A stretch of 52,334 nucleotides of DNA, taken from IMG/VR virus record IMGVR_UViG_3300021356_000025, positions 1-52,334 of that record. The stretch is one strand, 5' to 3'. This DNA is from a virus. The notes under the pieces were generated by a model. It made no database searches. It was given only the letters and a program-made list of their open reading frames with translations, and was not told the origin of the DNA. The position numbers and the translations under genes are program-made. Below are positions 1-52,334 of the stretch, in pieces. Position 1 is the stretch's first letter, and each line of letters starts with the position of its first letter.

Positions 1-2283
1 GAATCAAGAGCCGGTAAGTCTGACAGAAACGCATTAACTAATTTACTTGTATTAGATGTGGATGGTATACGCCTTCCAAAGCCACTTGCAACAGGCAAGC
101 TAACTGCAGCTGACGTAACGTTTCTTGCTAGTCAAATTATTGCAGAACTACCATTACAATTACAGAACGTAAGTTATATCGCTCAAGCATCGTCAAGTCT
201 TGGACTAAAAGGAGACAAGACTTCGCTGCACATCTTTATGTTTCTTTCAATACCAATGCCACCTAAGTCTGTAAAGTTGTGGTTGCAAGATTGTAACTTT
301 GAATCAGATCTATTTAGTGAACAGCTAGGCTTGTCTGTAAACGGACAGTCGCTCAAGCTGCCACTTGATAGCTCTGTTGCTGACAACTCAAAGATAATCT
401 TTATTGCACCACCAACATTTCAAGACGCAACAAAAGATCCGTTCCAAGCTAAAGAAGAACGAATCGTTTTAGTTGAGCGTGAACAGTGGGCATTTGACCT
501 TGCATCACTAATGAATGACATCAGTCCTCAGAAGATACATGAGAAAGGTCAAGTACATAAAAATAAATTACGTGAGCTACAAGGGTTCGGTAAAAAGAAA
601 GAACGAACACGACTATCTACCGTAGACAATGTAACTGAAGAGATATTAGTTAACCCAGACAAAATGTCTATCAGTGTTGCAGACGACTCTTCATTCCCGT
701 ACATACGTTGTAACATAAACGGCGGCGACTCCAATGCGTATTACTTTAACATTGAGAAGCCTACATATATGTACAACTTCAAAGACGAACCAATCTTTGA
801 AATAGAAAAAGCAGACCCTGAGTTCTTCAGAGCTATCTTTGATATATACGAAGCACAACTAAAAGAAACGGGACGTCATGAGTTCCCGGTAGTTATGCGT
901 GACTACTACACAGATACTTTTTATAACGGTGTGTACTGTCCAAATGAAGATCAGTTCTCTGACGAATTTCCGCTGACACCGATCAGCAAACAAAACATTG
1001 AAGACTTTTATCTGAGTCACGGAAAGATAGCACCTGATTTCGTGCCGGACGGTCGTGTAGTATTCGATCCTACATCTGATAAACCAGCAGTTAATTTCAA
1101 AGATGTACCGTACTATGTAAATACATACCGTAGAACAAAGTACGCTATGAAACCTAAACTTCCTAACAAACCATTGGAAGTAGGCGAAGCAGTAACCATA
1201 AAAGAAGACTGCCCTCTTGTACACAGAGTGATCAGTCATATGCTTGGTAATGGTAAAGAAGAGTTTGAACGCTTCATCAATTGGCTAGCTTACATATACC
1301 AAACACGTAAAAAGACCGGCGTATCATGGGTGCTTACAGGTACACAAGGTACTGGTAAAGGTGTCTTCTACAGTAAGATACTTCGTAACTTGTTTGGTAC
1401 ACACCACGTACCTATGCGTTACTTACAAAACATGGAAGAGCACTTCAACCTATATATGCGTGACGCATTGTTTCTTGTAGTTGATGAGTTTCATATGGCA
1501 TCAAGTTCATCAGGTGCATCTAAGATGGCTGATAAACTTAAGAACCAGATTACAGAAAACACTTTAACTATACGTGGTATGCGAGCTAATCAGATAGAAG
1601 TAGCTAACTACACTAATTATATATTCTTAACTAACAGAGTTGATGCAGTAAACATCGAGCCCGGAGATAGACGCTACAACATTGCTCCGATGCAAAAGAC
1701 TAAACTATTACAAGCATATCCAGATATGCCAGAACGTTTAGACAACAATGAGATAGAAGGCGAGCTTTGGGCCTTTGCTGGTTACTTGCAGACTTTCAAA
1801 GTCAACAAGCGACTAGTAGAAATACCTATCGACAATACTGCAAAAGAACAAATGCGTAATGTTTCTATGTCTGTATTTGATGAGTTCTGTCAAGCAGTAC
1901 GTGATGGTAACTTACCATACTTTACTGACATACTAGATATCAATACAGGTTCAGTACTACATGCAAACGAAATAATCGTAGCGCAACGTCTTGTTAAAAC
2001 TTGGATAGCAAATGCAGATAAAGAGTGGGACGTAATACCAACAGAACATTTACGTACTGTATTCCACATACTTACAGAACAGAACCCACGTTTATCTCAA
2101 CGAGAGTTTTCTAAACGTTTAAGTAGAAACGGTATCGAAGTGCAACGCAAACGTTTACCGGGGAATGCTTCTGCTAATCCTGTTAGAGGGTTAGTAGTTA
2201 CTTGGAATCTATCCGAAGAAGATAAAGAGATGTTTATCAATACTTACTTTGAAGATAATGATAAACGATTGTTGGCAGTCTAG
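1..2283 (+). CDS. Primase-helicase (AEP-type primase fused to SF3/P4-like helicase), 5' end outside window
   Basis: The reading frame is open from base 1, so the gene is cut by the window edge; a GTG at 58 lies inside the first catalytic motif and is unlikely to be the start. Near the left edge LDVDG (DxD, 55-63) and SLH (His codon 229-231) match the metal-binding and sxH motifs of archaeo-eukaryotic-type primases. Further on, GTQGTGKG (about 1339-1362) is a Walker A motif and LFLVVDEFH (about 1468-1494) a Walker B motif, as in helicases fused to phage and plasmid primases (P4/DUF5906-like). The protein should make primers and unwind DNA at the phage fork. The primase assignment rests on two motifs; the ATPase part is clear. 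It heads the plus-strand replication block. Confidence 0.85.
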   Translation, partial: ESRAGKSDRNALTNLLVLDVDGIRLPKPLATGKLTAADVTFLASQIIAELPLQLQNVSYIAQASSSLGLKGDKTSLHIFMFLSIPMPPKSVKLWLQDCNFESDLFSEQLGLSVNGQSLKLPLDSSVADNSKIIFIAPPTFQDATKDPFQAKEERIVLVEREQWAFDLASLMNDISPQKIHEKGQVHKNKLRELQGFGKKKERTRLSTVDNVTEEILVNPDKMSISVADDSSFPYIRCNINGGDSNAYYFNIEKPTYMYNFKDEPIFEIEKADPEFFRAIFDIYEAQLKETGRHEFPVVMRDYYTDTFYNGVYCPNEDQFSDEFPLTPISKQNIEDFYLSHGKIAPDFVPDGRVVFDPTSDKPAVNFKDVPYYVNTYRRTKYAMKPKLPNKPLEVGEAVTIKEDCPLVHRVISHMLGNGKEEFERFINWLAYIYQTRKKTGVSWVLTGTQGTGKGVFYSKILRNLFGTHHVPMRYLQNMEEHFNLYMRDALFLVVDEFHMASSSSGASKMADKLKNQITENTLTIRGMRANQIEVANYTNYIFLTNRVDAVNIEPGDRRYNIAPMQKTKLLQAYPDMPERLDNNEIEGELWAFAGYLQTFKVNKRLVEIPIDNTAKEQMRNVSMSVFDEFCQAVRDGNLPYFTDILDINTGSVLHANEIIVAQRLVKTWIANADKEWDVIPTEHLRTVFHILTEQNPRLSQREFSKRLSRNGIEVQRKRLPGNASANPVRGLVVTWNLSEEDKEMFINTYFEDNDKRLLAV

Positions 2284-2333
2284 GTATAACTTAGTTATAC
2301 TTAGAACTCCATCAATAGCGTATAGGAATAAAC

Positions 2334-3083
2334 GTGATCTCTCTAACTCAGGAAAAGAGACCAGATACTCTTAAGCCGTTAGAAGTACCCGAACAACTAG
2401 GCGAATTGAAGTCTTGGTCTTACTCAGCATTAAAAGTGTTCGAGCAATGTCCGTATCGTTCATACATTGCAAAAGTCAAAAAAATACAAGAAGAATCAGG
2501 ACCAGCTGCAGAACGTGGTACTGTCATTCACCAACAAGCTGAAGATTATGTTAACGGCACACTTGGTGAGTTCCCTGATACATTAAAAAAATTCAAATCA
2601 GAGTTCGAAGAACTACGCGATGGTTTTGCTGATGCTAAAGTAGAACTAGAAGGTGAATGGGGTTTTGATTTGAATTGGAATCCAGTAGGTTGGATGGAAA
2701 AAGATACATGGGCTCGTATCAAACTTGATGCACTTGTCCATGAAGATGAAACATCTGTTCGAGTAATTGATTATAAAACAGGTAAAAAGTTTGGCAACGA
2801 AATAGGCCATTCACAACAAGCGCTGCTATATGCAATTGCTACCTTCTTGCGATATCCAGAAGTGCAGTATGCACAAACTGAGCTTTGGTATTTAGACCAA
2901 GGAGAAACTACAACTAAAAGTTTTACTCGTGATCAAGCTATGCAGTTCATGCCTACATGGCATAAGCGAGCAATAACTATGACAACATGTGATGACTTTG
3001 CTCCAACGCCTAGTAAAGATTCATGTCGCTGGTGTTCTTACCGTAAAGGTGAGTTTCCAGAATGCGCATGGGGTGTTGACTAG
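2334..3083 (+). CDS. PD-(D/E)XK nuclease, Cas4/RecB-like with probable Fe-S cluster
   Basis: 249 aa, GTG start preceded by AGGA. Nuclease core motifs are RGTVIH (H66), KLDAL (D132), VIDYKTG (D146, K148) and QQALLYA (161-167), the order seen in the RecB/Cas4/AddB exonuclease family. Cysteines C39, C231, C234 and C244 are placed as in the 4Fe-4S cluster that clamps the ends of Cas4/AddB-type nuclease domains. The likely role is DNA end processing in replication or recombination, beside the primase-helicase and upstream of the SNF2 helicase. Family is clear; the exact substrate is not visible. A double-hairpin terminator follows directly. Confidence 0.85.
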   Translation: MISLTQEKRPDTLKPLEVPEQLGELKSWSYSALKVFEQCPYRSYIAKVKKIQEESGPAAERGTVIHQQAEDYVNGTLGEFPDTLKKFKSEFEELRDGFADAKVELEGEWGFDLNWNPVGWMEKDTWARIKLDALVHEDETSVRVIDYKTGKKFGNEIGHSQQALLYAIATFLRYPEVQYAQTELWYLDQGETTTKSFTRDQAMQFMPTWHKRAITMTTCDDFAPTPSKDSCRWCSYRKGEFPECAWGVD

Positions 3084-3095
3084 ACTTCCTCCAGC

Positions 3096-3157
3096 GTCAC
3101 ACCTCCACTGTGACAAGGCCTCAGCCCTGCTTCTTTCACGAGAAGCGGGGTTTTTTT
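3096..3157 (+). terminator. Two tandem hairpins ending in a T7 run, rho-independent terminator
   Basis: The first hairpin pairs GTCACA (3096-3101) with TGTGAC (3109-3114). The second pairs CCCTGCTTCT (3125-3134) with AGAAGCGGGG (3141-3150), 10 bp with one G-T pair and a 6-nt loop, followed by seven T (3151-3157). It ends the primase-nuclease transcript just downstream of the nuclease gene. Confidence 0.9.
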
Positions 3158-3172
3158 ATATAAGGAAAAACA

Positions 3173-3373
3173 ATGTTAAATTTGTTACTAAAAGTATGGA
3201 CAGCGGTAGAGATAGTTCTATGGATAAAAGCCATACGGGAGAAAAGAAATGCAAATGATATACGTGACCAAAGACGGCAACGAGATTCAGTACGCACTAA
3301 AAACAGATCCAGAGGAAGCTCAGTACTGGACGACGTACCGTTTGAAGAAGAGCGACATCAAGATAAAAACTAA
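3173..3373 (+). CDS. Possible small protein with N-terminal hydrophobic segment
   Basis: 66 codons with a good AAGGA eight bases upstream of ATG. Residues 2-20 are hydrophobic (LNLLLKVWTAVEIVLWIKA), suggesting a membrane segment; the rest is very basic and overlaps another open frame (3249-3527) for 125 bases. Only the first part may be real coding sequence. Not recognised. Confidence 0.35.
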   Translation: MLNLLLKVWTAVEIVLWIKAIREKRNANDIRDQRRQRDSVRTKNRSRGSSVLDDVPFEEERHQDKN

Positions 3374-3527
3374 AGTTGATAGAAGTACAGCTGCTAGATT
3401 ACGTGGAGAGATATTAGATGACATCACCAGCACTGAAAAACGCGATACAAAACGGACGGACAAAGTACCTAAAAAACGTTCGGGAACCATCGTTCGCAAC
3501 AATGTTAAAAAGAGGAAAGTTAAATAA
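3249..3527 (+). CDS. Hypothetical basic protein, 92 aa
   Basis: ATG preceded by GGGAGAA. The N-terminal 45 residues look like a small folded domain (starts MQMIYVTKDGNEIQ); the last 35 are Lys/Arg-rich. The frame overlaps the candidate at 3173 on its left by 125 bases and the Gp88-like gene at 3418 on its right by 110 bases, an unusual density of overlap. No family recognised. Confidence 0.45.
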   Translation: MQMIYVTKDGNEIQYALKTDPEEAQYWTTYRLKKSDIKIKTKVDRSTAARLRGEILDDITSTEKRDTKRTDKVPKKRSGTIVRNNVKKRKVK

Positions 3528-4113
3528 AAAACTTGGCGATAAGATCAAGCATAAGAAATGGAAGTCAATGACAATGTATTCACTAACCCTAGAAGAGCGA
3601 GCAACATGCCCTTCTACCTGTAAACAATGGGAGACCTGTTATGGTAACAATATGCCTTTTGGCCACCGTTTCGACCATACGCATCCTGACTTCTACACGA
3701 AGCTCGATGCAGAACTTACCGAGTTAAACAGAAAACATCAAGATGGATTCGTAGTACGTTTGCATGTGCTCGGAGACTTTCCATCACCCCACTACGTTAT
3801 TAAATGGCAGTGGTGGTTACACAAGTTCAGTAATCTACATGTGTTTGGCTACACTCATTGGGAGTGGACAACGGACATCGGACACCTATTAACTAACATG
3901 AATAGGATATACAATGACCGTTGGGCTATAAGATTTTCTGACGATATGCAATCATCTTACAGTGCACACGTTGCATTGCCCCACGATGCTGATGCAGTTG
4001 CAGCACAAGTCGATGGTATCATTTGCCCTGAGCAAACTGGTGCAGTTGACAGCTGTGCTTCATGCGGTTATTGTTGGACAAGTGAAAGGCCCGTTGTATT
4101 CATAGAACACTAA
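3418..4113 (+). CDS. Gp88-like cysteine-rich phage protein
   Basis: 231 aa. The start is chosen for GGAGAG seven bases upstream; an alternative ATG at 3502 has no ribosome site but would shrink the overlap with the upstream frame. The N-terminal block has C64, C68 and C74 around YSLTLEERATCPSTC, then RLHVLGDF and HVFGYTHW; the C-terminus has C203, C213, C216 and C219. This pattern recalls the phage 'gene product 88' family (Pfam Gp88), whose function is unknown. The seven cysteines in two groups suggest metal or Fe-S binding (inference). Confidence 0.65.
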   Translation: MTSPALKNAIQNGRTKYLKNVREPSFATMLKRGKLNKKLGDKIKHKKWKSMTMYSLTLEERATCPSTCKQWETCYGNNMPFGHRFDHTHPDFYTKLDAELTELNRKHQDGFVVRLHVLGDFPSPHYVIKWQWWLHKFSNLHVFGYTHWEWTTDIGHLLTNMNRIYNDRWAIRFSDDMQSSYSAHVALPHDADAVAAQVDGIICPEQTGAVDSCASCGYCWTSERPVVFIEH

Positions 4114-4126
4114 TAAGAGGCTAAAG

Positions 4127-4300
4127 ATGATATTAACTAGCAGGGATAGACTGCAGTTAACACCCGACAAAATAAAAACATGCGGATCATACAACTTCAA
4201 AGGTGATTCCAAGATGCACTATTGCAAGTGCCCAGTCGAATTAAAAATAAACCACTGGCCTGAAGATTGCCGTATATGCGGTAAAAGAAGTAGGATATAG
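4127..4300 (+). CDS. 57-aa cysteine-rich protein, zinc-finger-like
   Basis: ATG preceded by AAGAGG, 13 bases after the Gp88-like stop. Five cysteines: C19, C33, C35, and C48/C51 as a CxxC, the last in CRICGKRSRI at the C-terminus. CxC plus CxxC is consistent with one zinc site. It is too short to assign; it may act with the upstream Cys-rich protein. Confidence 0.6.
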   Translation: MILTSRDRLQLTPDKIKTCGSYNFKGDSKMHYCKCPVELKINHWPEDCRICGKRSRI

Positions 4301-4317
4301 AAATATCTATCCATATA

Positions 4318-4326
4318 TGCTATAAT
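4318..4326 (+). promoter_or_regulatory. Extended -10 promoter TGCTATAAT
   Basis: A perfect TATAAT at 4321-4326 is preceded by TG with one-base spacing, the extended -10 form that needs little -35 sequence (none good is seen). It lies 62 bases upstream of the SNF2 helicase start. Between them are several near copies of ATGAACA (about 4343-4390). Confidence 0.55.
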
Positions 4327-4388
4327 CGGTCCAAAGATTTTTAATGAACAATGAACAATGAAAAACGAACTATGAAGAGTGAACAACT

Positions 4389-5732
4389 ATGCATGAAGCA
4401 TTCGAACATCAAAAAGTCACGTCTGACTTTATTGTAAACAATCCTTACGTACTCGTAACATCAGACCCCGGCACCGGTAAAACCCGTAGTGTCATTGATG
4501 CCTATGCAAAAAGAAAAAACGGACGCATGCTTGTTCTGGCCCCGTTGTCTATTCTTGAAGCATCATGGGGTGATGACATCAAGAAGTTTCAACCTGACCT
4601 TACGTACGCAGTTGCGTACGCTAAGAACAGAGAAGAAGCATTCTTAGGTACAGAAGACATTGTCATAACTAATCATGACGCAGTTAAGTGGATTAAAAAG
4701 AATTACCACGTACTATGCGGCTTTGATACGCTGGTCATTGACGAGTTTACAGCTTTCAAAAACAAAGACAGTCAACGCAGCAAAGCATGCTTGAAGATCT
4801 CTGAAGCTTTCGAGTATCGTATTGCCATGTCTGGTACACCTAATAGTAATACTATATGTGACATCTGGCATCCAACACTAATCGTTGACGGTGGTGAACG
4901 ATTGGGGCACAGGTTTTACTCTTTTCGTGCCAGCGTTTGTACTTCACGATTCAATGGTTTTGCCAACGAATGGTGTGACAAACCAGACGCACAAGAGATA
5001 GTTGCTGCAGCATTGTCTGACATCAACATTCGATACGAGCTAGAAGATTGTATCGACATGCCCGAACAAACTGTTCGTACTATGTATGTACAGTTACCTA
5101 AAAAGATACGACAACAATACGAAGCACTAACTGACGATTCTGTTTTATATACAGCTAACGGTACTATCAACGCAGTACACGCTGGTGCCCGGGTGAAGAA
5201 GCTGTTGCAGCTTTGTACGGGTGCTGTGTACAACGAAGACGGAGATGCTATCGGTATACATGACGAACGTTATGACATGGTTATGCAGTTAGTTTTAGAA
5301 AGAAATCAGTCACTAGTTGCATTCAACTGGCGGCACGAGAAGGATGCGCTTGTAGAAAAAGCAGAGAAGCTTGGTATCTCATACGCTGTAATTGACGGCT
5401 CTGTTGCCGCACACAAACGTAAAGAGATTGTAGATCGCATGCAAGCCGGCCAGCTGCAAGTTGTGTTTGCACATCCACAATCTGCGGGTCATGGTCTTAC
5501 AATGACCAAAGCAAACACAGTTATCTGGGCGTCACCTACATACAACGCCGAGCACTATCAGCAGTTTAACCGTCGTATCTATCGAGCTGGTCAAACTCAA
5601 AAGACTGAGATCATACAGATTGCAGCTCGTGATACGTGGGAGACTGATGTGTATGTAAAACTGGAAGGTAAACTTGAGAAGATGGAAGACTTACTCTCGA
5701 TACTAAATGACTTACATCAAAACAGGAATTAG
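4389..5732 (+). CDS. SNF2/DEAD-like superfamily 2 helicase
   Basis: 447 aa, near the usual size of phage SNF2-type ATPases. Motifs in order: Walker A DPGTGKT (26-32), motif Ia LVLAPLSIL, motif II DEFT (118-121, in place of the usual DEAH/DEGH), motif III SGTP (148-151), and near residue 400 motif VI QQFNRRIYRAGQTQ with its arginine fingers. It couples ATP hydrolysis to movement on duplex DNA; in phages it probably helps replication or recombination, or removes bound proteins. Two bases separate its stop from the next gene, so they are probably translated together. Confidence 0.9.
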   Translation: MHEAFEHQKVTSDFIVNNPYVLVTSDPGTGKTRSVIDAYAKRKNGRMLVLAPLSILEASWGDDIKKFQPDLTYAVAYAKNREEAFLGTEDIVITNHDAVKWIKKNYHVLCGFDTLVIDEFTAFKNKDSQRSKACLKISEAFEYRIAMSGTPNSNTICDIWHPTLIVDGGERLGHRFYSFRASVCTSRFNGFANEWCDKPDAQEIVAAALSDINIRYELEDCIDMPEQTVRTMYVQLPKKIRQQYEALTDDSVLYTANGTINAVHAGARVKKLLQLCTGAVYNEDGDAIGIHDERYDMVMQLVLERNQSLVAFNWRHEKDALVEKAEKLGISYAVIDGSVAAHKRKEIVDRMQAGQLQVVFAHPQSAGHGLTMTKANTVIWASPTYNAEHYQQFNRRIYRAGQTQKTEIIQIAARDTWETDVYVKLEGKLEKMEDLLSILNDLHQNRN

Positions 5733-5734
5733 TT

Positions 5735-6112
5735 ATGAAAGAAGAAATGAACGTTAACCAGCTAATCAATGAACGTGCTGACGTCAAAAGTCGCATGGAT
5801 AAATTGAATAGAGAACTAAAAGACTTACGAGCAGAATCCGATTACATCGATGTTCTGCTTCTTAAGAAGATGGATGCGGAGGGTATGTCACGTACAGCTA
5901 ATGACTCAGCTTCTGTATCTATCAACGAAGACACTGTTCCCGAGGTAACTGATTGGGATCAGCTGTATCAGTATGTAACGGAGACTCAGGATTTTAGTCT
6001 TATCCAAAGACGAGTCAGCAGTACTGCTTACAAGGAAATACTGAAATTAGGTGACGGAGTACCGGGACTACAACCACGCACAGTAAGACGCGTCAATTTT
6101 AGAAAACTTTAA
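5735..6112 (+). CDS. Conserved phage protein with N-terminal coiled coil, 125 aa
   Basis: Residues 5-45 form a charged coiled coil (heptads around LINERADVKSRMDKLNREL). A compact C-terminal half follows, with WDQLYQYVTETQDF, LIQRRVS and PGLQPRTVRRVNFRKL. It resembles small proteins often found beside phage SNF2 helicases and single-strand-binding genes; no function is known to me. Likely in one operon with the helicase. Confidence 0.7.
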   Translation: MKEEMNVNQLINERADVKSRMDKLNRELKDLRAESDYIDVLLLKKMDAEGMSRTANDSASVSINEDTVPEVTDWDQLYQYVTETQDFSLIQRRVSSTAYKEILKLGDGVPGLQPRTVRRVNFRKL

Positions 6113-6140
6113 ATTATCAATGAATAAGGAACAATGAACT

Positions 6141-6806
6141 ATGAGTAGCACAGCGTTAGCAATACCTGAAGATAAAATTCCAGCACACATCAAGAAAGCG
6201 GCAGGCCGTGGCAATGAGAATGTTGGACAGCAAGTAACTATACCTCGTGTTAAGCTTCTACAAAAAATGTCTGATGAAGTAGATAAACATCACGCTAACT
6301 ATGTACAAGGTGCAGAGGTTGGTCATTTCTTGAACACTCTCACTGGTGAAAACTATGGTGAAGAGTTGTACGCAATCAGTATCACGTTCAAAACCGAGCA
6401 CGTTGTTTGGCGTAACCGTGAAGCTGGTGGTGGCCTACTTGGTGCATTCGGTTCTCATGCCGAAGCTCAAGAAGCTATCAATGCACAAGAGAAGCCCGCT
6501 GATTACACTATCACCGAAACTCATACACACCTATTGCTATTGAAAGATCCTAAGACTGGTAAGCTAGAAGAGACTCCAATTGTTATGGACTTTGCTTCTT
6601 CTAAGCTACGTATATCACGTAACTGGAACTCTCAAATTGCACTGAAAGGTGGTGACAGATTTGCTGGTTTATGGAAGATCAAATCAGTAGCTGTTGAGAA
6701 TCGTATGGGTAACGCCTTCATGAACTTAGATGTAAACTTTGAAGGTTGGGCTCAGGAAGACGACTACAAGAAAGCTGAATCGTTATACGAGCAGCACTCT
6801 AAATAA
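6141..6806 (+). CDS. Conserved phage protein, possible ssDNA-binding protein
   Basis: 221 aa; upstream AAGGA lies in a stretch (ATAAGGAACAATGAACT) like that before the SNF2 gene. The N-terminus is charged (IPAHIKKAAGRGNENVG), then IPRVKLLQKMSDEVDKHH and a beta-rich body with GDRFAGLWKIKSV and MGNAFMNLDV; the C-terminal tail is mixed-charge. Single-strand binding is inferred only from neighbours and overall character; no diagnostic motif is visible. Confidence 0.55.
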   Translation: MSSTALAIPEDKIPAHIKKAAGRGNENVGQQVTIPRVKLLQKMSDEVDKHHANYVQGAEVGHFLNTLTGENYGEELYAISITFKTEHVVWRNREAGGGLLGAFGSHAEAQEAINAQEKPADYTITETHTHLLLLKDPKTGKLEETPIVMDFASSKLRISRNWNSQIALKGGDRFAGLWKIKSVAVENRMGNAFMNLDVNFEGWAQEDDYKKAESLYEQHSK

Positions 6807-6841
6807 TTTCTGTTCTCCTATACAGAAAGAGGAAGGCTATG

Positions 6842-6897
6842 TAGTAAAAATGGCACGGACTGATCCACCGTGAGCCGCAACGGATCATTACTAGGAG
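6842..6897 (+). promoter_or_regulatory. Predicted H-type pseudoknot in 5' leader, next to the Shine-Dalgarno
   Basis: CACGG (6854-6858) pairs with CCGTG (6868-6872). TGATCC (6861-6866), inside that loop, pairs with GGATCA (6882-6887). An outer TAGTAA (6842-6847) pairs with TTACTA (6888-6893), contiguous with the second stem. The ribosome site GGAG (6894-6897) follows at once, upstream of the ATG at 6905. This is classic geometry for translational control by a riboswitch or an autoregulatory pseudoknot. Pairing is read by eye; no known class is recognised. Confidence 0.5.
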
Positions 6898-6904
6898 ACC
6901 TACC

Positions 6905-7138
6905 ATGACAAAATATATTCATATTAATCAACACAAAATTAGATCAAACAAAAAGAACAGTGACAACGAACCAGTAATAACTGTCAAAGAAGGACGAAAA
7001 AATACTTACTGTCATTCAGTAACTATTCATGGAGAGAGTACAGTTATTTACGGCGGAAACGACAAGCCTGTGCTGCCCTGCGGCGCTCGTGTTGTTATAA
7101 AGACAGACGCTGATGTAACGTTTGATCCTATGCCATAA
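6905..7138 (+). CDS. Small conserved phage protein, 77 aa
   Basis: ATG preceded by GGAG just after a predicted pseudoknot. The sequence (KYIHINQHKIRSNKKN..., EPVITVKEGRKNTY, then PVLPCGARVVIKTDADVTFDP) matches my memory of a small beta-rich protein present in many phages and of unknown function. The structured leader suggests its translation is controlled. Confidence 0.75.
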   Translation: MTKYIHINQHKIRSNKKNSDNEPVITVKEGRKNTYCHSVTIHGESTVIYGGNDKPVLPCGARVVIKTDADVTFDPMP

Positions 7139-7178
7139 AGTAATATCAACAATAAGTATCAATCATTAGATTAAAAAC

Positions 7179-7195
7179 ATAAGAGCTCTTATAAT
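7179..7195. promoter_or_regulatory. 14-bp palindrome overlapping a TATAAT; possible late-transcript terminator
   Basis: ATAAGAGCTCTTAT (7179-7192) is a perfect palindrome. Read on the minus strand it can fold as ATAAG-AGCT-CTTAT followed by GTTTTTAA, a weak terminator for the converging late transcript. On the plus strand TATAAT at 7190-7195 could be the -10 of the small gene at 7222, but no good -35 is present. Confidence 0.4.
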
Positions 7196-7221
7196 GGCAC
7201 CTATCTTTCCGAGGTTCCCTA

Positions 7222-7407
7222 ATGATTACGTACATGCTTGCATTTGTTATTACAATGCTTTCTCTTATTGCTGTTGACGATTTAAAAGTCAGTAGAAACT
7301 TCTTACAACCTCGAAAAACTACACAAACCATTACCCATATGTTTGTTCGTAAATCCACTGTGAAACATCGTGCCGAGCAACACAATTCTCAAGATATTGC
7401 TGCCTAG
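7222..7407 (+). CDS. Small predicted membrane protein, 61 aa
   Basis: ATG preceded by GAGG. Residues 2-18 (ITYMLAFVITMLSLIAV) form one hydrophobic helix; the remainder is basic. It overlaps the 3' end of the converging minus-strand nuclease gene by 77 bases, so part of its C-terminus may be constrained by that gene. No family recognised. Confidence 0.4.
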   Translation: MITYMLAFVITMLSLIAVDDLKVSRNFLQPRKTTQTITHMFVRKSTVKHRAEQHNSQDIAA

Positions 7408-7717
7408 TGACACTAGCATCAAAATCATCTGTGATTATCATCGCAGTATCTTCTACGCCTATAACAACAGCAACTTTTGCACCTTGTTTAACTTTGTTTA
7501 GCCATTCTATTTGCAGCTTAGATAACGTGTGCCTAAGAATAGTATTGTCTCTTTTAGGCAATGCTTTGATATATTTGTATTCGATGAAAAGAACGCCCAA
7601 AGGGCCAGAGTAAAAAGCATCAGGCACTCCGCCTGCATACGTGTCGTGTATCTTCCATTTGTGAACTTCAGAAGAAAGTTTGTTATGAATAGACTTAACA
7701 AATCCGTGTTCGTTCAT
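7331..7717 (-). CDS. Small PD-(D/E)XK nuclease (VRR-NUC/resolvase-like)
   Basis: 128 aa. GGVPDAFY (D33) followed by GVLFIEYKYIK (E46, K48) is the D...ExK active site of the PD-(D/E)XK fold, with a supporting glutamine in LSKLQIEWL; size and layout fit VRR-NUC or Holliday-junction-resolvase-like phage enzymes. Its start overlaps the preceding gene's stop by four bases. As the last late gene it may resolve branched DNA before packaging (inference). Confidence 0.7.
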   Translation of the reverse strand: MNEHGFVKSIHNKLSSEVHKWKIHDTYAGGVPDAFYSGPLGVLFIEYKYIKALPKRDNTILRHTLSKLQIEWLNKVKQGAKVAVVIGVEDTAMIITDDFDASVTRQQYLENCVARHDVSQWIYEQTYG

Positions 7718-8187
7718 GTCCAGCTACTTAAGCCAACTCTTTTCCAAGTATTAGTATTAACACAAATATAAAGATAAGAAGAGTCCCAAGTTATTTGACC
7801 TTTTTTACCGGGAGCACCAGCATTAGCAGGGGTTCTTGTTTGGCGTAATCTTATGCAGTCTCCGTCTATATCAACAACTTCTGTGGGATCATTTGTATTG
7901 ATACCCAGTTTAGAGTTGTCTGCATTCTTGTGTAATAGTCCTTTAAACTTAGAGTTAAAACCACGGTTCTTAGAATCAATAGTAGTTGTATTAAACTGCG
8001 AAGCTGTAGCTTTATCTAACACATCACCATCAACCAACTCACGTAAAGTAACCGCCCTATCTATAGAAGTACCTCTAATACCTAATCTTACTTCTAGTAT
8101 TTCAGAAAGAGTCTGTAAATACCTACGCAATGCTGGGTCTGTATTTTGTGGTACTATAGGTATCCCGGGTATTTTAGTAGCGCTCAT
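7714..8187 (-). CDS. Virion/tail-associated protein, 157 aa
   Basis: N-terminal helical region (PALRRYLQTLSEILEVRLG), a middle with LGINTNDPTEVVDIDGD as in fibre shaft domains, and a C-terminal GKKGQITWDSSYLYICV...NTWKRVGLSSW segment of a type common at the ends of phage tail or fibre proteins. It probably oligomerises through the N-terminal helix. Its start overlaps the previous stop by one base (TAATG). Confidence 0.6.
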   Translation of the reverse strand: MSATKIPGIPIVPQNTDPALRRYLQTLSEILEVRLGIRGTSIDRAVTLRELVDGDVLDKATASQFNTTTIDSKNRGFNSKFKGLLHKNADNSKLGINTNDPTEVVDIDGDCIRLRQTRTPANAGAPGKKGQITWDSSYLYICVNTNTWKRVGLSSWT

Positions 8188-10160
8188 TATGATAATGCCC
8201 TTAGTTCGTCCATAGTTTCAGCAATGCACACGCCGTACAGTTTGCCCTCACCTATTATTTCAATCTGCCATTCAGTAGCAACAGTAGCCGGTAGCCGAAC
8301 CTGTATAATAGGATTACCGTGCATACTATTTTGTGTAACATTTACAGCGTGCGCCCCTGAAATACCGGATGGAACTGTAATAGTTTGAGTTACAGCATTA
8401 GTATTAATATCATGATCAAAGTCATAATCAGCTACTTTGACGCCATCACCATATACTTTTACTCTAGTATCTGCATATGCGTCTATAGATAGCCAACCCA
8501 TAGATGTAGGTTTTTCTGCTATATAAGTTCTAGTTTTATATGTATATTGGTACGCTAAAGGATCAGGATTAGCTGCTTCAAACAGCTTTACAGCAGTAAC
8601 ACCTTTAATTAGATACACGCTAGAGTCAGTAGGATCTTCATACCCACCATAAGGAAAATAAGAACGGTCTAAGCTAACAAGACGATTAGATGGGTCACTT
8701 GCTGGATCAAATATAAACCCTTTGATAGGCGATTGCCCAGAACCATTCCAATGAAACCCTACGTATTTGCCCTCATAATTAAACGCCATAAATTTAGCTG
8801 TAGAATAATCAGACATGTGTAAGTAGTTATCGTTCCAATCTTTAACGGAAATAAGATCTTTGGTAACTACTTGACCAGAAGTACCTGAAATAGCACAAAG
8901 GCCATCAGGGGCAGCATAAAAAACTGTATCACCGATTTCAACAACACTGTTTTTGTATACGCAAGCTTGCGAAAAATCAACTTTCACAGATGCCATTGCT
9001 GATGGATCAGTACCAGTTACAAAATACGGCTGCCCTTTGGTTAAAGCTACAATACCGTTGTTTGTTCTAGCAATTTCAACAATCTCATCTTGGATAGTTA
9101 TTCTATATTTAACTGGCCATGCATGGGGCAGAAAAGGTTCGCTAAAACATAAACGTTTACCTGTAAATCCAGCCATTACGCCTTGGCCTACAGCCATTAA
9201 AGACTTCAAAGGCCCTTCTGGGTATAAAGTAGTATCTGTATCAGGAGGCCCTATCCAATCTGCACTTGGCATAACTTCCGATAAAAAACTTTGGGGATCG
9301 TCATCGATTATACTTGTAACTACATTAGGCGGAAAAAATATTATCCCACTGCCTAAAGAACTCATAGGAACGTCTTTTAAAAACTGATACTGAGTGTCTT
9401 GTGAACCTGTATTAGATCTATACACCCGTATATTGCCTAAATAATTTTCGTGGGTAAGCCCATCATTAGGGGTGTTATCAGCAATAACACCCGAATACAA
9501 TCTTTGATGAACTATCTCAACTTGAGTTACATTACTATGCACTTCTACAGTGCCAGAATAAAGAGGGGGTCCCTCTCTACCATCAAGAGTTACATAGCAT
9601 ATTGCATACGAAACAAGCTGTGGGTCTTCTCCCGGATCAGGCTGTGTATTAGTACCGCCGCCGCTATAAGTCCTAACTAAATTACTAATTATGCCCGACG
9701 GTTGGGGGACTCCTAAAGGGAATGATTTTCTTGGGAATGAACCAGTTAAATTTGCTGTAACAAAACCTCTAGCTTGGAGCATAGAACTCCAAGATATTCG
9801 TGGGTCACCTTCCCCTGTCCAATACACGCGGCCAGTTGCATCGGCAGGCACTGGTCCTTGAACTGCAGATATATCGGCTTCATCCCATTGCAACCATAAT
9901 TCATCTTCATGTGCATCCCCAGAACCGTCCGAGTGAATTGCATCTGTTTCCCAAAAGTATTTAAATATGGAATTTGTTTCAGGAGCGTTAGAATGGCCAT
10001 TTAAAGTAAGTCCGGGAACGCCTAGATCGCCTTTTACTGTATCAATTTTCCCAGATTCTATAACAACGTTTTCTGCTGTTTCGGCATAGTTTTCAGGCAA
10101 TAAACGTGCGTCCAATATAGGAGCTATCCCGCCAAACACTGTCTGCTTAAAATATGCCAT
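8187..10160 (-). CDS. Large virion structural protein, 657 aa
   Basis: Starts MAYFKQTVFGGIAPILDARLLP, then ENYAETAENVVIESGKI, an N-terminus familiar from podovirus structural proteins. The body is beta-rich with GLVALTKGQPYFVTG-like blade segments (here NGIVALTKGQPYFVTG) and TVFYAAPDGLCAISG, which could be a propeller. It may be a tail stabilisation or tail-tube/needle-type protein; the exact role cannot be read. Preceded by AGGT. Confidence 0.65.
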   Translation of the reverse strand: MAYFKQTVFGGIAPILDARLLPENYAETAENVVIESGKIDTVKGDLGVPGLTLNGHSNAPETNSIFKYFWETDAIHSDGSGDAHEDELWLQWDEADISAVQGPVPADATGRVYWTGEGDPRISWSSMLQARGFVTANLTGSFPRKSFPLGVPQPSGIISNLVRTYSGGGTNTQPDPGEDPQLVSYAICYVTLDGREGPPLYSGTVEVHSNVTQVEIVHQRLYSGVIADNTPNDGLTHENYLGNIRVYRSNTGSQDTQYQFLKDVPMSSLGSGIIFFPPNVVTSIIDDDPQSFLSEVMPSADWIGPPDTDTTLYPEGPLKSLMAVGQGVMAGFTGKRLCFSEPFLPHAWPVKYRITIQDEIVEIARTNNGIVALTKGQPYFVTGTDPSAMASVKVDFSQACVYKNSVVEIGDTVFYAAPDGLCAISGTSGQVVTKDLISVKDWNDNYLHMSDYSTAKFMAFNYEGKYVGFHWNGSGQSPIKGFIFDPASDPSNRLVSLDRSYFPYGGYEDPTDSSVYLIKGVTAVKLFEAANPDPLAYQYTYKTRTYIAEKPTSMGWLSIDAYADTRVKVYGDGVKVADYDFDHDINTNAVTQTITVPSGISGAHAVNVTQNSMHGNPIIQVRLPATVATEWQIEIIGEGKLYGVCIAETMDELRALS

Positions 10161-10172
10161 AATATTTACCTG

Positions 10173-10424
10173 TTAATTATCTAGCTCTCTATCAATTAAA
10201 GCTGCTAAATTAGCTACTGCTATTTCATGTATAGCGGCTTCCCTTTTAGCTTTAGCAGCAATTTGTGCTGCTTCATCGTGTAAAGACAACAATTCTTTTA
10301 CTTCATCCGATAAATCAGATAAGTTATAAACTTTATCGCCAACAGTAACTGTAGGTTCAGGGCGTTTCGCAATTACTTTTTTAGGCGTTGCAAAATCTTT
10401 TTTAGCTTTGTTTTGTTTTGGCAT
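10173..10424 (-). CDS. Small Lys/Ala-rich hypothetical protein, 83 aa
   Basis: Basic Lys-rich N-terminus (PKQNKAKKDFATPKKVIAK), then VTVGDKVYNLSDLSDEVKELL and an Ala-rich helix to the end. In phage tail regions such proteins are often unassigned. Preceded by AGGAG, 12 bases after the upstream gene; not recognised. Confidence 0.6.
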   Translation of the reverse strand: MPKQNKAKKDFATPKKVIAKRPEPTVTVGDKVYNLSDLSDEVKELLSLHDEAAQIAAKAKREAAIHEIAVANLAALIDRELDN

Positions 10425-10436
10425 TATAGACTCCTT

Positions 10437-10781
10437 CTAGTCTTCTGCGTTAGTAATTCCTAATTTTGCTTTATTTAAAGCTACTCCATCTCGAATCCAC
10501 GGAGCTGTAGGGTATGTATTAGTGTCTACTCTAGCTAATTGCTCTGTAATAGACGCTTCATACGCGTCTATTTGCTCTTGAGTTAGGGTGTTTTTCACCC
10601 AATTTACAACTTGCTCTTTCGTTAACTCTGCAAAGTCAACATAACTTTCGGATGTAGAGTCCGGAGTAAATGTTAACTTGCCGTCACACATTGCTAACCC
10701 GTCAGAAATACTATAGTGGACTTCAACAACGCCCCCATCTGGGTTAGTAAGCACATCAGATACATCCCATAAAATAGCCAT
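10437..10781 (-). CDS. Hypothetical tail-region protein, 114 aa
   Basis: Begins MAILWDVSDVLTNPDGGVVEVHYSI (first 20 hydrophobic/beta) and continues DFAELTKEQVVNWVKNTL, then a helix with EASITEQLARVDTN and TYPTAPWIRD. It resembles small proteins beside phage fibre genes that carry a 'vnWvk' motif. Function unknown; possible fibre assembly or attachment partner for the adjacent adhesin-like protein. Confidence 0.6.
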   Translation of the reverse strand: MAILWDVSDVLTNPDGGVVEVHYSISDGLAMCDGKLTFTPDSTSESYVDFAELTKEQVVNWVKNTLTQEQIDAYEASITEQLARVDTNTYPTAPWIRDGVALNKAKLGITNAED

Positions 10782-10791
10782 TTCTTATCCT

Positions 10792-12255
10792 CTATGACTT
10801 AATTCGCACATAACCACTAGTATCTACCCACAGCTCGCCAGACAAAACGCCGTAAGACCCAGCACCGCTGTCAGAAAGATATCTGCTTGATTTGCCTAGT
10901 GTAGGAAACCCAACTCCACTAGGGCCAAGCAGGGCACCAGTGCCGGTAGCCCAGTTTGTTGTGGTTTGCCGAATGTAAAAACCATTAAACCTATCAGTAG
11001 CGTCTTCTCCAACCCCAACGCTAAATACATAATGCTTATTGTCATCATATTTGTTCCACCTACCAACTGCAGTACATCCGTCAAAAGTTGAGTAAGTGCC
11101 GTCGCCATTATCTACAACGGGAGTTGTAACGCCTTGGCCTAAAGCAATGTTTGCCCACGCATCGCTGGCTACAGCACCATGCCCCGCAGCAAAACTACCT
11201 TGTCCAAATGCCTGCGAGTTTGCATTAAATGCGGCAGAAGCAAATCTATATGCATTAGTATAAAAACCCATAGCAACTCCGCAAGTTGCTTCTTGAGTAG
11301 CCCCATCTACACCCACCATAGAACGAACGCCCGCAGTAAAACCGCCTGTTCCATTACCATGATTTATACAACCCATCCCCAAAACAACGGCTCCGGGGCT
11401 TTTGTTATACATTGTTTGGCCAGCATCATTATTTGAAATCGTGCCGAAAGTTAAACTATAATTTTCAGCCATTTTAGAATAGTCAAGATTGCCACCTTCT
11501 AAACGGTCGGCGTTTTCAGCCCAACCAAATGCTGCTTCTTCAGTTATATTTAAGTGCGACTTGTGTATAGAATTAGGCCTTTGTACATCAAATAAGGTTC
11601 TTCCAGTTACACGCTGCTCTATGTCAGTATTTGCAGCAAAAGCATAAGAACCAGTAGAATCCGCATTTCTAGTAACTGTATACGTATAAGCCGTAGGCGA
11701 ACAAGTGTTGCTCATATGGTAAGTTTCGCCACTAATCATCCACATGCCGGCTATAGATGCCTTACTCCACAAAATATTAAAAGATTTAGTAGTAGGGTGA
11801 CCACTAGTATAGTTAAGAGTTACCGTATAAATACTATTATAACTAAAACTAGTTTGACTACTTTCGCCTGCATCCTGTACAACTACACTATCTACAGGAT
11901 CTGAATTTGCGGATTCAATTGTTACGTCAACTCTGTTAGTGTTAATTTCTTTTACAGTAATATAAACAATAGAGTTAACTTCGGCAGTATTATTAACATG
12001 ATAAACTAACCGTTGGCAGTAGTTCTCTGATCCTGTAGGAGGGGCAGGGAATACTGAAGACCTAGCAGTAACTCTTACGACTTCGTTATTAGTGCCGTCA
12101 TCAATAGTTGCATAAAAATATTCCCCCGTATCTAACGAGGGAAATAAATCTCCATGTGCAGTAGATAACTTTATAGTTGTAGAAGTGGCACTTATAGAAT
12201 CAACTATTTCGCCTGCCGCATTATTAGCAAACTGTTGTTTGTTCAGTTTCGGCAT
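10792..12255 (-). CDS. Tail fibre/adhesin with YadA-head-like repeats, 487 aa
   Basis: Residues 15-120 carry a beta domain (SISATSTTIKLSTAHGDLFP, YATIDDGTNNEVVRV) like part of the 277-aa protein encoded just upstream. Residues about 288-400 contain short repeats such as VVLGMGCINHG, AFGQGSFAAGHGAVAS and NIALGQGV, the left-handed beta-roll signature of trimeric YadA-type adhesin heads. It ends in SGELWVDTSGYVRIKS. Probably a trimeric receptor-binding or decorating fibre. Confidence 0.7.
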   Translation of the reverse strand: MPKLNKQQFANNAAGEIVDSISATSTTIKLSTAHGDLFPSLDTGEYFYATIDDGTNNEVVRVTARSSVFPAPPTGSENYCQRLVYHVNNTAEVNSIVYITVKEINTNRVDVTIESANSDPVDSVVVQDAGESSQTSFSYNSIYTVTLNYTSGHPTTKSFNILWSKASIAGMWMISGETYHMSNTCSPTAYTYTVTRNADSTGSYAFAANTDIEQRVTGRTLFDVQRPNSIHKSHLNITEEAAFGWAENADRLEGGNLDYSKMAENYSLTFGTISNNDAGQTMYNKSPGAVVLGMGCINHGNGTGGFTAGVRSMVGVDGATQEATCGVAMGFYTNAYRFASAAFNANSQAFGQGSFAAGHGAVASDAWANIALGQGVTTPVVDNGDGTYSTFDGCTAVGRWNKYDDNKHYVFSVGVGEDATDRFNGFYIRQTTTNWATGTGALLGPSGVGFPTLGKSSRYLSDSGAGSYGVLSGELWVDTSGYVRIKS

Positions 12256-12266
12256 TAATTACTCTC

Positions 12267-13100
12267 CTAAGTAAAGCGAATATCCCAAACAATAGTTATA
12301 GTATCATTTTCAGTTCTAGAGTAAGTAGAATTAAATACTACTCTTGACACACAAACTTCAGCAGCGCCCGATGGACTATTAAAAGTTGCTAATAATACTG
12401 CTTCAGTAATGTCATCACTGTTAGTCCCAGTATACGTTTGGGTAAAGTAATGCGTATTTCTTGGCGTCAAAGCATGTATTGTATTTCTTTCTGCTGTACC
12501 TTGTGGCCCAAGGAAGTCTCTAGCTGTTGTACTTTGTTGCGCACGTTGTATCGTAAAGGTTGCAGTAGCAGCTGTGTATTGATTTAATACCGTTCTAGTA
12601 CCTGTGTCAGTAACTTTTACTATCTCATCTTGAATGTTCTGGCCACTAGTATCAGTTATCTGCATAAAAAAGTGCGACGAAGTAATGCCAGTACTAGCTG
12701 TAGGAAAAAGCTCTGGACGTACAACAGTCATACTAGTAGCAGACGCAGACAAAGTAGCGTTGCTAAAATACGAATACGTTTTATGGAAACCAGCAGGCTG
12801 TATAGACCATGCCCCCTGACCAGTACCTAAAGTCTGAGAAGGAGTTATAGTAGTAGCCTCAGCAGATAGTAGTGTAGTTTCTACACCAGTATCACTGGAA
12901 ACAGGCGCTGTATTACCCCTACCAAATCTTAATTTATTAACGGCACTATAAGCAGCAACAGGAGAAAAATATGCCATCCTATTGATAATATAATCTTGCC
13001 CAGATTCTACTATTAGATTATCAGTAGTTTCTAGGACCTCGCCATTTTTTATAAGGGTAACTATACCCTTTAATTCAGGTTTGTTTTTTTCTTTAACCAT
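12267..13100 (-). CDS. Tail-associated protein, larger of two paralogues, 277 aa
   Basis: The N-terminus (LKGIVTLIKNGEVLETTDNLIVESGQD split as ...NGEVLETTDN and IVESGQDYIINRM) and the C-terminus (CVSRVVFNSTYSRTENDT, ITIVWDI) match the 150-aa protein encoded next to it. A 100-residue insert in the middle (SNATLSASATSMTVVRPELFP, IQDEIVKVTDTG) resembles the N-terminal domain of the YadA-like fibre downstream. Thus it looks like a mosaic of its two neighbours. Probably a fibre or tail component. Confidence 0.65.
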   Translation of the reverse strand: MVKEKNKPELKGIVTLIKNGEVLETTDNLIVESGQDYIINRMAYFSPVAAYSAVNKLRFGRGNTAPVSSDTGVETTLLSAEATTITPSQTLGTGQGAWSIQPAGFHKTYSYFSNATLSASATSMTVVRPELFPTASTGITSSHFFMQITDTSGQNIQDEIVKVTDTGTRTVLNQYTAATATFTIQRAQQSTTARDFLGPQGTAERNTIHALTPRNTHYFTQTYTGTNSDDITEAVLLATFNSPSGAAEVCVSRVVFNSTYSRTENDTITIVWDIRFT

Positions 13101-13121
13101 TTAAACTCTCTCCTATTATTT

Positions 13122-13140
13122 AGCCCTCTATAAGAGGGCT
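13122..13140 (-). terminator. Perfect 8-bp intergenic hairpin
   Basis: AGCCCTCT (13122-13129) pairs with AGAGGGCT (13133-13140) around a 3-base loop, between the two paralogous tail genes. No T run follows on the minus strand, so it may be an RNA-processing or attenuation hairpin rather than a full terminator. Confidence 0.5.
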
Positions 13141-13156
13141 TTGGAATATAAACTAA

Positions 13157-13609
13157 TTAGGAAATAGAAACGTCCCAATCAATAGTAAGAGAGTCATTTT
13201 CAGTTTTGTTTACAGCACTAAATACTGTACGGCAAAGCATAGTACCAGCAGACGAAGCATTAAAAATGCCAGCTTCTGTCAAAGCACCGTCGTGCGTAGT
13301 AGCACCCGATGGGAAAGTAGCTGAGTAACTAACTTTACTATCAGCACCTGAAGTAACAACAGACTGAGTCAATGCTACTCGTGTACCTTTTGGTGTAACC
13401 AAAGCTGAATTCCCAGCAGCAGCAGCAGTTGTACCTGTGCCTACAGCCATATGAGACATACGGTTTGGTTGGCTAGTTGCGCCCATACGCTCAGCAACCC
13501 AGTCTTTACCGTCCTCAACAACAACGTTCGGAATGTCTCGAACAACTTCACCATTTAACCTAATTTTAAGATGACCTTTCATCTTCATAGTTTCAGCAAT
13601 ACCGCTCAT
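13157..13609 (-). CDS. Tail-associated protein, smaller paralogue, 150 aa
   Basis: Begins MSGIAETMKMKGHLKIRLNGEV, then VVVEDGKDWVAERM and MSHMAVGTGTTAA; ends MLCRTVFSAVNKTENDSLTIDWDVSIS (shorter form TENDSLTIDWDV). The same opening and closing blocks occur in the 277-aa protein encoded next. Such proteins are frequent near phage fibre genes, role unknown. Preceded by GGAGAA. Confidence 0.7.
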   Translation of the reverse strand: MSGIAETMKMKGHLKIRLNGEVVRDIPNVVVEDGKDWVAERMGATSQPNRMSHMAVGTGTTAAAAGNSALVTPKGTRVALTQSVVTSGADSKVSYSATFPSGATTHDGALTEAGIFNASSAGTMLCRTVFSAVNKTENDSLTIDWDVSIS

Positions 13610-13633
13610 GTTTATTCTCCAAAAAATATATAA

Positions 13634-16600
13634 TTAATTAATTACGGTGCTGTTAATAGCACCACTGTTAACAGTTCGACTGGCCAGACCACTTCCAGTG
13701 GTTAAAGTCGTTACCACAGTCTCAGCAAATGTAAAAGAATCTGCTGGTAGTGGTCTATTGTAGTTTACTAGACTAGTTACTATTACGCTAGTAGTTTGAA
13801 GCTCATTTATTCTTAACGAACCACCTACCCTCACAAAGTCCGTCACGCCAAAAGAACTATCTTCTTGGGCATAACTATAAATACCCGAAACACCTAGCTT
13901 TCTAACGTAAGAAACTTGTAAAGTCGGCGTATCATTTACGCCAAATAAATGTACTTTAGTTAAGCCTGTAGTAAACGCCTTAGATGTAATCGCATCTAGG
14001 ATAGTAAAACTGCTGCTCAAAGGCAAAGTTATCTTCTTAAACACACTAAGATTTTCTGAGTTAGATATAGAATCTGCTAAGTTTTTAGTTAAATCATAAT
14101 CAACAGCGTCAGAAAAACTAAAAGAACTAGAAAAATCCCTGTTATAAACAGCTGTTAAAGTGGGGGTGTCGGAAACACCAAACACGTTAGCTTTACCAAG
14201 CTCGGTGTTGTCAATAGAAAAAGTATCATCCATTGCAAAAGTGTCTGTAAAAGAACGCTTATTACTCGCAAAGATAGAAGCAAATTCTGACGGCGTAATG
14301 GTTTCTGTGCCTATAAATCTAGTAAACGAGTAATTAGACTCGTCAGACATACTGGCACTGTCAGTTTTTGTGCCAGCGGATGATATTTCTGGCGCATCTA
14401 AAATAGTTATAGAGTCATTAATACCCTGTTCATAAGAAATAAAAGGTTTAAAATCAAACTCAGTAGAAAAAGTATCTGTGTCAACAGGCCTAGTTATATC
14501 CAACTTAGGTTGATCGGTAAATGAGTAACTATCTGATATCGGCCTAACAAAAGTTGTGGTTGTAGTTGCAGAGTCGCCCACGCCAAATGAATCAAACTTA
14601 TCCCTATTATCAGAGATAGATGCACCTTGATCAGCTAGTGTTATGCCATCACTACGACTAAGAGTTTGGACTTTAAACGTTGAAAAATGCTCATCAGTAG
14701 ATTGGGCGTCTGTAAATTCTTTGCCAACAGTTTTCGAAGATACTTCAACAATCGTAAATGGCGATTCTGGCCCCATGTTAAAAGTATAGTTACTAGACTC
14801 TGTCATTCCAAAACTGTCTTCTTGACTATTACTATAGTCACTATGTACAACAGCGTATGCAGCGGCACTTAGAGAATCGCTAGTATTTATATCAAACTCA
14901 AAGCTATGGGCATCAGAAAACGTAACAGGTGTGTTATTAATTTCTCTTACATAAGTAGCTTTAGTAGTTGGTACGTCTACTACACTAAAGTTAGAAAACT
15001 CACCAAAAGCAGATGAGAAATCAAGCTCATCTAATATCGTTATAGCGTCAGTAAATGAACGAGATTGCGCTTTAAATAACCCTAAAGTTTCAGATTTAGC
15101 CACACTATCAACTATACCTTTTGTCGGGTTAATAGCTGAAAAGTCTGCAATAGATGCAGCATCAGAAACAATTTTTGTTAGATCTAAAGCACTAGAGTCT
15201 CCCATAGAAAAAGCATCTGAGAAAGAACTACTAGCAGCTATAAACATAAGTAATAGTTCTTCGGGTGAAGTAAATGTACTAGACGCCGCTTTAGTCGTAG
15301 CTTTGTCTACATCTTCTTTAATGGTTATGGGGTGATCAAAAGGCCTGCTATATGTAGTAGACGTAGATGCCGAATCCCCCATGCCAAAATTATTATCTTT
15401 AACAGCACCAAAATCATTACCCACAGATACTGAGTCATCCATAGCAAATACACTGTCTAGCGATCGGGTGTAAGTTGCAAAACTAGCAAGGTCTACTTCA
15501 GTGCCTAATGTTTCAGTATTATTTTTTGTTACTGACAATACATTAGATTCCGCTATTGTAACGGCGTCGTTTTTGTCTAAAGAAATAGATAACGTGTTTA
15601 AATCGCCAACAGATACAGAATTACTAATTATTTCTTTGTACACAGGCATAACAGTTAATACTTCATCTGCTTGCTGAGAGTCGGAAAAAGACTTGTTTAA
15701 AGAGTACGCTAGGTGTTCTACAATCGGCGCACTGTGAGATAGCGGCCTATTGTATGTAGTAGATGTAGTTAAAACATCTGCAAAATTAAATGAGTCATCG
15801 GGTCTAGCTGTTTTATCAATATCAGAAAAATCGATTATAGATATAGCAGAAGTCAAAGACCTAGAAAAAACTTTAAAAGTATTTACATTAACAGAAGTTT
15901 GTATTGAGTCATTTTTATTGGCTAAAAATAACAAGGACGACGTTTCTGCTATACTAACTGGTTCTACTTCAGATGATTTAAACAACTTTCGAAATACTGA
16001 GTCATCTAATCCAAGACTATTACTAACTATGTTTTTGTATACAGGTATAAAAGTAACTACGTCATCCGAAGAAAAAGAATCTTCTTTCGGGGTTGTGTAC
16101 TTATAAGAGAAAGGATCTTCAAAACTAAACGCATCATCATGAGATCTGTTATATACGGTTGACGTAGTAATTACATCTGCCATACCAAAAGTATTAGAAG
16201 ACGTACTTCCAAAGTTACTGCCAACAAGAGCCGCATCGGTTATGTCTACGGTAGAACTAAAGCTTCTAGTATAACCAAAGAAAGGACTTATAAACTCACT
16301 TGCGGACATTTGTTCTTGGTTTGGTATTGTAAAGCGCTTAGTAACAGCGTCCGTCATACTAAACAAAGATGCATCAGCAGCTTTAAACATTTTTGTAATT
16401 ACAGAATCATCCAAACCAAAGCTATCACTGGATGTAGTGCTGTAAAGTGGGAACATAGCGAAGTTTATATTTGCAGATACAGTGTCTTCTGCAGCTGCCA
16501 ATGAAAAATCCATAGACAGCAATTCAGTTATTGAGTACGTAGAATTAAATATACGTTTAAATATAGTAGAAGTAGTAAGTGTATCCCCTATGCCAAATGA

Positions 16601-18775
16601 TGATGGAAGATTTATATCCCTATCCAAAGAAGATATGTCTATAAATGTAAAGGAATCACTAAACGATTTTGTCAGACTAGCAAAAGTAGAAACTTGTGTT
16701 AGTGTAGAAACTGTTTCTGTGGGAATAGTTCTTCTAAGTCCTAGGTCTTGTGCATCTAGCATGCTGAAAGTATCTGACTTTGTAGCATCGTAAGCGTAAG
16801 AAGACTCTTCAGAAATACTTAAACTTTCGTCTCTACTCACGCCATACGAAGAAAACATATTTATAGCTGTAGCAGCGCTAAAGTCGTCTGTTTTAGGCGT
16901 TGTTAAACCACGCACAGCATTTTCTGCGATAGAAGCAGAATGATCAAAGATCCTAATAAAGTCAGTAGAGGTGGTTAGAGAGTCTCCTATCCCAAAAGAC
17001 GAACCGGGGAACACGTCTCTATCTAGGTTACTTATATCCTGTATTGCAAATGAGTCTGTAAAAGATCTTGAAAGCGTAGCAAATGTGCCAACTGCAACAA
17101 GAGTGTCTATATCATCGCTAACCGTATTATAGTACTGCGGATGCGTGACAAACACTGTTTCTGCAGACACTTGCTCGGTTTTATTAAGAGTAGGCTTCAG
17201 TACTGTTGCGTCCGCTATATCAAAAGTATTTGAAACAGCCTTATCAAATGCGAGGGTTGATAGTTCAGACATTCCAAAACTATCTAAGGTTTCTTTAGTA
17301 AACAACCGAGTATCTGCATCAGATACAGATATAGAGTTAGCTACGCTTCTTTCATATATAGCAGTTAATGTAGCTTCTTCCGCTAGATTAAAGTTTTCAG
17401 TTTTACCCATGTTAAACGTTAAAGTATTAACATCGGCTATACCTAAAGAGTCACTAGCTTTTTTAACTATCCTTAATAAGGACTCATCAGATATAGCAAA
17501 ACTATCGGACGCGTCTCTAGAAAAAGCGAATCTATCTATTAGTTCAGTTAATGCAGATATACTTGCGTATTTTACAATAGACTCTATTTGTAAAAAATCA
17601 CTGAGCGCTTGAACTGCTACATGCGTATGCTCTACAGATACGGTAACTTTTTTAACCGCTGGTTCTGCCTTAACTAAAGATACATCAGCAAGTATAGTTT
17701 TATAAGTAGCAATATTTTGTATATAAGTAAAATCAACTAATGCTCTAGCATCAGACCTAATAACCGTTTCGCCGGCCTCTTGCTCTTGTTCAGCCGCTAA
17801 ATCTGCCGCTAACTCTTCGGCAGTCAAAGGCAGCATTTGTTCTAAATAATTTTCTATTTCTTCAGCAGTAGTACGTATCGAGCCGCTAGCTATAGAGCCT
17901 TGTATTAAAGATTGGCCTCTCATGCCAAAAAGATAACGTAGTATTAGGAGGCCATCGGTAAGGGCGTCAAAGTTATCATTACCATCAATGTCCAAATGAG
18001 CGGCTATATACGCTGCATTCTCTTCTACTTCTACTACACTTAAAGGGCTATCTGTCGCTATAGCCCCCCTCCACAACGGCTCTCCTCTAAGGCCAAATGC
18101 ATATCTAAGCATCATTAACCCATCGGTTAAGGCATCAGCATGACCATTGCCATCGACGTCGTAAGAAATGTGCTCTATTTCTAGCGGGTAACTTTCAGCC
18201 CTAAAAACATAACCCGCGTCTGTATGATAAGGCGTGAAGTTTAAATCGGTAGTACCTCTAGCATCCCTATCTACCGCTACGCTAAATCTAACAGTTGCTA
18301 GATGTATTGATTCAGAAGAGCTTGTTGGCCACGTACCGCCCTGTGTAGGTAGCCAGCGTGCACTTACGACTCTATCAGTATTATCATCATTGTCTATGTT
18401 ACCAAACACTGTTTCACTTCTATCAGCCATAGAAGCGTTATCAAACCCGTCAGTAAATACAGGCACTAAGCCTATAAGTGACAGTTTAGAACTATCATAG
18501 TGAAGGTTAAATCCTATGCCCGCAGTTGCACTGTTTGTAGGGGTAGTGCTGTAGCGTATCTCAATTGTTAAAAGGTCTTGGCCGACATACGCTGATGGTA
18601 AATTACTTATATCTAATATCTGAGCGGGGATATTCGGGTCGTAGACAGCCTCGCCATAGTCTAGCTTTACGCCTGTGCCTGAAACTGTATGGTAAAAATT
18701 AGTAGCGCGAGGGGTAGTGACGCTAACTAGCGCTCTCGGTTTAGAGTAGGCTCCGAGAACGGATCGATAGGTCAT
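13634..18775 (-). CDS. Giant repeat fibre protein with cohesin-like and dockerin modules, 1713 aa
   Basis: Residues about 44-200 resemble a cohesin-type beta sandwich (GIGFNLHYDSSKLSLIGL, LATVRFSVAVD). Two dockerin-like calcium-loop helices follow, DVDGNGHADALTDGLMMLRY (206-225) and DIDGNDNFDALTDGLLILRY (262-281). A helical linker (305-340) leads into more than sixty repeats of about 18-20 residues with the core DSF(G/S)(I/M)xD, from about 424 to 1640. From 571 these are organised as seven superunits of 132-135 residues (starts 571, 704, 838, 973, 1105, 1240, 1375) plus a partial one. The protein is probably a long extended tail fibre or host-surface-binding protein. Its ATG overlaps the upstream stop by one base. 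Confidence 0.8.
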   Translation of the reverse strand: MTYRSVLGAYSKPRALVSVTTPRATNFYHTVSGTGVKLDYGEAVYDPNIPAQILDISNLPSAYVGQDLLTIEIRYSTTPTNSATAGIGFNLHYDSSKLSLIGLVPVFTDGFDNASMADRSETVFGNIDNDDNTDRVVSARWLPTQGGTWPTSSSESIHLATVRFSVAVDRDARGTTDLNFTPYHTDAGYVFRAESYPLEIEHISYDVDGNGHADALTDGLMMLRYAFGLRGEPLWRGAIATDSPLSVVEVEENAAYIAAHLDIDGNDNFDALTDGLLILRYLFGMRGQSLIQGSIASGSIRTTAEEIENYLEQMLPLTAEELAADLAAEQEQEAGETVIRSDARALVDFTYIQNIATYKTILADVSLVKAEPAVKKVTVSVEHTHVAVQALSDFLQIESIVKYASISALTELIDRFAFSRDASDSFAISDESLLRIVKKASDSLGIADVNTLTFNMGKTENFNLAEEATLTAIYERSVANSISVSDADTRLFTKETLDSFGMSELSTLAFDKAVSNTFDIADATVLKPTLNKTEQVSAETVFVTHPQYYNTVSDDIDTLVAVGTFATLSRSFTDSFAIQDISNLDRDVFPGSSFGIGDSLTTSTDFIRIFDHSASIAENAVRGLTTPKTDDFSAATAINMFSSYGVSRDESLSISEESSYAYDATKSDTFSMLDAQDLGLRRTIPTETVSTLTQVSTFASLTKSFSDSFTFIDISSLDRDINLPSSFGIGDTLTTSTIFKRIFNSTYSITELLSMDFSLAAAEDTVSANINFAMFPLYSTTSSDSFGLDDSVITKMFKAADASLFSMTDAVTKRFTIPNQEQMSASEFISPFFGYTRSFSSTVDITDAALVGSNFGSTSSNTFGMADVITTSTVYNRSHDDAFSFEDPFSYKYTTPKEDSFSSDDVVTFIPVYKNIVSNSLGLDDSVFRKLFKSSEVEPVSIAETSSLLFLANKNDSIQTSVNVNTFKVFSRSLTSAISIIDFSDIDKTARPDDSFNFADVLTTSTTYNRPLSHSAPIVEHLAYSLNKSFSDSQQADEVLTVMPVYKEIISNSVSVGDLNTLSISLDKNDAVTIAESNVLSVTKNNTETLGTEVDLASFATYTRSLDSVFAMDDSVSVGNDFGAVKDNNFGMGDSASTSTTYSRPFDHPITIKEDVDKATTKAASSTFTSPEELLLMFIAASSSFSDAFSMGDSSALDLTKIVSDAASIADFSAINPTKGIVDSVAKSETLGLFKAQSRSFTDAITILDELDFSSAFGEFSNFSVVDVPTTKATYVREINNTPVTFSDAHSFEFDINTSDSLSAAAYAVVHSDYSNSQEDSFGMTESSNYTFNMGPESPFTIVEVSSKTVGKEFTDAQSTDEHFSTFKVQTLSRSDGITLADQGASISDNRDKFDSFGVGDSATTTTTFVRPISDSYSFTDQPKLDITRPVDTDTFSTEFDFKPFISYEQGINDSITILDAPEISSAGTKTDSASMSDESNYSFTRFIGTETITPSEFASIFASNKRSFTDTFAMDDTFSIDNTELGKANVFGVSDTPTLTAVYNRDFSSSFSFSDAVDYDLTKNLADSISNSENLSVFKKITLPLSSSFTILDAITSKAFTTGLTKVHLFGVNDTPTLQVSYVRKLGVSGIYSYAQEDSSFGVTDFVRVGGSLRINELQTTSVIVTSLVNYNRPLPADSFTFAETVVTTLTTGSGLASRTVNSGAINSTVIN
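14255..17065 (-). repeat. Seven protein-level superrepeats of 132-135 residues
   Basis: Each superunit begins near R-S-[FL]-[TS]-[DS] (for example SFTDSFAIQD, SFSDSFTFID, SLDSVFAMDD), has a second subunit of the type SSFGIGDSLTTST or NNFGMGDSASTST, and ends with (T/S)R or KR. Seven short subunits of about 19 residues make one superunit. The copies have diverged at DNA level, so this is an old duplication kept at protein level. Confidence 0.8.
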
Positions 18776-19149
18776 TAATCAAAATCACTGCGCACTTTAA
18801 ATTTAACTAGATCATGTACGGTCTGCTTACCGCCGCCCGAGAAAGTGATTTCAAGTTCGCCTTCATAAGTGCCTTCCTCAGTGAAAGGATCGCTAGTGAA
18901 TGGCGCCATAACTTTACCGGCTGCTAGGTCAACAGCGGTACAAGTTATAGTTTTATCTATAGTAGTAGAGCCAACTTTGCGTATGCGTAGGACAACGCTA
19001 GAGTTAGTTAGTACCAATGGGGCCCATGTATCAGAGTCGTACTCGTCTAGCGTTCTACCAGTCGCGGCAGTACTGCTGTCTTTTAGACTAAAGTTTAGTT
19101 GCGGTAGCGTATCGCCCGTAACCATTTTTATAGTATCTGAATAAGCCAT
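18775..19149 (-). CDS. BppU N-terminal-like baseplate/fibre protein, 124 aa
   Basis: MVTGDTLPQLNFSLKD, SSVVLRIRKVGSTTID and GTYEGELEITFSGGG follow the pattern of the BppU-type beta domain that anchors receptor-binding proteins to phage baseplates. It stands alone here, immediately before and translationally linked (TAATG) to the giant fibre, so it may be its attachment module. The assignment is by pattern only. Confidence 0.6.
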   Translation of the reverse strand: MAYSDTIKMVTGDTLPQLNFSLKDSSTAATGRTLDEYDSDTWAPLVLTNSSVVLRIRKVGSTTIDKTITCTAVDLAAGKVMAPFTSDPFTEEGTYEGELEITFSGGGKQTVHDLVKFKVRSDFD

Positions 19150-19163
19150 CTTGTGTACCTATA

Positions 19164-19511
19164 TTAGTAAGCCCAAATAACTGGAGTAGTTTCTCTTATA
19201 TCTACATGCACGAAAGTTTTGGCAACACCTATACCATTAAAGCCTAGTTTCAGTGCGTTCTCTATAATGGCACGACGCTCTACTCCGCCCTTTACAGCTA
19301 TGTCAGCGGCAATCCCCTGTCCGTGAGTGCCCGGGGCTTTTTTTCGTTTTTCGATTGGATGTTCTTCTGGATCTCTATAACCGCTAGTTACAATAAAAGG
19401 AAACCCGCAAGCTTCACGAAGCTCATCCAAACGGTGTATAAACTCTTCTGACATTTCATTATTGCCAGTTACTTGGCAATCGAAATCTTCTATCTTAAAA
19501 TATTTAAACAT
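19164..19511 (-). CDS. Endolysin, M15-type D-Ala-D-Ala peptidase
   Basis: 115 aa. VTSGYRDPEEHP, then THGQGIAADI (H63, D70) and FVHVDIRE (H102) give the HxxxxxxD...HxD zinc site of the peptidase M15/VanY family. It should cleave peptidoglycan cross-links at lysis. No signal peptide, so it depends on the holin encoded upstream. It lies in a lysis cassette inside the structural operon. Confidence 0.85.
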   Translation of the reverse strand: MFKYFKIEDFDCQVTGNNEMSEEFIHRLDELREACGFPFIVTSGYRDPEEHPIEKRKKAPGTHGQGIAADIAVKGGVERRAIIENALKLGFNGIGVAKTFVHVDIRETTPVIWAY

Positions 19512-19513
19512 AT

Positions 19514-19795
19514 CTATCCTTTAAATAACCAAGTTACATATCCAACTAATGCAGCCCAGATAGAAAAAAATACTTTCTCAGCTGTCTTAGCCGTAGCGGC
19601 ATTCTTCGCTACAACTTCTGCCGTTTCTTCTATCTTCTTTTCATTCTCGTCAAGACGCCACTCGTGTCTTTTGAGGCGAGCGTTCTGCCCGACAATCTGT
19701 TCTTCAACGCGTGCTAAACTAGTCAAGACGTCTGTGATCTTATCAATCTTAGTCTCTAGACGGTCTAGCCTTTTTGTTACTTGTGGATCAGTCAT
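19514..19795 (-). CDS. XhlA-like coiled-coil membrane protein of the lysis cassette
   Basis: 93 aa: a long coiled coil (residues 5-60, KRLDRLETKIDKITDVL), then one C-terminal transmembrane helix (about 76-92, FFSIWAALVGYVTWLF) and a short Lys-Gly tail. This matches the layout of XhlA-type haemolysin/holin accessory proteins. Its start overlaps the holin stop by four bases. Confidence 0.7.
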   Translation of the reverse strand: MTDPQVTKRLDRLETKIDKITDVLTSLARVEEQIVGQNARLKRHEWRLDENEKKIEETAEVVAKNAATAKTAEKVFFSIWAALVGYVTWLFKG

Positions 19796-20166
19796 TTACG
19801 CAAACTCATTATTTTATTAACGCCTTTGATCCCGAAGCTGCTCGAGATGGCTATAAACAGTAAATATTGATACCATTCTGGTAGCTCTGACAATGCTGCA
19901 AAACTTTCTTTGACCCGATCCACTACGGTCATGTCATTCATAGCTATAGCATAGCCTACCATAAATATAGGTACAGACAATATTATAGTCCAAAATTCGT
20001 CTTTCCACGAGTTACCTGACGCTTCTGCCATCTTAGATTCCCAGTTAGCGTCATTTTTTATGGCTTCCATCTTTCTGTCGTGGACGGCTTTTTTCTCTTC
20101 TGCTTTGTTGGCTAGATACCCTTTAGCTAAATTAGCAACCGGCCCTATTAAATTTAAAAAACCCAT
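19792..20166 (-). CDS. Holin
   Basis: 124 aa. Charged helical N-terminal half after an amphipathic start (GFLNLIGPVANLAKGYL), then two transmembrane helices (about 58-75 and 99-114) and a short basic tail. This fits phage holins of the 3TM/two-helix type encoded beside an endolysin. It should open the inner membrane for the M15 peptidase. Confidence 0.75.
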   Translation of the reverse strand: MGFLNLIGPVANLAKGYLANKAEEKKAVHDRKMEAIKNDANWESKMAEASGNSWKDEFWTIILSVPIFMVGYAIAMNDMTVVDRVKESFAALSELPEWYQYLLFIAISSSFGIKGVNKIMSLRK

Positions 20167-20175
20167 AATAATTTC

Positions 20176-23100
20176 CTATAGCTGATTATAAATCGGTATC
20201 AAACGATCCTTCAATGTTCTATCTATTGAGAAACCATTTTCTAAAATTGTATCTACTGTCTCAGCAGTAGGTCCTAAGAAAGGCAGTATAGCATCCGGTG
20301 CGAAACCTTCTATGCCTTTGTCATCCCACTTAGCGTTTTGATGTGACATAGCGCCTAGTGTAAATATACCTAAGAATCCTGACTTATCAATTACTTCACT
20401 TAAATAAGTAGGCCAGTCCATACGATCTGTACGGAAGTATTTATTATCTGTCTCAACGCCGGGCAGTACTGCTGCCAAGCTCTGCTTAGTATATTCTCTT
20501 AATTCCATGCCTAACATAGCCAGCGGCATAGTTGCGAGAGCAGTAATAGCTAATACAGAAAGTGTAGCCGTCAACTGAGGCATACCCTGTCCGCCCATTT
20601 CTTTTCTTCTAGAGACCATCTCTCTATAAATACCGCCCATGATTACTTTGCCGTATGCATAGAAATAAGACTTAAGCTGCCAAACAAGTGCCCAGTGTGG
20701 ATCAGAAGCCCATACCGGTCTTTCAGCTGAGTTTGGTCTTAGTATCGACGATTCAACAAAACGCTGTAATCCACGTTTGATTTTCTTGCCTTCGGGGGTA
20801 GTGAACTTTCTACCACTATTATTCCATGCCATAACTTCTTTAGCAGTTAGACCTAGCTCCTGTAGATACCTTTCAGATCTTGGGTTATCAAACTCATTAC
20901 GTGCATGTTTTAAGATAAACTTAACGCCCATACCAGCTGCAAACTCTCTTGAGAAAGTTGTAAACCACTGCAAAGCCGTGTACTTAAAAAATACATCTGA
21001 CATTTTTCTTACTTTAGGATCCATATAGTCAAGCTCAGCTTGAGTAACCCATGAGTTAGCTACAATCTCATTTGTCACTACACCCAAGTCCCTAGCAAGT
21101 TGTCTTGCTTCGGCACGGTTTTTAATAGTGGCTGGTATTTGTTTTAGTCCTTCTACTAAACCGCCGAACTCTTTTGAGTTAATTACAGGGCCTGCAAGTT
21201 CAGGTAGTGACGCAATAGCCGCAAAAGGTAATATAGTTATAAACTGCAAGAATTGACCGTAACTATTTACCTTTCTCCACATTGGGCTTAGTGGATTGGT
21301 TTGGTAACCCAAATGAGTAGCAATAATCTCTTGGACAACTTCTTTGTCTTCGGGAGAAAGCTTGTCCATTTCTGCCTCAAGTAGGTCATTGCCCTGCTCG
21401 TCTTTAGTATGTTTATTCCATTCCACACGTTTTACAACATGCCTTACATACTGTACAAATGCATCTTGTGGCTCGTGTAAGAAGCCCGCATTGTATAGGC
21501 TTCCTCTGTTTACGTTTAGCGTAAGTTGTAGGGCTTTTTCTACAGCTACTGCTGGATCAGTACCGTCTATCTCTATAGGCTTACCATCAGCTACGCTCTG
21601 GTTGTATCTTAGTACAGCGTTAATAGATTTTCTTACTTCGGCTTCGTTAGCCGTTGGGTCTTGCTGCATTATTAATTCTACAAACCCGTCTAAGTTTTCC
21701 TGTATAGCCATTAAGTTAAGAGCTGTAGGGAAGTAGTTTTGCTGACGACCTATATCAGTATTAGACGGGGCTATGTAATCGTCATAAATACTTTCTAAGA
21801 ACTTACGAACTTGTTGGGCTTTTGGAGATAGCTGATCGGTATCTTCATCGCCCATAGCCTCAAGTAATGCAGCTTGGACTTCGGGGTCATCCATAGAGCC
21901 AACTTGCTCTTCAAATTTATTTTGGAACTCAGCTATCTGTCTAGCTGACGCTCCTACAAAACCTAACCCGCCATCTGCATCTGGGTCTTGAGAGCGTATG
22001 TAGAACATGTCAGCAATTTTTCTACCGCCGTGCAAACGCATAATACCATCCGCCGTTCTTACTATCTTCATTAAGGGGCGTAGTTTAGGATTACGCGCAA
22101 TGTCTGCAAGTGCCCCTCGCCAATGATCGGCAAGTGCCTCACCGCCCATCTTAACAACGGCCTGATTAACTTCCTGTACCATAGCTTTCTGTACGAAGTT
22201 AGGGTTAGCGCTAGTGCCAGCTGTTTCGTAACCTTTTTTCTTGGCGTCTACAACTGCCTCGATGTAGGTTTCAAAGTCTTGAGAAGTGTTACCTAAACGA
22301 CGTTTCATCGTTCTAGTAAACTCCCTATACATAGCTTTTAGTTTTTTCGCTAGCTCTTTAAAATGTTTATCCGTTAGAGATTTTGCTTGTTTGTTGATAA
22401 ACTTCTTAGTTGCCCATCTAGCTACTTGATCTGCATACCACTCTTCAAACGCTAATTCATAGTCATAAGCATTTAGATAGTTTTGGTATCTAGGGTCTTT
22501 TTCAAAAGCTCTAAGCAGTCTAGCTCTTAACGCTGGGTTAGCTGTAGCCGCCGTCATCTCTTCTCTAAATAATGCGTGTCCAAACTCGTGCGCCAGTACA
22601 GCTGCATCTCTGAGAGTATTGCCTGATTCATTTAAAATAATTAAATTAGCTTTGCTGCCTGAATCAAGAAGAGGAACGTACATACCTCTTAAATTGCCAT
22701 TACTCTGACGCATTCTATTAACGGAATCTAAAATCCAATTTACATTCTCTGCGCCAAACTGTTGCTCTAGCTCGCCCATAGTCATATTTACTAGATTTTC
22801 ATAAGTAAACACTCTTGGTGGGTTTTTTAATTTTATAGCTTTTCGCAGATTGTTTATCAGACCCACTAAAAACGACTCTTCTACCCCAGCAACTACTTCA
22901 GGCTCAGCTCTTGTGCTGGACTCCGATTGAAGTCTATCCCGTATCTTAGTCATAATTCTTGGGAACTCTTGGCGCCAGATACCCCTGTCCTGATTATGTG
23001 TTATCTCAGCTGATCCGGTATCTAAAAGAGCCTGTCTAGCTTCTGGGTTCTGTGCCAACGATGCCTCAATTAGCTTTTCCATTAAATCAAGGTTATATCC

Positions 23101-26100
23101 GTTTTTTGTGTTGGCTGACTTTTTACCGACAATCTTCCTCCCGTTTACTCTAGCTGGAGGTAGTCTGTTGTAAGCATCATAGGTGACCTGATCAAACTTG
23201 CCGCTTTTCAGAGTTTGATAGGCATGTTCGACTGATAAAAACTTATATCCATTGTATTGAAATGGGCGGTACGCTAGGTTACTAAGGATAGTGTTTTCAC
23301 CAGTCCCAAAATAGATATTTACCGGTTCGCTCTCAGGCTCAGCTTGCGGTCTGTTAGGTTGAGTAGGCTCAGCTTGCGATCTGTTAGGTTGAGTAGGCTC
23401 AGCTTGGTTGTTAGTAGTAGGTGCTCTACCTGTGCGTCTGTCTGTTTGACGATTTGCGTCTTGTACAGTTTCTGGCTGATCGAGCATTCTATCAACTTCT
23501 GAACGTCCGTCCGTCTCTTGGACTTGATCAGCTGGATCAAATTCCTCATTAACTCTACTGGTCTCACGGCCCATGACGTCTCTTTGGAAGCGCTCGAACG
23601 CATCCATAGCTTCATCTGTACCGGACTGGACAGCTACTCTTTCACCAGTTGGCCTTCCTTCAGAATCGACATCTTCCGCTATAACAGCTTCAGGGCGTTG
23701 TTCAGGAATAGTCTGAGGGGGAGAAAGCAGTTCACCTAAAGTAACTTCTTTCCCGTTTATAACAGCAGCTACTGTGCTGCCTTGATAGTCAGGGACCGGT
23801 TGATTGCCGAGGTCAAATATTGATTCGCCGGATACAACTACATCATATCCTTCTAGTCGTAGTTCTGTAAGTATCTCTTGTAAACCTTTTCTAGCAGCTT
23901 CAAATGGCGTTTGACCTTCGAATTTGCCGTCACCACGGGCTGATGCTAAGCGCTGACCCGCTCGAGTAAGATCAGCTAAATTTACTTTAATACGCTTGCC
24001 ATCTGGCGTTACTAAAACTATGTTTTTAAACTTACTTTTCTTAGCTATTTTAATAGCTCTGTCTAGGAACTCCGCTTCTGTAACGCGATAAACTTTCTTA
24101 TCGACAGGGTCTACCAACTCTATTAAGTTTGAATCAAACGATGTCCTTACAACCTCAAACTTACCGTCGCTATTTTTTCTAATTGATACAACTGCGTTTT
24201 TATTGGCACGTTGTTGTCTTACAGCTTCTCTTAAAGTACTTTCTGAAACTTCGCCTATCTCAGCAGTATCCCATTCTTGAGCGCCAAATGTGGCATCATA
24301 ATCATCTCTTGCTTCTTGAGTGTTATCAAACACTCTAGACCGATCTGCTTTAGGCTCGTAAGTCCCTGTAACAGTTTCTTCGCCCTCTATAGTTTGTACG
24401 CCTTCTTGATTCTCTTGATTTTCTAGGTCAGTTTCTTGGTCAACCTCTGTTTGGGGGGCGTCCTCAACATCTTTAGGTGATCTTTTTTTACCTTGAGTCA
24501 ACTTCTCAGCTGCTGCGGTTAAGTCTGCTAGTCCTATCTTTACTTTAGTACCGTCAGGTCTAGTAACTGTAACGCTTTTAAATTTACTACCTTTTGCTAG
24601 TTCTATAGCGTCAAACAAATCGTCTTCGTTCATTTCACGGATGGAGTCGTCAACGTCTGCATCTCTAATATCAGGCCCTTGTTCTTGCTGATATTTTTTA
24701 GCTCTAGTTTCTAGCGCCTGTTGAAGAGTTGTGACGTTTACAAAACCGCCGTCTGGTTTTAGCCCTTCTGCGTTTTGCATCGCTTCTTGTAAATTTTCTT
24801 GGCTAGTAACCTCTTCTGAAACGACATTTCCATTTACATCAAATGCCTGTACAACTATATCCGAGTTGCCTACTTCGCTTTTAGATTGACTATACCCAAG
24901 TGCTATGGCGAGTGCGCCGTCACTAGCTCTAGATTTTATAACCTCTTGAACAATGCTTTTATCAGTAGAGATGATGGTACCTCTACCGGGTATAAATGCT
25001 GCAAAAGCGCGTTTACCATCTACGGTTACTGGAGTAGCTGTATTGGTGCGAGCTTTAAGAGCTGGAGTATCACCCGCTTGCCACACTGATTTCTTAGTGC
25101 TAGTCGGGTCTACCATTGCTTTTAATTGAGCGTTTATGTCTGCTTGGGACTCTGGAGTAGTAGTCCCTGACATGACGTCGCCATACTGCTCGCCGTCAAC
25201 TGTGTCATTTATGTCTTTGCCCCTTTTCTCGTCCATCATACGGCGGGCCTTGTCCATAACATCAGCTGTTGCGTCAAGAACGCCTGCTTCTGCTACTTTA
25301 CGTACTCCCGTAGCTACGACTGTACCAGCCCCACCAACAGGTGCGCCACCCATAAACCCGCCAAACGCTGCTTCTGCTAAACGGAGTTGCGCTTCTTCAG
25401 CAGTGTAAGTGGGGTCCAAATCCATTCTATTTAGGATGCCCAGACCTTCTTGTGTGAATTCTGTAGTACCTTCTATAGCCCCAGTTCTTAAGGTATTAGT
25501 GGCAACTAGTTTAGCAAAGTCCCCAAAAGTAGAGCTCTCTTTAACAGCTCTCTTTTTAGCTATATTGCCAAGCAGTTTTACTATAGCTACTTCACCGGCT
25601 ACGCCTATCGTAGCTTGAGGTAGGCCCACCAACGCTGCTCTAGCCGCTTGACCTTTGTCAAGCTCTTGGCCAGAGTCCAAAGCTTCACCTAAGTTAGATC
25701 CAGATAGCGGTATATACTCAGCTGTAAATGCGCCGCCTATGGTACCGTTTCTGAAAGTTCTATATAAAGAGTTCGCTAAGTCTTTCTCATCTGGGGTAGC
25801 CGTACCTTTTATGGTTCTTTGTATAGAGTCACGACCGATTCGCTCAGCAATCTTTTTACCGGTATAACCTACACCTTTTTTACCTAAGACGGCTACAACG
25901 CCACCAACGCCGCCGGTTGATACAGTTGTGGCTATACTAGGTACGGCTTGACCACTGAACTTAACAGCTTGTTCAATAAACCCAGTTACAGTTGGTTGTT
26001 CTAAAAACTCACCGAACGTGTCCATGTCTTTTACTGCAAGACTAGCGCTCTCTTCCAACCTTCTGGCTTCGGCTATGTTGTCGGCTATAGATTCTTCGTC

Positions 26101-26310
26101 TGCACCTACAAGCGTTTTAGCTAACGCTTTAAAGTACTCGACATCTGCAGCCATGCCTTCTACGCCCTGCAACATTCCGTCAGAAAAAGCCTCGGACAGG
26201 GTTCTTTTGTTCTCTGTTTCAGGGGTATCCGCTGTTACGGTAGTATCAGGAACGCCGGAATCTAACACTGATTGGGTTAGTGTAGATAGATAGTCGTTAG
26301 GATCGGCCAT
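20176..26310 (-). CDS. Giant polyvalent internal virion protein with NADAR and zincin domains, 2044 aa
   Basis: Residues 100-340 are Gly/Ala-rich and partly hydrophobic, suggesting membrane insertion. Two copies of a small domain lie at about 564-604 and 747-788 (LAKGSKFKSVTVTRPDG / IAKKSKFKNIVLVTPDG). A proline-rich linker (969-996) precedes a NADAR/YbiA-like domain (about 998-1128: LSNLAYRPFQYNGYKFLSVE, HAYQTLKSGKF, TGSAEI, DRGIW). A metallopeptidase site HEFGH is at 1241-1245 with possible third ligand E1289/E1290. The last 650 residues resemble conserved phage internal proteins, with hydrophobic segments (FLQFITILPFAAIASLPEL, LSVLAITALATMPLAML). Such 'polyvalent' proteins are thought to enter the cell with the DNA and counter defences; NADAR enzymes act on ADP-ribose adducts. 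Confidence 0.75.
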   Translation of the reverse strand: MADPNDYLSTLTQSVLDSGVPDTTVTADTPETENKRTLSEAFSDGMLQGVEGMAADVEYFKALAKTLVGADEESIADNIAEARRLEESASLAVKDMDTFGEFLEQPTVTGFIEQAVKFSGQAVPSIATTVSTGGVGGVVAVLGKKGVGYTGKKIAERIGRDSIQRTIKGTATPDEKDLANSLYRTFRNGTIGGAFTAEYIPLSGSNLGEALDSGQELDKGQAARAALVGLPQATIGVAGEVAIVKLLGNIAKKRAVKESSTFGDFAKLVATNTLRTGAIEGTTEFTQEGLGILNRMDLDPTYTAEEAQLRLAEAAFGGFMGGAPVGGAGTVVATGVRKVAEAGVLDATADVMDKARRMMDEKRGKDINDTVDGEQYGDVMSGTTTPESQADINAQLKAMVDPTSTKKSVWQAGDTPALKARTNTATPVTVDGKRAFAAFIPGRGTIISTDKSIVQEVIKSRASDGALAIALGYSQSKSEVGNSDIVVQAFDVNGNVVSEEVTSQENLQEAMQNAEGLKPDGGFVNVTTLQQALETRAKKYQQEQGPDIRDADVDDSIREMNEDDLFDAIELAKGSKFKSVTVTRPDGTKVKIGLADLTAAAEKLTQGKKRSPKDVEDAPQTEVDQETDLENQENQEGVQTIEGEETVTGTYEPKADRSRVFDNTQEARDDYDATFGAQEWDTAEIGEVSESTLREAVRQQRANKNAVVSIRKNSDGKFEVVRTSFDSNLIELVDPVDKKVYRVTEAEFLDRAIKIAKKSKFKNIVLVTPDGKRIKVNLADLTRAGQRLASARGDGKFEGQTPFEAARKGLQEILTELRLEGYDVVVSGESIFDLGNQPVPDYQGSTVAAVINGKEVTLGELLSPPQTIPEQRPEAVIAEDVDSEGRPTGERVAVQSGTDEAMDAFERFQRDVMGRETSRVNEEFDPADQVQETDGRSEVDRMLDQPETVQDANRQTDRRTGRAPTTNNQAEPTQPNRSQAEPTQPNRPQAEPESEPVNIYFGTGENTILSNLAYRPFQYNGYKFLSVEHAYQTLKSGKFDQVTYDAYNRLPPARVNGRKIVGKKSANTKNGYNLDLMEKLIEASLAQNPEARQALLDTGSAEITHNQDRGIWRQEFPRIMTKIRDRLQSESSTRAEPEVVAGVEESFLVGLINNLRKAIKLKNPPRVFTYENLVNMTMGELEQQFGAENVNWILDSVNRMRQSNGNLRGMYVPLLDSGSKANLIILNESGNTLRDAAVLAHEFGHALFREEMTAATANPALRARLLRAFEKDPRYQNYLNAYDYELAFEEWYADQVARWATKKFINKQAKSLTDKHFKELAKKLKAMYREFTRTMKRRLGNTSQDFETYIEAVVDAKKKGYETAGTSANPNFVQKAMVQEVNQAVVKMGGEALADHWRGALADIARNPKLRPLMKIVRTADGIMRLHGGRKIADMFYIRSQDPDADGGLGFVGASARQIAEFQNKFEEQVGSMDDPEVQAALLEAMGDEDTDQLSPKAQQVRKFLESIYDDYIAPSNTDIGRQQNYFPTALNLMAIQENLDGFVELIMQQDPTANEAEVRKSINAVLRYNQSVADGKPIEIDGTDPAVAVEKALQLTLNVNRGSLYNAGFLHEPQDAFVQYVRHVVKRVEWNKHTKDEQGNDLLEAEMDKLSPEDKEVVQEIIATHLGYQTNPLSPMWRKVNSYGQFLQFITILPFAAIASLPELAGPVINSKEFGGLVEGLKQIPATIKNRAEARQLARDLGVVTNEIVANSWVTQAELDYMDPKVRKMSDVFFKYTALQWFTTFSREFAAGMGVKFILKHARNEFDNPRSERYLQELGLTAKEVMAWNNSGRKFTTPEGKKIKRGLQRFVESSILRPNSAERPVWASDPHWALVWQLKSYFYAYGKVIMGGIYREMVSRRKEMGGQGMPQLTATLSVLAITALATMPLAMLGMELREYTKQSLAAVLPGVETDNKYFRTDRMDWPTYLSEVIDKSGFLGIFTLGAMSHQNAKWDDKGIEGFAPDAILPFLGPTAETVDTILENGFSIDRTLKDRLIPIYNQL
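23341..23406 (-). repeat. 30-bp tandem repeat encoding QAEPTQPNR(S/P)
   Basis: Two adjacent 30-bp copies (23341-23370 and 23371-23400) differ at one base, and a third copy begins at 23401. They encode a Pro/Glu/Gln linker just before the NADAR domain. Near identity suggests recent slippage; copy number may vary between relatives. Confidence 0.9.
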
Positions 26311-26321
26311 TTAACCGCTCC

Positions 26322-28607
26322 TTATTTTTTGCCAGTAAATGGATGGCGTTGAGTCACTACTGCCCTTAAGGCATCTTCTACTTTCGCATCTAGTTTTCTA
26401 AGGTTTCCAGCTTTTATTACAGAGTCTGTACTTCTGCCATATTGGTCTGTATATTCATACCCAGTGACCTTACCTTTAGATGAGTAAACAGGTCTAACTT
26501 TTTCTATCTCGAAATCAGTTGACTGAATGCTGTCTTTGGCATTAGGTCTAAACCATGCAGCTATATTCCCAACCCAACCGGCATCGTTATCTTGGGCATA
26601 GCCAGCAACCGTAGTACTAATCAAAGCGCCAAATGCTCTTGTCCATTCGTCTCTAACTTGTGGATCTTCCGTATTACGTATTCTAGCTAACACAGTTGGT
26701 AAAAACTGTCTCACTAGGCCGTTAGAAGTGCCCTTACCGACGTAGTTTTCTTTGAAATCATCACCGAACACTACCTTGTTAACGCCTGTATAGAACGTAT
26801 CTAAGTCCTCGTTTAAGCTTTCGTACTGCCCTTCGCGCCATTGTTTAGCTTCTTGATTTAATTTTCTTACAGCTATTCTATTTTTTTCTTGGTTTATTTG
26901 ATTTGTCTGAGCTTGATTAGTAGATAAAGTAGGGTCGCCTGTAGAAAACAAGTTGTCGATACTAGATCTGATTGCTTTTCTGTTACTAGCATCAGGCTCA
27001 TTAGCGGCCAAAACTGCTCGCATCATAGCTCGGTCTTTTGTATTAGCTAATCTCGTGTCCTTTAGGTCTTTTATACCTTTCTGTCTAAGTTGTTCAGCGG
27101 CATCTTTTAGAGTCTGAGGATCTATTTTTATTTTCCCAGAATCTATTTCCTCATCAATTTGCTGATCAGACTTACCTTCCAAGTCCTTAGTTAGTTTAAC
27201 TAATCCAGCAGTTGTGTACTTAGTACCCACTTCTTCGTCAATTTGGTTTTGTATGTTCTGTGCCTCTTCCATAAGATCTCTTTCTATAAGAGCATCTCTA
27301 CGGGACTCCAAATCTCTTATCTTCTTAACAGAAGCTTTATTAGCCCTGTCAAGCACTCGGTTACGGTCTTTTTCTACCTTATCTATTTCATTATCATATT
27401 GCTCACCGCCTATCTTACCCGATGCAAATCTCTCTTTAAGGGCGGCTACTTCAGCATCAAATTCTTCCATCTGTACACCGAAGGAGCGTTTTGTTGTTGG
27501 ATCTATTAAGTTTTTATCAATGTTGGCACGCTCAATATCCCCTCTCATGGAATCAGCAGTTTTATAGAATCGCCAACCTTCATCCGCGGCAGCGAGAACA
27601 GTTTCTTCTGCTTGGGCACGGGCTCCACCCTCTTCAAACGTGGTTCTCTCGCCAACTTGTACATCTGCTATATTAGTTTGTATTTTTCGCTCAATCCCTT
27701 GACCGACCGTGTCATCTTCTGGGTCTATATCTTGCTGTACAGTGGACAGCACGTTCTGAAAATCCTCAAAAGAGGCGCCAGATGCTAAGAGGTCTAGAAC
27801 TCCGGACATTGCTTTTTGGTCGCCTGTAGCTGCCACGACGTCAATTATATCGGCTAACTGAGCGTTGGCTTCTAATCCATCTAGAGCATCTCGTTCTGTT
27901 TCTGCTGCGTTTGCATCAGCCCCCACTACATTTTGCTCTTGTACAATTCTAGTAATATTTACAGAACTTGCGTCGCCTGCTGTTTTTCTATAGCTTAAAT
28001 CTACTAGATTGGTTAGTTTCTCAGGGTCAAAAAATACAACATTATCCTGTGCATCGGCAGTTCTGTTTTCAGTTATAGCTGAGTCTACGCCTTCAGCAGT
28101 TCTTACAGTAACAGCATATCTACCAGACCCGTCTGGGGCTGGGACTATACCGGTGGCTGTAAGACCGGGGCCAAGCATTTTTTCGGCATTAGCATTTATC
28201 TGCTGTAGGCCTATATCCAAAACGGCAGCATCGCCATTTGCTATGCCTTCATTGAATTTAGCTTTATCAATACCTGTAAAATCCTTGTTAACTAGGCCAG
28301 CGGCGCTAAACAGTTCGATAGAGCTATTAGCTTTCTCTACTTTAATCTGCCTGTCTTGCACATTTTGAAGGCGGGCTTCTTCCTTCTCTTTAATAGCAGC
28401 AATCTGACTATTGTATTCTTCTGTTTTTAGATTAGAACGCTCTATTTCGGTTTGCTGCCTATCCTTGAACTGTTCTGCTTCTAAGTTAGCACGCTCTATT
28501 TCGTCTTGCTGTCTATTGCGAAACTCGTTATCCCTGCGTTGCTGATTCATGCCTTGTATAGCACTGAACCCCGCTAGAAATGCTGAACCTACATCTTGAG
28601 TAGCCAT
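26322..28607 (-). CDS. Internal virion protein, coiled-coil rich, 761 aa
   Basis: Starts MATQDVGSAFLAGFSAIQGM, then a long Glu/Arg/Gln coiled coil with near repeats (QQDEIERANLEAEQFKDR / QQTEIERSNLKTEEYN). Later parts are alpha-helical (LKERFASGKIGGEQYDNEID, LVRQFLPTVLARIRN). Position between the giant protein and two smaller Ala/Gln-rich proteins suggests an ejection protein of the T7 gp15/P22 gp16 kind by role; homology is not visible. Confidence 0.6.
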   Translation of the reverse strand: MATQDVGSAFLAGFSAIQGMNQQRRDNEFRNRQQDEIERANLEAEQFKDRQQTEIERSNLKTEEYNSQIAAIKEKEEARLQNVQDRQIKVEKANSSIELFSAAGLVNKDFTGIDKAKFNEGIANGDAAVLDIGLQQINANAEKMLGPGLTATGIVPAPDGSGRYAVTVRTAEGVDSAITENRTADAQDNVVFFDPEKLTNLVDLSYRKTAGDASSVNITRIVQEQNVVGADANAAETERDALDGLEANAQLADIIDVVAATGDQKAMSGVLDLLASGASFEDFQNVLSTVQQDIDPEDDTVGQGIERKIQTNIADVQVGERTTFEEGGARAQAEETVLAAADEGWRFYKTADSMRGDIERANIDKNLIDPTTKRSFGVQMEEFDAEVAALKERFASGKIGGEQYDNEIDKVEKDRNRVLDRANKASVKKIRDLESRRDALIERDLMEEAQNIQNQIDEEVGTKYTTAGLVKLTKDLEGKSDQQIDEEIDSGKIKIDPQTLKDAAEQLRQKGIKDLKDTRLANTKDRAMMRAVLAANEPDASNRKAIRSSIDNLFSTGDPTLSTNQAQTNQINQEKNRIAVRKLNQEAKQWREGQYESLNEDLDTFYTGVNKVVFGDDFKENYVGKGTSNGLVRQFLPTVLARIRNTEDPQVRDEWTRAFGALISTTVAGYAQDNDAGWVGNIAAWFRPNAKDSIQSTDFEIEKVRPVYSSKGKVTGYEYTDQYGRSTDSVIKAGNLRKLDAKVEDALRAVVTQRHPFTGKK

Positions 28608-28610
28608 ATC

Positions 28611-29372
28611 TTAGAATCCCATTAAGAAAGCAACGCCCATACCGCCGAGCGAGCCTAAAGTTGAATACGTTTGCGCTTTATGTTGCGCTCTTGCCTGTTC
28701 GTAGGCATTTTTACGTTGTGTAGCGTCTGCTGCAGCTCCACCCATTTGATCTTGAGCGGCTCTATTAACCCCTTGACCTATGTCTATAAGCTGAGCCAAT
28801 AGCCCTTGGTTTTGTTCGCGCTGGGCAATACGAGCGTCGCTCATGCCCTGTATAGTGCTCAGAGTATTCTGCCTAGTCATCGCGTCTCGTTGTGCTTTTT
28901 GTTGGGCAGGCGTTAATGCTGTACCATATCGGTCCATTTGGCGCTGTTGTACTCCCTGCATAAGGGCTGGAGTTGAAGCTAAATCTTCTCTAGCTTGGTC
29001 TATAAGAGTAGTATCTGTTTGAGACTTCTCAATCAAGTCTTCTTCGAAATCACGGTAGTTTTTAACGTAGTCGTTAAACTCCATGCGAGTCATTCTAGCG
29101 TATATCTTATCTGGATCCTCTTCGATCGTCCTTTTACTAAGCTGTTTTATCCTCCCGCCTAAACTTGAGGATTTCTTGCGCTGTACAATGTCCCCGTACT
29201 GATTGCGAACAAACTCGTGATTATTCTTAAGAGCGTTACCCTCAACGTCTACTGTAGCTTGCCCTAACTCGGCATCACCCTTGTAAAAGTGATCTTCCAT
29301 CCTTTCGACCCGCTTTTTTCTGCTACGTCGATATGCACCAGCGCCTATACCGGCTTGGAATCCAATACCCAT
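28611..29372 (-). CDS. Internal virion protein, 253 aa
   Basis: Gly-rich N-terminus (MGIGFQAGIGAGAYRRSRKK), a charged middle, and a C-terminus ending in YSTLGSLGGMGVAFLMGF, a short hydrophobic Gly-rich segment. The gene overlaps nothing and lies 3 bases from the downstream gene. Composition and place fit a small ejection protein (compare T7 gp14), by context only. Confidence 0.55.
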   Translation of the reverse strand: MGIGFQAGIGAGAYRRSRKKRVERMEDHFYKGDAELGQATVDVEGNALKNNHEFVRNQYGDIVQRKKSSSLGGRIKQLSKRTIEEDPDKIYARMTRMEFNDYVKNYRDFEEDLIEKSQTDTTLIDQAREDLASTPALMQGVQQRQMDRYGTALTPAQQKAQRDAMTRQNTLSTIQGMSDARIAQREQNQGLLAQLIDIGQGVNRAAQDQMGGAAADATQRKNAYEQARAQHKAQTYSTLGSLGGMGVAFLMGF

Positions 29373-29384
29373 AAATATACCCCC

Positions 29385-30038
29385 CTAAAATACGCTCTTA
29401 AGTGCAGTGCCGAACGTAGCCAATGGAGACCCTTGAGATACGCCTGCGCTGTTAACTGGGTTAAAGAAAGTGCCCTTAACTTGTTGAGGTGCACCTACGC
29501 CTGATTTCGGCTGTACTGTAGCGGTAGTAGCCATGTTGTCCATGCCCTGTGCTAGGGCAGAGCCGGCTATCTGGGCAATAGCAGCATTTTTAGCTGCTTT
29601 AACGTCTGCTTTAGCTTTAGCTTTAGTTAGGTTCTGAGAAGTCTCTAGTCTAGATGCTTGTGACATACCAGACTGCGCTTGTGCTGCTTGCCCTCTAGCG
29701 GTTTTAAGAACGCCAGACTGCATGTTACTTTGTATCTGCTGCCCTTTTTGAGTAGCTAGCCCCAGCTGCCCTGTTGCGCCTCTAGTCAAGTCACCCACAC
29801 GTTCAGCATCTTGTGCCTGAGAAAGATTCATATTAGTTGTCAGCGCTTGCATAGCATCAGCATTAGCACGACCTCTTAGTGCTCTTGTAGGAGCGTCAGA
29901 TTTGGACTGGTCACGCATTTTCTGTAGAAGTGGGTCGTACTTCTGTTTGAAATACGAGTACTCTTTATACGCAACGTCTGCGGATGCTTTTTCAGATTCG
30001 CTAGGCTTGTAGTCTTGTTTTTTAGGTTTTGATCCCAT
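29385..30038 (-). CDS. Ala/Gln-rich virion protein, 217 aa
   Basis: Start set at the ATG that shares one base with the upstream stop (TAATG at 30038), giving MGSKPKKQDYKPSESEK; a 13-codon upstream extension is possible but would lie inside the previous gene. The body is Ala/Gln/Ser helical (ARGQAAQAQSGMSQASRLE), and the C-terminus has SPLATFGTALKSVF. Probably an internal or head-tail protein; not recognised. Confidence 0.55.
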   Translation of the reverse strand: MGSKPKKQDYKPSESEKASADVAYKEYSYFKQKYDPLLQKMRDQSKSDAPTRALRGRANADAMQALTTNMNLSQAQDAERVGDLTRGATGQLGLATQKGQQIQSNMQSGVLKTARGQAAQAQSGMSQASRLETSQNLTKAKAKADVKAAKNAAIAQIAGSALAQGMDNMATTATVQPKSGVGAPQQVKGTFFNPVNSAGVSQGSPLATFGTALKSVF

Positions 30039-30505
30039 TACAATTTTCTCGTATAAATTACCGTGTCTTTTTCCCAACCAGTGTTTAGAAAATACTTCTC
30101 CATAGCTGATATAGGAGTTCTCGTTTCTAAATAATCATAACCTGACTCTGCGGCTACGCTTGCAAAAAACTCTTGATATTTAACAGCGCAATTTTGGCCC
30201 CTTTCTCTAGCCCACGCTACCCATATTAAACAAGTTTTTTTGCCGTTGAACTGATCTACCTCAGTAGTAGTTACAACAAAACCTTCTGGCGCTACCCACA
30301 ACCCTGCCCTTTGAGTTGCACATGCGGTGTATATATCTTCCGGTATAAATGTTAGTTGGGGATGTTCTTTTAAAACTTCTTCAATCCCCGGTCTTACCCA
30401 ATGCCATTCACTTCTTACATCTGCACTTACTGGGTTAGTATTTATTACCGTAGTCTCTAGTTCTTCTCTGCCATGATCCTGACTTTGCACTTTGGATTCC
30501 GCCAT
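30038..30505 (-). CDS. Conserved phage protein with acetyltransferase-like (GNAT) features
   Basis: 155 aa. HWVRPGIEEVLKEHP, ATQRAGLWVAPEGFVVT, LIWVAWARERGQN and SAMEKYFLNTGWEKDTVIYTR follow the strand-helix order of GNAT-like proteins often encoded between phage tail-adaptor genes. No catalytic residues can be assigned with confidence. Its first 71 bases overlap the 3' end of the upstream adaptor gene. Confidence 0.55.
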   Translation of the reverse strand: MAESKVQSQDHGREELETTVINTNPVSADVRSEWHWVRPGIEEVLKEHPQLTFIPEDIYTACATQRAGLWVAPEGFVVTTTEVDQFNGKKTCLIWVAWARERGQNCAVKYQEFFASVAAESGYDYLETRTPISAMEKYFLNTGWEKDTVIYTRKL

Positions 30506-31127
30506 ATTTCACCTTCCTATATACACCTGTATTAGCTCCGCGAGCCTGCTTCTCTGCACGCTCTACACCTTCATTAAATAACCCTGCATATACCCCAGCT
30601 GCGTTCATATCTGACCAAACAGTATTGGGCATACGAAGTAGTCTAAATAATGCACCATTTACTATAACATCTCTATAGTTATTCATCACGTCATTATCGC
30701 AACCATTGCTGGTATATGTAGGTTTTAGTACGGCTCTAACTACTATACCTTGCGTTAAGTTAGCGGCTGGAACGGGTGCTATGAAGAAAGAAGTGTTGGA
30801 CTGCTGTACATAGTACTCAGGCTGTCCAGTTTCCTCTCTCCATTTACGTATACGCTGTTCCAGTAAAGTGCTAGATATAGGTTCTAGCTCTTCACCGTCA
30901 TAGGTTACCCATTCTATTCTATGTACAGCTGTACCTGAAGGGGCATCAAAATCGTACTCGTACCTATTTGCTACAGCTGTGATAGGGTCTAGCTCTTTCC
31001 TGTAAACGCCTGACCTCTCGCATAGCTCTATAGCTGCTGCTCTAATATTAGTTTCAGCAAGAGTGTCTATACAGCCGTTAACGTGTGGTAACACGTCAGG
31101 TAGTAGCGTTTCATATGAAATCGCCAT
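30435..31127 (-). CDS. Head-tail connector / tail tubular-like protein, 230 aa
   Basis: MAISYETLLPDVLPHVNGCI, IRAAAIELCERSGVYRKEL and VHRIEWVTYDGEELEP, with later FFIAPVPAANL, follow the helix-then-beta-sandwich layout of podovirus connector and stopper proteins (compare the T7 gp11 class). It sits directly after another adaptor in the head-to-tail segment of the late operon. Confidence 0.7.
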   Translation of the reverse strand: MAISYETLLPDVLPHVNGCIDTLAETNIRAAAIELCERSGVYRKELDPITAVANRYEYDFDAPSGTAVHRIEWVTYDGEELEPISSTLLEQRIRKWREETGQPEYYVQQSNTSFFIAPVPAANLTQGIVVRAVLKPTYTSNGCDNDVMNNYRDVIVNGALFRLLRMPNTVWSDMNAAGVYAGLFNEGVERAEKQARGANTGVYRKVKYGGIQSAKSGSWQRRTRDYGNKY

Positions 31128-31138
31128 AAATCAGACCC

Positions 31139-31852
31139 CTATTGTAAGTTGGGTGGGTTGCTAGCCTCCACGTTTGGAGACGATACAGTATCTATCTGTG
31201 CTTTACCGGTTACAGATGCTGAGAATAATTGATAATGGTTGGCGGCACGTTGTTGGTTGCCAGCGTACTCAGAATCTTTCATGTATGCCATGTAAAGAAC
31301 GTAGTTCATTACTGCGTTGCCGAAAATATCTGGTACAGACAAAGCAGTGCTCCCAGTGACAGTAGTAATTACGGCTGGGTTCTTAGAGTACATGATCTCT
31401 AGGTATACAGTAGACACCGAGGACACTCCCGGATATACGTAGTAAGTTCTGGGGCTTTCTTCGTTGTATATGTAGTGCTTAACTTCACCGCCATGAGCTG
31501 CGTCGCCGCCCACAGTAGAGTCATGCCAATCGGGGGTTTGTGAATCTAGGATATCGCCGTCTACCAACCTTATAGAGCGTTTGCCATCGTACAAAGTATT
31601 GTCGTTGGCATTTTGCGTCATGTTTCTAACTACTTTGAGTAGTCTATTACCGTCAGCTGGTATGCTTTGCTTTGTGCCAGCATCTAGCGTGACTATCGCA
31701 GTATTTGACATTGCATCGGGCTTGAGTAGTGCTACTTCTCTTTGCGCATCATTGATCCACAAAACCAACTCTGTTTGAGGCCATCTAACGCCTGTAGTAT
31801 CTTGAAGTACTGCCTGCACCCTGCTTATTAGATCATTTACTAAAATAGCCAT
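31139..31852 (-). CDS. Head-tail adaptor, DUF6682-like, 237 aa
   Basis: LVNDLISRVQAVLQDTTGVR, WPQTELVLWINDAQREVALL and AGTKQSIPADGNRLLKVVRN are typical of a widespread phage adaptor family that follows the capsid gene (I recall it as DUF6682). It likely docks on the portal ring. Gene spacing of 11 bases to each neighbour fits one operon. Confidence 0.7.
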   Translation of the reverse strand: MAILVNDLISRVQAVLQDTTGVRWPQTELVLWINDAQREVALLKPDAMSNTAIVTLDAGTKQSIPADGNRLLKVVRNMTQNANDNTLYDGKRSIRLVDGDILDSQTPDWHDSTVGGDAAHGGEVKHYIYNEESPRTYYVYPGVSSVSTVYLEIMYSKNPAVITTVTGSTALSVPDIFGNAVMNYVLYMAYMKDSEYAGNQQRAANHYQLFSASVTGKAQIDTVSSPNVEASNPPNLQ

Positions 31853-31862
31853 GCTTTAACAC

Positions 31863-32249
31863 CTATAGGTTTAGTGCTGCTTCCCAAGCTGCTTCGCGCT
31901 CATCACTACGAACAGTTCGGCCTACAGCTTTGTTGACGATAGCAGCCTTTGGCGTACCATCTACTTTAAAGTCTTCTGGGTTACCCTGCTCTATTAGGTT
32001 AGCTAAGCATTCCATTAGAGCTGGATCAAATTCTTCTGTAGTCTCTTCAACTACTTCTTCAAACTCCGCATCTTCTATCTCTTGCGGAGAAACGCTATTC
32101 TCGTTATATAGCTTAGCGCCCATCTGTAGCGCAAGTGTGCCTAATTCTTCGTGGCAAGGGTTTAACTCTCTAACTACGCCAGCGTATAGTCTAAGCGCTT
32201 GACCTGATGGATGTGGTACATATAGGTCTTTGTCACTAATAATCTTCAT
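31863..32249 (-). CDS. Small acidic head-region protein, 128 aa
   Basis: N-terminus MKIISDKDLYVPHPSGQALRL (first 20: a beta start) then an acidic central stretch (IEDAEFEEVVEETTEEFDP) and a C-terminal helix. Unknown function, between decoration and adaptor genes. Its ATG is 21 bases after a TTCG-capped terminator hairpin and is preceded by AGAGGA. Confidence 0.6.
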   Translation of the reverse strand: MKIISDKDLYVPHPSGQALRLYAGVVRELNPCHEELGTLALQMGAKLYNENSVSPQEIEDAEFEEVVEETTEEFDPALMECLANLIEQGNPEDFKVDGTPKAAIVNKAVGRTVRSDEREAAWEAALNL

Positions 32250-32260
32250 GATGTGTATCC

Positions 32261-32290
32261 TCTTAAAAACTAACCCCCCGAAGGGGGTTA
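32261..32290 (-). terminator. TTCG-tetraloop terminator after the decoration gene
   Basis: On the minus strand TAACCCCC-TTCG-GGGGGTTA (perfect 8-bp stem, 32271-32290) is followed by GTTTTTAAG. A stable UUCG-capped hairpin plus T run is a typical rho-independent terminator. It would cut most transcripts after the capsid and decoration genes. Confidence 0.8.
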
Positions 32291-32294
32291 TAAA

Positions 32295-32708
32295 TTACGC
32301 TGCTACTAAAACACTTAGTTTGATTGTGCCAGATGTAGCGCCTGTAGCTGGGGCTGTTGCGACTTTTAAGTCTATAGAGCCGTCAGCTGCAAAGGTTACA
32401 GGCTTAACTAGTAAGTTAGATGTTCCGCCTGCTTGACCCAAATTACTGTCATCTAGGAACAGGTCAGTATCGCCGTCTGTACCCAAGTCAAGTGTAATTG
32501 CTGGAGAGCCGTTGGTGTCTAAGTCGGGAACTTCCAAGAAGTAACCCAATACTGTTTCACCTTTGTTTATGTTTACTAGCTGAACAATGTCATTAGCCGC
32601 AAGAGCAGCTGAGATAGTGTATTCGCCAGCTCTAACACCTACATCCCCTTGCGGGAATGGGATGTATCCCATGTCATTAGCCACGGAATCTGATTTGAAT
32701 GTAGCCAT
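32295..32708 (-). CDS. Probable capsid decoration protein, 137 aa
   Basis: Small, acidic, Gly/Ala/Thr-rich, all-beta protein (GVRAGEYTISAALAANDIVQ, AITLDLGTDGDTDLFLDD, GTIKLSVLVAA) encoded directly after the major capsid gene. This matches the size and character of phage capsid decoration or head-fibre proteins. It is flanked by a hairpin on each side, suggesting separate expression. Confidence 0.65.
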   Translation of the reverse strand: MATFKSDSVANDMGYIPFPQGDVGVRAGEYTISAALAANDIVQLVNINKGETVLGYFLEVPDLDTNGSPAITLDLGTDGDTDLFLDDSNLGQAGGTSNLLVKPVTFAADGSIDLKVATAPATGATSGTIKLSVLVAA

Positions 32709-32727
32709 TTCTATATCTCCCGAAGAA

Positions 32728-32747
32728 ACCCCCTCCTAAGAGGGGGT
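32728..32747 (-). terminator. Hairpin between capsid and decoration genes
   Basis: ACCCCCT (32728-32734) pairs with AGGGGGT (32741-32747), 6-base loop; only TTTC follows on the minus strand. Probably a leaky terminator or an RNA-stability hairpin at the end of the capsid message. Confidence 0.6.
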
Positions 32748-32757
32748 ATAAGGTTTA

Positions 32758-33879
32758 TTAAGACTGTAGAGTATCTAAGCAGATAACGCCGAAGTCTTGT
32801 ACAGAGCCACTTGCGTCGCTGTTGTACTTAGGCTTACGTAGACCGAAGATCTTACCTACAGAAATACCTGACTGGTTACCGTAGTCGAAAGTATCTTCAA
32901 CCATTTCAGGTAGACCGATGTCAGCCATAGCAAGAGCTTGAGCACCACAGAATAGAGCACGACCGCCGTTCTCAGTACCGGTTGCGCCCCACTTAGAGCC
33001 AGAAGCAGCACCAGAAGTGTTGTATACGTGACGGAACTCATGAACGATAACGCCATCAACCATTACGCTTGAAGAACCAGCGAACAATGCGTTGCTTGCG
33101 CCACGAACGCCAGCGTTACGAACGTTTTGAATGAAGTCGTCATCCATTTTGAGGTCAGCCATTTGCTGTGGAGTAACGAACATGTGGAACACTTCTTCGC
33201 CTGCACCAGCACGGATACCACGAATGTAGCGATCTTTAGCTTTAGCTTTCAAGCTAATGATAGCTTTGTAAGTTAACTTAACGTGACCGTTAGTAGTAGT
33301 GTCACCAGCAGCTAGCTCATTGCTAGTTTTTAGTTTGAAGTGACGATCAGAACTTGGACCAGATACGTCTGAAGCAAACTCAAGATCAGCAAGATCGTGA
33401 CCAGCGCTTGCAGAAGCAGCACGTAGCGTACCGTTGTTTTTGTAAGTGTAAGCAACGCCTGAAAGGGTCAAGAACGCTAGTTGGTCAATACGGTCAGCCA
33501 TTGCATAAGCAAGAGCGTCACGAGATTGCTCACGGAAGTTAACAACAGTTTTTTGGTCAGCCATGCGGCCAGCAATTCTGTTAGCAAAACGTAGTTGATC
33601 TAACTGAATGCTGATGTCATAGGCGCGTAGCGCTTCTTCGTTGCCTTCTAGAGTGTTATCACCAGTGATACCGTCTCCAGTCATGTCAGCAAGCAAAGTG
33701 ATGTTAGCTTTTGTGCCTTTAGCTGATTTAGTAAGCTCAGTAATACGCTGAACCATAGCGTTTGAGCCAGTTCCAGCGAACTGATTGATGAAAGATTGGT
33801 TACGAGCAACTTTCCAGAAGTCACGTGACCATGCTTGTAGTTGGTCGCCTGTTAGCGTACCGAAATTAGTTAAAGCCAT
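32758..33879 (-). CDS. Major capsid protein (DUF4043 / N4-gp56-like)
   Basis: 373 aa. The start is the ATG at 33879, preceded by a perfect AAGGAGG; an in-frame ATG 14 codons upstream lacks support. MALTNFGTLTGDQLQAWSRD, FINQFAGTGSNAMVQRITEL and EQSRDALAYAMADRIDQLAF are family hallmarks I recall for N4-gp56/DUF4043 capsid proteins. It forms the icosahedral shell. It is preceded by a long structured leader and its own promoter candidate, consistent with very high expression. Confidence 0.9.
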   Translation of the reverse strand: MALTNFGTLTGDQLQAWSRDFWKVARNQSFINQFAGTGSNAMVQRITELTKSAKGTKANITLLADMTGDGITGDNTLEGNEEALRAYDISIQLDQLRFANRIAGRMADQKTVVNFREQSRDALAYAMADRIDQLAFLTLSGVAYTYKNNGTLRAASASAGHDLADLEFASDVSGPSSDRHFKLKTSNELAAGDTTTNGHVKLTYKAIISLKAKAKDRYIRGIRAGAGEEVFHMFVTPQQMADLKMDDDFIQNVRNAGVRGASNALFAGSSSVMVDGVIVHEFRHVYNTSGAASGSKWGATGTENGGRALFCGAQALAMADIGLPEMVEDTFDYGNQSGISVGKIFGLRKPKYNSDASGSVQDFGVICLDTLQS

Positions 33880-33914
33880 GATAGGCCTCCTTATAAATAG
33901 ACAAAAATAAATAT

Positions 33915-34063
33915 GTGGCAAAACGCCACGCTCTTTTAGCCGACTTAAAGGAGCGGCTAATCCGTAATTCCCGTATCGTGGGACAACGAACTAGCGCTTT
34001 TTAACGAGGTGCGACCTCGACAGGTTTTACGCCTTGTGTAGGCGAAGGATACGTTTTTTACGG
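33915..34063 (-). ncRNA. Highly structured 5' leader RNA of the capsid gene
   Basis: Paired segments, coordinates on the plus strand: P1 33962-33967 with 34058-34063 (CCGTAA/TTACGG), P2 33972-33977 with 34048-34053 (CGTATC/GATACG), separated by a symmetric 4x4 internal loop that in the RNA is AAAA opposite GGAA. P2 closes a junction holding P3 (34030-34034/34040-34044) and P4 (34005-34010/34014-34019). Downstream lie P5 (33936-33942/33954-33960) and P6 (33915-33919/33925-33929). All 34 base pairs are Watson-Crick. It fills the 259-bp gap before the capsid gene and may stabilise or control the capsid mRNA. Known class not recognised. Confidence 0.6.
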
Positions 34064-34108
34064 CTACGGGCCGACCAGTTATCGTACTGATAGACGAACC
34101 TAAAATAA

Positions 34109-34137
34109 ATAGTATCTTAAGTCTAAAAACTATGCAA
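34109..34137 (-). promoter_or_regulatory. Candidate capsid-operon promoter
   Basis: On the minus strand TTGCAT (34132-34137), 17 bases, TACTAT (34109-34114). Transcription would start near 34102, about 220 bases upstream of the capsid ATG, and would carry the whole structured leader. Matches are moderate (3/6 and 4/6). Confidence 0.45.
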
Positions 34138-34138
34138 A

Positions 34139-34609
34139 CTAATTAAGGGGATTTGATAGATAATCCATACCATCCCATAAATCTTGTATCTCCCTAGTTA
34201 TCTTGTCTAGGTCGTACTTACCCAAATCACCGGCTGCTCGTTCTGCTTTGTCTACAGTTGTCTGCATTTGGATGACTTGTTCTTTGAGTTCTTTAACTTC
34301 GTTTTTGATTTCCAGTAGCTTCTCTTGCTGTTCGGCTATGGTTTTAAGATTTACGCCTAGTTCAGCTAGTTTGCCCTGCAACTTTGGGACGTCATTATCA
34401 GTAAGTTGTGTTTCTATAAGGGCTACTTGTTCAGTTAATGGAACAATATTCGGTATTTTTCTAGCCTCAACGCCCTCTAAACGAGAATACAGGCTACTAG
34501 CTGTCCACACGGTGCCACCAATACTGGTGCCAATCGTTAGCACTATTGCGATCCACACACCCTTGAAGCTGGTGTTTCCTATCTTTAATTCAGTATTTTC
34601 TAGGCTCAT
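34139..34609 (-). CDS. Membrane-anchored coiled-coil protein, 156 aa
   Basis: Short N-terminal stretch, one transmembrane helix (about residues 19-38, VWIAIVLTIGTSIGGTVWTA), then a long coiled coil (LIETQLTDNDVPKLQGKLAE, LEIKNEVKELKEQVIQMQTT). The layout suggests an inner-membrane protein with a large coiled-coil domain. Role unknown; it overlaps the previous gene by four bases and forms a group with two signal-peptide proteins. Confidence 0.55.
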   Translation of the reverse strand: MSLENTELKIGNTSFKGVWIAIVLTIGTSIGGTVWTASSLYSRLEGVEARKIPNIVPLTEQVALIETQLTDNDVPKLQGKLAELGVNLKTIAEQQEKLLEIKNEVKELKEQVIQMQTTVDKAERAAGDLGKYDLDKITREIQDLWDGMDYLSNPLN

Positions 34610-35442
34610 TCACATTCCCCGTTCATAAAGCAGTTATACCCGTTAGCAGTCGGGCCTGTTAGGTAGTAACCCGAGTCAGATCCTATAGCCAGTACATCTG
34701 CTTCACTAACGTATAGGTCTAGCCCGAAGCCATCATTACCGTTTAGAAATACAGCAGTAGCATTATTAGTGCTAGCCCATTGCATGCTTACCCATTGCTG
34801 GTTAGCACTGTATGTAACTGTAGCTTGTTCTGCTGTCGTATTATTGTTCTCTGCCCCCTGCTCTAGAAAGCCCACCGCGTCTGCGTTTGCGGCTACTGCA
34901 ATGTATGCGCTTGCGGCGTTCGCGTGTGTTTCAATATCGTCGAGAGACTGGTTGTACGTATCGACTTCTTGTTGATCAATAGTTAGCACCTCTGCATTAG
35001 CTACTACGAAGTCTTGTACAGCTGCTTCTTCGTCTGGGCTAGATGCGTCTTCTGCCATCTCAGCAACCTGTACTACCTGTACCATGTCAACCACAACTTC
35101 TGTAAACGTATCGACAGCGGCGTCCATAAGATCTAGCTCTTGCATCGCTTTCTCGTTAAGGACATCTTGTACAGAACCGTACGGCAGATACGTGCTCATA
35201 CCTGACAACGCATTGTTGTAAGCGTCTAGTTGTTCTGTGCTAATGTGAGCGCTAGATGACAGGGTGCCATCTGACAGGCCTGTGCCTGTGTAGGAATACT
35301 CCATAGCCGCTCCAGTAAGAATGATCCCGCGATCAATCTGGTCTACTAAAGCGCTAGAAGCGTCAATTAAATTATCTAGTTCATTTGAGTGAGCTGCGGA
35401 ACTTATCGCTAACAGACTCATTATCATCAGTTTGTTCTTCAT
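34606..35442 (-). CDS. Secreted or periplasmic protein with signal peptide, 278 aa
   Basis: The ATG at 35442 gives a clean signal peptide (MKNKLMIMSLLAISSAAHS, then NELDN); a GTG four codons upstream has no better ribosome site. The mature part is acidic and helical (LMDAAVDTFTEVVVDMVQVV), with a C-terminal beta segment ending NGYNCFMNGECE with two cysteines. Unusual within a head-morphogenesis operon. Not recognised. Confidence 0.6.
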   Translation of the reverse strand: MKNKLMIMSLLAISSAAHSNELDNLIDASSALVDQIDRGIILTGAAMEYSYTGTGLSDGTLSSSAHISTEQLDAYNNALSGMSTYLPYGSVQDVLNEKAMQELDLMDAAVDTFTEVVVDMVQVVQVAEMAEDASSPDEEAAVQDFVVANAEVLTIDQQEVDTYNQSLDDIETHANAASAYIAVAANADAVGFLEQGAENNNTTAEQATVTYSANQQWVSMQWASTNNATAVFLNGNDGFGLDLYVSEADVLAIGSDSGYYLTGPTANGYNCFMNGECE

Positions 35443-36034
35443 CGGATTCGACACCTATACCAAGTACTGCATTAAACCAAAGCTGGGTCTCTGTATACTT
35501 TCTACGTACCTTGCCGTAAGCGGGTATAAACAATGAAGGGTTACTCTTCATTAGAAAGTAAGCTCGTTTCCCAACAACCAGTCTGCCACCCTGTTGTACT
35601 GGGCAGGGCGTTCCTGACATAAACATCGATTTCCACACGATTTCGTCCTCGCACATCCTCGCTACAGCTGCGACCTTCATACCTAGATCCGATAGAAGTT
35701 TTGCATCTCTCCTCCTATCGCAGTTCGGATCAACTTCATACTCACCGCTAGATATACCAACTCCGACAGTCTGAAGCGAACCGCCGGAGCCTTTTAAACA
35801 GGTGTCCATACCATTGCTCATGTAGGTAGGACTAATCGCACTACCTACAGGCATCTCACTAGACGAACCCGCACCGTTATAGTGGTTGGTCGTACTAGTA
35901 TCTGTAGTAGTATTATTACTACTAACAGTAGAGTCATTGTTATACGTGTTGAGACTGCCTTCTTGACTATTAGCACCCTCATCAGCGAATGCCCCGACTG
36001 ACAAACAGACGAGGGCTATGGCAATCCGTTTCAT
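35381..36034 (-). CDS. Secreted or periplasmic Cys-containing protein with signal peptide, 217 aa
   Basis: The start at 36034 is chosen because it gives a signal peptide (MKRIAIALVCLSVGAFA) and has AAGG upstream; the longer frame would run into the previous gene. A Ser/Thr/Asn-rich low-complexity segment follows, then a domain with CLKGSGGS, DPNCDRRRDAKLLSDLG and ARMCEDEIVWKSMFMSGTPC, with five cysteines after the signal peptide. The 3' end overlaps the next gene by 62 bases. Function unknown. Confidence 0.6.
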   Translation of the reverse strand: MKRIAIALVCLSVGAFADEGANSQEGSLNTYNNDSTVSSNNTTTDTSTTNHYNGAGSSSEMPVGSAISPTYMSNGMDTCLKGSGGSLQTVGVGISSGEYEVDPNCDRRRDAKLLSDLGMKVAAVARMCEDEIVWKSMFMSGTPCPVQQGGRLVVGKRAYFLMKSNPSLFIPAYGKVRRKYTETQLWFNAVLGIGVESDEEQTDDNESVSDKFRSSLK

Positions 36035-36035
36035 A

Positions 36036-36431
36036 CTATCTATACCTTGCTGTTTTCTTAGCAACCTTTTTAGGCTGCTTACTAAACTGCTTCCCTTTTT
36101 TAGTGTCAGCTCGTTTCTTGCGGGACGTAGCGGCATATTCCTTCTTGGAAAGGGCTTCTCTAGCCTTCTTGGGTAGATATCTTTCGCCTGTAGCCTTTGG
36201 ACCCTGAGTACTGTTCTTTCCTGACTTAGTACCCCACTTTTCTTTTGTCCACTTAGTCAAAGACTTTTGAGCCTTTGTCTTAGAACCGGTATAGCCACCG
36301 CCCGATTTTTTGTACCGTTGAGTGGCAAGTTGTGCTTTCCTAGCACTCCATTGACCGGGTTTACCGCCTTTAGAACCAGCTTTTACTGCTGATACTATAC
36401 GCTTCCACTTGGCTTCGTCAGTACGGGCCAT
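36036..36431 (-). CDS. Basic DUF5872-like protein, 131 aa
   Basis: Very Lys/Arg-rich. KWTKEKWGTKSGKNSTQGPK and ATGERYLPKKAREALSKKEY match the DUF5872 pattern as I recall it, found in phages and bacteria with unknown function. Its ATG shares one base with the stop of the 37-aa Lys-rich gene upstream. It may bind DNA or RNA (inference from charge). Confidence 0.7.
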   Translation of the reverse strand: MARTDEAKWKRIVSAVKAGSKGGKPGQWSARKAQLATQRYKKSGGGYTGSKTKAQKSLTKWTKEKWGTKSGKNSTQGPKATGERYLPKKAREALSKKEYAATSRKKRADTKKGKQFSKQPKKVAKKTARYR

Positions 36432-36544
36432 TAGTAGCCTTTTTTCTTCTTAACTACTTTTTTGCCTGTCTTTTTAGCAGCTTTTTTAGCCGCTGTTTTG
36501 CCAGCTTTTGTGTATGGGAACTTCTTTTTACCTACCATTGGCAT
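36431..36544 (-). CDS. 37-aa Lys/Ala-rich protein, histone-tail-like
   Basis: MPMVGKKKFPYTKAGKTAAK continues as KKAAKKTGKKVVKKKKGY: 15 of 37 residues are lysine. The stop overlaps the next ATG by one base (TAATG), which supports real translation. It resembles small basic proteins seen beside phage portal/scaffold genes; possibly a packaged DNA-binding peptide. Confidence 0.65.
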   Translation of the reverse strand: MPMVGKKKFPYTKAGKTAAKKAAKKTGKKVVKKKKGY

Positions 36545-36556
36545 AACAAATACCTC

Positions 36557-36844
36557 TTACCATTTGACTTTATGAGACCAATAACGTGCTGATAGCTTAG
36601 ATGGGCTGCTATCTTGAGCATTGTGTCTCGCGTAATAGCTCTTTTTACGAGCTTTATCTTTCGCCGTCTTGGGATTTTTGCCTGCTCCTTTAACACCTTG
36701 CTGGCCGAAACGGATCGTCTTGATCTGATCACCCTGTTTAGCTACCACTACATGACTCTTAGTAGGGTGACTAGGTGTTCTCTTCGGTTTATTATAGCCC
36801 GAAACTCCGGCTCGGGCTAATCGTGGGTCTTTTTTAGCTGGCAT
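36557..36844 (-). CDS. Conserved basic phage protein, 95 aa
   Basis: MPAKKDPRLARAGVSGYNKP, TPSHPTKSHVVVAKQGDQIK and TIRFGQQGVKGAGKNPKTAK are strongly conserved in a small phage family I recognise but cannot name functionally. Basic, probably nucleic-acid-binding. Encoded between scaffold and the Lys-rich peptide; preceded by AGAGG. Confidence 0.75.
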   Translation of the reverse strand: MPAKKDPRLARAGVSGYNKPKRTPSHPTKSHVVVAKQGDQIKTIRFGQQGVKGAGKNPKTAKDKARKKSYYARHNAQDSSPSKLSARYWSHKVKW

Positions 36845-36854
36845 ATATCACCTC

Positions 36855-37886
36855 TTAGAGGATGTCTCCTCGTAAACGTTTAAGGGTAGCTTCAGGAAGC
36901 GCATCGAACTCTTCTTCCGTCATGTTACTAAGGTCATACTGGCTTTCGCCTTTCGCAGAAGAGCTTTCTCCCGGCATCTCTGGCGGTTGTGAATCGGCAG
37001 CTTTTAGTTTGCGTGATACTTCTTTACGCTTCTTAGCTACTTCATCGACAGCGTTAGCTGTGCTTGCTAGTGATGGAGCTTCTTCATTCTGTACTAGATC
37101 ATATTCACGCACAACGAATCTGGCTGCTTTAGACAATGCTGCAACTGCGTTTTCGCCTTTCATCATAAAGGCATCACGTAATTCTACAACTTCATTAGTT
37201 AAAGATTCATCGAACTGATCAGACGCTTTGTTGAACTGTGGGAACGCGCTCTCTAGCTCAGTAGCAGCTTGTTGTAGAGCAGTAGCTTCTCTGTTCTGAG
37301 ATACTGTTTGAGACATCTTCTGAGTCATTTCAAACTCAATCTGTGCTCTTTCAGCTTTACGTATCTCAGTTCTAATTGAGGTTGCCTTTTCTACTTCACC
37401 GTCAAGCAAAGCATTTTGATACTCAACTTCTTTAGCAGCGAAGTCATACTCTTCAGGGGCTTCGTCCTCTGCCGCCTGTACAGCTTTCATATCTTCAAGT
37501 TGCTTCTGCAACTCTTTCTGTTTAGCTAGTACTTCGTCCAGTCTAGACTTAGGAACCATAGGCTTCTTAGACTTGGGCTCAGCGGGCTTCTCTTCTACCT
37601 CTGGCTCAGGTTCTGGCTCAGGTTCTTTTAGAGCTTCCGGCTCTTCCTCAGACTCTGCTTCAGGTTCAACATCTTCTGCAGGCTCCTCGGTCTCTTCTTC
37701 GGCCACAACTTCTTCGGATTCTTCGGCAACAGTCTCTTCAACAGTTTCCTCCTCTTTAGCTTCTGGCTCTGGCTCGTCTGGGAAACTTAGATCGATGGGG
37801 GGTGTATCATCCTCTTCGATTGGATCAGCTCCCGGCATTACATCGAAAGTCGTTGTGTTTACGTTTTCGTCTTTATCGTCACTCAT
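36855..37886 (-). CDS. Head scaffolding protein, 343 aa
   Basis: Extremely acidic N-terminal half (Glu/Pro/Ala-rich, such as EPEPEPEVEEKPAEPKSKK), then helical coiled-coil segments (RLDEVLAKQKELQKQLEDMK) and a short C-terminal helix with SNMTEEEFDALPEATLKRLR. Composition, helicity and position between portal and capsid genes are typical of phage scaffolds, which line the prohead and leave before packaging. Confidence 0.8.
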   Translation of the reverse strand: MSDDKDENVNTTTFDVMPGADPIEEDDTPPIDLSFPDEPEPEAKEEETVEETVAEESEEVVAEEETEEPAEDVEPEAESEEEPEALKEPEPEPEPEVEEKPAEPKSKKPMVPKSRLDEVLAKQKELQKQLEDMKAVQAAEDEAPEEYDFAAKEVEYQNALLDGEVEKATSIRTEIRKAERAQIEFEMTQKMSQTVSQNREATALQQAATELESAFPQFNKASDQFDESLTNEVVELRDAFMMKGENAVAALSKAARFVVREYDLVQNEEAPSLASTANAVDEVAKKRKEVSRKLKAADSQPPEMPGESSSAKGESQYDLSNMTEEEFDALPEATLKRLRGDIL

Positions 37887-37895
37887 ATCAATATC

Positions 37896-40037
37896 CTATT
37901 GGTTGTTAGTGGGCCTAATGTTAGGTATGTCCACCTGTTGGGGTTTAACTGCTTCTTTCTTTGCGGCAGTCTGCATAGCAGTTGCAGCAATACGGGTTGC
38001 AGCATTAGTTTGGGATTGATTCGTTCTAGTCTGATTAGTTAGAGCGGCAAGTTCTCTACGTAGATCTAGCTCTTGCTGCTTCATGCCAATCTTAGCTTGT
38101 AGCTCTTGCATACGGATCTGCGGATTAGTAACTTCTGCACTCTGTACTTTAGAGATATTGACAGCCGCTTCTGATTGTAGCTTCTGAACTTCTGCTTGCA
38201 TCTTAGCTAGTTCTAACTGTACTTGCTGCATCTGTATCTCTTGTTGTGCAGCTGCTGCTTGCATCTGTTCTTCAGACTGCTCTACGCCAGTCAACATACG
38301 AATGCGTTTAGCTAGCTCACCTTTTCTAGCTAGATGTGAGTACTCAATGATTGCATCATCTGGAATAGCTACGCCGACTTGACGTAAGTTAAGTGCTTCC
38401 GCGAATTGAACTTCATCGAAGCTATCACGAGCTGGGGCAGTAGCAATAACTACATCGTACTCACCAAGAGTAAGATCATTAATAATAGTGCCTTCAGGAG
38501 TCATCTGATTGACGACCATTTCTTCGCGTGGCTTCATAGGATCATCTTCGTTAGTAACCTGAATAACGCGTTGCTCCGTGTAGAACCCTTGAATAAGGTC
38601 GAGTACACGTTCTGCTAGATACTGGCGTGACTTACGCAAGTTATCTAGAGGTACTTGAATCATTATTGCGCCACGATTCTGCTTGGCTTGGATAGCTACG
38701 CCAGATACTTCCGCACTATCTGTACCTAACATAGAATCGTTGATACCTGAGATAGATTGAATGTTAGCCTGCGCTTTCATCGCAATACGATCAAGGCCAC
38801 TTGGGATCTGGTTGGGTTGTATCTTAGACGGTGGGTTGGAGCCTCTGTTATATTCAAGAACAAGGCCTGTCTCTGCACCATGCTCCTCGAGGTCATCCGC
38901 TGTCATACCAACTAACGAGCCTGACTCTACCATCCAACCTGAGTTAGCTGTGGTGTTAACAATGTGTAGTTCTTGTGAAGCAATCTTGTTTAGCTGCTCT
39001 TGTGGGCTCAACAAGTTACGAATCATACCAAACGGACGCCCTCGTCTAAAGTAGGCGAAGTATGGAACAATTGTGAAGTCGTGATAAGGAGACCAATCGT
39101 CGTGCAGTACAACGTGGTCACATGTTACAGTCCAACGAACTTTCTTTATCATTTTACTGATAATGTTCAGACCGTACTGTTTAGCGAACTTTTTCTTCTT
39201 ACTATCAGACCAAGTCGAAGGAGCGTGTCGTTGATCGCCTGTGTTTGGGTCTACATAGAAGTCGCATCTGCTAAGCTTCTTATGTTGACGTTCAATTACT
39301 CGAAGTGAGCGTACGTTGCGATACTCATCGTCCCCCGGAACCTGTGCCCCGAAGTAATCATCTTCTTGATCGCCGAAACGGTTCTCAAAATACTCAACAG
39401 AATCCCTGCCAAAAGTATTACCGTTCTCTGCTATAAATCTTAACTCTTCTGCTTTCTTTTTGCCATAAAGTTCTTCAATTTCATCAAGAGTCATCCACTT
39501 AGTTTCGAACACTTCGTTCCAGTTCTTGGGATCAGCGTCTTTAGCATCTGGATCGATGAGAATGTCTAGTGGGTCTTTGGCAGTGATTCGTATCTCACCT
39601 TCAACGTGGTCAGAGAAGTCCATGCGTACATCAAAGTAACCACGGCCATCTAGTATCAGACCGTCGCTAAATACTTGCTGTTCTACCCAATCGAGCTTGT
39701 TGTTATCTGCAATCTGCATGTATAACTTAGTAAGGGTATGTGCTACTTCTTCGTCGCCACCTCTTCGTGGTTTGAACTTAACGTCAGCTCTTCGTGATGA
39801 CTGTTCACCGAGTACAGTATTAATAGTAGGAAGAACTGTGTTAATAGTAAGGGCTGGACGACCCTCTGATTCTAGCGCCATTCTATCGTAGTCATCCCAT
39901 TGATCACCTCGATAGTAGGCATCACATTTTTGTGCCATCTCGATGTAATCTATATGGCCGTTATCTCTAGCCCGTTCGTATCTGTCCCATTGCGCTCGTG
40001 CTATTTCTTGCTGTTTGGCAGAACTTAGCTTCTTCAT
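37896..40037 (-). CDS. Portal protein (P22-like), 713 aa
   Basis: Starts with KQQEIARAQWDRYERARDNG, then CDAYYRGDQWDDYDRMALES and RPALTINTVLPTINTVLGEQ, the standard opening of P22-type portals; 713 aa is close to P22 gp1 (725 aa). The C-terminus is a long Gln-rich coiled coil (MQMQQ-type, LELAKMQAEVQKLQSEAAVN), matching the helical barrel of P22. It forms the dodecameric DNA gate and docks TerL, encoded two bases upstream. Confidence 0.9.
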   Translation of the reverse strand: MKKLSSAKQQEIARAQWDRYERARDNGHIDYIEMAQKCDAYYRGDQWDDYDRMALESEGRPALTINTVLPTINTVLGEQSSRRADVKFKPRRGGDEEVAHTLTKLYMQIADNNKLDWVEQQVFSDGLILDGRGYFDVRMDFSDHVEGEIRITAKDPLDILIDPDAKDADPKNWNEVFETKWMTLDEIEELYGKKKAEELRFIAENGNTFGRDSVEYFENRFGDQEDDYFGAQVPGDDEYRNVRSLRVIERQHKKLSRCDFYVDPNTGDQRHAPSTWSDSKKKKFAKQYGLNIISKMIKKVRWTVTCDHVVLHDDWSPYHDFTIVPYFAYFRRGRPFGMIRNLLSPQEQLNKIASQELHIVNTTANSGWMVESGSLVGMTADDLEEHGAETGLVLEYNRGSNPPSKIQPNQIPSGLDRIAMKAQANIQSISGINDSMLGTDSAEVSGVAIQAKQNRGAIMIQVPLDNLRKSRQYLAERVLDLIQGFYTEQRVIQVTNEDDPMKPREEMVVNQMTPEGTIINDLTLGEYDVVIATAPARDSFDEVQFAEALNLRQVGVAIPDDAIIEYSHLARKGELAKRIRMLTGVEQSEEQMQAAAAQQEIQMQQVQLELAKMQAEVQKLQSEAAVNISKVQSAEVTNPQIRMQELQAKIGMKQQELDLRRELAALTNQTRTNQSQTNAATRIAATAMQTAAKKEAVKPQQVDIPNIRPTNNQ

Positions 40038-40039
40038 AT

Positions 40040-41686
40040 TTATGCACTCATCGGTGATTTATCTCGTTTTGTTTTAAACATGTGAGGTAGTTTGTCTCTC
40101 CAAGACGGTTGATAAGCCTGTGCTGGTGCTTCATAAGTAGCAAACTCAGTCATCATTAAACCAATCCACGCTAACGCATCTACCTGATCATCATGTATAC
40201 CATTTGGGAATCGCAGTAGTTCGGCCACAAGTGGGCCTGTAAACTGTTCTTCTCTAGGCAAATATACCATGCCCTGTTGCATACGGCCTTGTATTGCTCG
40301 CGCTCGAGCTTCTTTATCCCTTCGTCCAGTTTTTAAATCTTTGAAATACGCTTCGTGTAACCCTCGTTCACGTACGCGTTTTTCCAAGAACGGGCCTAGT
40401 GCCATCTCAATATGGCCTTTCTCAATACCTATTATAGAAGGTCGCCATTCTTCGTAGAGATCGAGTATCCTTTCTACAATCTCAAAACCGTCGTACTTAC
40501 CTCTTACTACGTCTACAACATACAGGTTATCTTCGGCATCTACCCCAATAACCATACCTACTGTGTAGTCATTGCGATCTCGTTTACCAATCGCCAAATC
40601 CCACGCGCAGTAGTAACGCATCTCGTCAAGGTCCACATCTTCGTAGTCGAAGTATTGAATCATGTCCCTTGTAAAATAATCACCATCATCAGCAACTGGG
40701 TTCTGCTGATAAAGAGCTGACCAATCTCGAGGGCCAACTGCTTTCTCAATTCTCTTTAGGGCTTCTTCGTCGTAGCGTTCTCTATGTAACGCTTCGCCTG
40801 CTTTTCGAAACTCTTCATCAACTTCAGCTCTTGCTGGGTAGTTGACAACTTCCCATTGTTCGCCGTTATTGTCCGCTGCCTTGAGCAACCGCCCAGCCAA
40901 ATCGTCGTCGTGCCAACGGGTGAGAATGACGAGCACTCCACCGCCCGGGGCGAGACGGGTATACGCTGTTGATGTGTACCAGTCCCACGTACTGTCTCTA
41001 GCGTTTTGACTTTCAGCATCATCCCTATTCTTTACCGGATCATCGATAACAAGGATATGGGCGCCTTTACCTGTTATGCCCCCGCCAACACCAGCAGCAA
41101 CAAAACCACCACCAGTACTAGTAAGCCAAGCTTCCGCTGATTGGCTGTCTGGGTCAAGTCTAGTTTTGAACGCAGTTTTGTAAGTTGGCTCACGCAAGAG
41201 TTGACGTACTTTACGACTGAATCCCATAGCGAGCGAGCCTGAGTACGAACAGCTAATAAACTCGTGTTCAGGGTGGCGACCAAGGTGCCAAGCTGGGAAA
41301 GCAACTGAAGCAAGCGTGCTTTTACCATGTCTAGGCGGCATAAAGAGCATAAGCCTTGGAGACTTTTTCTCAGCAACGTCTTTAGAGAATTGCTCAAGCC
41401 TGTTACAAATGTCTTTGTGGACCCAGCCGGCTTGGTATTCTGGATTGAATCGCTCAACGAAAGGGAGTAATCTTTTCCTTGTGAGGAACCTGAGCGCGAG
41501 TTCTGCTTTTGCTTTTTCTTCAACTGAAACCTCCTCTGCCGTAATGACAGGTTGTTCAACGTCAATTGGTGTTGGTAACGCTTCTGCATAGTCTGCTTTA
41601 CAATAAACGCAGACGTCGTCTTCTCCAGAATATAAAGTCTCTGGATGTAACTTCTTACAACGTATGCAAGTTTTCTTTTCTACCAC
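40040..41686 (-). CDS. terL: Terminase large subunit with N-terminal zinc ribbon
   Basis: 548 aa, GTG start, two bases after the stop of a 55-aa gene and probably coupled to it. Residues 7-29 hold CIRC...CVYC, a zinc-ribbon-like addition. The ATPase has Walker A PPRHGKST (117-124), Walker B ILVIDD (211-216) and the coupling region TRWHDDDLAG. The RNase H-like nuclease begins at CAWDLAIGKRDRNDY (D363 and D370/D373 as metal ligands) and continues with VDVVRGKYDGF, IIGIEKG and HDDQVDALAW. It cuts concatemeric DNA and pumps it into the prohead. Confidence 0.95.
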   Translation of the reverse strand: MVEKKTCIRCKKLHPETLYSGEDDVCVYCKADYAEALPTPIDVEQPVITAEEVSVEEKAKAELALRFLTRKRLLPFVERFNPEYQAGWVHKDICNRLEQFSKDVAEKKSPRLMLFMPPRHGKSTLASVAFPAWHLGRHPEHEFISCSYSGSLAMGFSRKVRQLLREPTYKTAFKTRLDPDSQSAEAWLTSTGGGFVAAGVGGGITGKGAHILVIDDPVKNRDDAESQNARDSTWDWYTSTAYTRLAPGGGVLVILTRWHDDDLAGRLLKAADNNGEQWEVVNYPARAEVDEEFRKAGEALHRERYDEEALKRIEKAVGPRDWSALYQQNPVADDGDYFTRDMIQYFDYEDVDLDEMRYYCAWDLAIGKRDRNDYTVGMVIGVDAEDNLYVVDVVRGKYDGFEIVERILDLYEEWRPSIIGIEKGHIEMALGPFLEKRVRERGLHEAYFKDLKTGRRDKEARARAIQGRMQQGMVYLPREEQFTGPLVAELLRFPNGIHDDQVDALAWIGLMMTEFATYEAPAQAYQPSWRDKLPHMFKTKRDKSPMSA

Positions 41687-41688
41687 TA

Positions 41689-41856
41689 CTAATCTTTCGG
41701 TACTGGCGCTGTATATACTTTACGGTTGCGGCTTTTGTGTTGAGCCTGCATTATCTTTAAGAACTCTTGCTCAGCTTTCTTACGTTTAGCTGCACCTTCT
41801 TTAGTTCTCTTAGTTATTAAACTGCCTTTATCGTCTTTGCTATTTGCGTACATCAT
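41689..41856 (-). CDS. 55-aa basic protein between TerS and TerL
   Basis: Starts MMYANSKDDKGSLITKRTKE and ends with SRNRKVYTAPVPKD; middle helix GAAKRKKAEQEFLKIMQAQH. AGAGGG precedes the ATG, and the stop lies two bases before the TerL GTG, so translation of TerL is likely coupled to it. Probably a packaging accessory; not recognised. Confidence 0.6.
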   Translation of the reverse strand: MMYANSKDDKGSLITKRTKEGAAKRKKAEQEFLKIMQAQHKSRNRKVYTAPVPKD

Positions 41857-41859
41857 TAT

Positions 41860-42399
41860 TTATCCCTCTGGTTCTAAATAAGTAGTGTCTTTACCCGCTA
41901 TTTCTAGCAGCTCTTCGTCTGTTAGTCGCTCTAGCTGTTTTGCTGTAGCGTTTAGGTTGACATTTACCTGTACTGCATTATCTGGGGCAGTTAAACCATG
42001 TAATTTAACCAGAGAATCCACCGTATTTTTCATTTCGGTGGCTGTAGCAGAGGAATTATACGCCTCCATGTACATAGCATGCGCGTTTGTGCGTTCGAAC
42101 TTTACTTCTTCGCGCATTTGTTCTCTAAAATACTGTAACGCAGTCTGGACATCTGGCTTTTTGGAGGCTTCAAGCGCTGTTTTGTAGCTTGCATAGCCTG
42201 CACCACGACCAGCTGCCGCGATTGTCATGCCACTAGCGATCAACATCACTAGTTTTTCTTGCTGTACTGTTAACGCACTAAGCGAAAGTCCCATGTAAGG
42301 TACATGAGACTGGAATTCTGTCCTAGCAGATACAGCATTAGTGGACGATTCTGAGACCGCCTCGTCGTTTTTCACTAAGTTCACCGCCAAGTTCTTCAT
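41860..42399 (-). CDS. terS: Terminase small subunit
   Basis: 179 aa. LTVQQEKLVMLIASGMTIAA then AGRGAGYASYKTALEASKKP is a helix-turn-helix typical of TerS DNA-binding domains; a central helix pair (EQMREEVKFERTNAHAMYME) forms the oligomer core, and GLTAPDNAVQVNVNLN...RLTDEELLEIAG is a C-terminal motif common in this class. It recognises the packaging start and loads TerL. No clear ribosome site; its start lies in the end of the preceding gene. Confidence 0.8.
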   Translation of the reverse strand: MKNLAVNLVKNDEAVSESSTNAVSARTEFQSHVPYMGLSLSALTVQQEKLVMLIASGMTIAAAGRGAGYASYKTALEASKKPDVQTALQYFREQMREEVKFERTNAHAMYMEAYNSSATATEMKNTVDSLVKLHGLTAPDNAVQVNVNLNATAKQLERLTDEELLEIAGKDTTYLEPEG

Positions 42400-42613
42400 C
42401 TAGGAACACAAAAACAGGTGCGTCTTCGCCTAATTCGTCAAATCCGCAACTTACTAAAAAAGGATACAGCGCATCGTCACCATACCCCGCATCAAAAAGT
42501 ATTCTTTCCGCTTTATCAGCGTCATACACTAACACTTCTTTGCCTCCTTTTAACAAAGCTGTACCAAGTACGGCTTTATCGAGGCCTTCAATTGCTACCA
42601 TAGAGATTTCCAT
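42338..42613 (-). CDS. Small conserved phage protein, 87-91 aa
   Basis: IEGLDKAVLGTALLKGGKEV, LVYDADKAERILFDAGYGDD and YPFLVSCGFDELGEDAPVFV resemble a small family seen near phage terminase genes, function unknown. Either the ATG at 42613 or, perhaps better placed after GGAAAT, the one at 42601 is used. Its 3' end overlaps terS by 62 bases. Confidence 0.65.
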   Translation of the reverse strand: MEISMVAIEGLDKAVLGTALLKGGKEVLVYDADKAERILFDAGYGDDALYPFLVSCGFDELGEDAPVFVFLDEELGGELSEKRRGGLRIVH

Positions 42614-42637
42614 AATGAATCTTATCCCAACTTCTAA

Positions 42638-43099
42638 TTAATCGCAAGAATGTTCAGCTATAGTCTTAATCCACCAATAAAACATGTCGATTTGAAGACT
42701 ATGTCTTAAGATATTAACACGGTAACAAACTAAGTGTATATTATGTGGCTCATATCCTTGATTTTGGTCTATTCTATCTATGGATGCGTTAAACTCTTTT
42801 TTACCGGAGCCATCTCTATGGTGAGTCATAGCAACCCCCGACAGTGCGCACTTACCGTCTTGCTTTTCCCACAGATCTATCAGGTGCTCCAACTCAACGT
42901 TGAACTCCATTGTTTTACTGCGACTGCTTTTTGCGCTTTGGAGAAGTTTATTTAGGTATTCTTGATAGGTACTTGACCATTTTTTGCGACGGCTAGCCTC
43001 TACACACTTTTTACATGTGTTTCGCAGAGCGCCCTCTGACATATTGTACTCCGTTACAGGGCGGTCTATGTTGCAAACTGCGCACCGTTTATGATCCAT
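42638..43099 (-). CDS. HNH endonuclease with zinc ribbon
   Basis: The start is taken at the ATG at 43099 (153 aa); a GTG at 43195 with GGGGAG upstream would add 32 residues encoded by very A/T-rich DNA. CAVCNIDRPVTEYN and CKKC form a zinc ribbon; DLWEKQDGKCALSGVAMTHH, NASIDRIDQNQGYEPHNIHL and VCYRVNILRHS match HNH enzymes of T4-like phages and introns. A free-standing homing nuclease or a packaging-linked HNH protein; its place before terS favours the second. Confidence 0.75.
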   Translation of the reverse strand: MDHKRCAVCNIDRPVTEYNMSEGALRNTCKKCVEASRRKKWSSTYQEYLNKLLQSAKSSRSKTMEFNVELEHLIDLWEKQDGKCALSGVAMTHHRDGSGKKEFNASIDRIDQNQGYEPHNIHLVCYRVNILRHSLQIDMFYWWIKTIAEHSCD

Positions 43100-43106
43100 G
43101 CGCTTA

Positions 43107-43178
43107 ACTATACACGTATAAATCGGTTTTGCTAATTTTTTGCGAAAAAATTTTTCAGAAAAAAAAATTTGAAAATTT
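43107..43178 (-). promoter_or_regulatory. Strong late promoter candidate with A/T UP element
   Basis: On the minus strand TTAGCA (43130-43135), exactly 17 bases, TATAGT (43107-43112). Immediately upstream is about 40 bases of A and T tracts (to 43178), as in UP elements that bind the RNA polymerase alpha subunit. Transcription would start at about 43099-43100, at the HNH ATG itself, so the first gene may be leaderless unless an upstream promoter is used. Confidence 0.6.
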
Positions 43179-43199
43179 ATTTCTGAATCGCTCACTCAC

Positions 43200-43313
43200 T
43201 ATCTCCCCTCTCGGGTGCGCACCGTCCCCCAACCCCGGACTCCGACATTGGAACCTTGTATCGAACTTGCTTCACGGAACCTTGTCCATCAGTAACCCCT
43301 TGGTTTTAAACTT
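43200..43313. other. Divergent intergenic region with a direct repeat and a palindrome
   Basis: Between the two gene blocks. It contains GGTGCGCACC, a perfect 10-bp palindrome (43214-43223), and two exact copies of GGAACCTTGT (43250-43259 and 43276-43285), 26 bases apart. The part 43201-43250 is C-rich and unlike the A/T-rich stretch beside it. It could hold operator or packaging-recognition sites; nothing more can be claimed. Confidence 0.4.
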
Positions 43314-43322
43314 CGCTCCTCA

Positions 43323-43351
43323 CGTCGCTCGTTGTCAGTGTGTCTTATGAA
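43323..43351 (+). promoter_or_regulatory. Repeated upstream element, copy A
   Basis: 29-bp element containing GCTCGTTGTCAGTGTGTCTT, ending 22 bases before the ATG at 43373; the similarity to copy B extends upstream to GCTCCT (43315-43320). TTGTCA (43332-43337) could be a -35 with ATTATA 17 bases on. Copies B (44362) and C (44908) precede other small genes. Confidence 0.55.
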
Positions 43352-43372
43352 TTTATTATAGGACTACTTGTC

Positions 43373-43465
43373 ATGATCAAACTAACTATCTTAAACGCTT
43401 TTATCCTTGCACTCTCTACTATCTCATTGGGTGCTCACGCTTTACTTATATCTATTTATTACTAG
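43373..43465 (+). CDS. 30-aa hydrophobic peptide
   Basis: MIKLTILNAFILALSTISLG then AHALLISIYY: a single membrane-spanning or signal-like helix. AGGA lies about 12 bases upstream and the next gene starts 11 bases after the stop with its own AGGAG. Possibly a small membrane peptide or a leader peptide. Confidence 0.45.
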   Translation: MIKLTILNAFILALSTISLGAHALLISIYY

Positions 43466-43475
43466 GAGAAACATC

Positions 43476-43694
43476 ATGAAACTATCTAAAAATCTAGCTT
43501 CTTATGCTCTATCAGCTATCAATGCTACTGAATCAGTCGCTTCTAAAGCTACTACTTATGCCAAAACTAAACTTGAGGAACACTCTAAATCTCCCTCTCT
43601 TCAAGAACAGCTTGAACTCTTCGTTGACAAATCAGGTATCGACAAAGAACAAGCCCGTAAATGGCTCAAAGAATCTAACCTCCCATGGAAATAA
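43476..43694 (+). CDS. Small helical protein, 72 aa
   Basis: ATG preceded by AGGAGAAAC. Amphipathic Ala/Lys helices (MKLSKNLASYALSAINATES, ASKATTYAKTKLEEHSK) and a C-terminal SGIDKEQARKWLKESNLPWK. No family recognised. It is followed by a hairpin and then the origin-like region. Confidence 0.6.
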   Translation: MKLSKNLASYALSAINATESVASKATTYAKTKLEEHSKSPSLQEQLELFVDKSGIDKEQARKWLKESNLPWK

Positions 43695-43704
43695 CCTACC
43701 ACCA

Positions 43705-43733
43705 GACCGCCGAGGATTTATTCCGAGGCGGTC
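43705..43733 (+). terminator. Hairpin after the 72-aa gene
   Basis: GACCGCC (43705-43711) pairs with GGCGGTC (43727-43733), with an inner GGA/TCC extension across two purine mismatches. The T run (GTCTTGTT) is weak, so termination may be partial. Confidence 0.6.
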
Positions 43734-43753
43734 GTCTTGTTGCGCACTAACCT

Positions 43754-43880
43754 TGCGTGCGTGCCCGTTGCGCGTGCGTGCGTGCCAATGTCCACTGACA
43801 GCTGTCCGTTGTCCACGATCAACGAATAATGTCCACGAACGAGTAGCTCCCAGCGTAGCAATACACAATATGTTGTGAGT
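43754..43880. repeat. GTGC-rich and TGTCCA-rich stretch left of the origin arrays
   Basis: 43754-43786 is a run of GTGC tetramers (GCGTGCGTGCCCGTTGCGCG, then TGCGTGCGTGCC). Beyond it TGTCCA occurs three times, twice as TGTCCACGA, plus one TGTCC. No convincing gene is present on either strand. These may be further binding sites flanking the origin. Confidence 0.5.
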
Positions 43881-43922
43881 TATCCCCTGATAATTGTACG
43901 TTGTCCTCGGTCAGCACCACTT

Positions 43923-44200
43923 TGTGCCACCTGTGCCACCTTGTGCCACTTTCTGTGCCACCTTACAGATAGAGCTAACATATTGATTTAGTTAGATTTT
44001 ATCTGCAAAACAAAGGCTTGTGCCACTTGTGCCATGTTTTTTCCTATATAGTATATACAGGTATTAAAAAAACAGTGATTTTACTTTTCCATAAACGAAT
44101 TTGAAAAGGTGGCACAACTGGCACATTTAACTCTAGCCCTTGTAGTTACTGGAAAAATGGTGGCACGAAACATGGCACAGTATCTGGCACAACTGGCACG
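43923..44200. other. Putative replication origin: two opposed arrays of six short iterons around an A/T-rich core
   Basis: Left array, plus orientation: TGTGCCAC at 43923, 43932, 43942, 43954 and 44019, and TGTGCCAT at 44028. Right array, opposite orientation ((G/C/A)TGGCAC(A/G)): 44109, 44118, 44160, 44172, 44184 and 44193. Most steps are 9-12 bases, about one helical turn. The 73-bp core between them (44036-44108) is A/T-rich (CCTATATAGTATATACAGG, TATTAAAAAAACAG) and could unwind. A DnaA box follows at 44300. The layout resembles iteron origins; the initiator is not identified. No convincing gene lies in 43695-44411. Confidence 0.7.
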
Positions 44201-44262
44201 AAACTTAAGACTTTACTTTAACATTGACCGCTAACCACGGATAACGGACAACTATCAAAGAA

Positions 44263-44289
44263 GCGTGGCCGGCAATGGCCAGCACACGC
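44263..44289. other. Hairpin between iterons and DnaA box
   Basis: GCGTG (44263-44267) pairs with CACGC (44285-44289), with an inner GGCC/GGCC pairing. It could be a single-strand initiation or primer-forming hairpin near the origin; inference only. Confidence 0.45.
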
Positions 44290-44299
44290 TAGTTGCTAT

Positions 44300-44308
44300 T
44301 TATCCACA
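44300..44308 (+). promoter_or_regulatory. Perfect DnaA box TTATCCACA
   Basis: Exact match to the bacterial DnaA consensus TTATNCACA, 100 bases right of the last iteron. The phage origin may recruit the host initiator. A single box could occur by chance, but the position beside the iterons makes it meaningful. Confidence 0.6.
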
Positions 44309-44361
44309 ATGAATTGTGCATTTACAACAGACAGTTTACCGGGTACCAGCACGCGCTCCTT

Positions 44362-44390
44362 CGTCGCTTGTGGTCAGTGTTAATTGTGAA
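44362..44390 (+). promoter_or_regulatory. Repeated upstream element, copy B
   Basis: CGTCGCTTGTGGTCAGTGTT and the following nine bases match copy A at 23 of 29 positions, with GCTCCT upstream also shared. It ends 22 bases before the ATG at 44412, the same spacing as copy A. Confidence 0.55.
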
Positions 44391-44411
44391 TTAACTATGG
44401 AGGTAACCATC

Positions 44412-44558
44412 ATGAGCCTACTAAAGTCTCTTATATATTCGTTTAAATTAAACCGCATGTCAGCACGAGAACTAGAACGTGAGTTATATACCGCGCTAGA
44501 CATGCTTCAACCACCTGTCGAATTAAATCCTAATGAAAAGATGGAGGTGAAAAAGTGA
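44412..44558 (+). CDS. Small protein, 48 aa
   Basis: ATG preceded by GGAGGTAACCATC. MSLLKSLIYSFKLNRMSARE then LERELYTALDML, a helical protein with a hydrophobic N-terminal face. The stop overlaps the GTG start of the next gene by four bases (GTGA). Not recognised. Confidence 0.6.
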   Translation: MSLLKSLIYSFKLNRMSARELERELYTALDMLQPPVELNPNEKMEVKK

Positions 44559-44869
44559 GTACATTTATCGTTCTTACTCAAGCTTTAGAAAACTACGCAA
44601 TGCCTGACTTGTATCCAGAAGCAGACCTGAAGTACTACTTCAAGTATAAGTTCGGCAATGACTATCGCGTATCTGGTTTCTTACGACGAGCAGATGCTCT
44701 TGCTTATGTCGCACTCAACCACTGTACGCTGAACCCTGACTATGTAACTTTCCCAACTAAAGTACTCACTGAAGATGAGTACAGGAAAGAGATAGAAGAA
44801 GAGTTCGGCTTTACAGATCCACAAAGCGTTGATGCTTTGTTCAACAGCCTAGAAGAGGTGGGCATCTAG
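44555..44869 (+). CDS. Hypothetical acidic protein, 104 aa
   Basis: GTG start coupled to the upstream gene. MSTFIVLTQALENYAMPDLY, ADLKYYFKYKFGNDYRVSGF and EYRKEIEEEFGFTDPQSVDA. Alpha/beta, acidic; no family recognised. A hairpin follows immediately. Confidence 0.65.
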   Translation: MSTFIVLTQALENYAMPDLYPEADLKYYFKYKFGNDYRVSGFLRRADALAYVALNHCTLNPDYVTFPTKVLTEDEYRKEIEEEFGFTDPQSVDALFNSLEEVGI

Positions 44870-44890
44870 CTCGCCCCTTCGGGGCTCGCT
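44868..44890 (+). terminator. GC-rich hairpin after the 104-aa gene
   Basis: GCCCC (44873-44877) pairs with GGGGC (44881-44885) around TTC, flanked by AGC/GCT. It lacks a T run, so it could be a pause or an incomplete terminator before element C. Confidence 0.5.
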
Positions 44891-44907
44891 GTTATCACTC
44901 GTACTTT

Positions 44908-44936
44908 CAGTACTCGTGGTCAGTGGGTCTTGTGAG
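44908..44936 (+). promoter_or_regulatory. Repeated upstream element, copy C
   Basis: ACTCGTGGTCAGTGGGTCTT and flanks match copy A at 21 of 29 positions. It ends 37 bases before the ATG at 44973, whose ribosome site GGAGGTAACCATG also resembles that of the gene after copy B. Confidence 0.55.
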
Positions 44937-44972
44937 CTTATGCTCTTAATTCTTTTTAACTTGGAGGTAACC

Positions 44973-45146
44973 ATGTTGTACGAAAAAAATATAACGCCAA
45001 CTGTGTGGACTAAACTAAAGAAGCCACTGGTTGAATCTTATCAGCACCTTAGAGACAACCCAGCAGATCTTGTGCTGGTACTTGGTGCGCTTTTCGTTTT
45101 CGATATTTCAAACACACTTGATGATATAGCGGAGGATATACAATGA
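44973..45146 (+). CDS. Small membrane-associated protein, 57 aa
   Basis: Start fixed by GGAGGTAACC before the ATG. MLYEKNITPTVWTKLKKPLV, then DLVLVLGALFVFDISNTLDD with one hydrophobic helix (about residues 31-45). Stop overlaps the next ATG by four bases. Unknown function. Confidence 0.6.
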   Translation: MLYEKNITPTVWTKLKKPLVESYQHLRDNPADLVLVLGALFVFDISNTLDDIAEDIQ

Positions 45147-45325
45147 GTTTTGTTCCATTAAACCTTGACCGTGAACACTGGGAAATGATCGCTAACAACG
45201 ATGAACCAACTCCCAGTCTGAATCACTTTGAAATGATGTATCAGATGATGCAACTTGCTGGCGAGCATGCAGAGGACTGCACAAACGCACAACTTTCTAC
45301 TAAACAATTATTGGAGGATTTCTAA
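45143..45325 (+). CDS. Small acidic protein, 60 aa
   Basis: ATG preceded by GGAGG and overlapping the upstream stop (ATGA). MSFVPLNLDREHWEMIANND then HFEMMYQMMQLAGEHAED. Helical, acidic; not recognised. The next gene's ATG follows two bases after its stop. Confidence 0.6.
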   Translation: MSFVPLNLDREHWEMIANNDEPTPSLNHFEMMYQMMQLAGEHAEDCTNAQLSTKQLLEDF

Positions 45326-45326
45326 A

Positions 45327-45929
45327 ATGCGTAATTCATTTATCGAAACTGCGTTGCAACAAATCAGTGAGTATCGTGGCTACAAAGGTGAAGTAGCTAA
45401 ACACATCATGTCGTTCAACACTGGCGACCTTGAGACTGACTTCGAAGAAGCATTCATTGCGTCTGCTACTGACGAGACGTCGTATCACCCGCTAGCCATC
45501 ATCGGCTTTCACCAGACGCTGATGGACAAAGTTTGCTGGAACGCTCGCAAGCTTTGGAACGCTCAGAACGAAGAGTCACCAGTGTACGGTGTCGAGACAG
45601 CTGAGCGCACTGCAGAGATTGTAGGTGTTGAGACTAACACTGACGTCAAAGAAGTAGTTGATCTTGACTATCAGAACTTGTTTCAGTCGCATGCATCGCT
45701 TGCTCAAGAGATGAGTGCAGAGGTTGATATCGCTAACCTTTACTACTTCTCGCCAACCAGTCTTGATGAGCAGACTGGCGAATGGCAACCACAATGTACT
45801 TGTGAGTCATTCGACGAAGCGTTTACGGAGATGAACAACATCACCGAGCAACTCGACGCGCAACAGAAAGACACGTTGCGAGCCAAGTTTGCAGAGAAAC
45901 GCAAGGCTCGTGAGAAAGCTGTAGCTTAA
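45327..45929 (+). CDS. Hypothetical protein, 200 aa
   Basis: Start fixed by GGAGGATTTCTAAA before the ATG. MRNSFIETALQQISEYRGYK, DLETDFEEAFIASATDETSY, HQTLMDKVCWNARKLWN, and a C-terminal coiled helix (ITEQLDAQQKDTLRAKFAEK). Codon use is more C/G-rich in wobble positions than that of nearby genes. No family recognised; followed by a strong terminator. Confidence 0.7.
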   Translation: MRNSFIETALQQISEYRGYKGEVAKHIMSFNTGDLETDFEEAFIASATDETSYHPLAIIGFHQTLMDKVCWNARKLWNAQNEESPVYGVETAERTAEIVGVETNTDVKEVVDLDYQNLFQSHASLAQEMSAEVDIANLYYFSPTSLDEQTGEWQPQCTCESFDEAFTEMNNITEQLDAQQKDTLRAKFAEKRKAREKAVA

Positions 45930-45934
45930 TACAT

Positions 45935-45976
45935 ACCCACTCAGTCTTCGGATTGGGTGGGTATTTTTGTTTTTTA
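45935..45976 (+). terminator. Strong rho-independent terminator with TTCG loop
   Basis: ACCCACTCAGTC (45935-45946), TTCG, GATTGGGTGGGT (45951-45962): 12 bp with two G-T pairs, then ATTTTTGTTTTTT. Ends the operon containing the 200-aa gene. Confidence 0.95.
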
Positions 45977-46071
45977 ATAAGGAAGCAAACGGTCGCTGGG
46001 CGCCCGTTCGTCTTTGTTTGTTTTTTGTGCGCACCCATCGAGGGCTAAGCGTGCCATGATTGGAGGATGTT

Positions 46072-46218
46072 ATGGAAAGAGAAGATGATTTTGAAAAGCT
46101 GTTTGAATATGTCGATGCATACCTAGCGATCCATGAAGAGTATGCTCGCAAACTTGATATGTCTATTGATGAATTACTTGAGGCTAGAGCAGAATGGCAA
46201 AGCAACCGTGGCATGTAA
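46072..46218 (+). CDS. Small acidic helical protein, 48 aa
   Basis: ATG preceded by GGAGGATGTT. MEREDDFEKLFEYVDAYLAI then HEEYARKLDMSIDELLEARA, an acidic helix pair. Its 3' end overlaps the next frame by 25 bases. Not recognised. Confidence 0.6.
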   Translation: MEREDDFEKLFEYVDAYLAIHEEYARKLDMSIDELLEARAEWQSNRGM

Positions 46219-46400
46219 GACAGAACTTTATGGTCTTAAAAGATGACTGGCCTTATGTTGATTTCAGTAAACCTTTGGGTGTTATATTTAATGACGGTTC
46301 GAAGCAACACTTTAGACACTTGGACATTGAAGGTCCAGTGTGGAAGGAAGTAGCTTCGTACGGTAACTATCACAGAGTAGCAAAAGTTTATAACCTTTGA
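46194..46400 (+). CDS. Hypothetical protein, 68 aa
   Basis: MAKQPWHVRQNFMVLKDDWP then YVDFSKPLGVIFNDGSKQHF: small beta-rich protein. GAGGCTAGAGC precedes the ATG at 46194; an inner ATG at 46230 is the alternative. Unknown. Confidence 0.5.
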   Translation: MAKQPWHVRQNFMVLKDDWPYVDFSKPLGVIFNDGSKQHFRHLDIEGPVWKEVASYGNYHRVAKVYNL

Positions 46401-46416
46401 CAACGGAGAACGGACC

Positions 46417-46587
46417 ATGAAAAGCGTGCCGAGGATATCTAGACTTGATCTTCTACATTGGTTAGGTACAAACAATGCAGTTGATACAAGAGAACAATTA
46501 ACTCAAATTATTCTTGAATTAGTTAATGGTGATTACGATCTTGCCATGCTAAAGAAAGACATAATACTTTACAAAGGAGCATTCTAA
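46417..46587 (+). CDS. Hypothetical protein, 56 aa
   Basis: MKSVPRISRLDLLHWLGTNN then AVDTREQLTQIILELVNGDY: helical, moderately acidic. CGGAGAACGGACC precedes the ATG; the stop abuts the next ATG (TAAATG). Not recognised. Confidence 0.6.
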   Translation: MKSVPRISRLDLLHWLGTNNAVDTREQLTQIILELVNGDYDLAMLKKDIILYKGAF

Positions 46588-46776
46588 ATGAATCCTGAAC
46601 AGTTTATTCGACATCTAGTCGAACAGTTAGAAGAAGCAATGGACGATGCTAATGAAGCTTTATCGGAAGGGCTTACTGATGGATCAGAAGGAATATATGA
46701 GGGCAGATTAGAGTTAGCTCTAATGATGCATACAGCAATAAAAATGTGGGAGCAGTCACAATATGCAAAATCTTAA
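46588..46776 (+). CDS. Small acidic protein, 62 aa
   Basis: MNPEQFIRHLVEQLEEAMDD then ANEALSEGLTDGSEGIYEGR, LELALMMHTAIKMWEQ. AAGGAG precedes the ATG inside the end of the previous gene. Helical, acidic; unknown. Confidence 0.6.
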   Translation: MNPEQFIRHLVEQLEEAMDDANEALSEGLTDGSEGIYEGRLELALMMHTAIKMWEQSQYAKS

Positions 46777-46897
46777 ACGTTGGTCATTAATTTGTTTGAA
46801 ACACACGAGTCACATTGCTGCGCAATGCTTTGCGTTTATTGCGTGCCAATTTGACGATCTATCTAAATTTGCTGAAACAAAAATACGGGAGGACTAA
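46763..46897 (+). CDS. Possible 44-aa protein
   Basis: MQNLKRWSLICLKHTSHIAA then QCFAFIACQFDDLSKFAETK. GGGAGCAGTCACAAT upstream could serve as a ribosome site; the frame overlaps the previous gene by 14 bases and ends two bases before the next ATG, where its last codons supply the GGGAGGAC ribosome site. Function unknown. Confidence 0.45.
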   Translation: MQNLKRWSLICLKHTSHIAAQCFAFIACQFDDLSKFAETKIRED

Positions 46898-46899
46898 CC

Positions 46900-47178
46900 A
46901 TGTTTACAGCAGGAATCATAGCCGCTCTTGGCTTTATCTTTTTATTACTTAAGTTTGGTATACAACGAGTAGCAAAGTTTGACATTGCACTCGACGTTGC
47001 CATTACTTTCTTTTTCATCTGGATATTTGCAGGCACGTTTGCAGGCATGATGGCTGGCCTTACTGCCGGTCTTATCATCAGCGTATTCTTGTACGTTGCT
47101 AGACGCGTCGTGCCAAAGCCACCGCCTAAACAAAAGCGTGAATACTTTCGTTGGTTCAGACGCAAAACTGCGGGGTAA
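46900..47178 (+). CDS. Small integral membrane protein, 92 aa
   Basis: ATG preceded by GGGAGGAC. Two to three transmembrane helices: FTAGIIAALGFIFLLLKFGI, DVAITFFFIWIFAGTFAGMM and AGLTAGLIISVFLYVAR, then a basic Pro/Lys/Arg tail ending in the cytoplasm by the positive-inside rule. Could change the host membrane; no family recognised. Confidence 0.65.
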   Translation: MFTAGIIAALGFIFLLLKFGIQRVAKFDIALDVAITFFFIWIFAGTFAGMMAGLTAGLIISVFLYVARRVVPKPPPKQKREYFRWFRRKTAG

Positions 47179-47183
47179 CTCTT

Positions 47184-47411
47184 ATGGAAGTAAGTGAGAT
47201 TGCAAAAATAGCAGAAGAGTGCCGAGTTAAAATTCTGCAGTGGCGTAACCGCCAGCTAATTGCAGACATGTCCGGCATTCATCTCAATACGCTTTCAAGG
47301 TTCTTAAGCGGAGGAGAACTTACGGTTAGTAATTTAGTTGCAATAGAGCTTGCCGTGGCTAAGTATCAACGGATCATTGAATACAAAAACTTGTGCTACA
47401 CATGTGAGTAA
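47184..47411 (+). CDS. HTH DNA-binding regulator, 75 aa
   Basis: The start is the ATG after GGGGTAACTCTT. RNRQLIADMSGIHLNTLSRF then LSGGELTVSNLVAIELAV is a Cro/CI-like helix-turn-helix (about residues 23-43). It is the only clear sequence-specific repressor-type protein in the window and may act on the repeated elements near 43.3-44.9 kb (inference). Confidence 0.65.
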   Translation: MEVSEIAKIAEECRVKILQWRNRQLIADMSGIHLNTLSRFLSGGELTVSNLVAIELAVAKYQRIIEYKNLCYTCE

Positions 47412-47415
47412 AACT

Positions 47416-47598
47416 ATGTTGGAAAGTAATCCAGTAGTAAAGGCTGAACTAGAACCGATTGACGTAGCGATACGCAAAGAGCGTAATCGTCTGTGGAACT
47501 TGGAAGACGAAACAGGTGAAGAGCAGTGCTCTCACTATTTAGAGTACCTATGTCGTGCCAAAGCACGAGGGGTACAACACATTGTCATTAACTTTTGA
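47416..47598 (+). CDS. Hypothetical protein, 60 aa
   Basis: MLESNPVVKAELEPIDVAIR then KERNRLWNLEDETGEEQCSH. Weak ribosome site (GTGAG), probably coupled to the HTH gene four bases upstream. Helical, not recognised. Confidence 0.5.
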   Translation: MLESNPVVKAELEPIDVAIRKERNRLWNLEDETGEEQCSHYLEYLCRAKARGVQHIVINF

Positions 47599-47608
47599 GG
47601 ATAAGACT

Positions 47609-47887
47609 ATGACCGATGAAGAAGTAGATAAAGAAGCAAGTACTCGTGCCGAGCGCATGATGGGCATTCGCAGTGCAATATTTGATGCAATACCAGATGA
47701 ATCTAACGCTTACGAAATATGTGTATCAGGACTTAGCATATTTTTACAAGCAGCTTTGCTTATGGCTGATCATGATGAAAAGAAAGTTCTGGAATTAGTA
47801 GACCATGTAATGGAGCTAGCCCAAGACCTTAACAAAGCAGATGAAGAAGCAGGCATCTGGCCACCACAACCAGACTCGGTACATTGA
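47609..47887 (+). CDS. Hypothetical acidic protein, 92 aa
   Basis: Start fixed by GAGGATAAGACT before the ATG. MTDEEVDKEASTRAERMMGI then CVSGLSIFLQAALLMADHDE: helical, acidic. Unknown. Confidence 0.6.
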   Translation: MTDEEVDKEASTRAERMMGIRSAIFDAIPDESNAYEICVSGLSIFLQAALLMADHDEKKVLELVDHVMELAQDLNKADEEAGIWPPQPDSVH

Positions 47888-47888
47888 T

Positions 47889-48071
47889 ATGAAAGATTCA
47901 GTTGAATGGCGACAAGACATAGCTTTGTCTAACAAAACAGTAAACGAAGTTATGGATAAGTTCTTTGATGAACTTATAAAAGGTAGAGTAGATCTGCCTA
48001 TTGGTACAGATATATTCGTAACAGAAAGTAAGTTAAAAACGGAGAAGTCAAATGAAGACGATAACACTTAA
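47889..48071 (+). CDS. Hypothetical protein, 60 aa
   Basis: The ATG follows the previous stop by one base. MKDSVEWRQDIALSNKTVNE then FDELIKGRVDLPIGTDIFVT. Overlaps the next gene by 20 bases. Unknown. Confidence 0.5.
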   Translation: MKDSVEWRQDIALSNKTVNEVMDKFFDELIKGRVDLPIGTDIFVTESKLKTEKSNEDDNT

Positions 48072-48267
48072 TGAGTTTTCACAACACGATGCCGAATGGT
48101 TGGCAGACTTAATCGACAACTACTTGCAAGACCAAGGCATTCAAGCAACAAGTTTTGCTTTCAATATAGAAGTTGATTATGAGGAAGAAGAAACAAACGG
48201 ACCCCGCGAGATGAAGCTTTCGCTCGCAGACAAAATTGATGTAACAGCAAAAGTAGGAGGAGCATAA
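48052..48267 (+). CDS. Hypothetical acidic protein, 71 aa
   Basis: CGGAGAAGTCAA precedes the ATG. MKTITLNEFSQHDAEWLADL then TSFAFNIEVDYEEEETNGPR: a helix plus beta hairpin. Unknown. Confidence 0.6.
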   Translation: MKTITLNEFSQHDAEWLADLIDNYLQDQGIQATSFAFNIEVDYEEEETNGPREMKLSLADKIDVTAKVGGA

Positions 48268-48268
48268 C

Positions 48269-48508
48269 ATGGGTAGAGATCCCGGAGATATATGTCGTGT
48301 AGACGATGACCCTTATTCAGATTATTCAGATTATGAAGAAGGTAAAGGTGTATTTAGAAGCACGCCTGAAAGAGACCCGGACGAGCTTCATGACGAGGCG
48401 CGTCTTTTTACAATTGATAACCCTGTTGATATTGGCCCATCACTAGAAAAAAGTGTACCAAGTAACAACTTAGGTTCACTGGCAGATCTATTGCCAAGTG
48501 AGGACTAA
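48269..48508 (+). CDS. Hypothetical Asp/Pro-rich protein, 79 aa
   Basis: AGGAGGAGCATAAC precedes the ATG. MGRDPGDICRVDDDPYSDYS continues with SDYEEGKGVF; low complexity and probably disordered. Its stop shares one base with the next ATG. Confidence 0.6.
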   Translation: MGRDPGDICRVDDDPYSDYSDYEEGKGVFRSTPERDPDELHDEARLFTIDNPVDIGPSLEKSVPSNNLGSLADLLPSED

Positions 48509-48645
48509 TGGACTTAGACGAAACAATAGAGGCATGCGACAACTTAAGGCTGAAGTTGGAAGGCGTAGGCTTGTCTGATGCACTTGTAGAAATAATTACT
48601 TTTGCTTATATACAAGCAATCAAACATGAACGTGGAGAGGACTGA
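48508..48645 (+). CDS. Small acidic protein, 45 aa
   Basis: Starts at TAATG overlap: MDLDETIEACDNLRLKLEGV then GLSDALVEIITFAYIQAIKH. Helical. Its final codons supply the GGAGAGGAC ribosome site of the next gene. Unknown. Confidence 0.55.
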   Translation: MDLDETIEACDNLRLKLEGVGLSDALVEIITFAYIQAIKHERGED

Positions 48646-48647
48646 TC

Positions 48648-48875
48648 ATGAAGAACTGGACCTATGTAGATCTTATTGAGTATTCCGCAGGCTTTTACCT
48701 AGTTGCCGGTATGCCTCAAGACTGGGATGGCATGGACGACGGACAACTGTTCATAGGACTTGAAGATAGAGCGTGGCAACCGCTCGAAAACAAGGATGGC
48801 GAATATATCTGGGAGCAGATAGAAACAACGGCTAGAAGCCTAAATGAAACTTTTGAACTTGGAGTAAACATATGA
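48648..48875 (+). CDS. Hypothetical protein, 75 aa
   Basis: MKNWTYVDLIEYSAGFYLVA then WDGMDDGQLFIGLEDRAW, acidic and aromatic-rich. Overlaps the MoxR gene by four bases (ATGA), so it is the first member of that translational group and may be a partner. Confidence 0.6.
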   Translation: MKNWTYVDLIEYSAGFYLVAGMPQDWDGMDDGQLFIGLEDRAWQPLENKDGEYIWEQIETTARSLNETFELGVNI

Positions 48876-49870
48876 GAACGATTCGACCTAGCCATCTATT
48901 CGATGAGCTAAAAGCAAATGGCCTTGCCAAAGTGAACAGCTGTATACACGCTGGTCCCGGCGAGGGTAAGTCACAACTCGTGTATCAATTCGCAGAAAGT
49001 ATCGGAGCAAAGATGTATGAGCTCCGTGCCAACCTCTTCGATCCTGTTGATGTACGTGGTGGATTGAAAGTTGTAGAGATGGAAGACGGTACATACAAGA
49101 CACGTTACGGTGTGCCTGAAGATTATCCGCCATCAGACTACGAAGGTACAGTTGTATTGTTTATCGATGAGATAACAAACGCACCGAAAGCAACACAGAA
49201 CGCCCTGCTGCAGTTGTTGCTTGACGACAAGATTGGTACATATCATCTACCGAAGAACACAATCAAGATTGCAGCTGGCAACCGTGCTCAAGACCGTGCC
49301 GCTGTCCATGAGATGCCAACACCTGTCAAAAACAGATTTGCTCACTACACATTGGAAGCAAACATTGATGACTGGGTACAGTGGGCATTGAAGAATGACA
49401 TCGATGAATCACTGATTGCATTCTTACGTTACAGACCAATGCTGCTCAGCGCAGTTGATTCCAAAGAGAACGCATTCCCAACACCCCGTGCATGGGAGAT
49501 GCTTAATCGCAAACTACCATTTATCAAAGATGACTTCTACGGTTGCGCATCATTGATTGGTGACGGACCAGCTGGTGAGTACATTGCATTCAAATCAATC
49601 TACAAAGAAGTACCTGACATCGATGCATTAATCAAGAGCCCAAGTACAACCAAGGTTCCAGAGAATGCATCAGTACTGTATGCAATTGCTGGTGCACTTG
49701 CATCACGAGTTACTGATAAGAACTTCGATGCAATCATGAAGTATGTAAGACGCATGCCTGCAGAGTATCAAGTAGTTATCATCAGAGACTGCATGGCTAA
49801 AGACAAAGGGTTGATGTCACAACCCGCATTTACTAAATGGACGCAAGACAACGCGTCAGTATTATTATAG
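48872..49870 (+). CDS. MoxR-type AAA+ ATPase, 332 aa
   Basis: Walker A GPGEGKSQ (28-35), Walker B VVLFIDE (94-100) followed by ITNAPKATQNALLQLLLDD, and sensor-1 region IKIAAGNRAQDRA. RGGLKV and FPTPRAWEM are further MoxR-like features. MoxR proteins remodel partners together with VWA-domain proteins; the VWA protein is encoded two genes later. The system may refold or disassemble a host or phage complex. Confidence 0.85.
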   Translation: MRTIRPSHLFDELKANGLAKVNSCIHAGPGEGKSQLVYQFAESIGAKMYELRANLFDPVDVRGGLKVVEMEDGTYKTRYGVPEDYPPSDYEGTVVLFIDEITNAPKATQNALLQLLLDDKIGTYHLPKNTIKIAAGNRAQDRAAVHEMPTPVKNRFAHYTLEANIDDWVQWALKNDIDESLIAFLRYRPMLLSAVDSKENAFPTPRAWEMLNRKLPFIKDDFYGCASLIGDGPAGEYIAFKSIYKEVPDIDALIKSPSTTKVPENASVLYAIAGALASRVTDKNFDAIMKYVRRMPAEYQVVIIRDCMAKDKGLMSQPAFTKWTQDNASVLL

Positions 49871-49881
49871 GAGGAAGCATC

Positions 49882-50607
49882 ATGGCTTCAGTAAGACTAT
49901 CGCATGAGTTACGTAATGAAATACGTAGAAACGCTATGGAAGCATTTGAAACTGCTAACCCAAAGTGGAAAGCAGACAATGGATTCCAAACCAAAATAAA
50001 GTATGCCATACAAAATTCTAAATGGCAGAACTTTGCTGAAACACTAAACGGTATGATTCAGAACGAACAACAAACAAGAGACACTAACCAGTTCGGTCTA
50101 GAACGTATCAAGGTTGATAGTACTAGAATCAATCACATAACACTAACTCGTAACAAAACACAGGAAGATCGTGACAACGAATTAGGCCATCCAAGATCTG
50201 ATACAGTAGAGCTCGAGATCGAACTCGATGCTGCATTTGAAGCATGGTCTAAGGAAGGTATGTACGGTGGTTGTTCAACAACAGTTGACATTGAGTCTTT
50301 GACAGATGAAGACAGACTAGAGATCAACGACTTGATGACACAAGCTAAAGTATTTCAGAAGGAACTGAGAGACAAAGAAGACAAGTATCAAACATCAATT
50401 GTAAATCTACTCGACAACTGTAACACGCTCAAGCAACTGCTGGAGTCGTGGCCTGCAGCTGAGTCTTTGATTCCACAAAGCAAGATAGAGTTGATGCACA
50501 AGAAAGTAACACGTTCAGCAGCAGCTAAGCAACGACGCGAAGCAGTTGAGTTTGATTCAGACGAGATAAACCAAACGGTACTTACAGCCAAACTAGTTGG
50601 AGGCTAA
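49882..50607 (+). CDS. Unknown protein within the MoxR-VWA triad, 241 aa
   Basis: Start fixed by AGGAGGAAGCATC before the ATG. MASVRLSHELRNEIRRNAME, then HITLTRNKTQEDRDNELGHP and a long helix DEDRLEINDLMTQAKVFQKE; basic C-terminus (TRSAAAKQRREAVEF). Alpha-rich. Its fixed place between the ATPase and the VWA protein suggests it is the adaptor or the substrate. No family recognised. Confidence 0.65.
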   Translation: MASVRLSHELRNEIRRNAMEAFETANPKWKADNGFQTKIKYAIQNSKWQNFAETLNGMIQNEQQTRDTNQFGLERIKVDSTRINHITLTRNKTQEDRDNELGHPRSDTVELEIELDAAFEAWSKEGMYGGCSTTVDIESLTDEDRLEINDLMTQAKVFQKELRDKEDKYQTSIVNLLDNCNTLKQLLESWPAAESLIPQSKIELMHKKVTRSAAAKQRREAVEFDSDEINQTVLTAKLVGG

Positions 50608-50608
50608 C

Positions 50609-51742
50609 ATGTCTGCAGAAAATGCAATGGTAAAAGCACGAAGCAACTTGCTAATGGACCACCCGTTCTTTGGCACGTTGTCATTGAAGCTCAAGCTTGT
50701 GCTCGACAATGAGCAACCTACCGCTGCAACAGATGGCAAACGTCTAGTCTACAACGAAGACTTTGTAATGAAACAAAGTCCACAAGAGCTTCGTGGTCTC
50801 ATCGGCCACGAGGTTCTACACTGTACAGGTTGTCACCACACACGCCGTGGTGAGCGTGATCCCAAGCTTTGGAACATGGCTTGTGATTACATTATCAATC
50901 AGATCTGTAAGAAAAGCGGATTGATACTACCAGACGGTGCATTGTTGGATGACAAGTACGATGATACATGGACGCCTGAAGCTGTCTACAATGACTTACA
51001 AGACAGACAAAGCGAAGACGAAAAGCTACCTGAATGTGGTTGGGGCTTGGTAATGGACGCTGACAACGGATCACTAACCAAGGAAAGCAATGCACAGCAA
51101 GAGGCTGACTGGCAGATTGCAGTAACACAAGCGGCTGAGATAGCTAAGTCGCAAGGCAAACTACCCGGGCATCTCGAGCAATTCATTCAAGACATTGTAG
51201 AACCAAAGGTAAATTGGTTGACAGTACTTTGGCCTTTCTTTACAGACTTGCGTAAAGATGACTACACATGGGCTAAACCACACAGAGCTTATATATCGGA
51301 GGACGAGTACTTACCATCGTGCCACAGTGAAGGCTGTGGGAAAGTCGGTATCATATTCGACACAAGTGGTAGTACACACAGGGATCAACAACAATTCGTT
51401 GGCGAACTAAACGCAATCATCAACGATGTGCAGCCGTCGTCTGTTGTTGTAGTGCACTGTGACTATGTAGTTCAACAAACATTCGAACTAGAGCAAGGCG
51501 ACGAACTTGGAGAAGAGCATCAAAACTTGAAAGGACAAGGTGGTACACAGGTTACACCAGCTTTCAAATACATCCGCGAAGAACATCCGGATGTGGAAGC
51601 ACTTGTGTACTTAACGGATTTGGAAACCGATATGCAAGATTTCATTAACGCAGAGGAAGAAGTTATATGCCCTGTATTATGGATCAGCACAGAAAGGAAT
51701 GTCGAAGCACCGTTCGGGGAGACAGTATATTTGACAGACTAG
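50609..51742 (+). CDS. Metallopeptidase-VWA protein (DUF2201-like), 377 aa
   Basis: Start fixed by GGAGGCTAAC before the ATG. GLIGHEVLHCTGCHH contains HEVLH (67-71), a zincin site, followed by LWNMACDYIINQI as in the putative metallopeptidase domain of DUF2201 proteins. The C-terminal half is a VWA-like domain with MIDAS motif DTSGS (251-255) and YLTDLETD. In bacteria such proteins pair with MoxR ATPases, as here. Peptidase activity is not proven for the family. Confidence 0.85.
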   Translation: MSAENAMVKARSNLLMDHPFFGTLSLKLKLVLDNEQPTAATDGKRLVYNEDFVMKQSPQELRGLIGHEVLHCTGCHHTRRGERDPKLWNMACDYIINQICKKSGLILPDGALLDDKYDDTWTPEAVYNDLQDRQSEDEKLPECGWGLVMDADNGSLTKESNAQQEADWQIAVTQAAEIAKSQGKLPGHLEQFIQDIVEPKVNWLTVLWPFFTDLRKDDYTWAKPHRAYISEDEYLPSCHSEGCGKVGIIFDTSGSTHRDQQQFVGELNAIINDVQPSSVVVVHCDYVVQQTFELEQGDELGEEHQNLKGQGGTQVTPAFKYIREEHPDVEALVYLTDLETDMQDFINAEEEVICPVLWISTERNVEAPFGETVYLTD

Positions 51743-51785
51743 TTACACTAGTATTAACATTGAGATTGCCTCAAAGTGACCAAAT

Positions 51786-51832
51786 GTACAATTTTTCCTC
51801 CTAGTTATTGTACGTCCAAGTTGTCAGCTTGG
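51786..51832 (+). promoter_or_regulatory. Two hairpins in the leader of the DUF3310 gene
   Basis: GTACAAT (51786-51792) pairs with ATTGTAC (51807-51813); CCAAG (51816-51820) pairs with CTTGG (51828-51832). No T run follows, so these are leader structures rather than terminators. TGGTCAG at 51840 is a weak partial match to the repeated element. Confidence 0.4.
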
Positions 51833-51877
51833 TGCACTGATGGTCAGCAACGCACCTTTATTTTTCAGGAGAGCATT

Positions 51878-52165
51878 ATGAGTATTGACGAAGCAACTCC
51901 CAACGATTGGGACAACTTAGGCAAGAAGATAAAAGATTACACAAAAGATTTTGATGTAGTAAACAACCCCAGCCATTACAACACAGGCGCTGTAGAATGT
52001 ATCGATGCAATAGAAGAGTCTATGTCGCCTGAAGCATTCCAAGGATACCTAAAAGGCAACACCATAAAATATTTATGGCGGTACAACTACAAGGGTAAAC
52101 CATTACAAGATTTACAAAAAGCGGAATGGTATTTAAACAGGTTAATAAAAACTTTAAATAAGTGA
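51878..52165 (+). CDS. DUF3310 protein, 95 aa
   Basis: The start is the ATG after CAGGAGAGCATT. VVNNPSHYNTGAVECIDAIE, GNTIKYLWRYNYKGKPLQDL and KAEWYLNRLI are the conserved motifs of the phage DUF3310 (SaV-like) family, sometimes annotated as nucleotide kinase but of unproven function. Confidence 0.85.
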   Translation: MSIDEATPNDWDNLGKKIKDYTKDFDVVNNPSHYNTGAVECIDAIEESMSPEAFQGYLKGNTIKYLWRYNYKGKPLQDLQKAEWYLNRLIKTLNK

Positions 52166-52172
52166 GGGCATT

Positions 52173-52322
52173 ATGTTAGACATAATTATAGGCACAACTT
52201 TGTTTATAGGATTTATGTATGTAGCGTACGAAGGCTGGCAAGAACTTAGAGACAAGCAGGCTGCTTGGGAAAAAAGAAAAGTAAAGAAACTCAGGAAGAA
52301 AACTTATGTCCTCCGAGACTGA
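52173..52322 (+). CDS. Small membrane-anchored protein, 49 aa
   Basis: GTGAGGGCATT precedes the ATG, seven bases after the DUF3310 stop. One N-terminal transmembrane helix (MLDIIIGTTLFIGFMYVAYE) and a very basic tail. Unknown. Confidence 0.6.
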   Translation: MLDIIIGTTLFIGFMYVAYEGWQELRDKQAAWEKRKVKKLRKKTYVLRD

Positions 52323-52334
52323 CATTGTTACACT
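52306..52334 (+). CDS. Possible start of next gene, cut by window edge
   Basis: ATG at 52306 with GGAAG ten bases upstream, reading MSSETDIVT to the window end and overlapping the previous gene by 17 bases. Too short to judge. Confidence 0.3.

Follow-up and report, generated by a model that had tools for sequence, protein, structure and literature searches.

A two-armed iteron array as the very probable replication origin of an uncultured phage, with a repeat word that apparently changes together with the DNA-reading end of the phage helicase

The replication origins of PICIs consist of an A/T-rich region flanked by two sets of iterons (PMC6092414, legend to Figure 2), and it is the C-terminal domain of the PICI/SaPI initiator that recognises the iterons (PMC7581432). 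As cited in PMC4234260, satellite phage P4 uses the winged helix of its alpha protein to bind repeats in its origin. For pRN1-type proteins, a stem-loop has been proposed to serve in origin finding (PMC4234260). In the case of phage NrS-1, whose priming motif is TTTGGTTA (PMC8718748), the candidate origin, located at the genome centre, was guessed solely from two 8-nt priming recognition sites (PMC7102993). How SF3 PrimPol-helicases find their origins was left open in this earlier work (PMC4234260, PMC7102993).

Here, we analyzed a 52,334 bp stretch of DNA of an uncultured phage (IMG/VR record IMGVR_UViG_3300021356_000025), referred to as the window, which gave no match in a megablast search against phages. 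According to the initial annotation, it contains twelve iterons in two opposed arms, and relocating the repeats in the sequence confirmed this for the region 43923-44199. The outer left arm (43923-43961, plus strand) contains four TGTGCCAC iterons starting at positions 43923, 43932, 43942 and 43954, and is followed by an inner left pair, TGTGCCAC/TGTGCCAT (44019-44035, plus strand), whose starts at 44019 and 44028 are 9 bp apart. The inner right pair (44109-44125, minus strand; starts 44109 and 44118) has the same 9-bp spacing in the opposite orientation, and the outer right arm (44160-44199, minus strand) contains another four iterons, starting at 44160, 44172, 44184 and 44193. All six left-arm copies read TGTGCCA on the plus strand, and the six right-arm copies read (G/C/A)TGGCAC. 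The start-to-start steps are 9, 10, 12, 65 and 9 bp on the left and 9, 42, 12, 12 and 9 bp on the right, and the actual pattern is therefore four plus two iterons, a core, and two plus four iterons. The core, which is the presumed melting site, spans 73 bp (44036-44108), as annotated, and is 75-78% A/T. In the whole window, TGTGCCA was observed 16 times versus 6.3 expected; the surplus falls entirely within the array, and the 6 copies outside it correspond to chance level. Opposed 6-mer clusters contained at most 7 copies in 20 shuffles of the window (12-13 observed), and when the local 800 bp were shuffled 2000 times, the most frequent 7-mer had at most 5 copies, versus 10 for TGTGCCA.

The array is located where the late and early genes diverge, with the late genes running leftward from 43.2 kb and the early genes rightward from 44.3 kb. 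The late block encodes an endonuclease VII/HNH-like protein, a terminase small-subunit-like protein, the terminase large subunit and a P22-type portal. Both ends of the window are open; the related locus L003, which is 98-99% identical to both, bridges them across about 2.2 kb (L003:1796-4053). This bridging shows a genome of about 54.6 kb that is circular or circularly permuted. The missing segment holds most of the gene for a family A DNA polymerase (606 aa, L003:1796-3616), of which the window retains the first bases (52306-52334, plus strand) and which is presumably the elongating polymerase, as well as the putative PrimPol N-terminus of the protein described next. The window also contains, in a row at 48872-51742, genes for a MoxR-like ATPase, an Nmad5-like protein and a DUF2201 protein (metallopeptidase/VWA); the MoxR and DUF2201 genes are kept in many relatives.

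The annotation saw no initiator from a known Rep family in the window. This was wrong: the gene at 58-2283 (plus strand) encodes a PrimPol-like SF3 helicase that ends in a winged helix. Its frame is open to position 1 of the window, which cuts the N-terminus, and reads ESRAGK..LLVLDVDG, similar to PrimPol motif I. The start of the complete gene lies beyond the window (L003:3828), and the gene encodes 837 aa in relative L005; the full-length frame contains the motif-I-like LVLDVDG and an SLH motif, without a Pfam AEP match. Domain models, profiles and structure matches all place the protein among the SF3/D5-like AAA+ helicases: region 58-2283 matches DUF5906 (3.6e-19), VapE-like (1.2e-5) and phage primase families, and the profile match to the NrS-1 primase chain is 7e-36. 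The best PDB match of the AlphaFold model (pLDDT 76) is the C-terminal region of NrS-1 polymerase (6k9c; Z 25, residues 274-715), followed at Z 13-14 by vaccinia D5, mpox E5 and the SaPI5 primase-helicase (7om0, 13.8). Residues 655-718 (2020-2211, plus strand) form a basic winged-helix DNA-binding domain (pI 11.2), with its wing at residues 691-714 (2128-2199, plus strand) and Arg710 near the end of the wing. The AF2 model of the last 141 residues alone (pLDDT 90) supports this fold, the domain on its own matching NrS-1 residues 617-718 (Z 7.7) and then winged-helix proteins (Z about 4). In the L117 contig (G025), stop codons and changes of frame appear to break up the helicase gene (30890-33105).

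The initial annotation had described the array as differing from the usual origin. This stands with respect to one-direction plasmid iterons, but not with respect to PICIs, for which two sets flanking an A/T-rich region have been published (PMC6092414); since opposed iteron sets are already known for these satellite islands, the architecture is not new. Like PICI/SaPI origins, the array has iteron sets on both sides of an A/T-rich region and goes with an SF3 primase-helicase. However, a PICI origin lies directly downstream of its initiator gene, whereas this array lies about 10.3 kb upstream of the initiator gene start (measured via L003), so that it would work like a PICI replicon but is not one. 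The window moreover belongs to a full phage with its own polymerase A, and close relatives in its phage group carry different words. At the level of the initiator, the system also resembles P4 alpha, a primase-helicase whose winged helix acts on origin repeats, although the P4 primase is of the TOPRIM type (PMC4234260).

Comparison with relatives provides good support for the origin role. Using a k-mer scan, we found two-armed clusters in 109 loci, corresponding to about 51 non-redundant origins in which position and architecture are kept; none of 91 shuffled loci (1.49 Mb in total) passed the same scan. Most of the 46 scored origins have inner pairs spaced at 9 bp, the core has a median length of 74 bp and a mean A/T content of 70%, and one of the outer gaps often holds a lone iteron of the opposite orientation. 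Only few relatives were recovered with the word TGTGCCA itself, because the word changes: about 20 words occur among the two-armed origins, including TGTGTGCCA, TGTGTGCAG, TGTGTGACG, GGTGAGACA, TGTGTAGCA, TTCGTGCCA and TGTTCCA. Conservation of the repeats in relatives, on which the initial annotation had made the origin role depend, thus holds for the layout but not for the word, which is swapped even in a relative (L004) whose helicase is 82% identical and whose array, with the word TGTGTACCA, is unchanged in layout and place. The layout rather than the word is the conserved feature. In three loci with sufficient upstream DNA the scan gave no clear origin cluster, no two-armed cluster was found in phiA008 and ZP6, and hardly any new loci came from two further scans in which the MoxR alignments had been re-centred.

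A scan of NrS-1 (L281, AB746912) yielded one cluster, of 14 ACACTT/AAGTGT copies with the word GGTTACACTT, at 17065-17440 (array 17062-17440). This array contains a 9-bp pair (17256/17265), an A/T core and inverted copies (17357/17369), and the priming motif TTTGGTTA, which occurs once in NrS-1, lies within it at 17198. We found no description of the array in the literature searched, a search that did not include the original PNAS paper. NrS-1 resembles the window's phage in having an A/T core with opposed iterons on its two sides and in combining an SF3 helicase and a C-terminal domain in one protein, with an N-terminus that in the window's phage is presumably primase-like too. NrS-1 is the best structural match over residues 274-715 and for the C-terminal domain on its own; it differs in its word and in that the array adjoins the primase gene, lying directly downstream of it (PrimPol, 14895-17051). 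The Pseudomonas phage KPP25 (Kochitakasuvirus; L192, AB910393) encodes a helicase that is 32% identical over 93%, and its late/early layout matches. At 26472-26611 it contains a TGTTACGA pair, an A/T core and a TCGTAACA/TCGTGACA pair, but the repeats are fewer and more degenerate, and an unbiased scan did not rank them above chance. By eye, degenerate TGTTACGA/TCGTAACA pairs on both sides of an A/T-rich core can be seen where they would be expected, at 26385-26690 within the intergenic region 26218-26895, and the same region contains three direct repeats of about 49 bp.

Two other signals add little to the origin case. The DnaA box reported by the annotation, TTATCCACA (44300-44308, plus strand), is present and is the single match to TTATNCACA in the window. 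Besides the window, however, such a box lies near the arms in one freshwater clade and a few others; because it is absent there in most relatives, we rejected it as a core origin element and consider it a clade-specific accessory at most. With its opposed arms, the array also falls outside the DnaA-dependent iteron plasmid origins, which combine one-direction iterons with conserved DnaA boxes. Cumulative GC skew, suggested as a check, indeed has its minimum at 44-45 kb, but this minimum tracks gene direction and is confounded. When measured at third positions and controlled for strand, the skew of the window shifts at roughly 19 kb, but five relatives compared with it did not show this consistently, and bidirectional replication is not consistently supported; GC skew was therefore set aside as origin evidence.

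Taken together, the array is very probably the replication origin of this uncultured phage, as far as sequence comparison goes. We further consider it probable that in this 54.6-kb phage with a P22-type portal, the phage's own PrimPol-SF3 helicase binds the iterons and melts the core, after which PrimPol primes and the family A polymerase elongates. We infer the steps, from iteron binding, hexamer loading and melting to the direction of replication and all other biochemistry, as follows. The helicase would bind the iterons with the winged helix at its C-terminus, whose wing would read the 3' half of the word, the part that varies. The opposed arms may seat two hexamers face to face across the A/T-rich core, which these would melt; the PrimPol domain would then prime, the phage family A polymerase would elongate, and replication would run outward from 44.07 kb.

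Covariation provides information on which protein reads the word. For 29 phages with both helicase and origin, word distance was compared with the helicase column by column, taking into account how far the helicases differ overall. Among 644 variable columns, the top 20-column stretch corresponds to residues 696-717, i.e., the wing (score 0.124), with a permutation P of 0.007 for the helicase maximum (0.003 without relative L007), although the phylogeny is only partly accounted for when taxa are permuted. Of the 18 phages with words ending in CA, 17 have Arg at residue 710 (the exception has Asn), whereas none of the 10 with other endings does; this rule was picked after the data had been seen. 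Arg710 and the CA ending each change five times on the tree. On well-supported branches there are only four independent word changes (three agree, none disagree, p 0.25), which leaves the tree-based sign test powerless. The 20-column maxima of the controls MoxR, DUF2201, PolA, TerS, TerL and exonuclease (0.05-0.11) are below that of the wing, those of PolA (0.095) and TerS (0.108) not far below. From these sequence data, the word and the part of the helicase that reads DNA have apparently changed together.

One other protein, gp45255 (45255-45929, plus strand), exceeds the wing's score and covaries with the word about as strongly as the helicase (maximum column r 0.45-0.61, P 0.002-0.02); when the comparison is restricted to the 22 taxa with gp45255, residues 497-524 become the top-scoring helicase stretch. 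This origin-adjacent protein may be a partner or a hitch-hiker. It is conceivable, though unlikely, that the array is an origin whose iterons are bound by another phage protein such as gp45255, which then recruits the SF3 helicase. The position of its gene, about 1 kb from the arms, and its covariation would fit this. In phage L007/L172 (IMGVR_UViG_3300020188_000036), the helicase is nearest to the window clade, while the word and gp45255 resemble a freshwater clade; its gp45255 thus tracks the clade sharing its word (45-49% identity, versus 34%), which the helicase does not. However, this pattern is explained by co-transfer of neighbouring DNA: L007 possibly received its origin together with gp45255 from another clade, and this seeming transfer accounts for part of the gp45255 covariation. 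In addition, gp45255 is acidic (pI 4.5-4.7), matched no Pfam or PHROG family and could be recognised in no more than 22 of the 29 phages, and the close SF3 precedents bind their origins themselves. Direct binding by the helicase is the reading we prefer.

It is quite improbable that the array is instead the operator of a regulator and not an origin. Being located between divergent transcription units, opposed arms could control both directions, but promoter-like sites show no surplus (3 versus 2.8 in shuffles), and twelve copies with 9-bp tandem pairs and an A/T core of about 74 bp look more like iteron origins. Moreover, the covariation of the word points to the replication helicase, and the NrS-1 array stands downstream of a PrimPol gene. 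A packaging (pac) site read by the small terminase is hardly credible, even though a small-terminase-like gene (41860-42399) lies about 1.7 kb away and terS also adjoins the NrS-1 array, as the best 20 columns of TerS score close to the PolA control and below the wing, and opposed arms with an A/T core between them do not resemble the pac sites described to date.

What is new is a PrimPol-SF3 phage origin of fixed layout whose word changes rapidly and appears to follow the wing of the initiator. Some 50 natural variants of the origin share one layout with different words, and 29 of them are paired with their helicase, which makes initiator specificity directly testable; KPP25 and NrS-1 are cultured phages in which this can be done. 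We regard the chances as even that an origin with two opposed iteron arms is common to the PrimPol-SF3 phages, among them NrS-1, and that its 9-bp word evolves fast together with the initiator wing (Arg710 going with CA, Ser/Thr with CAG or ACG). This would amount to a natural code of recognition and would give one phage group many origins that are incompatible with one another.
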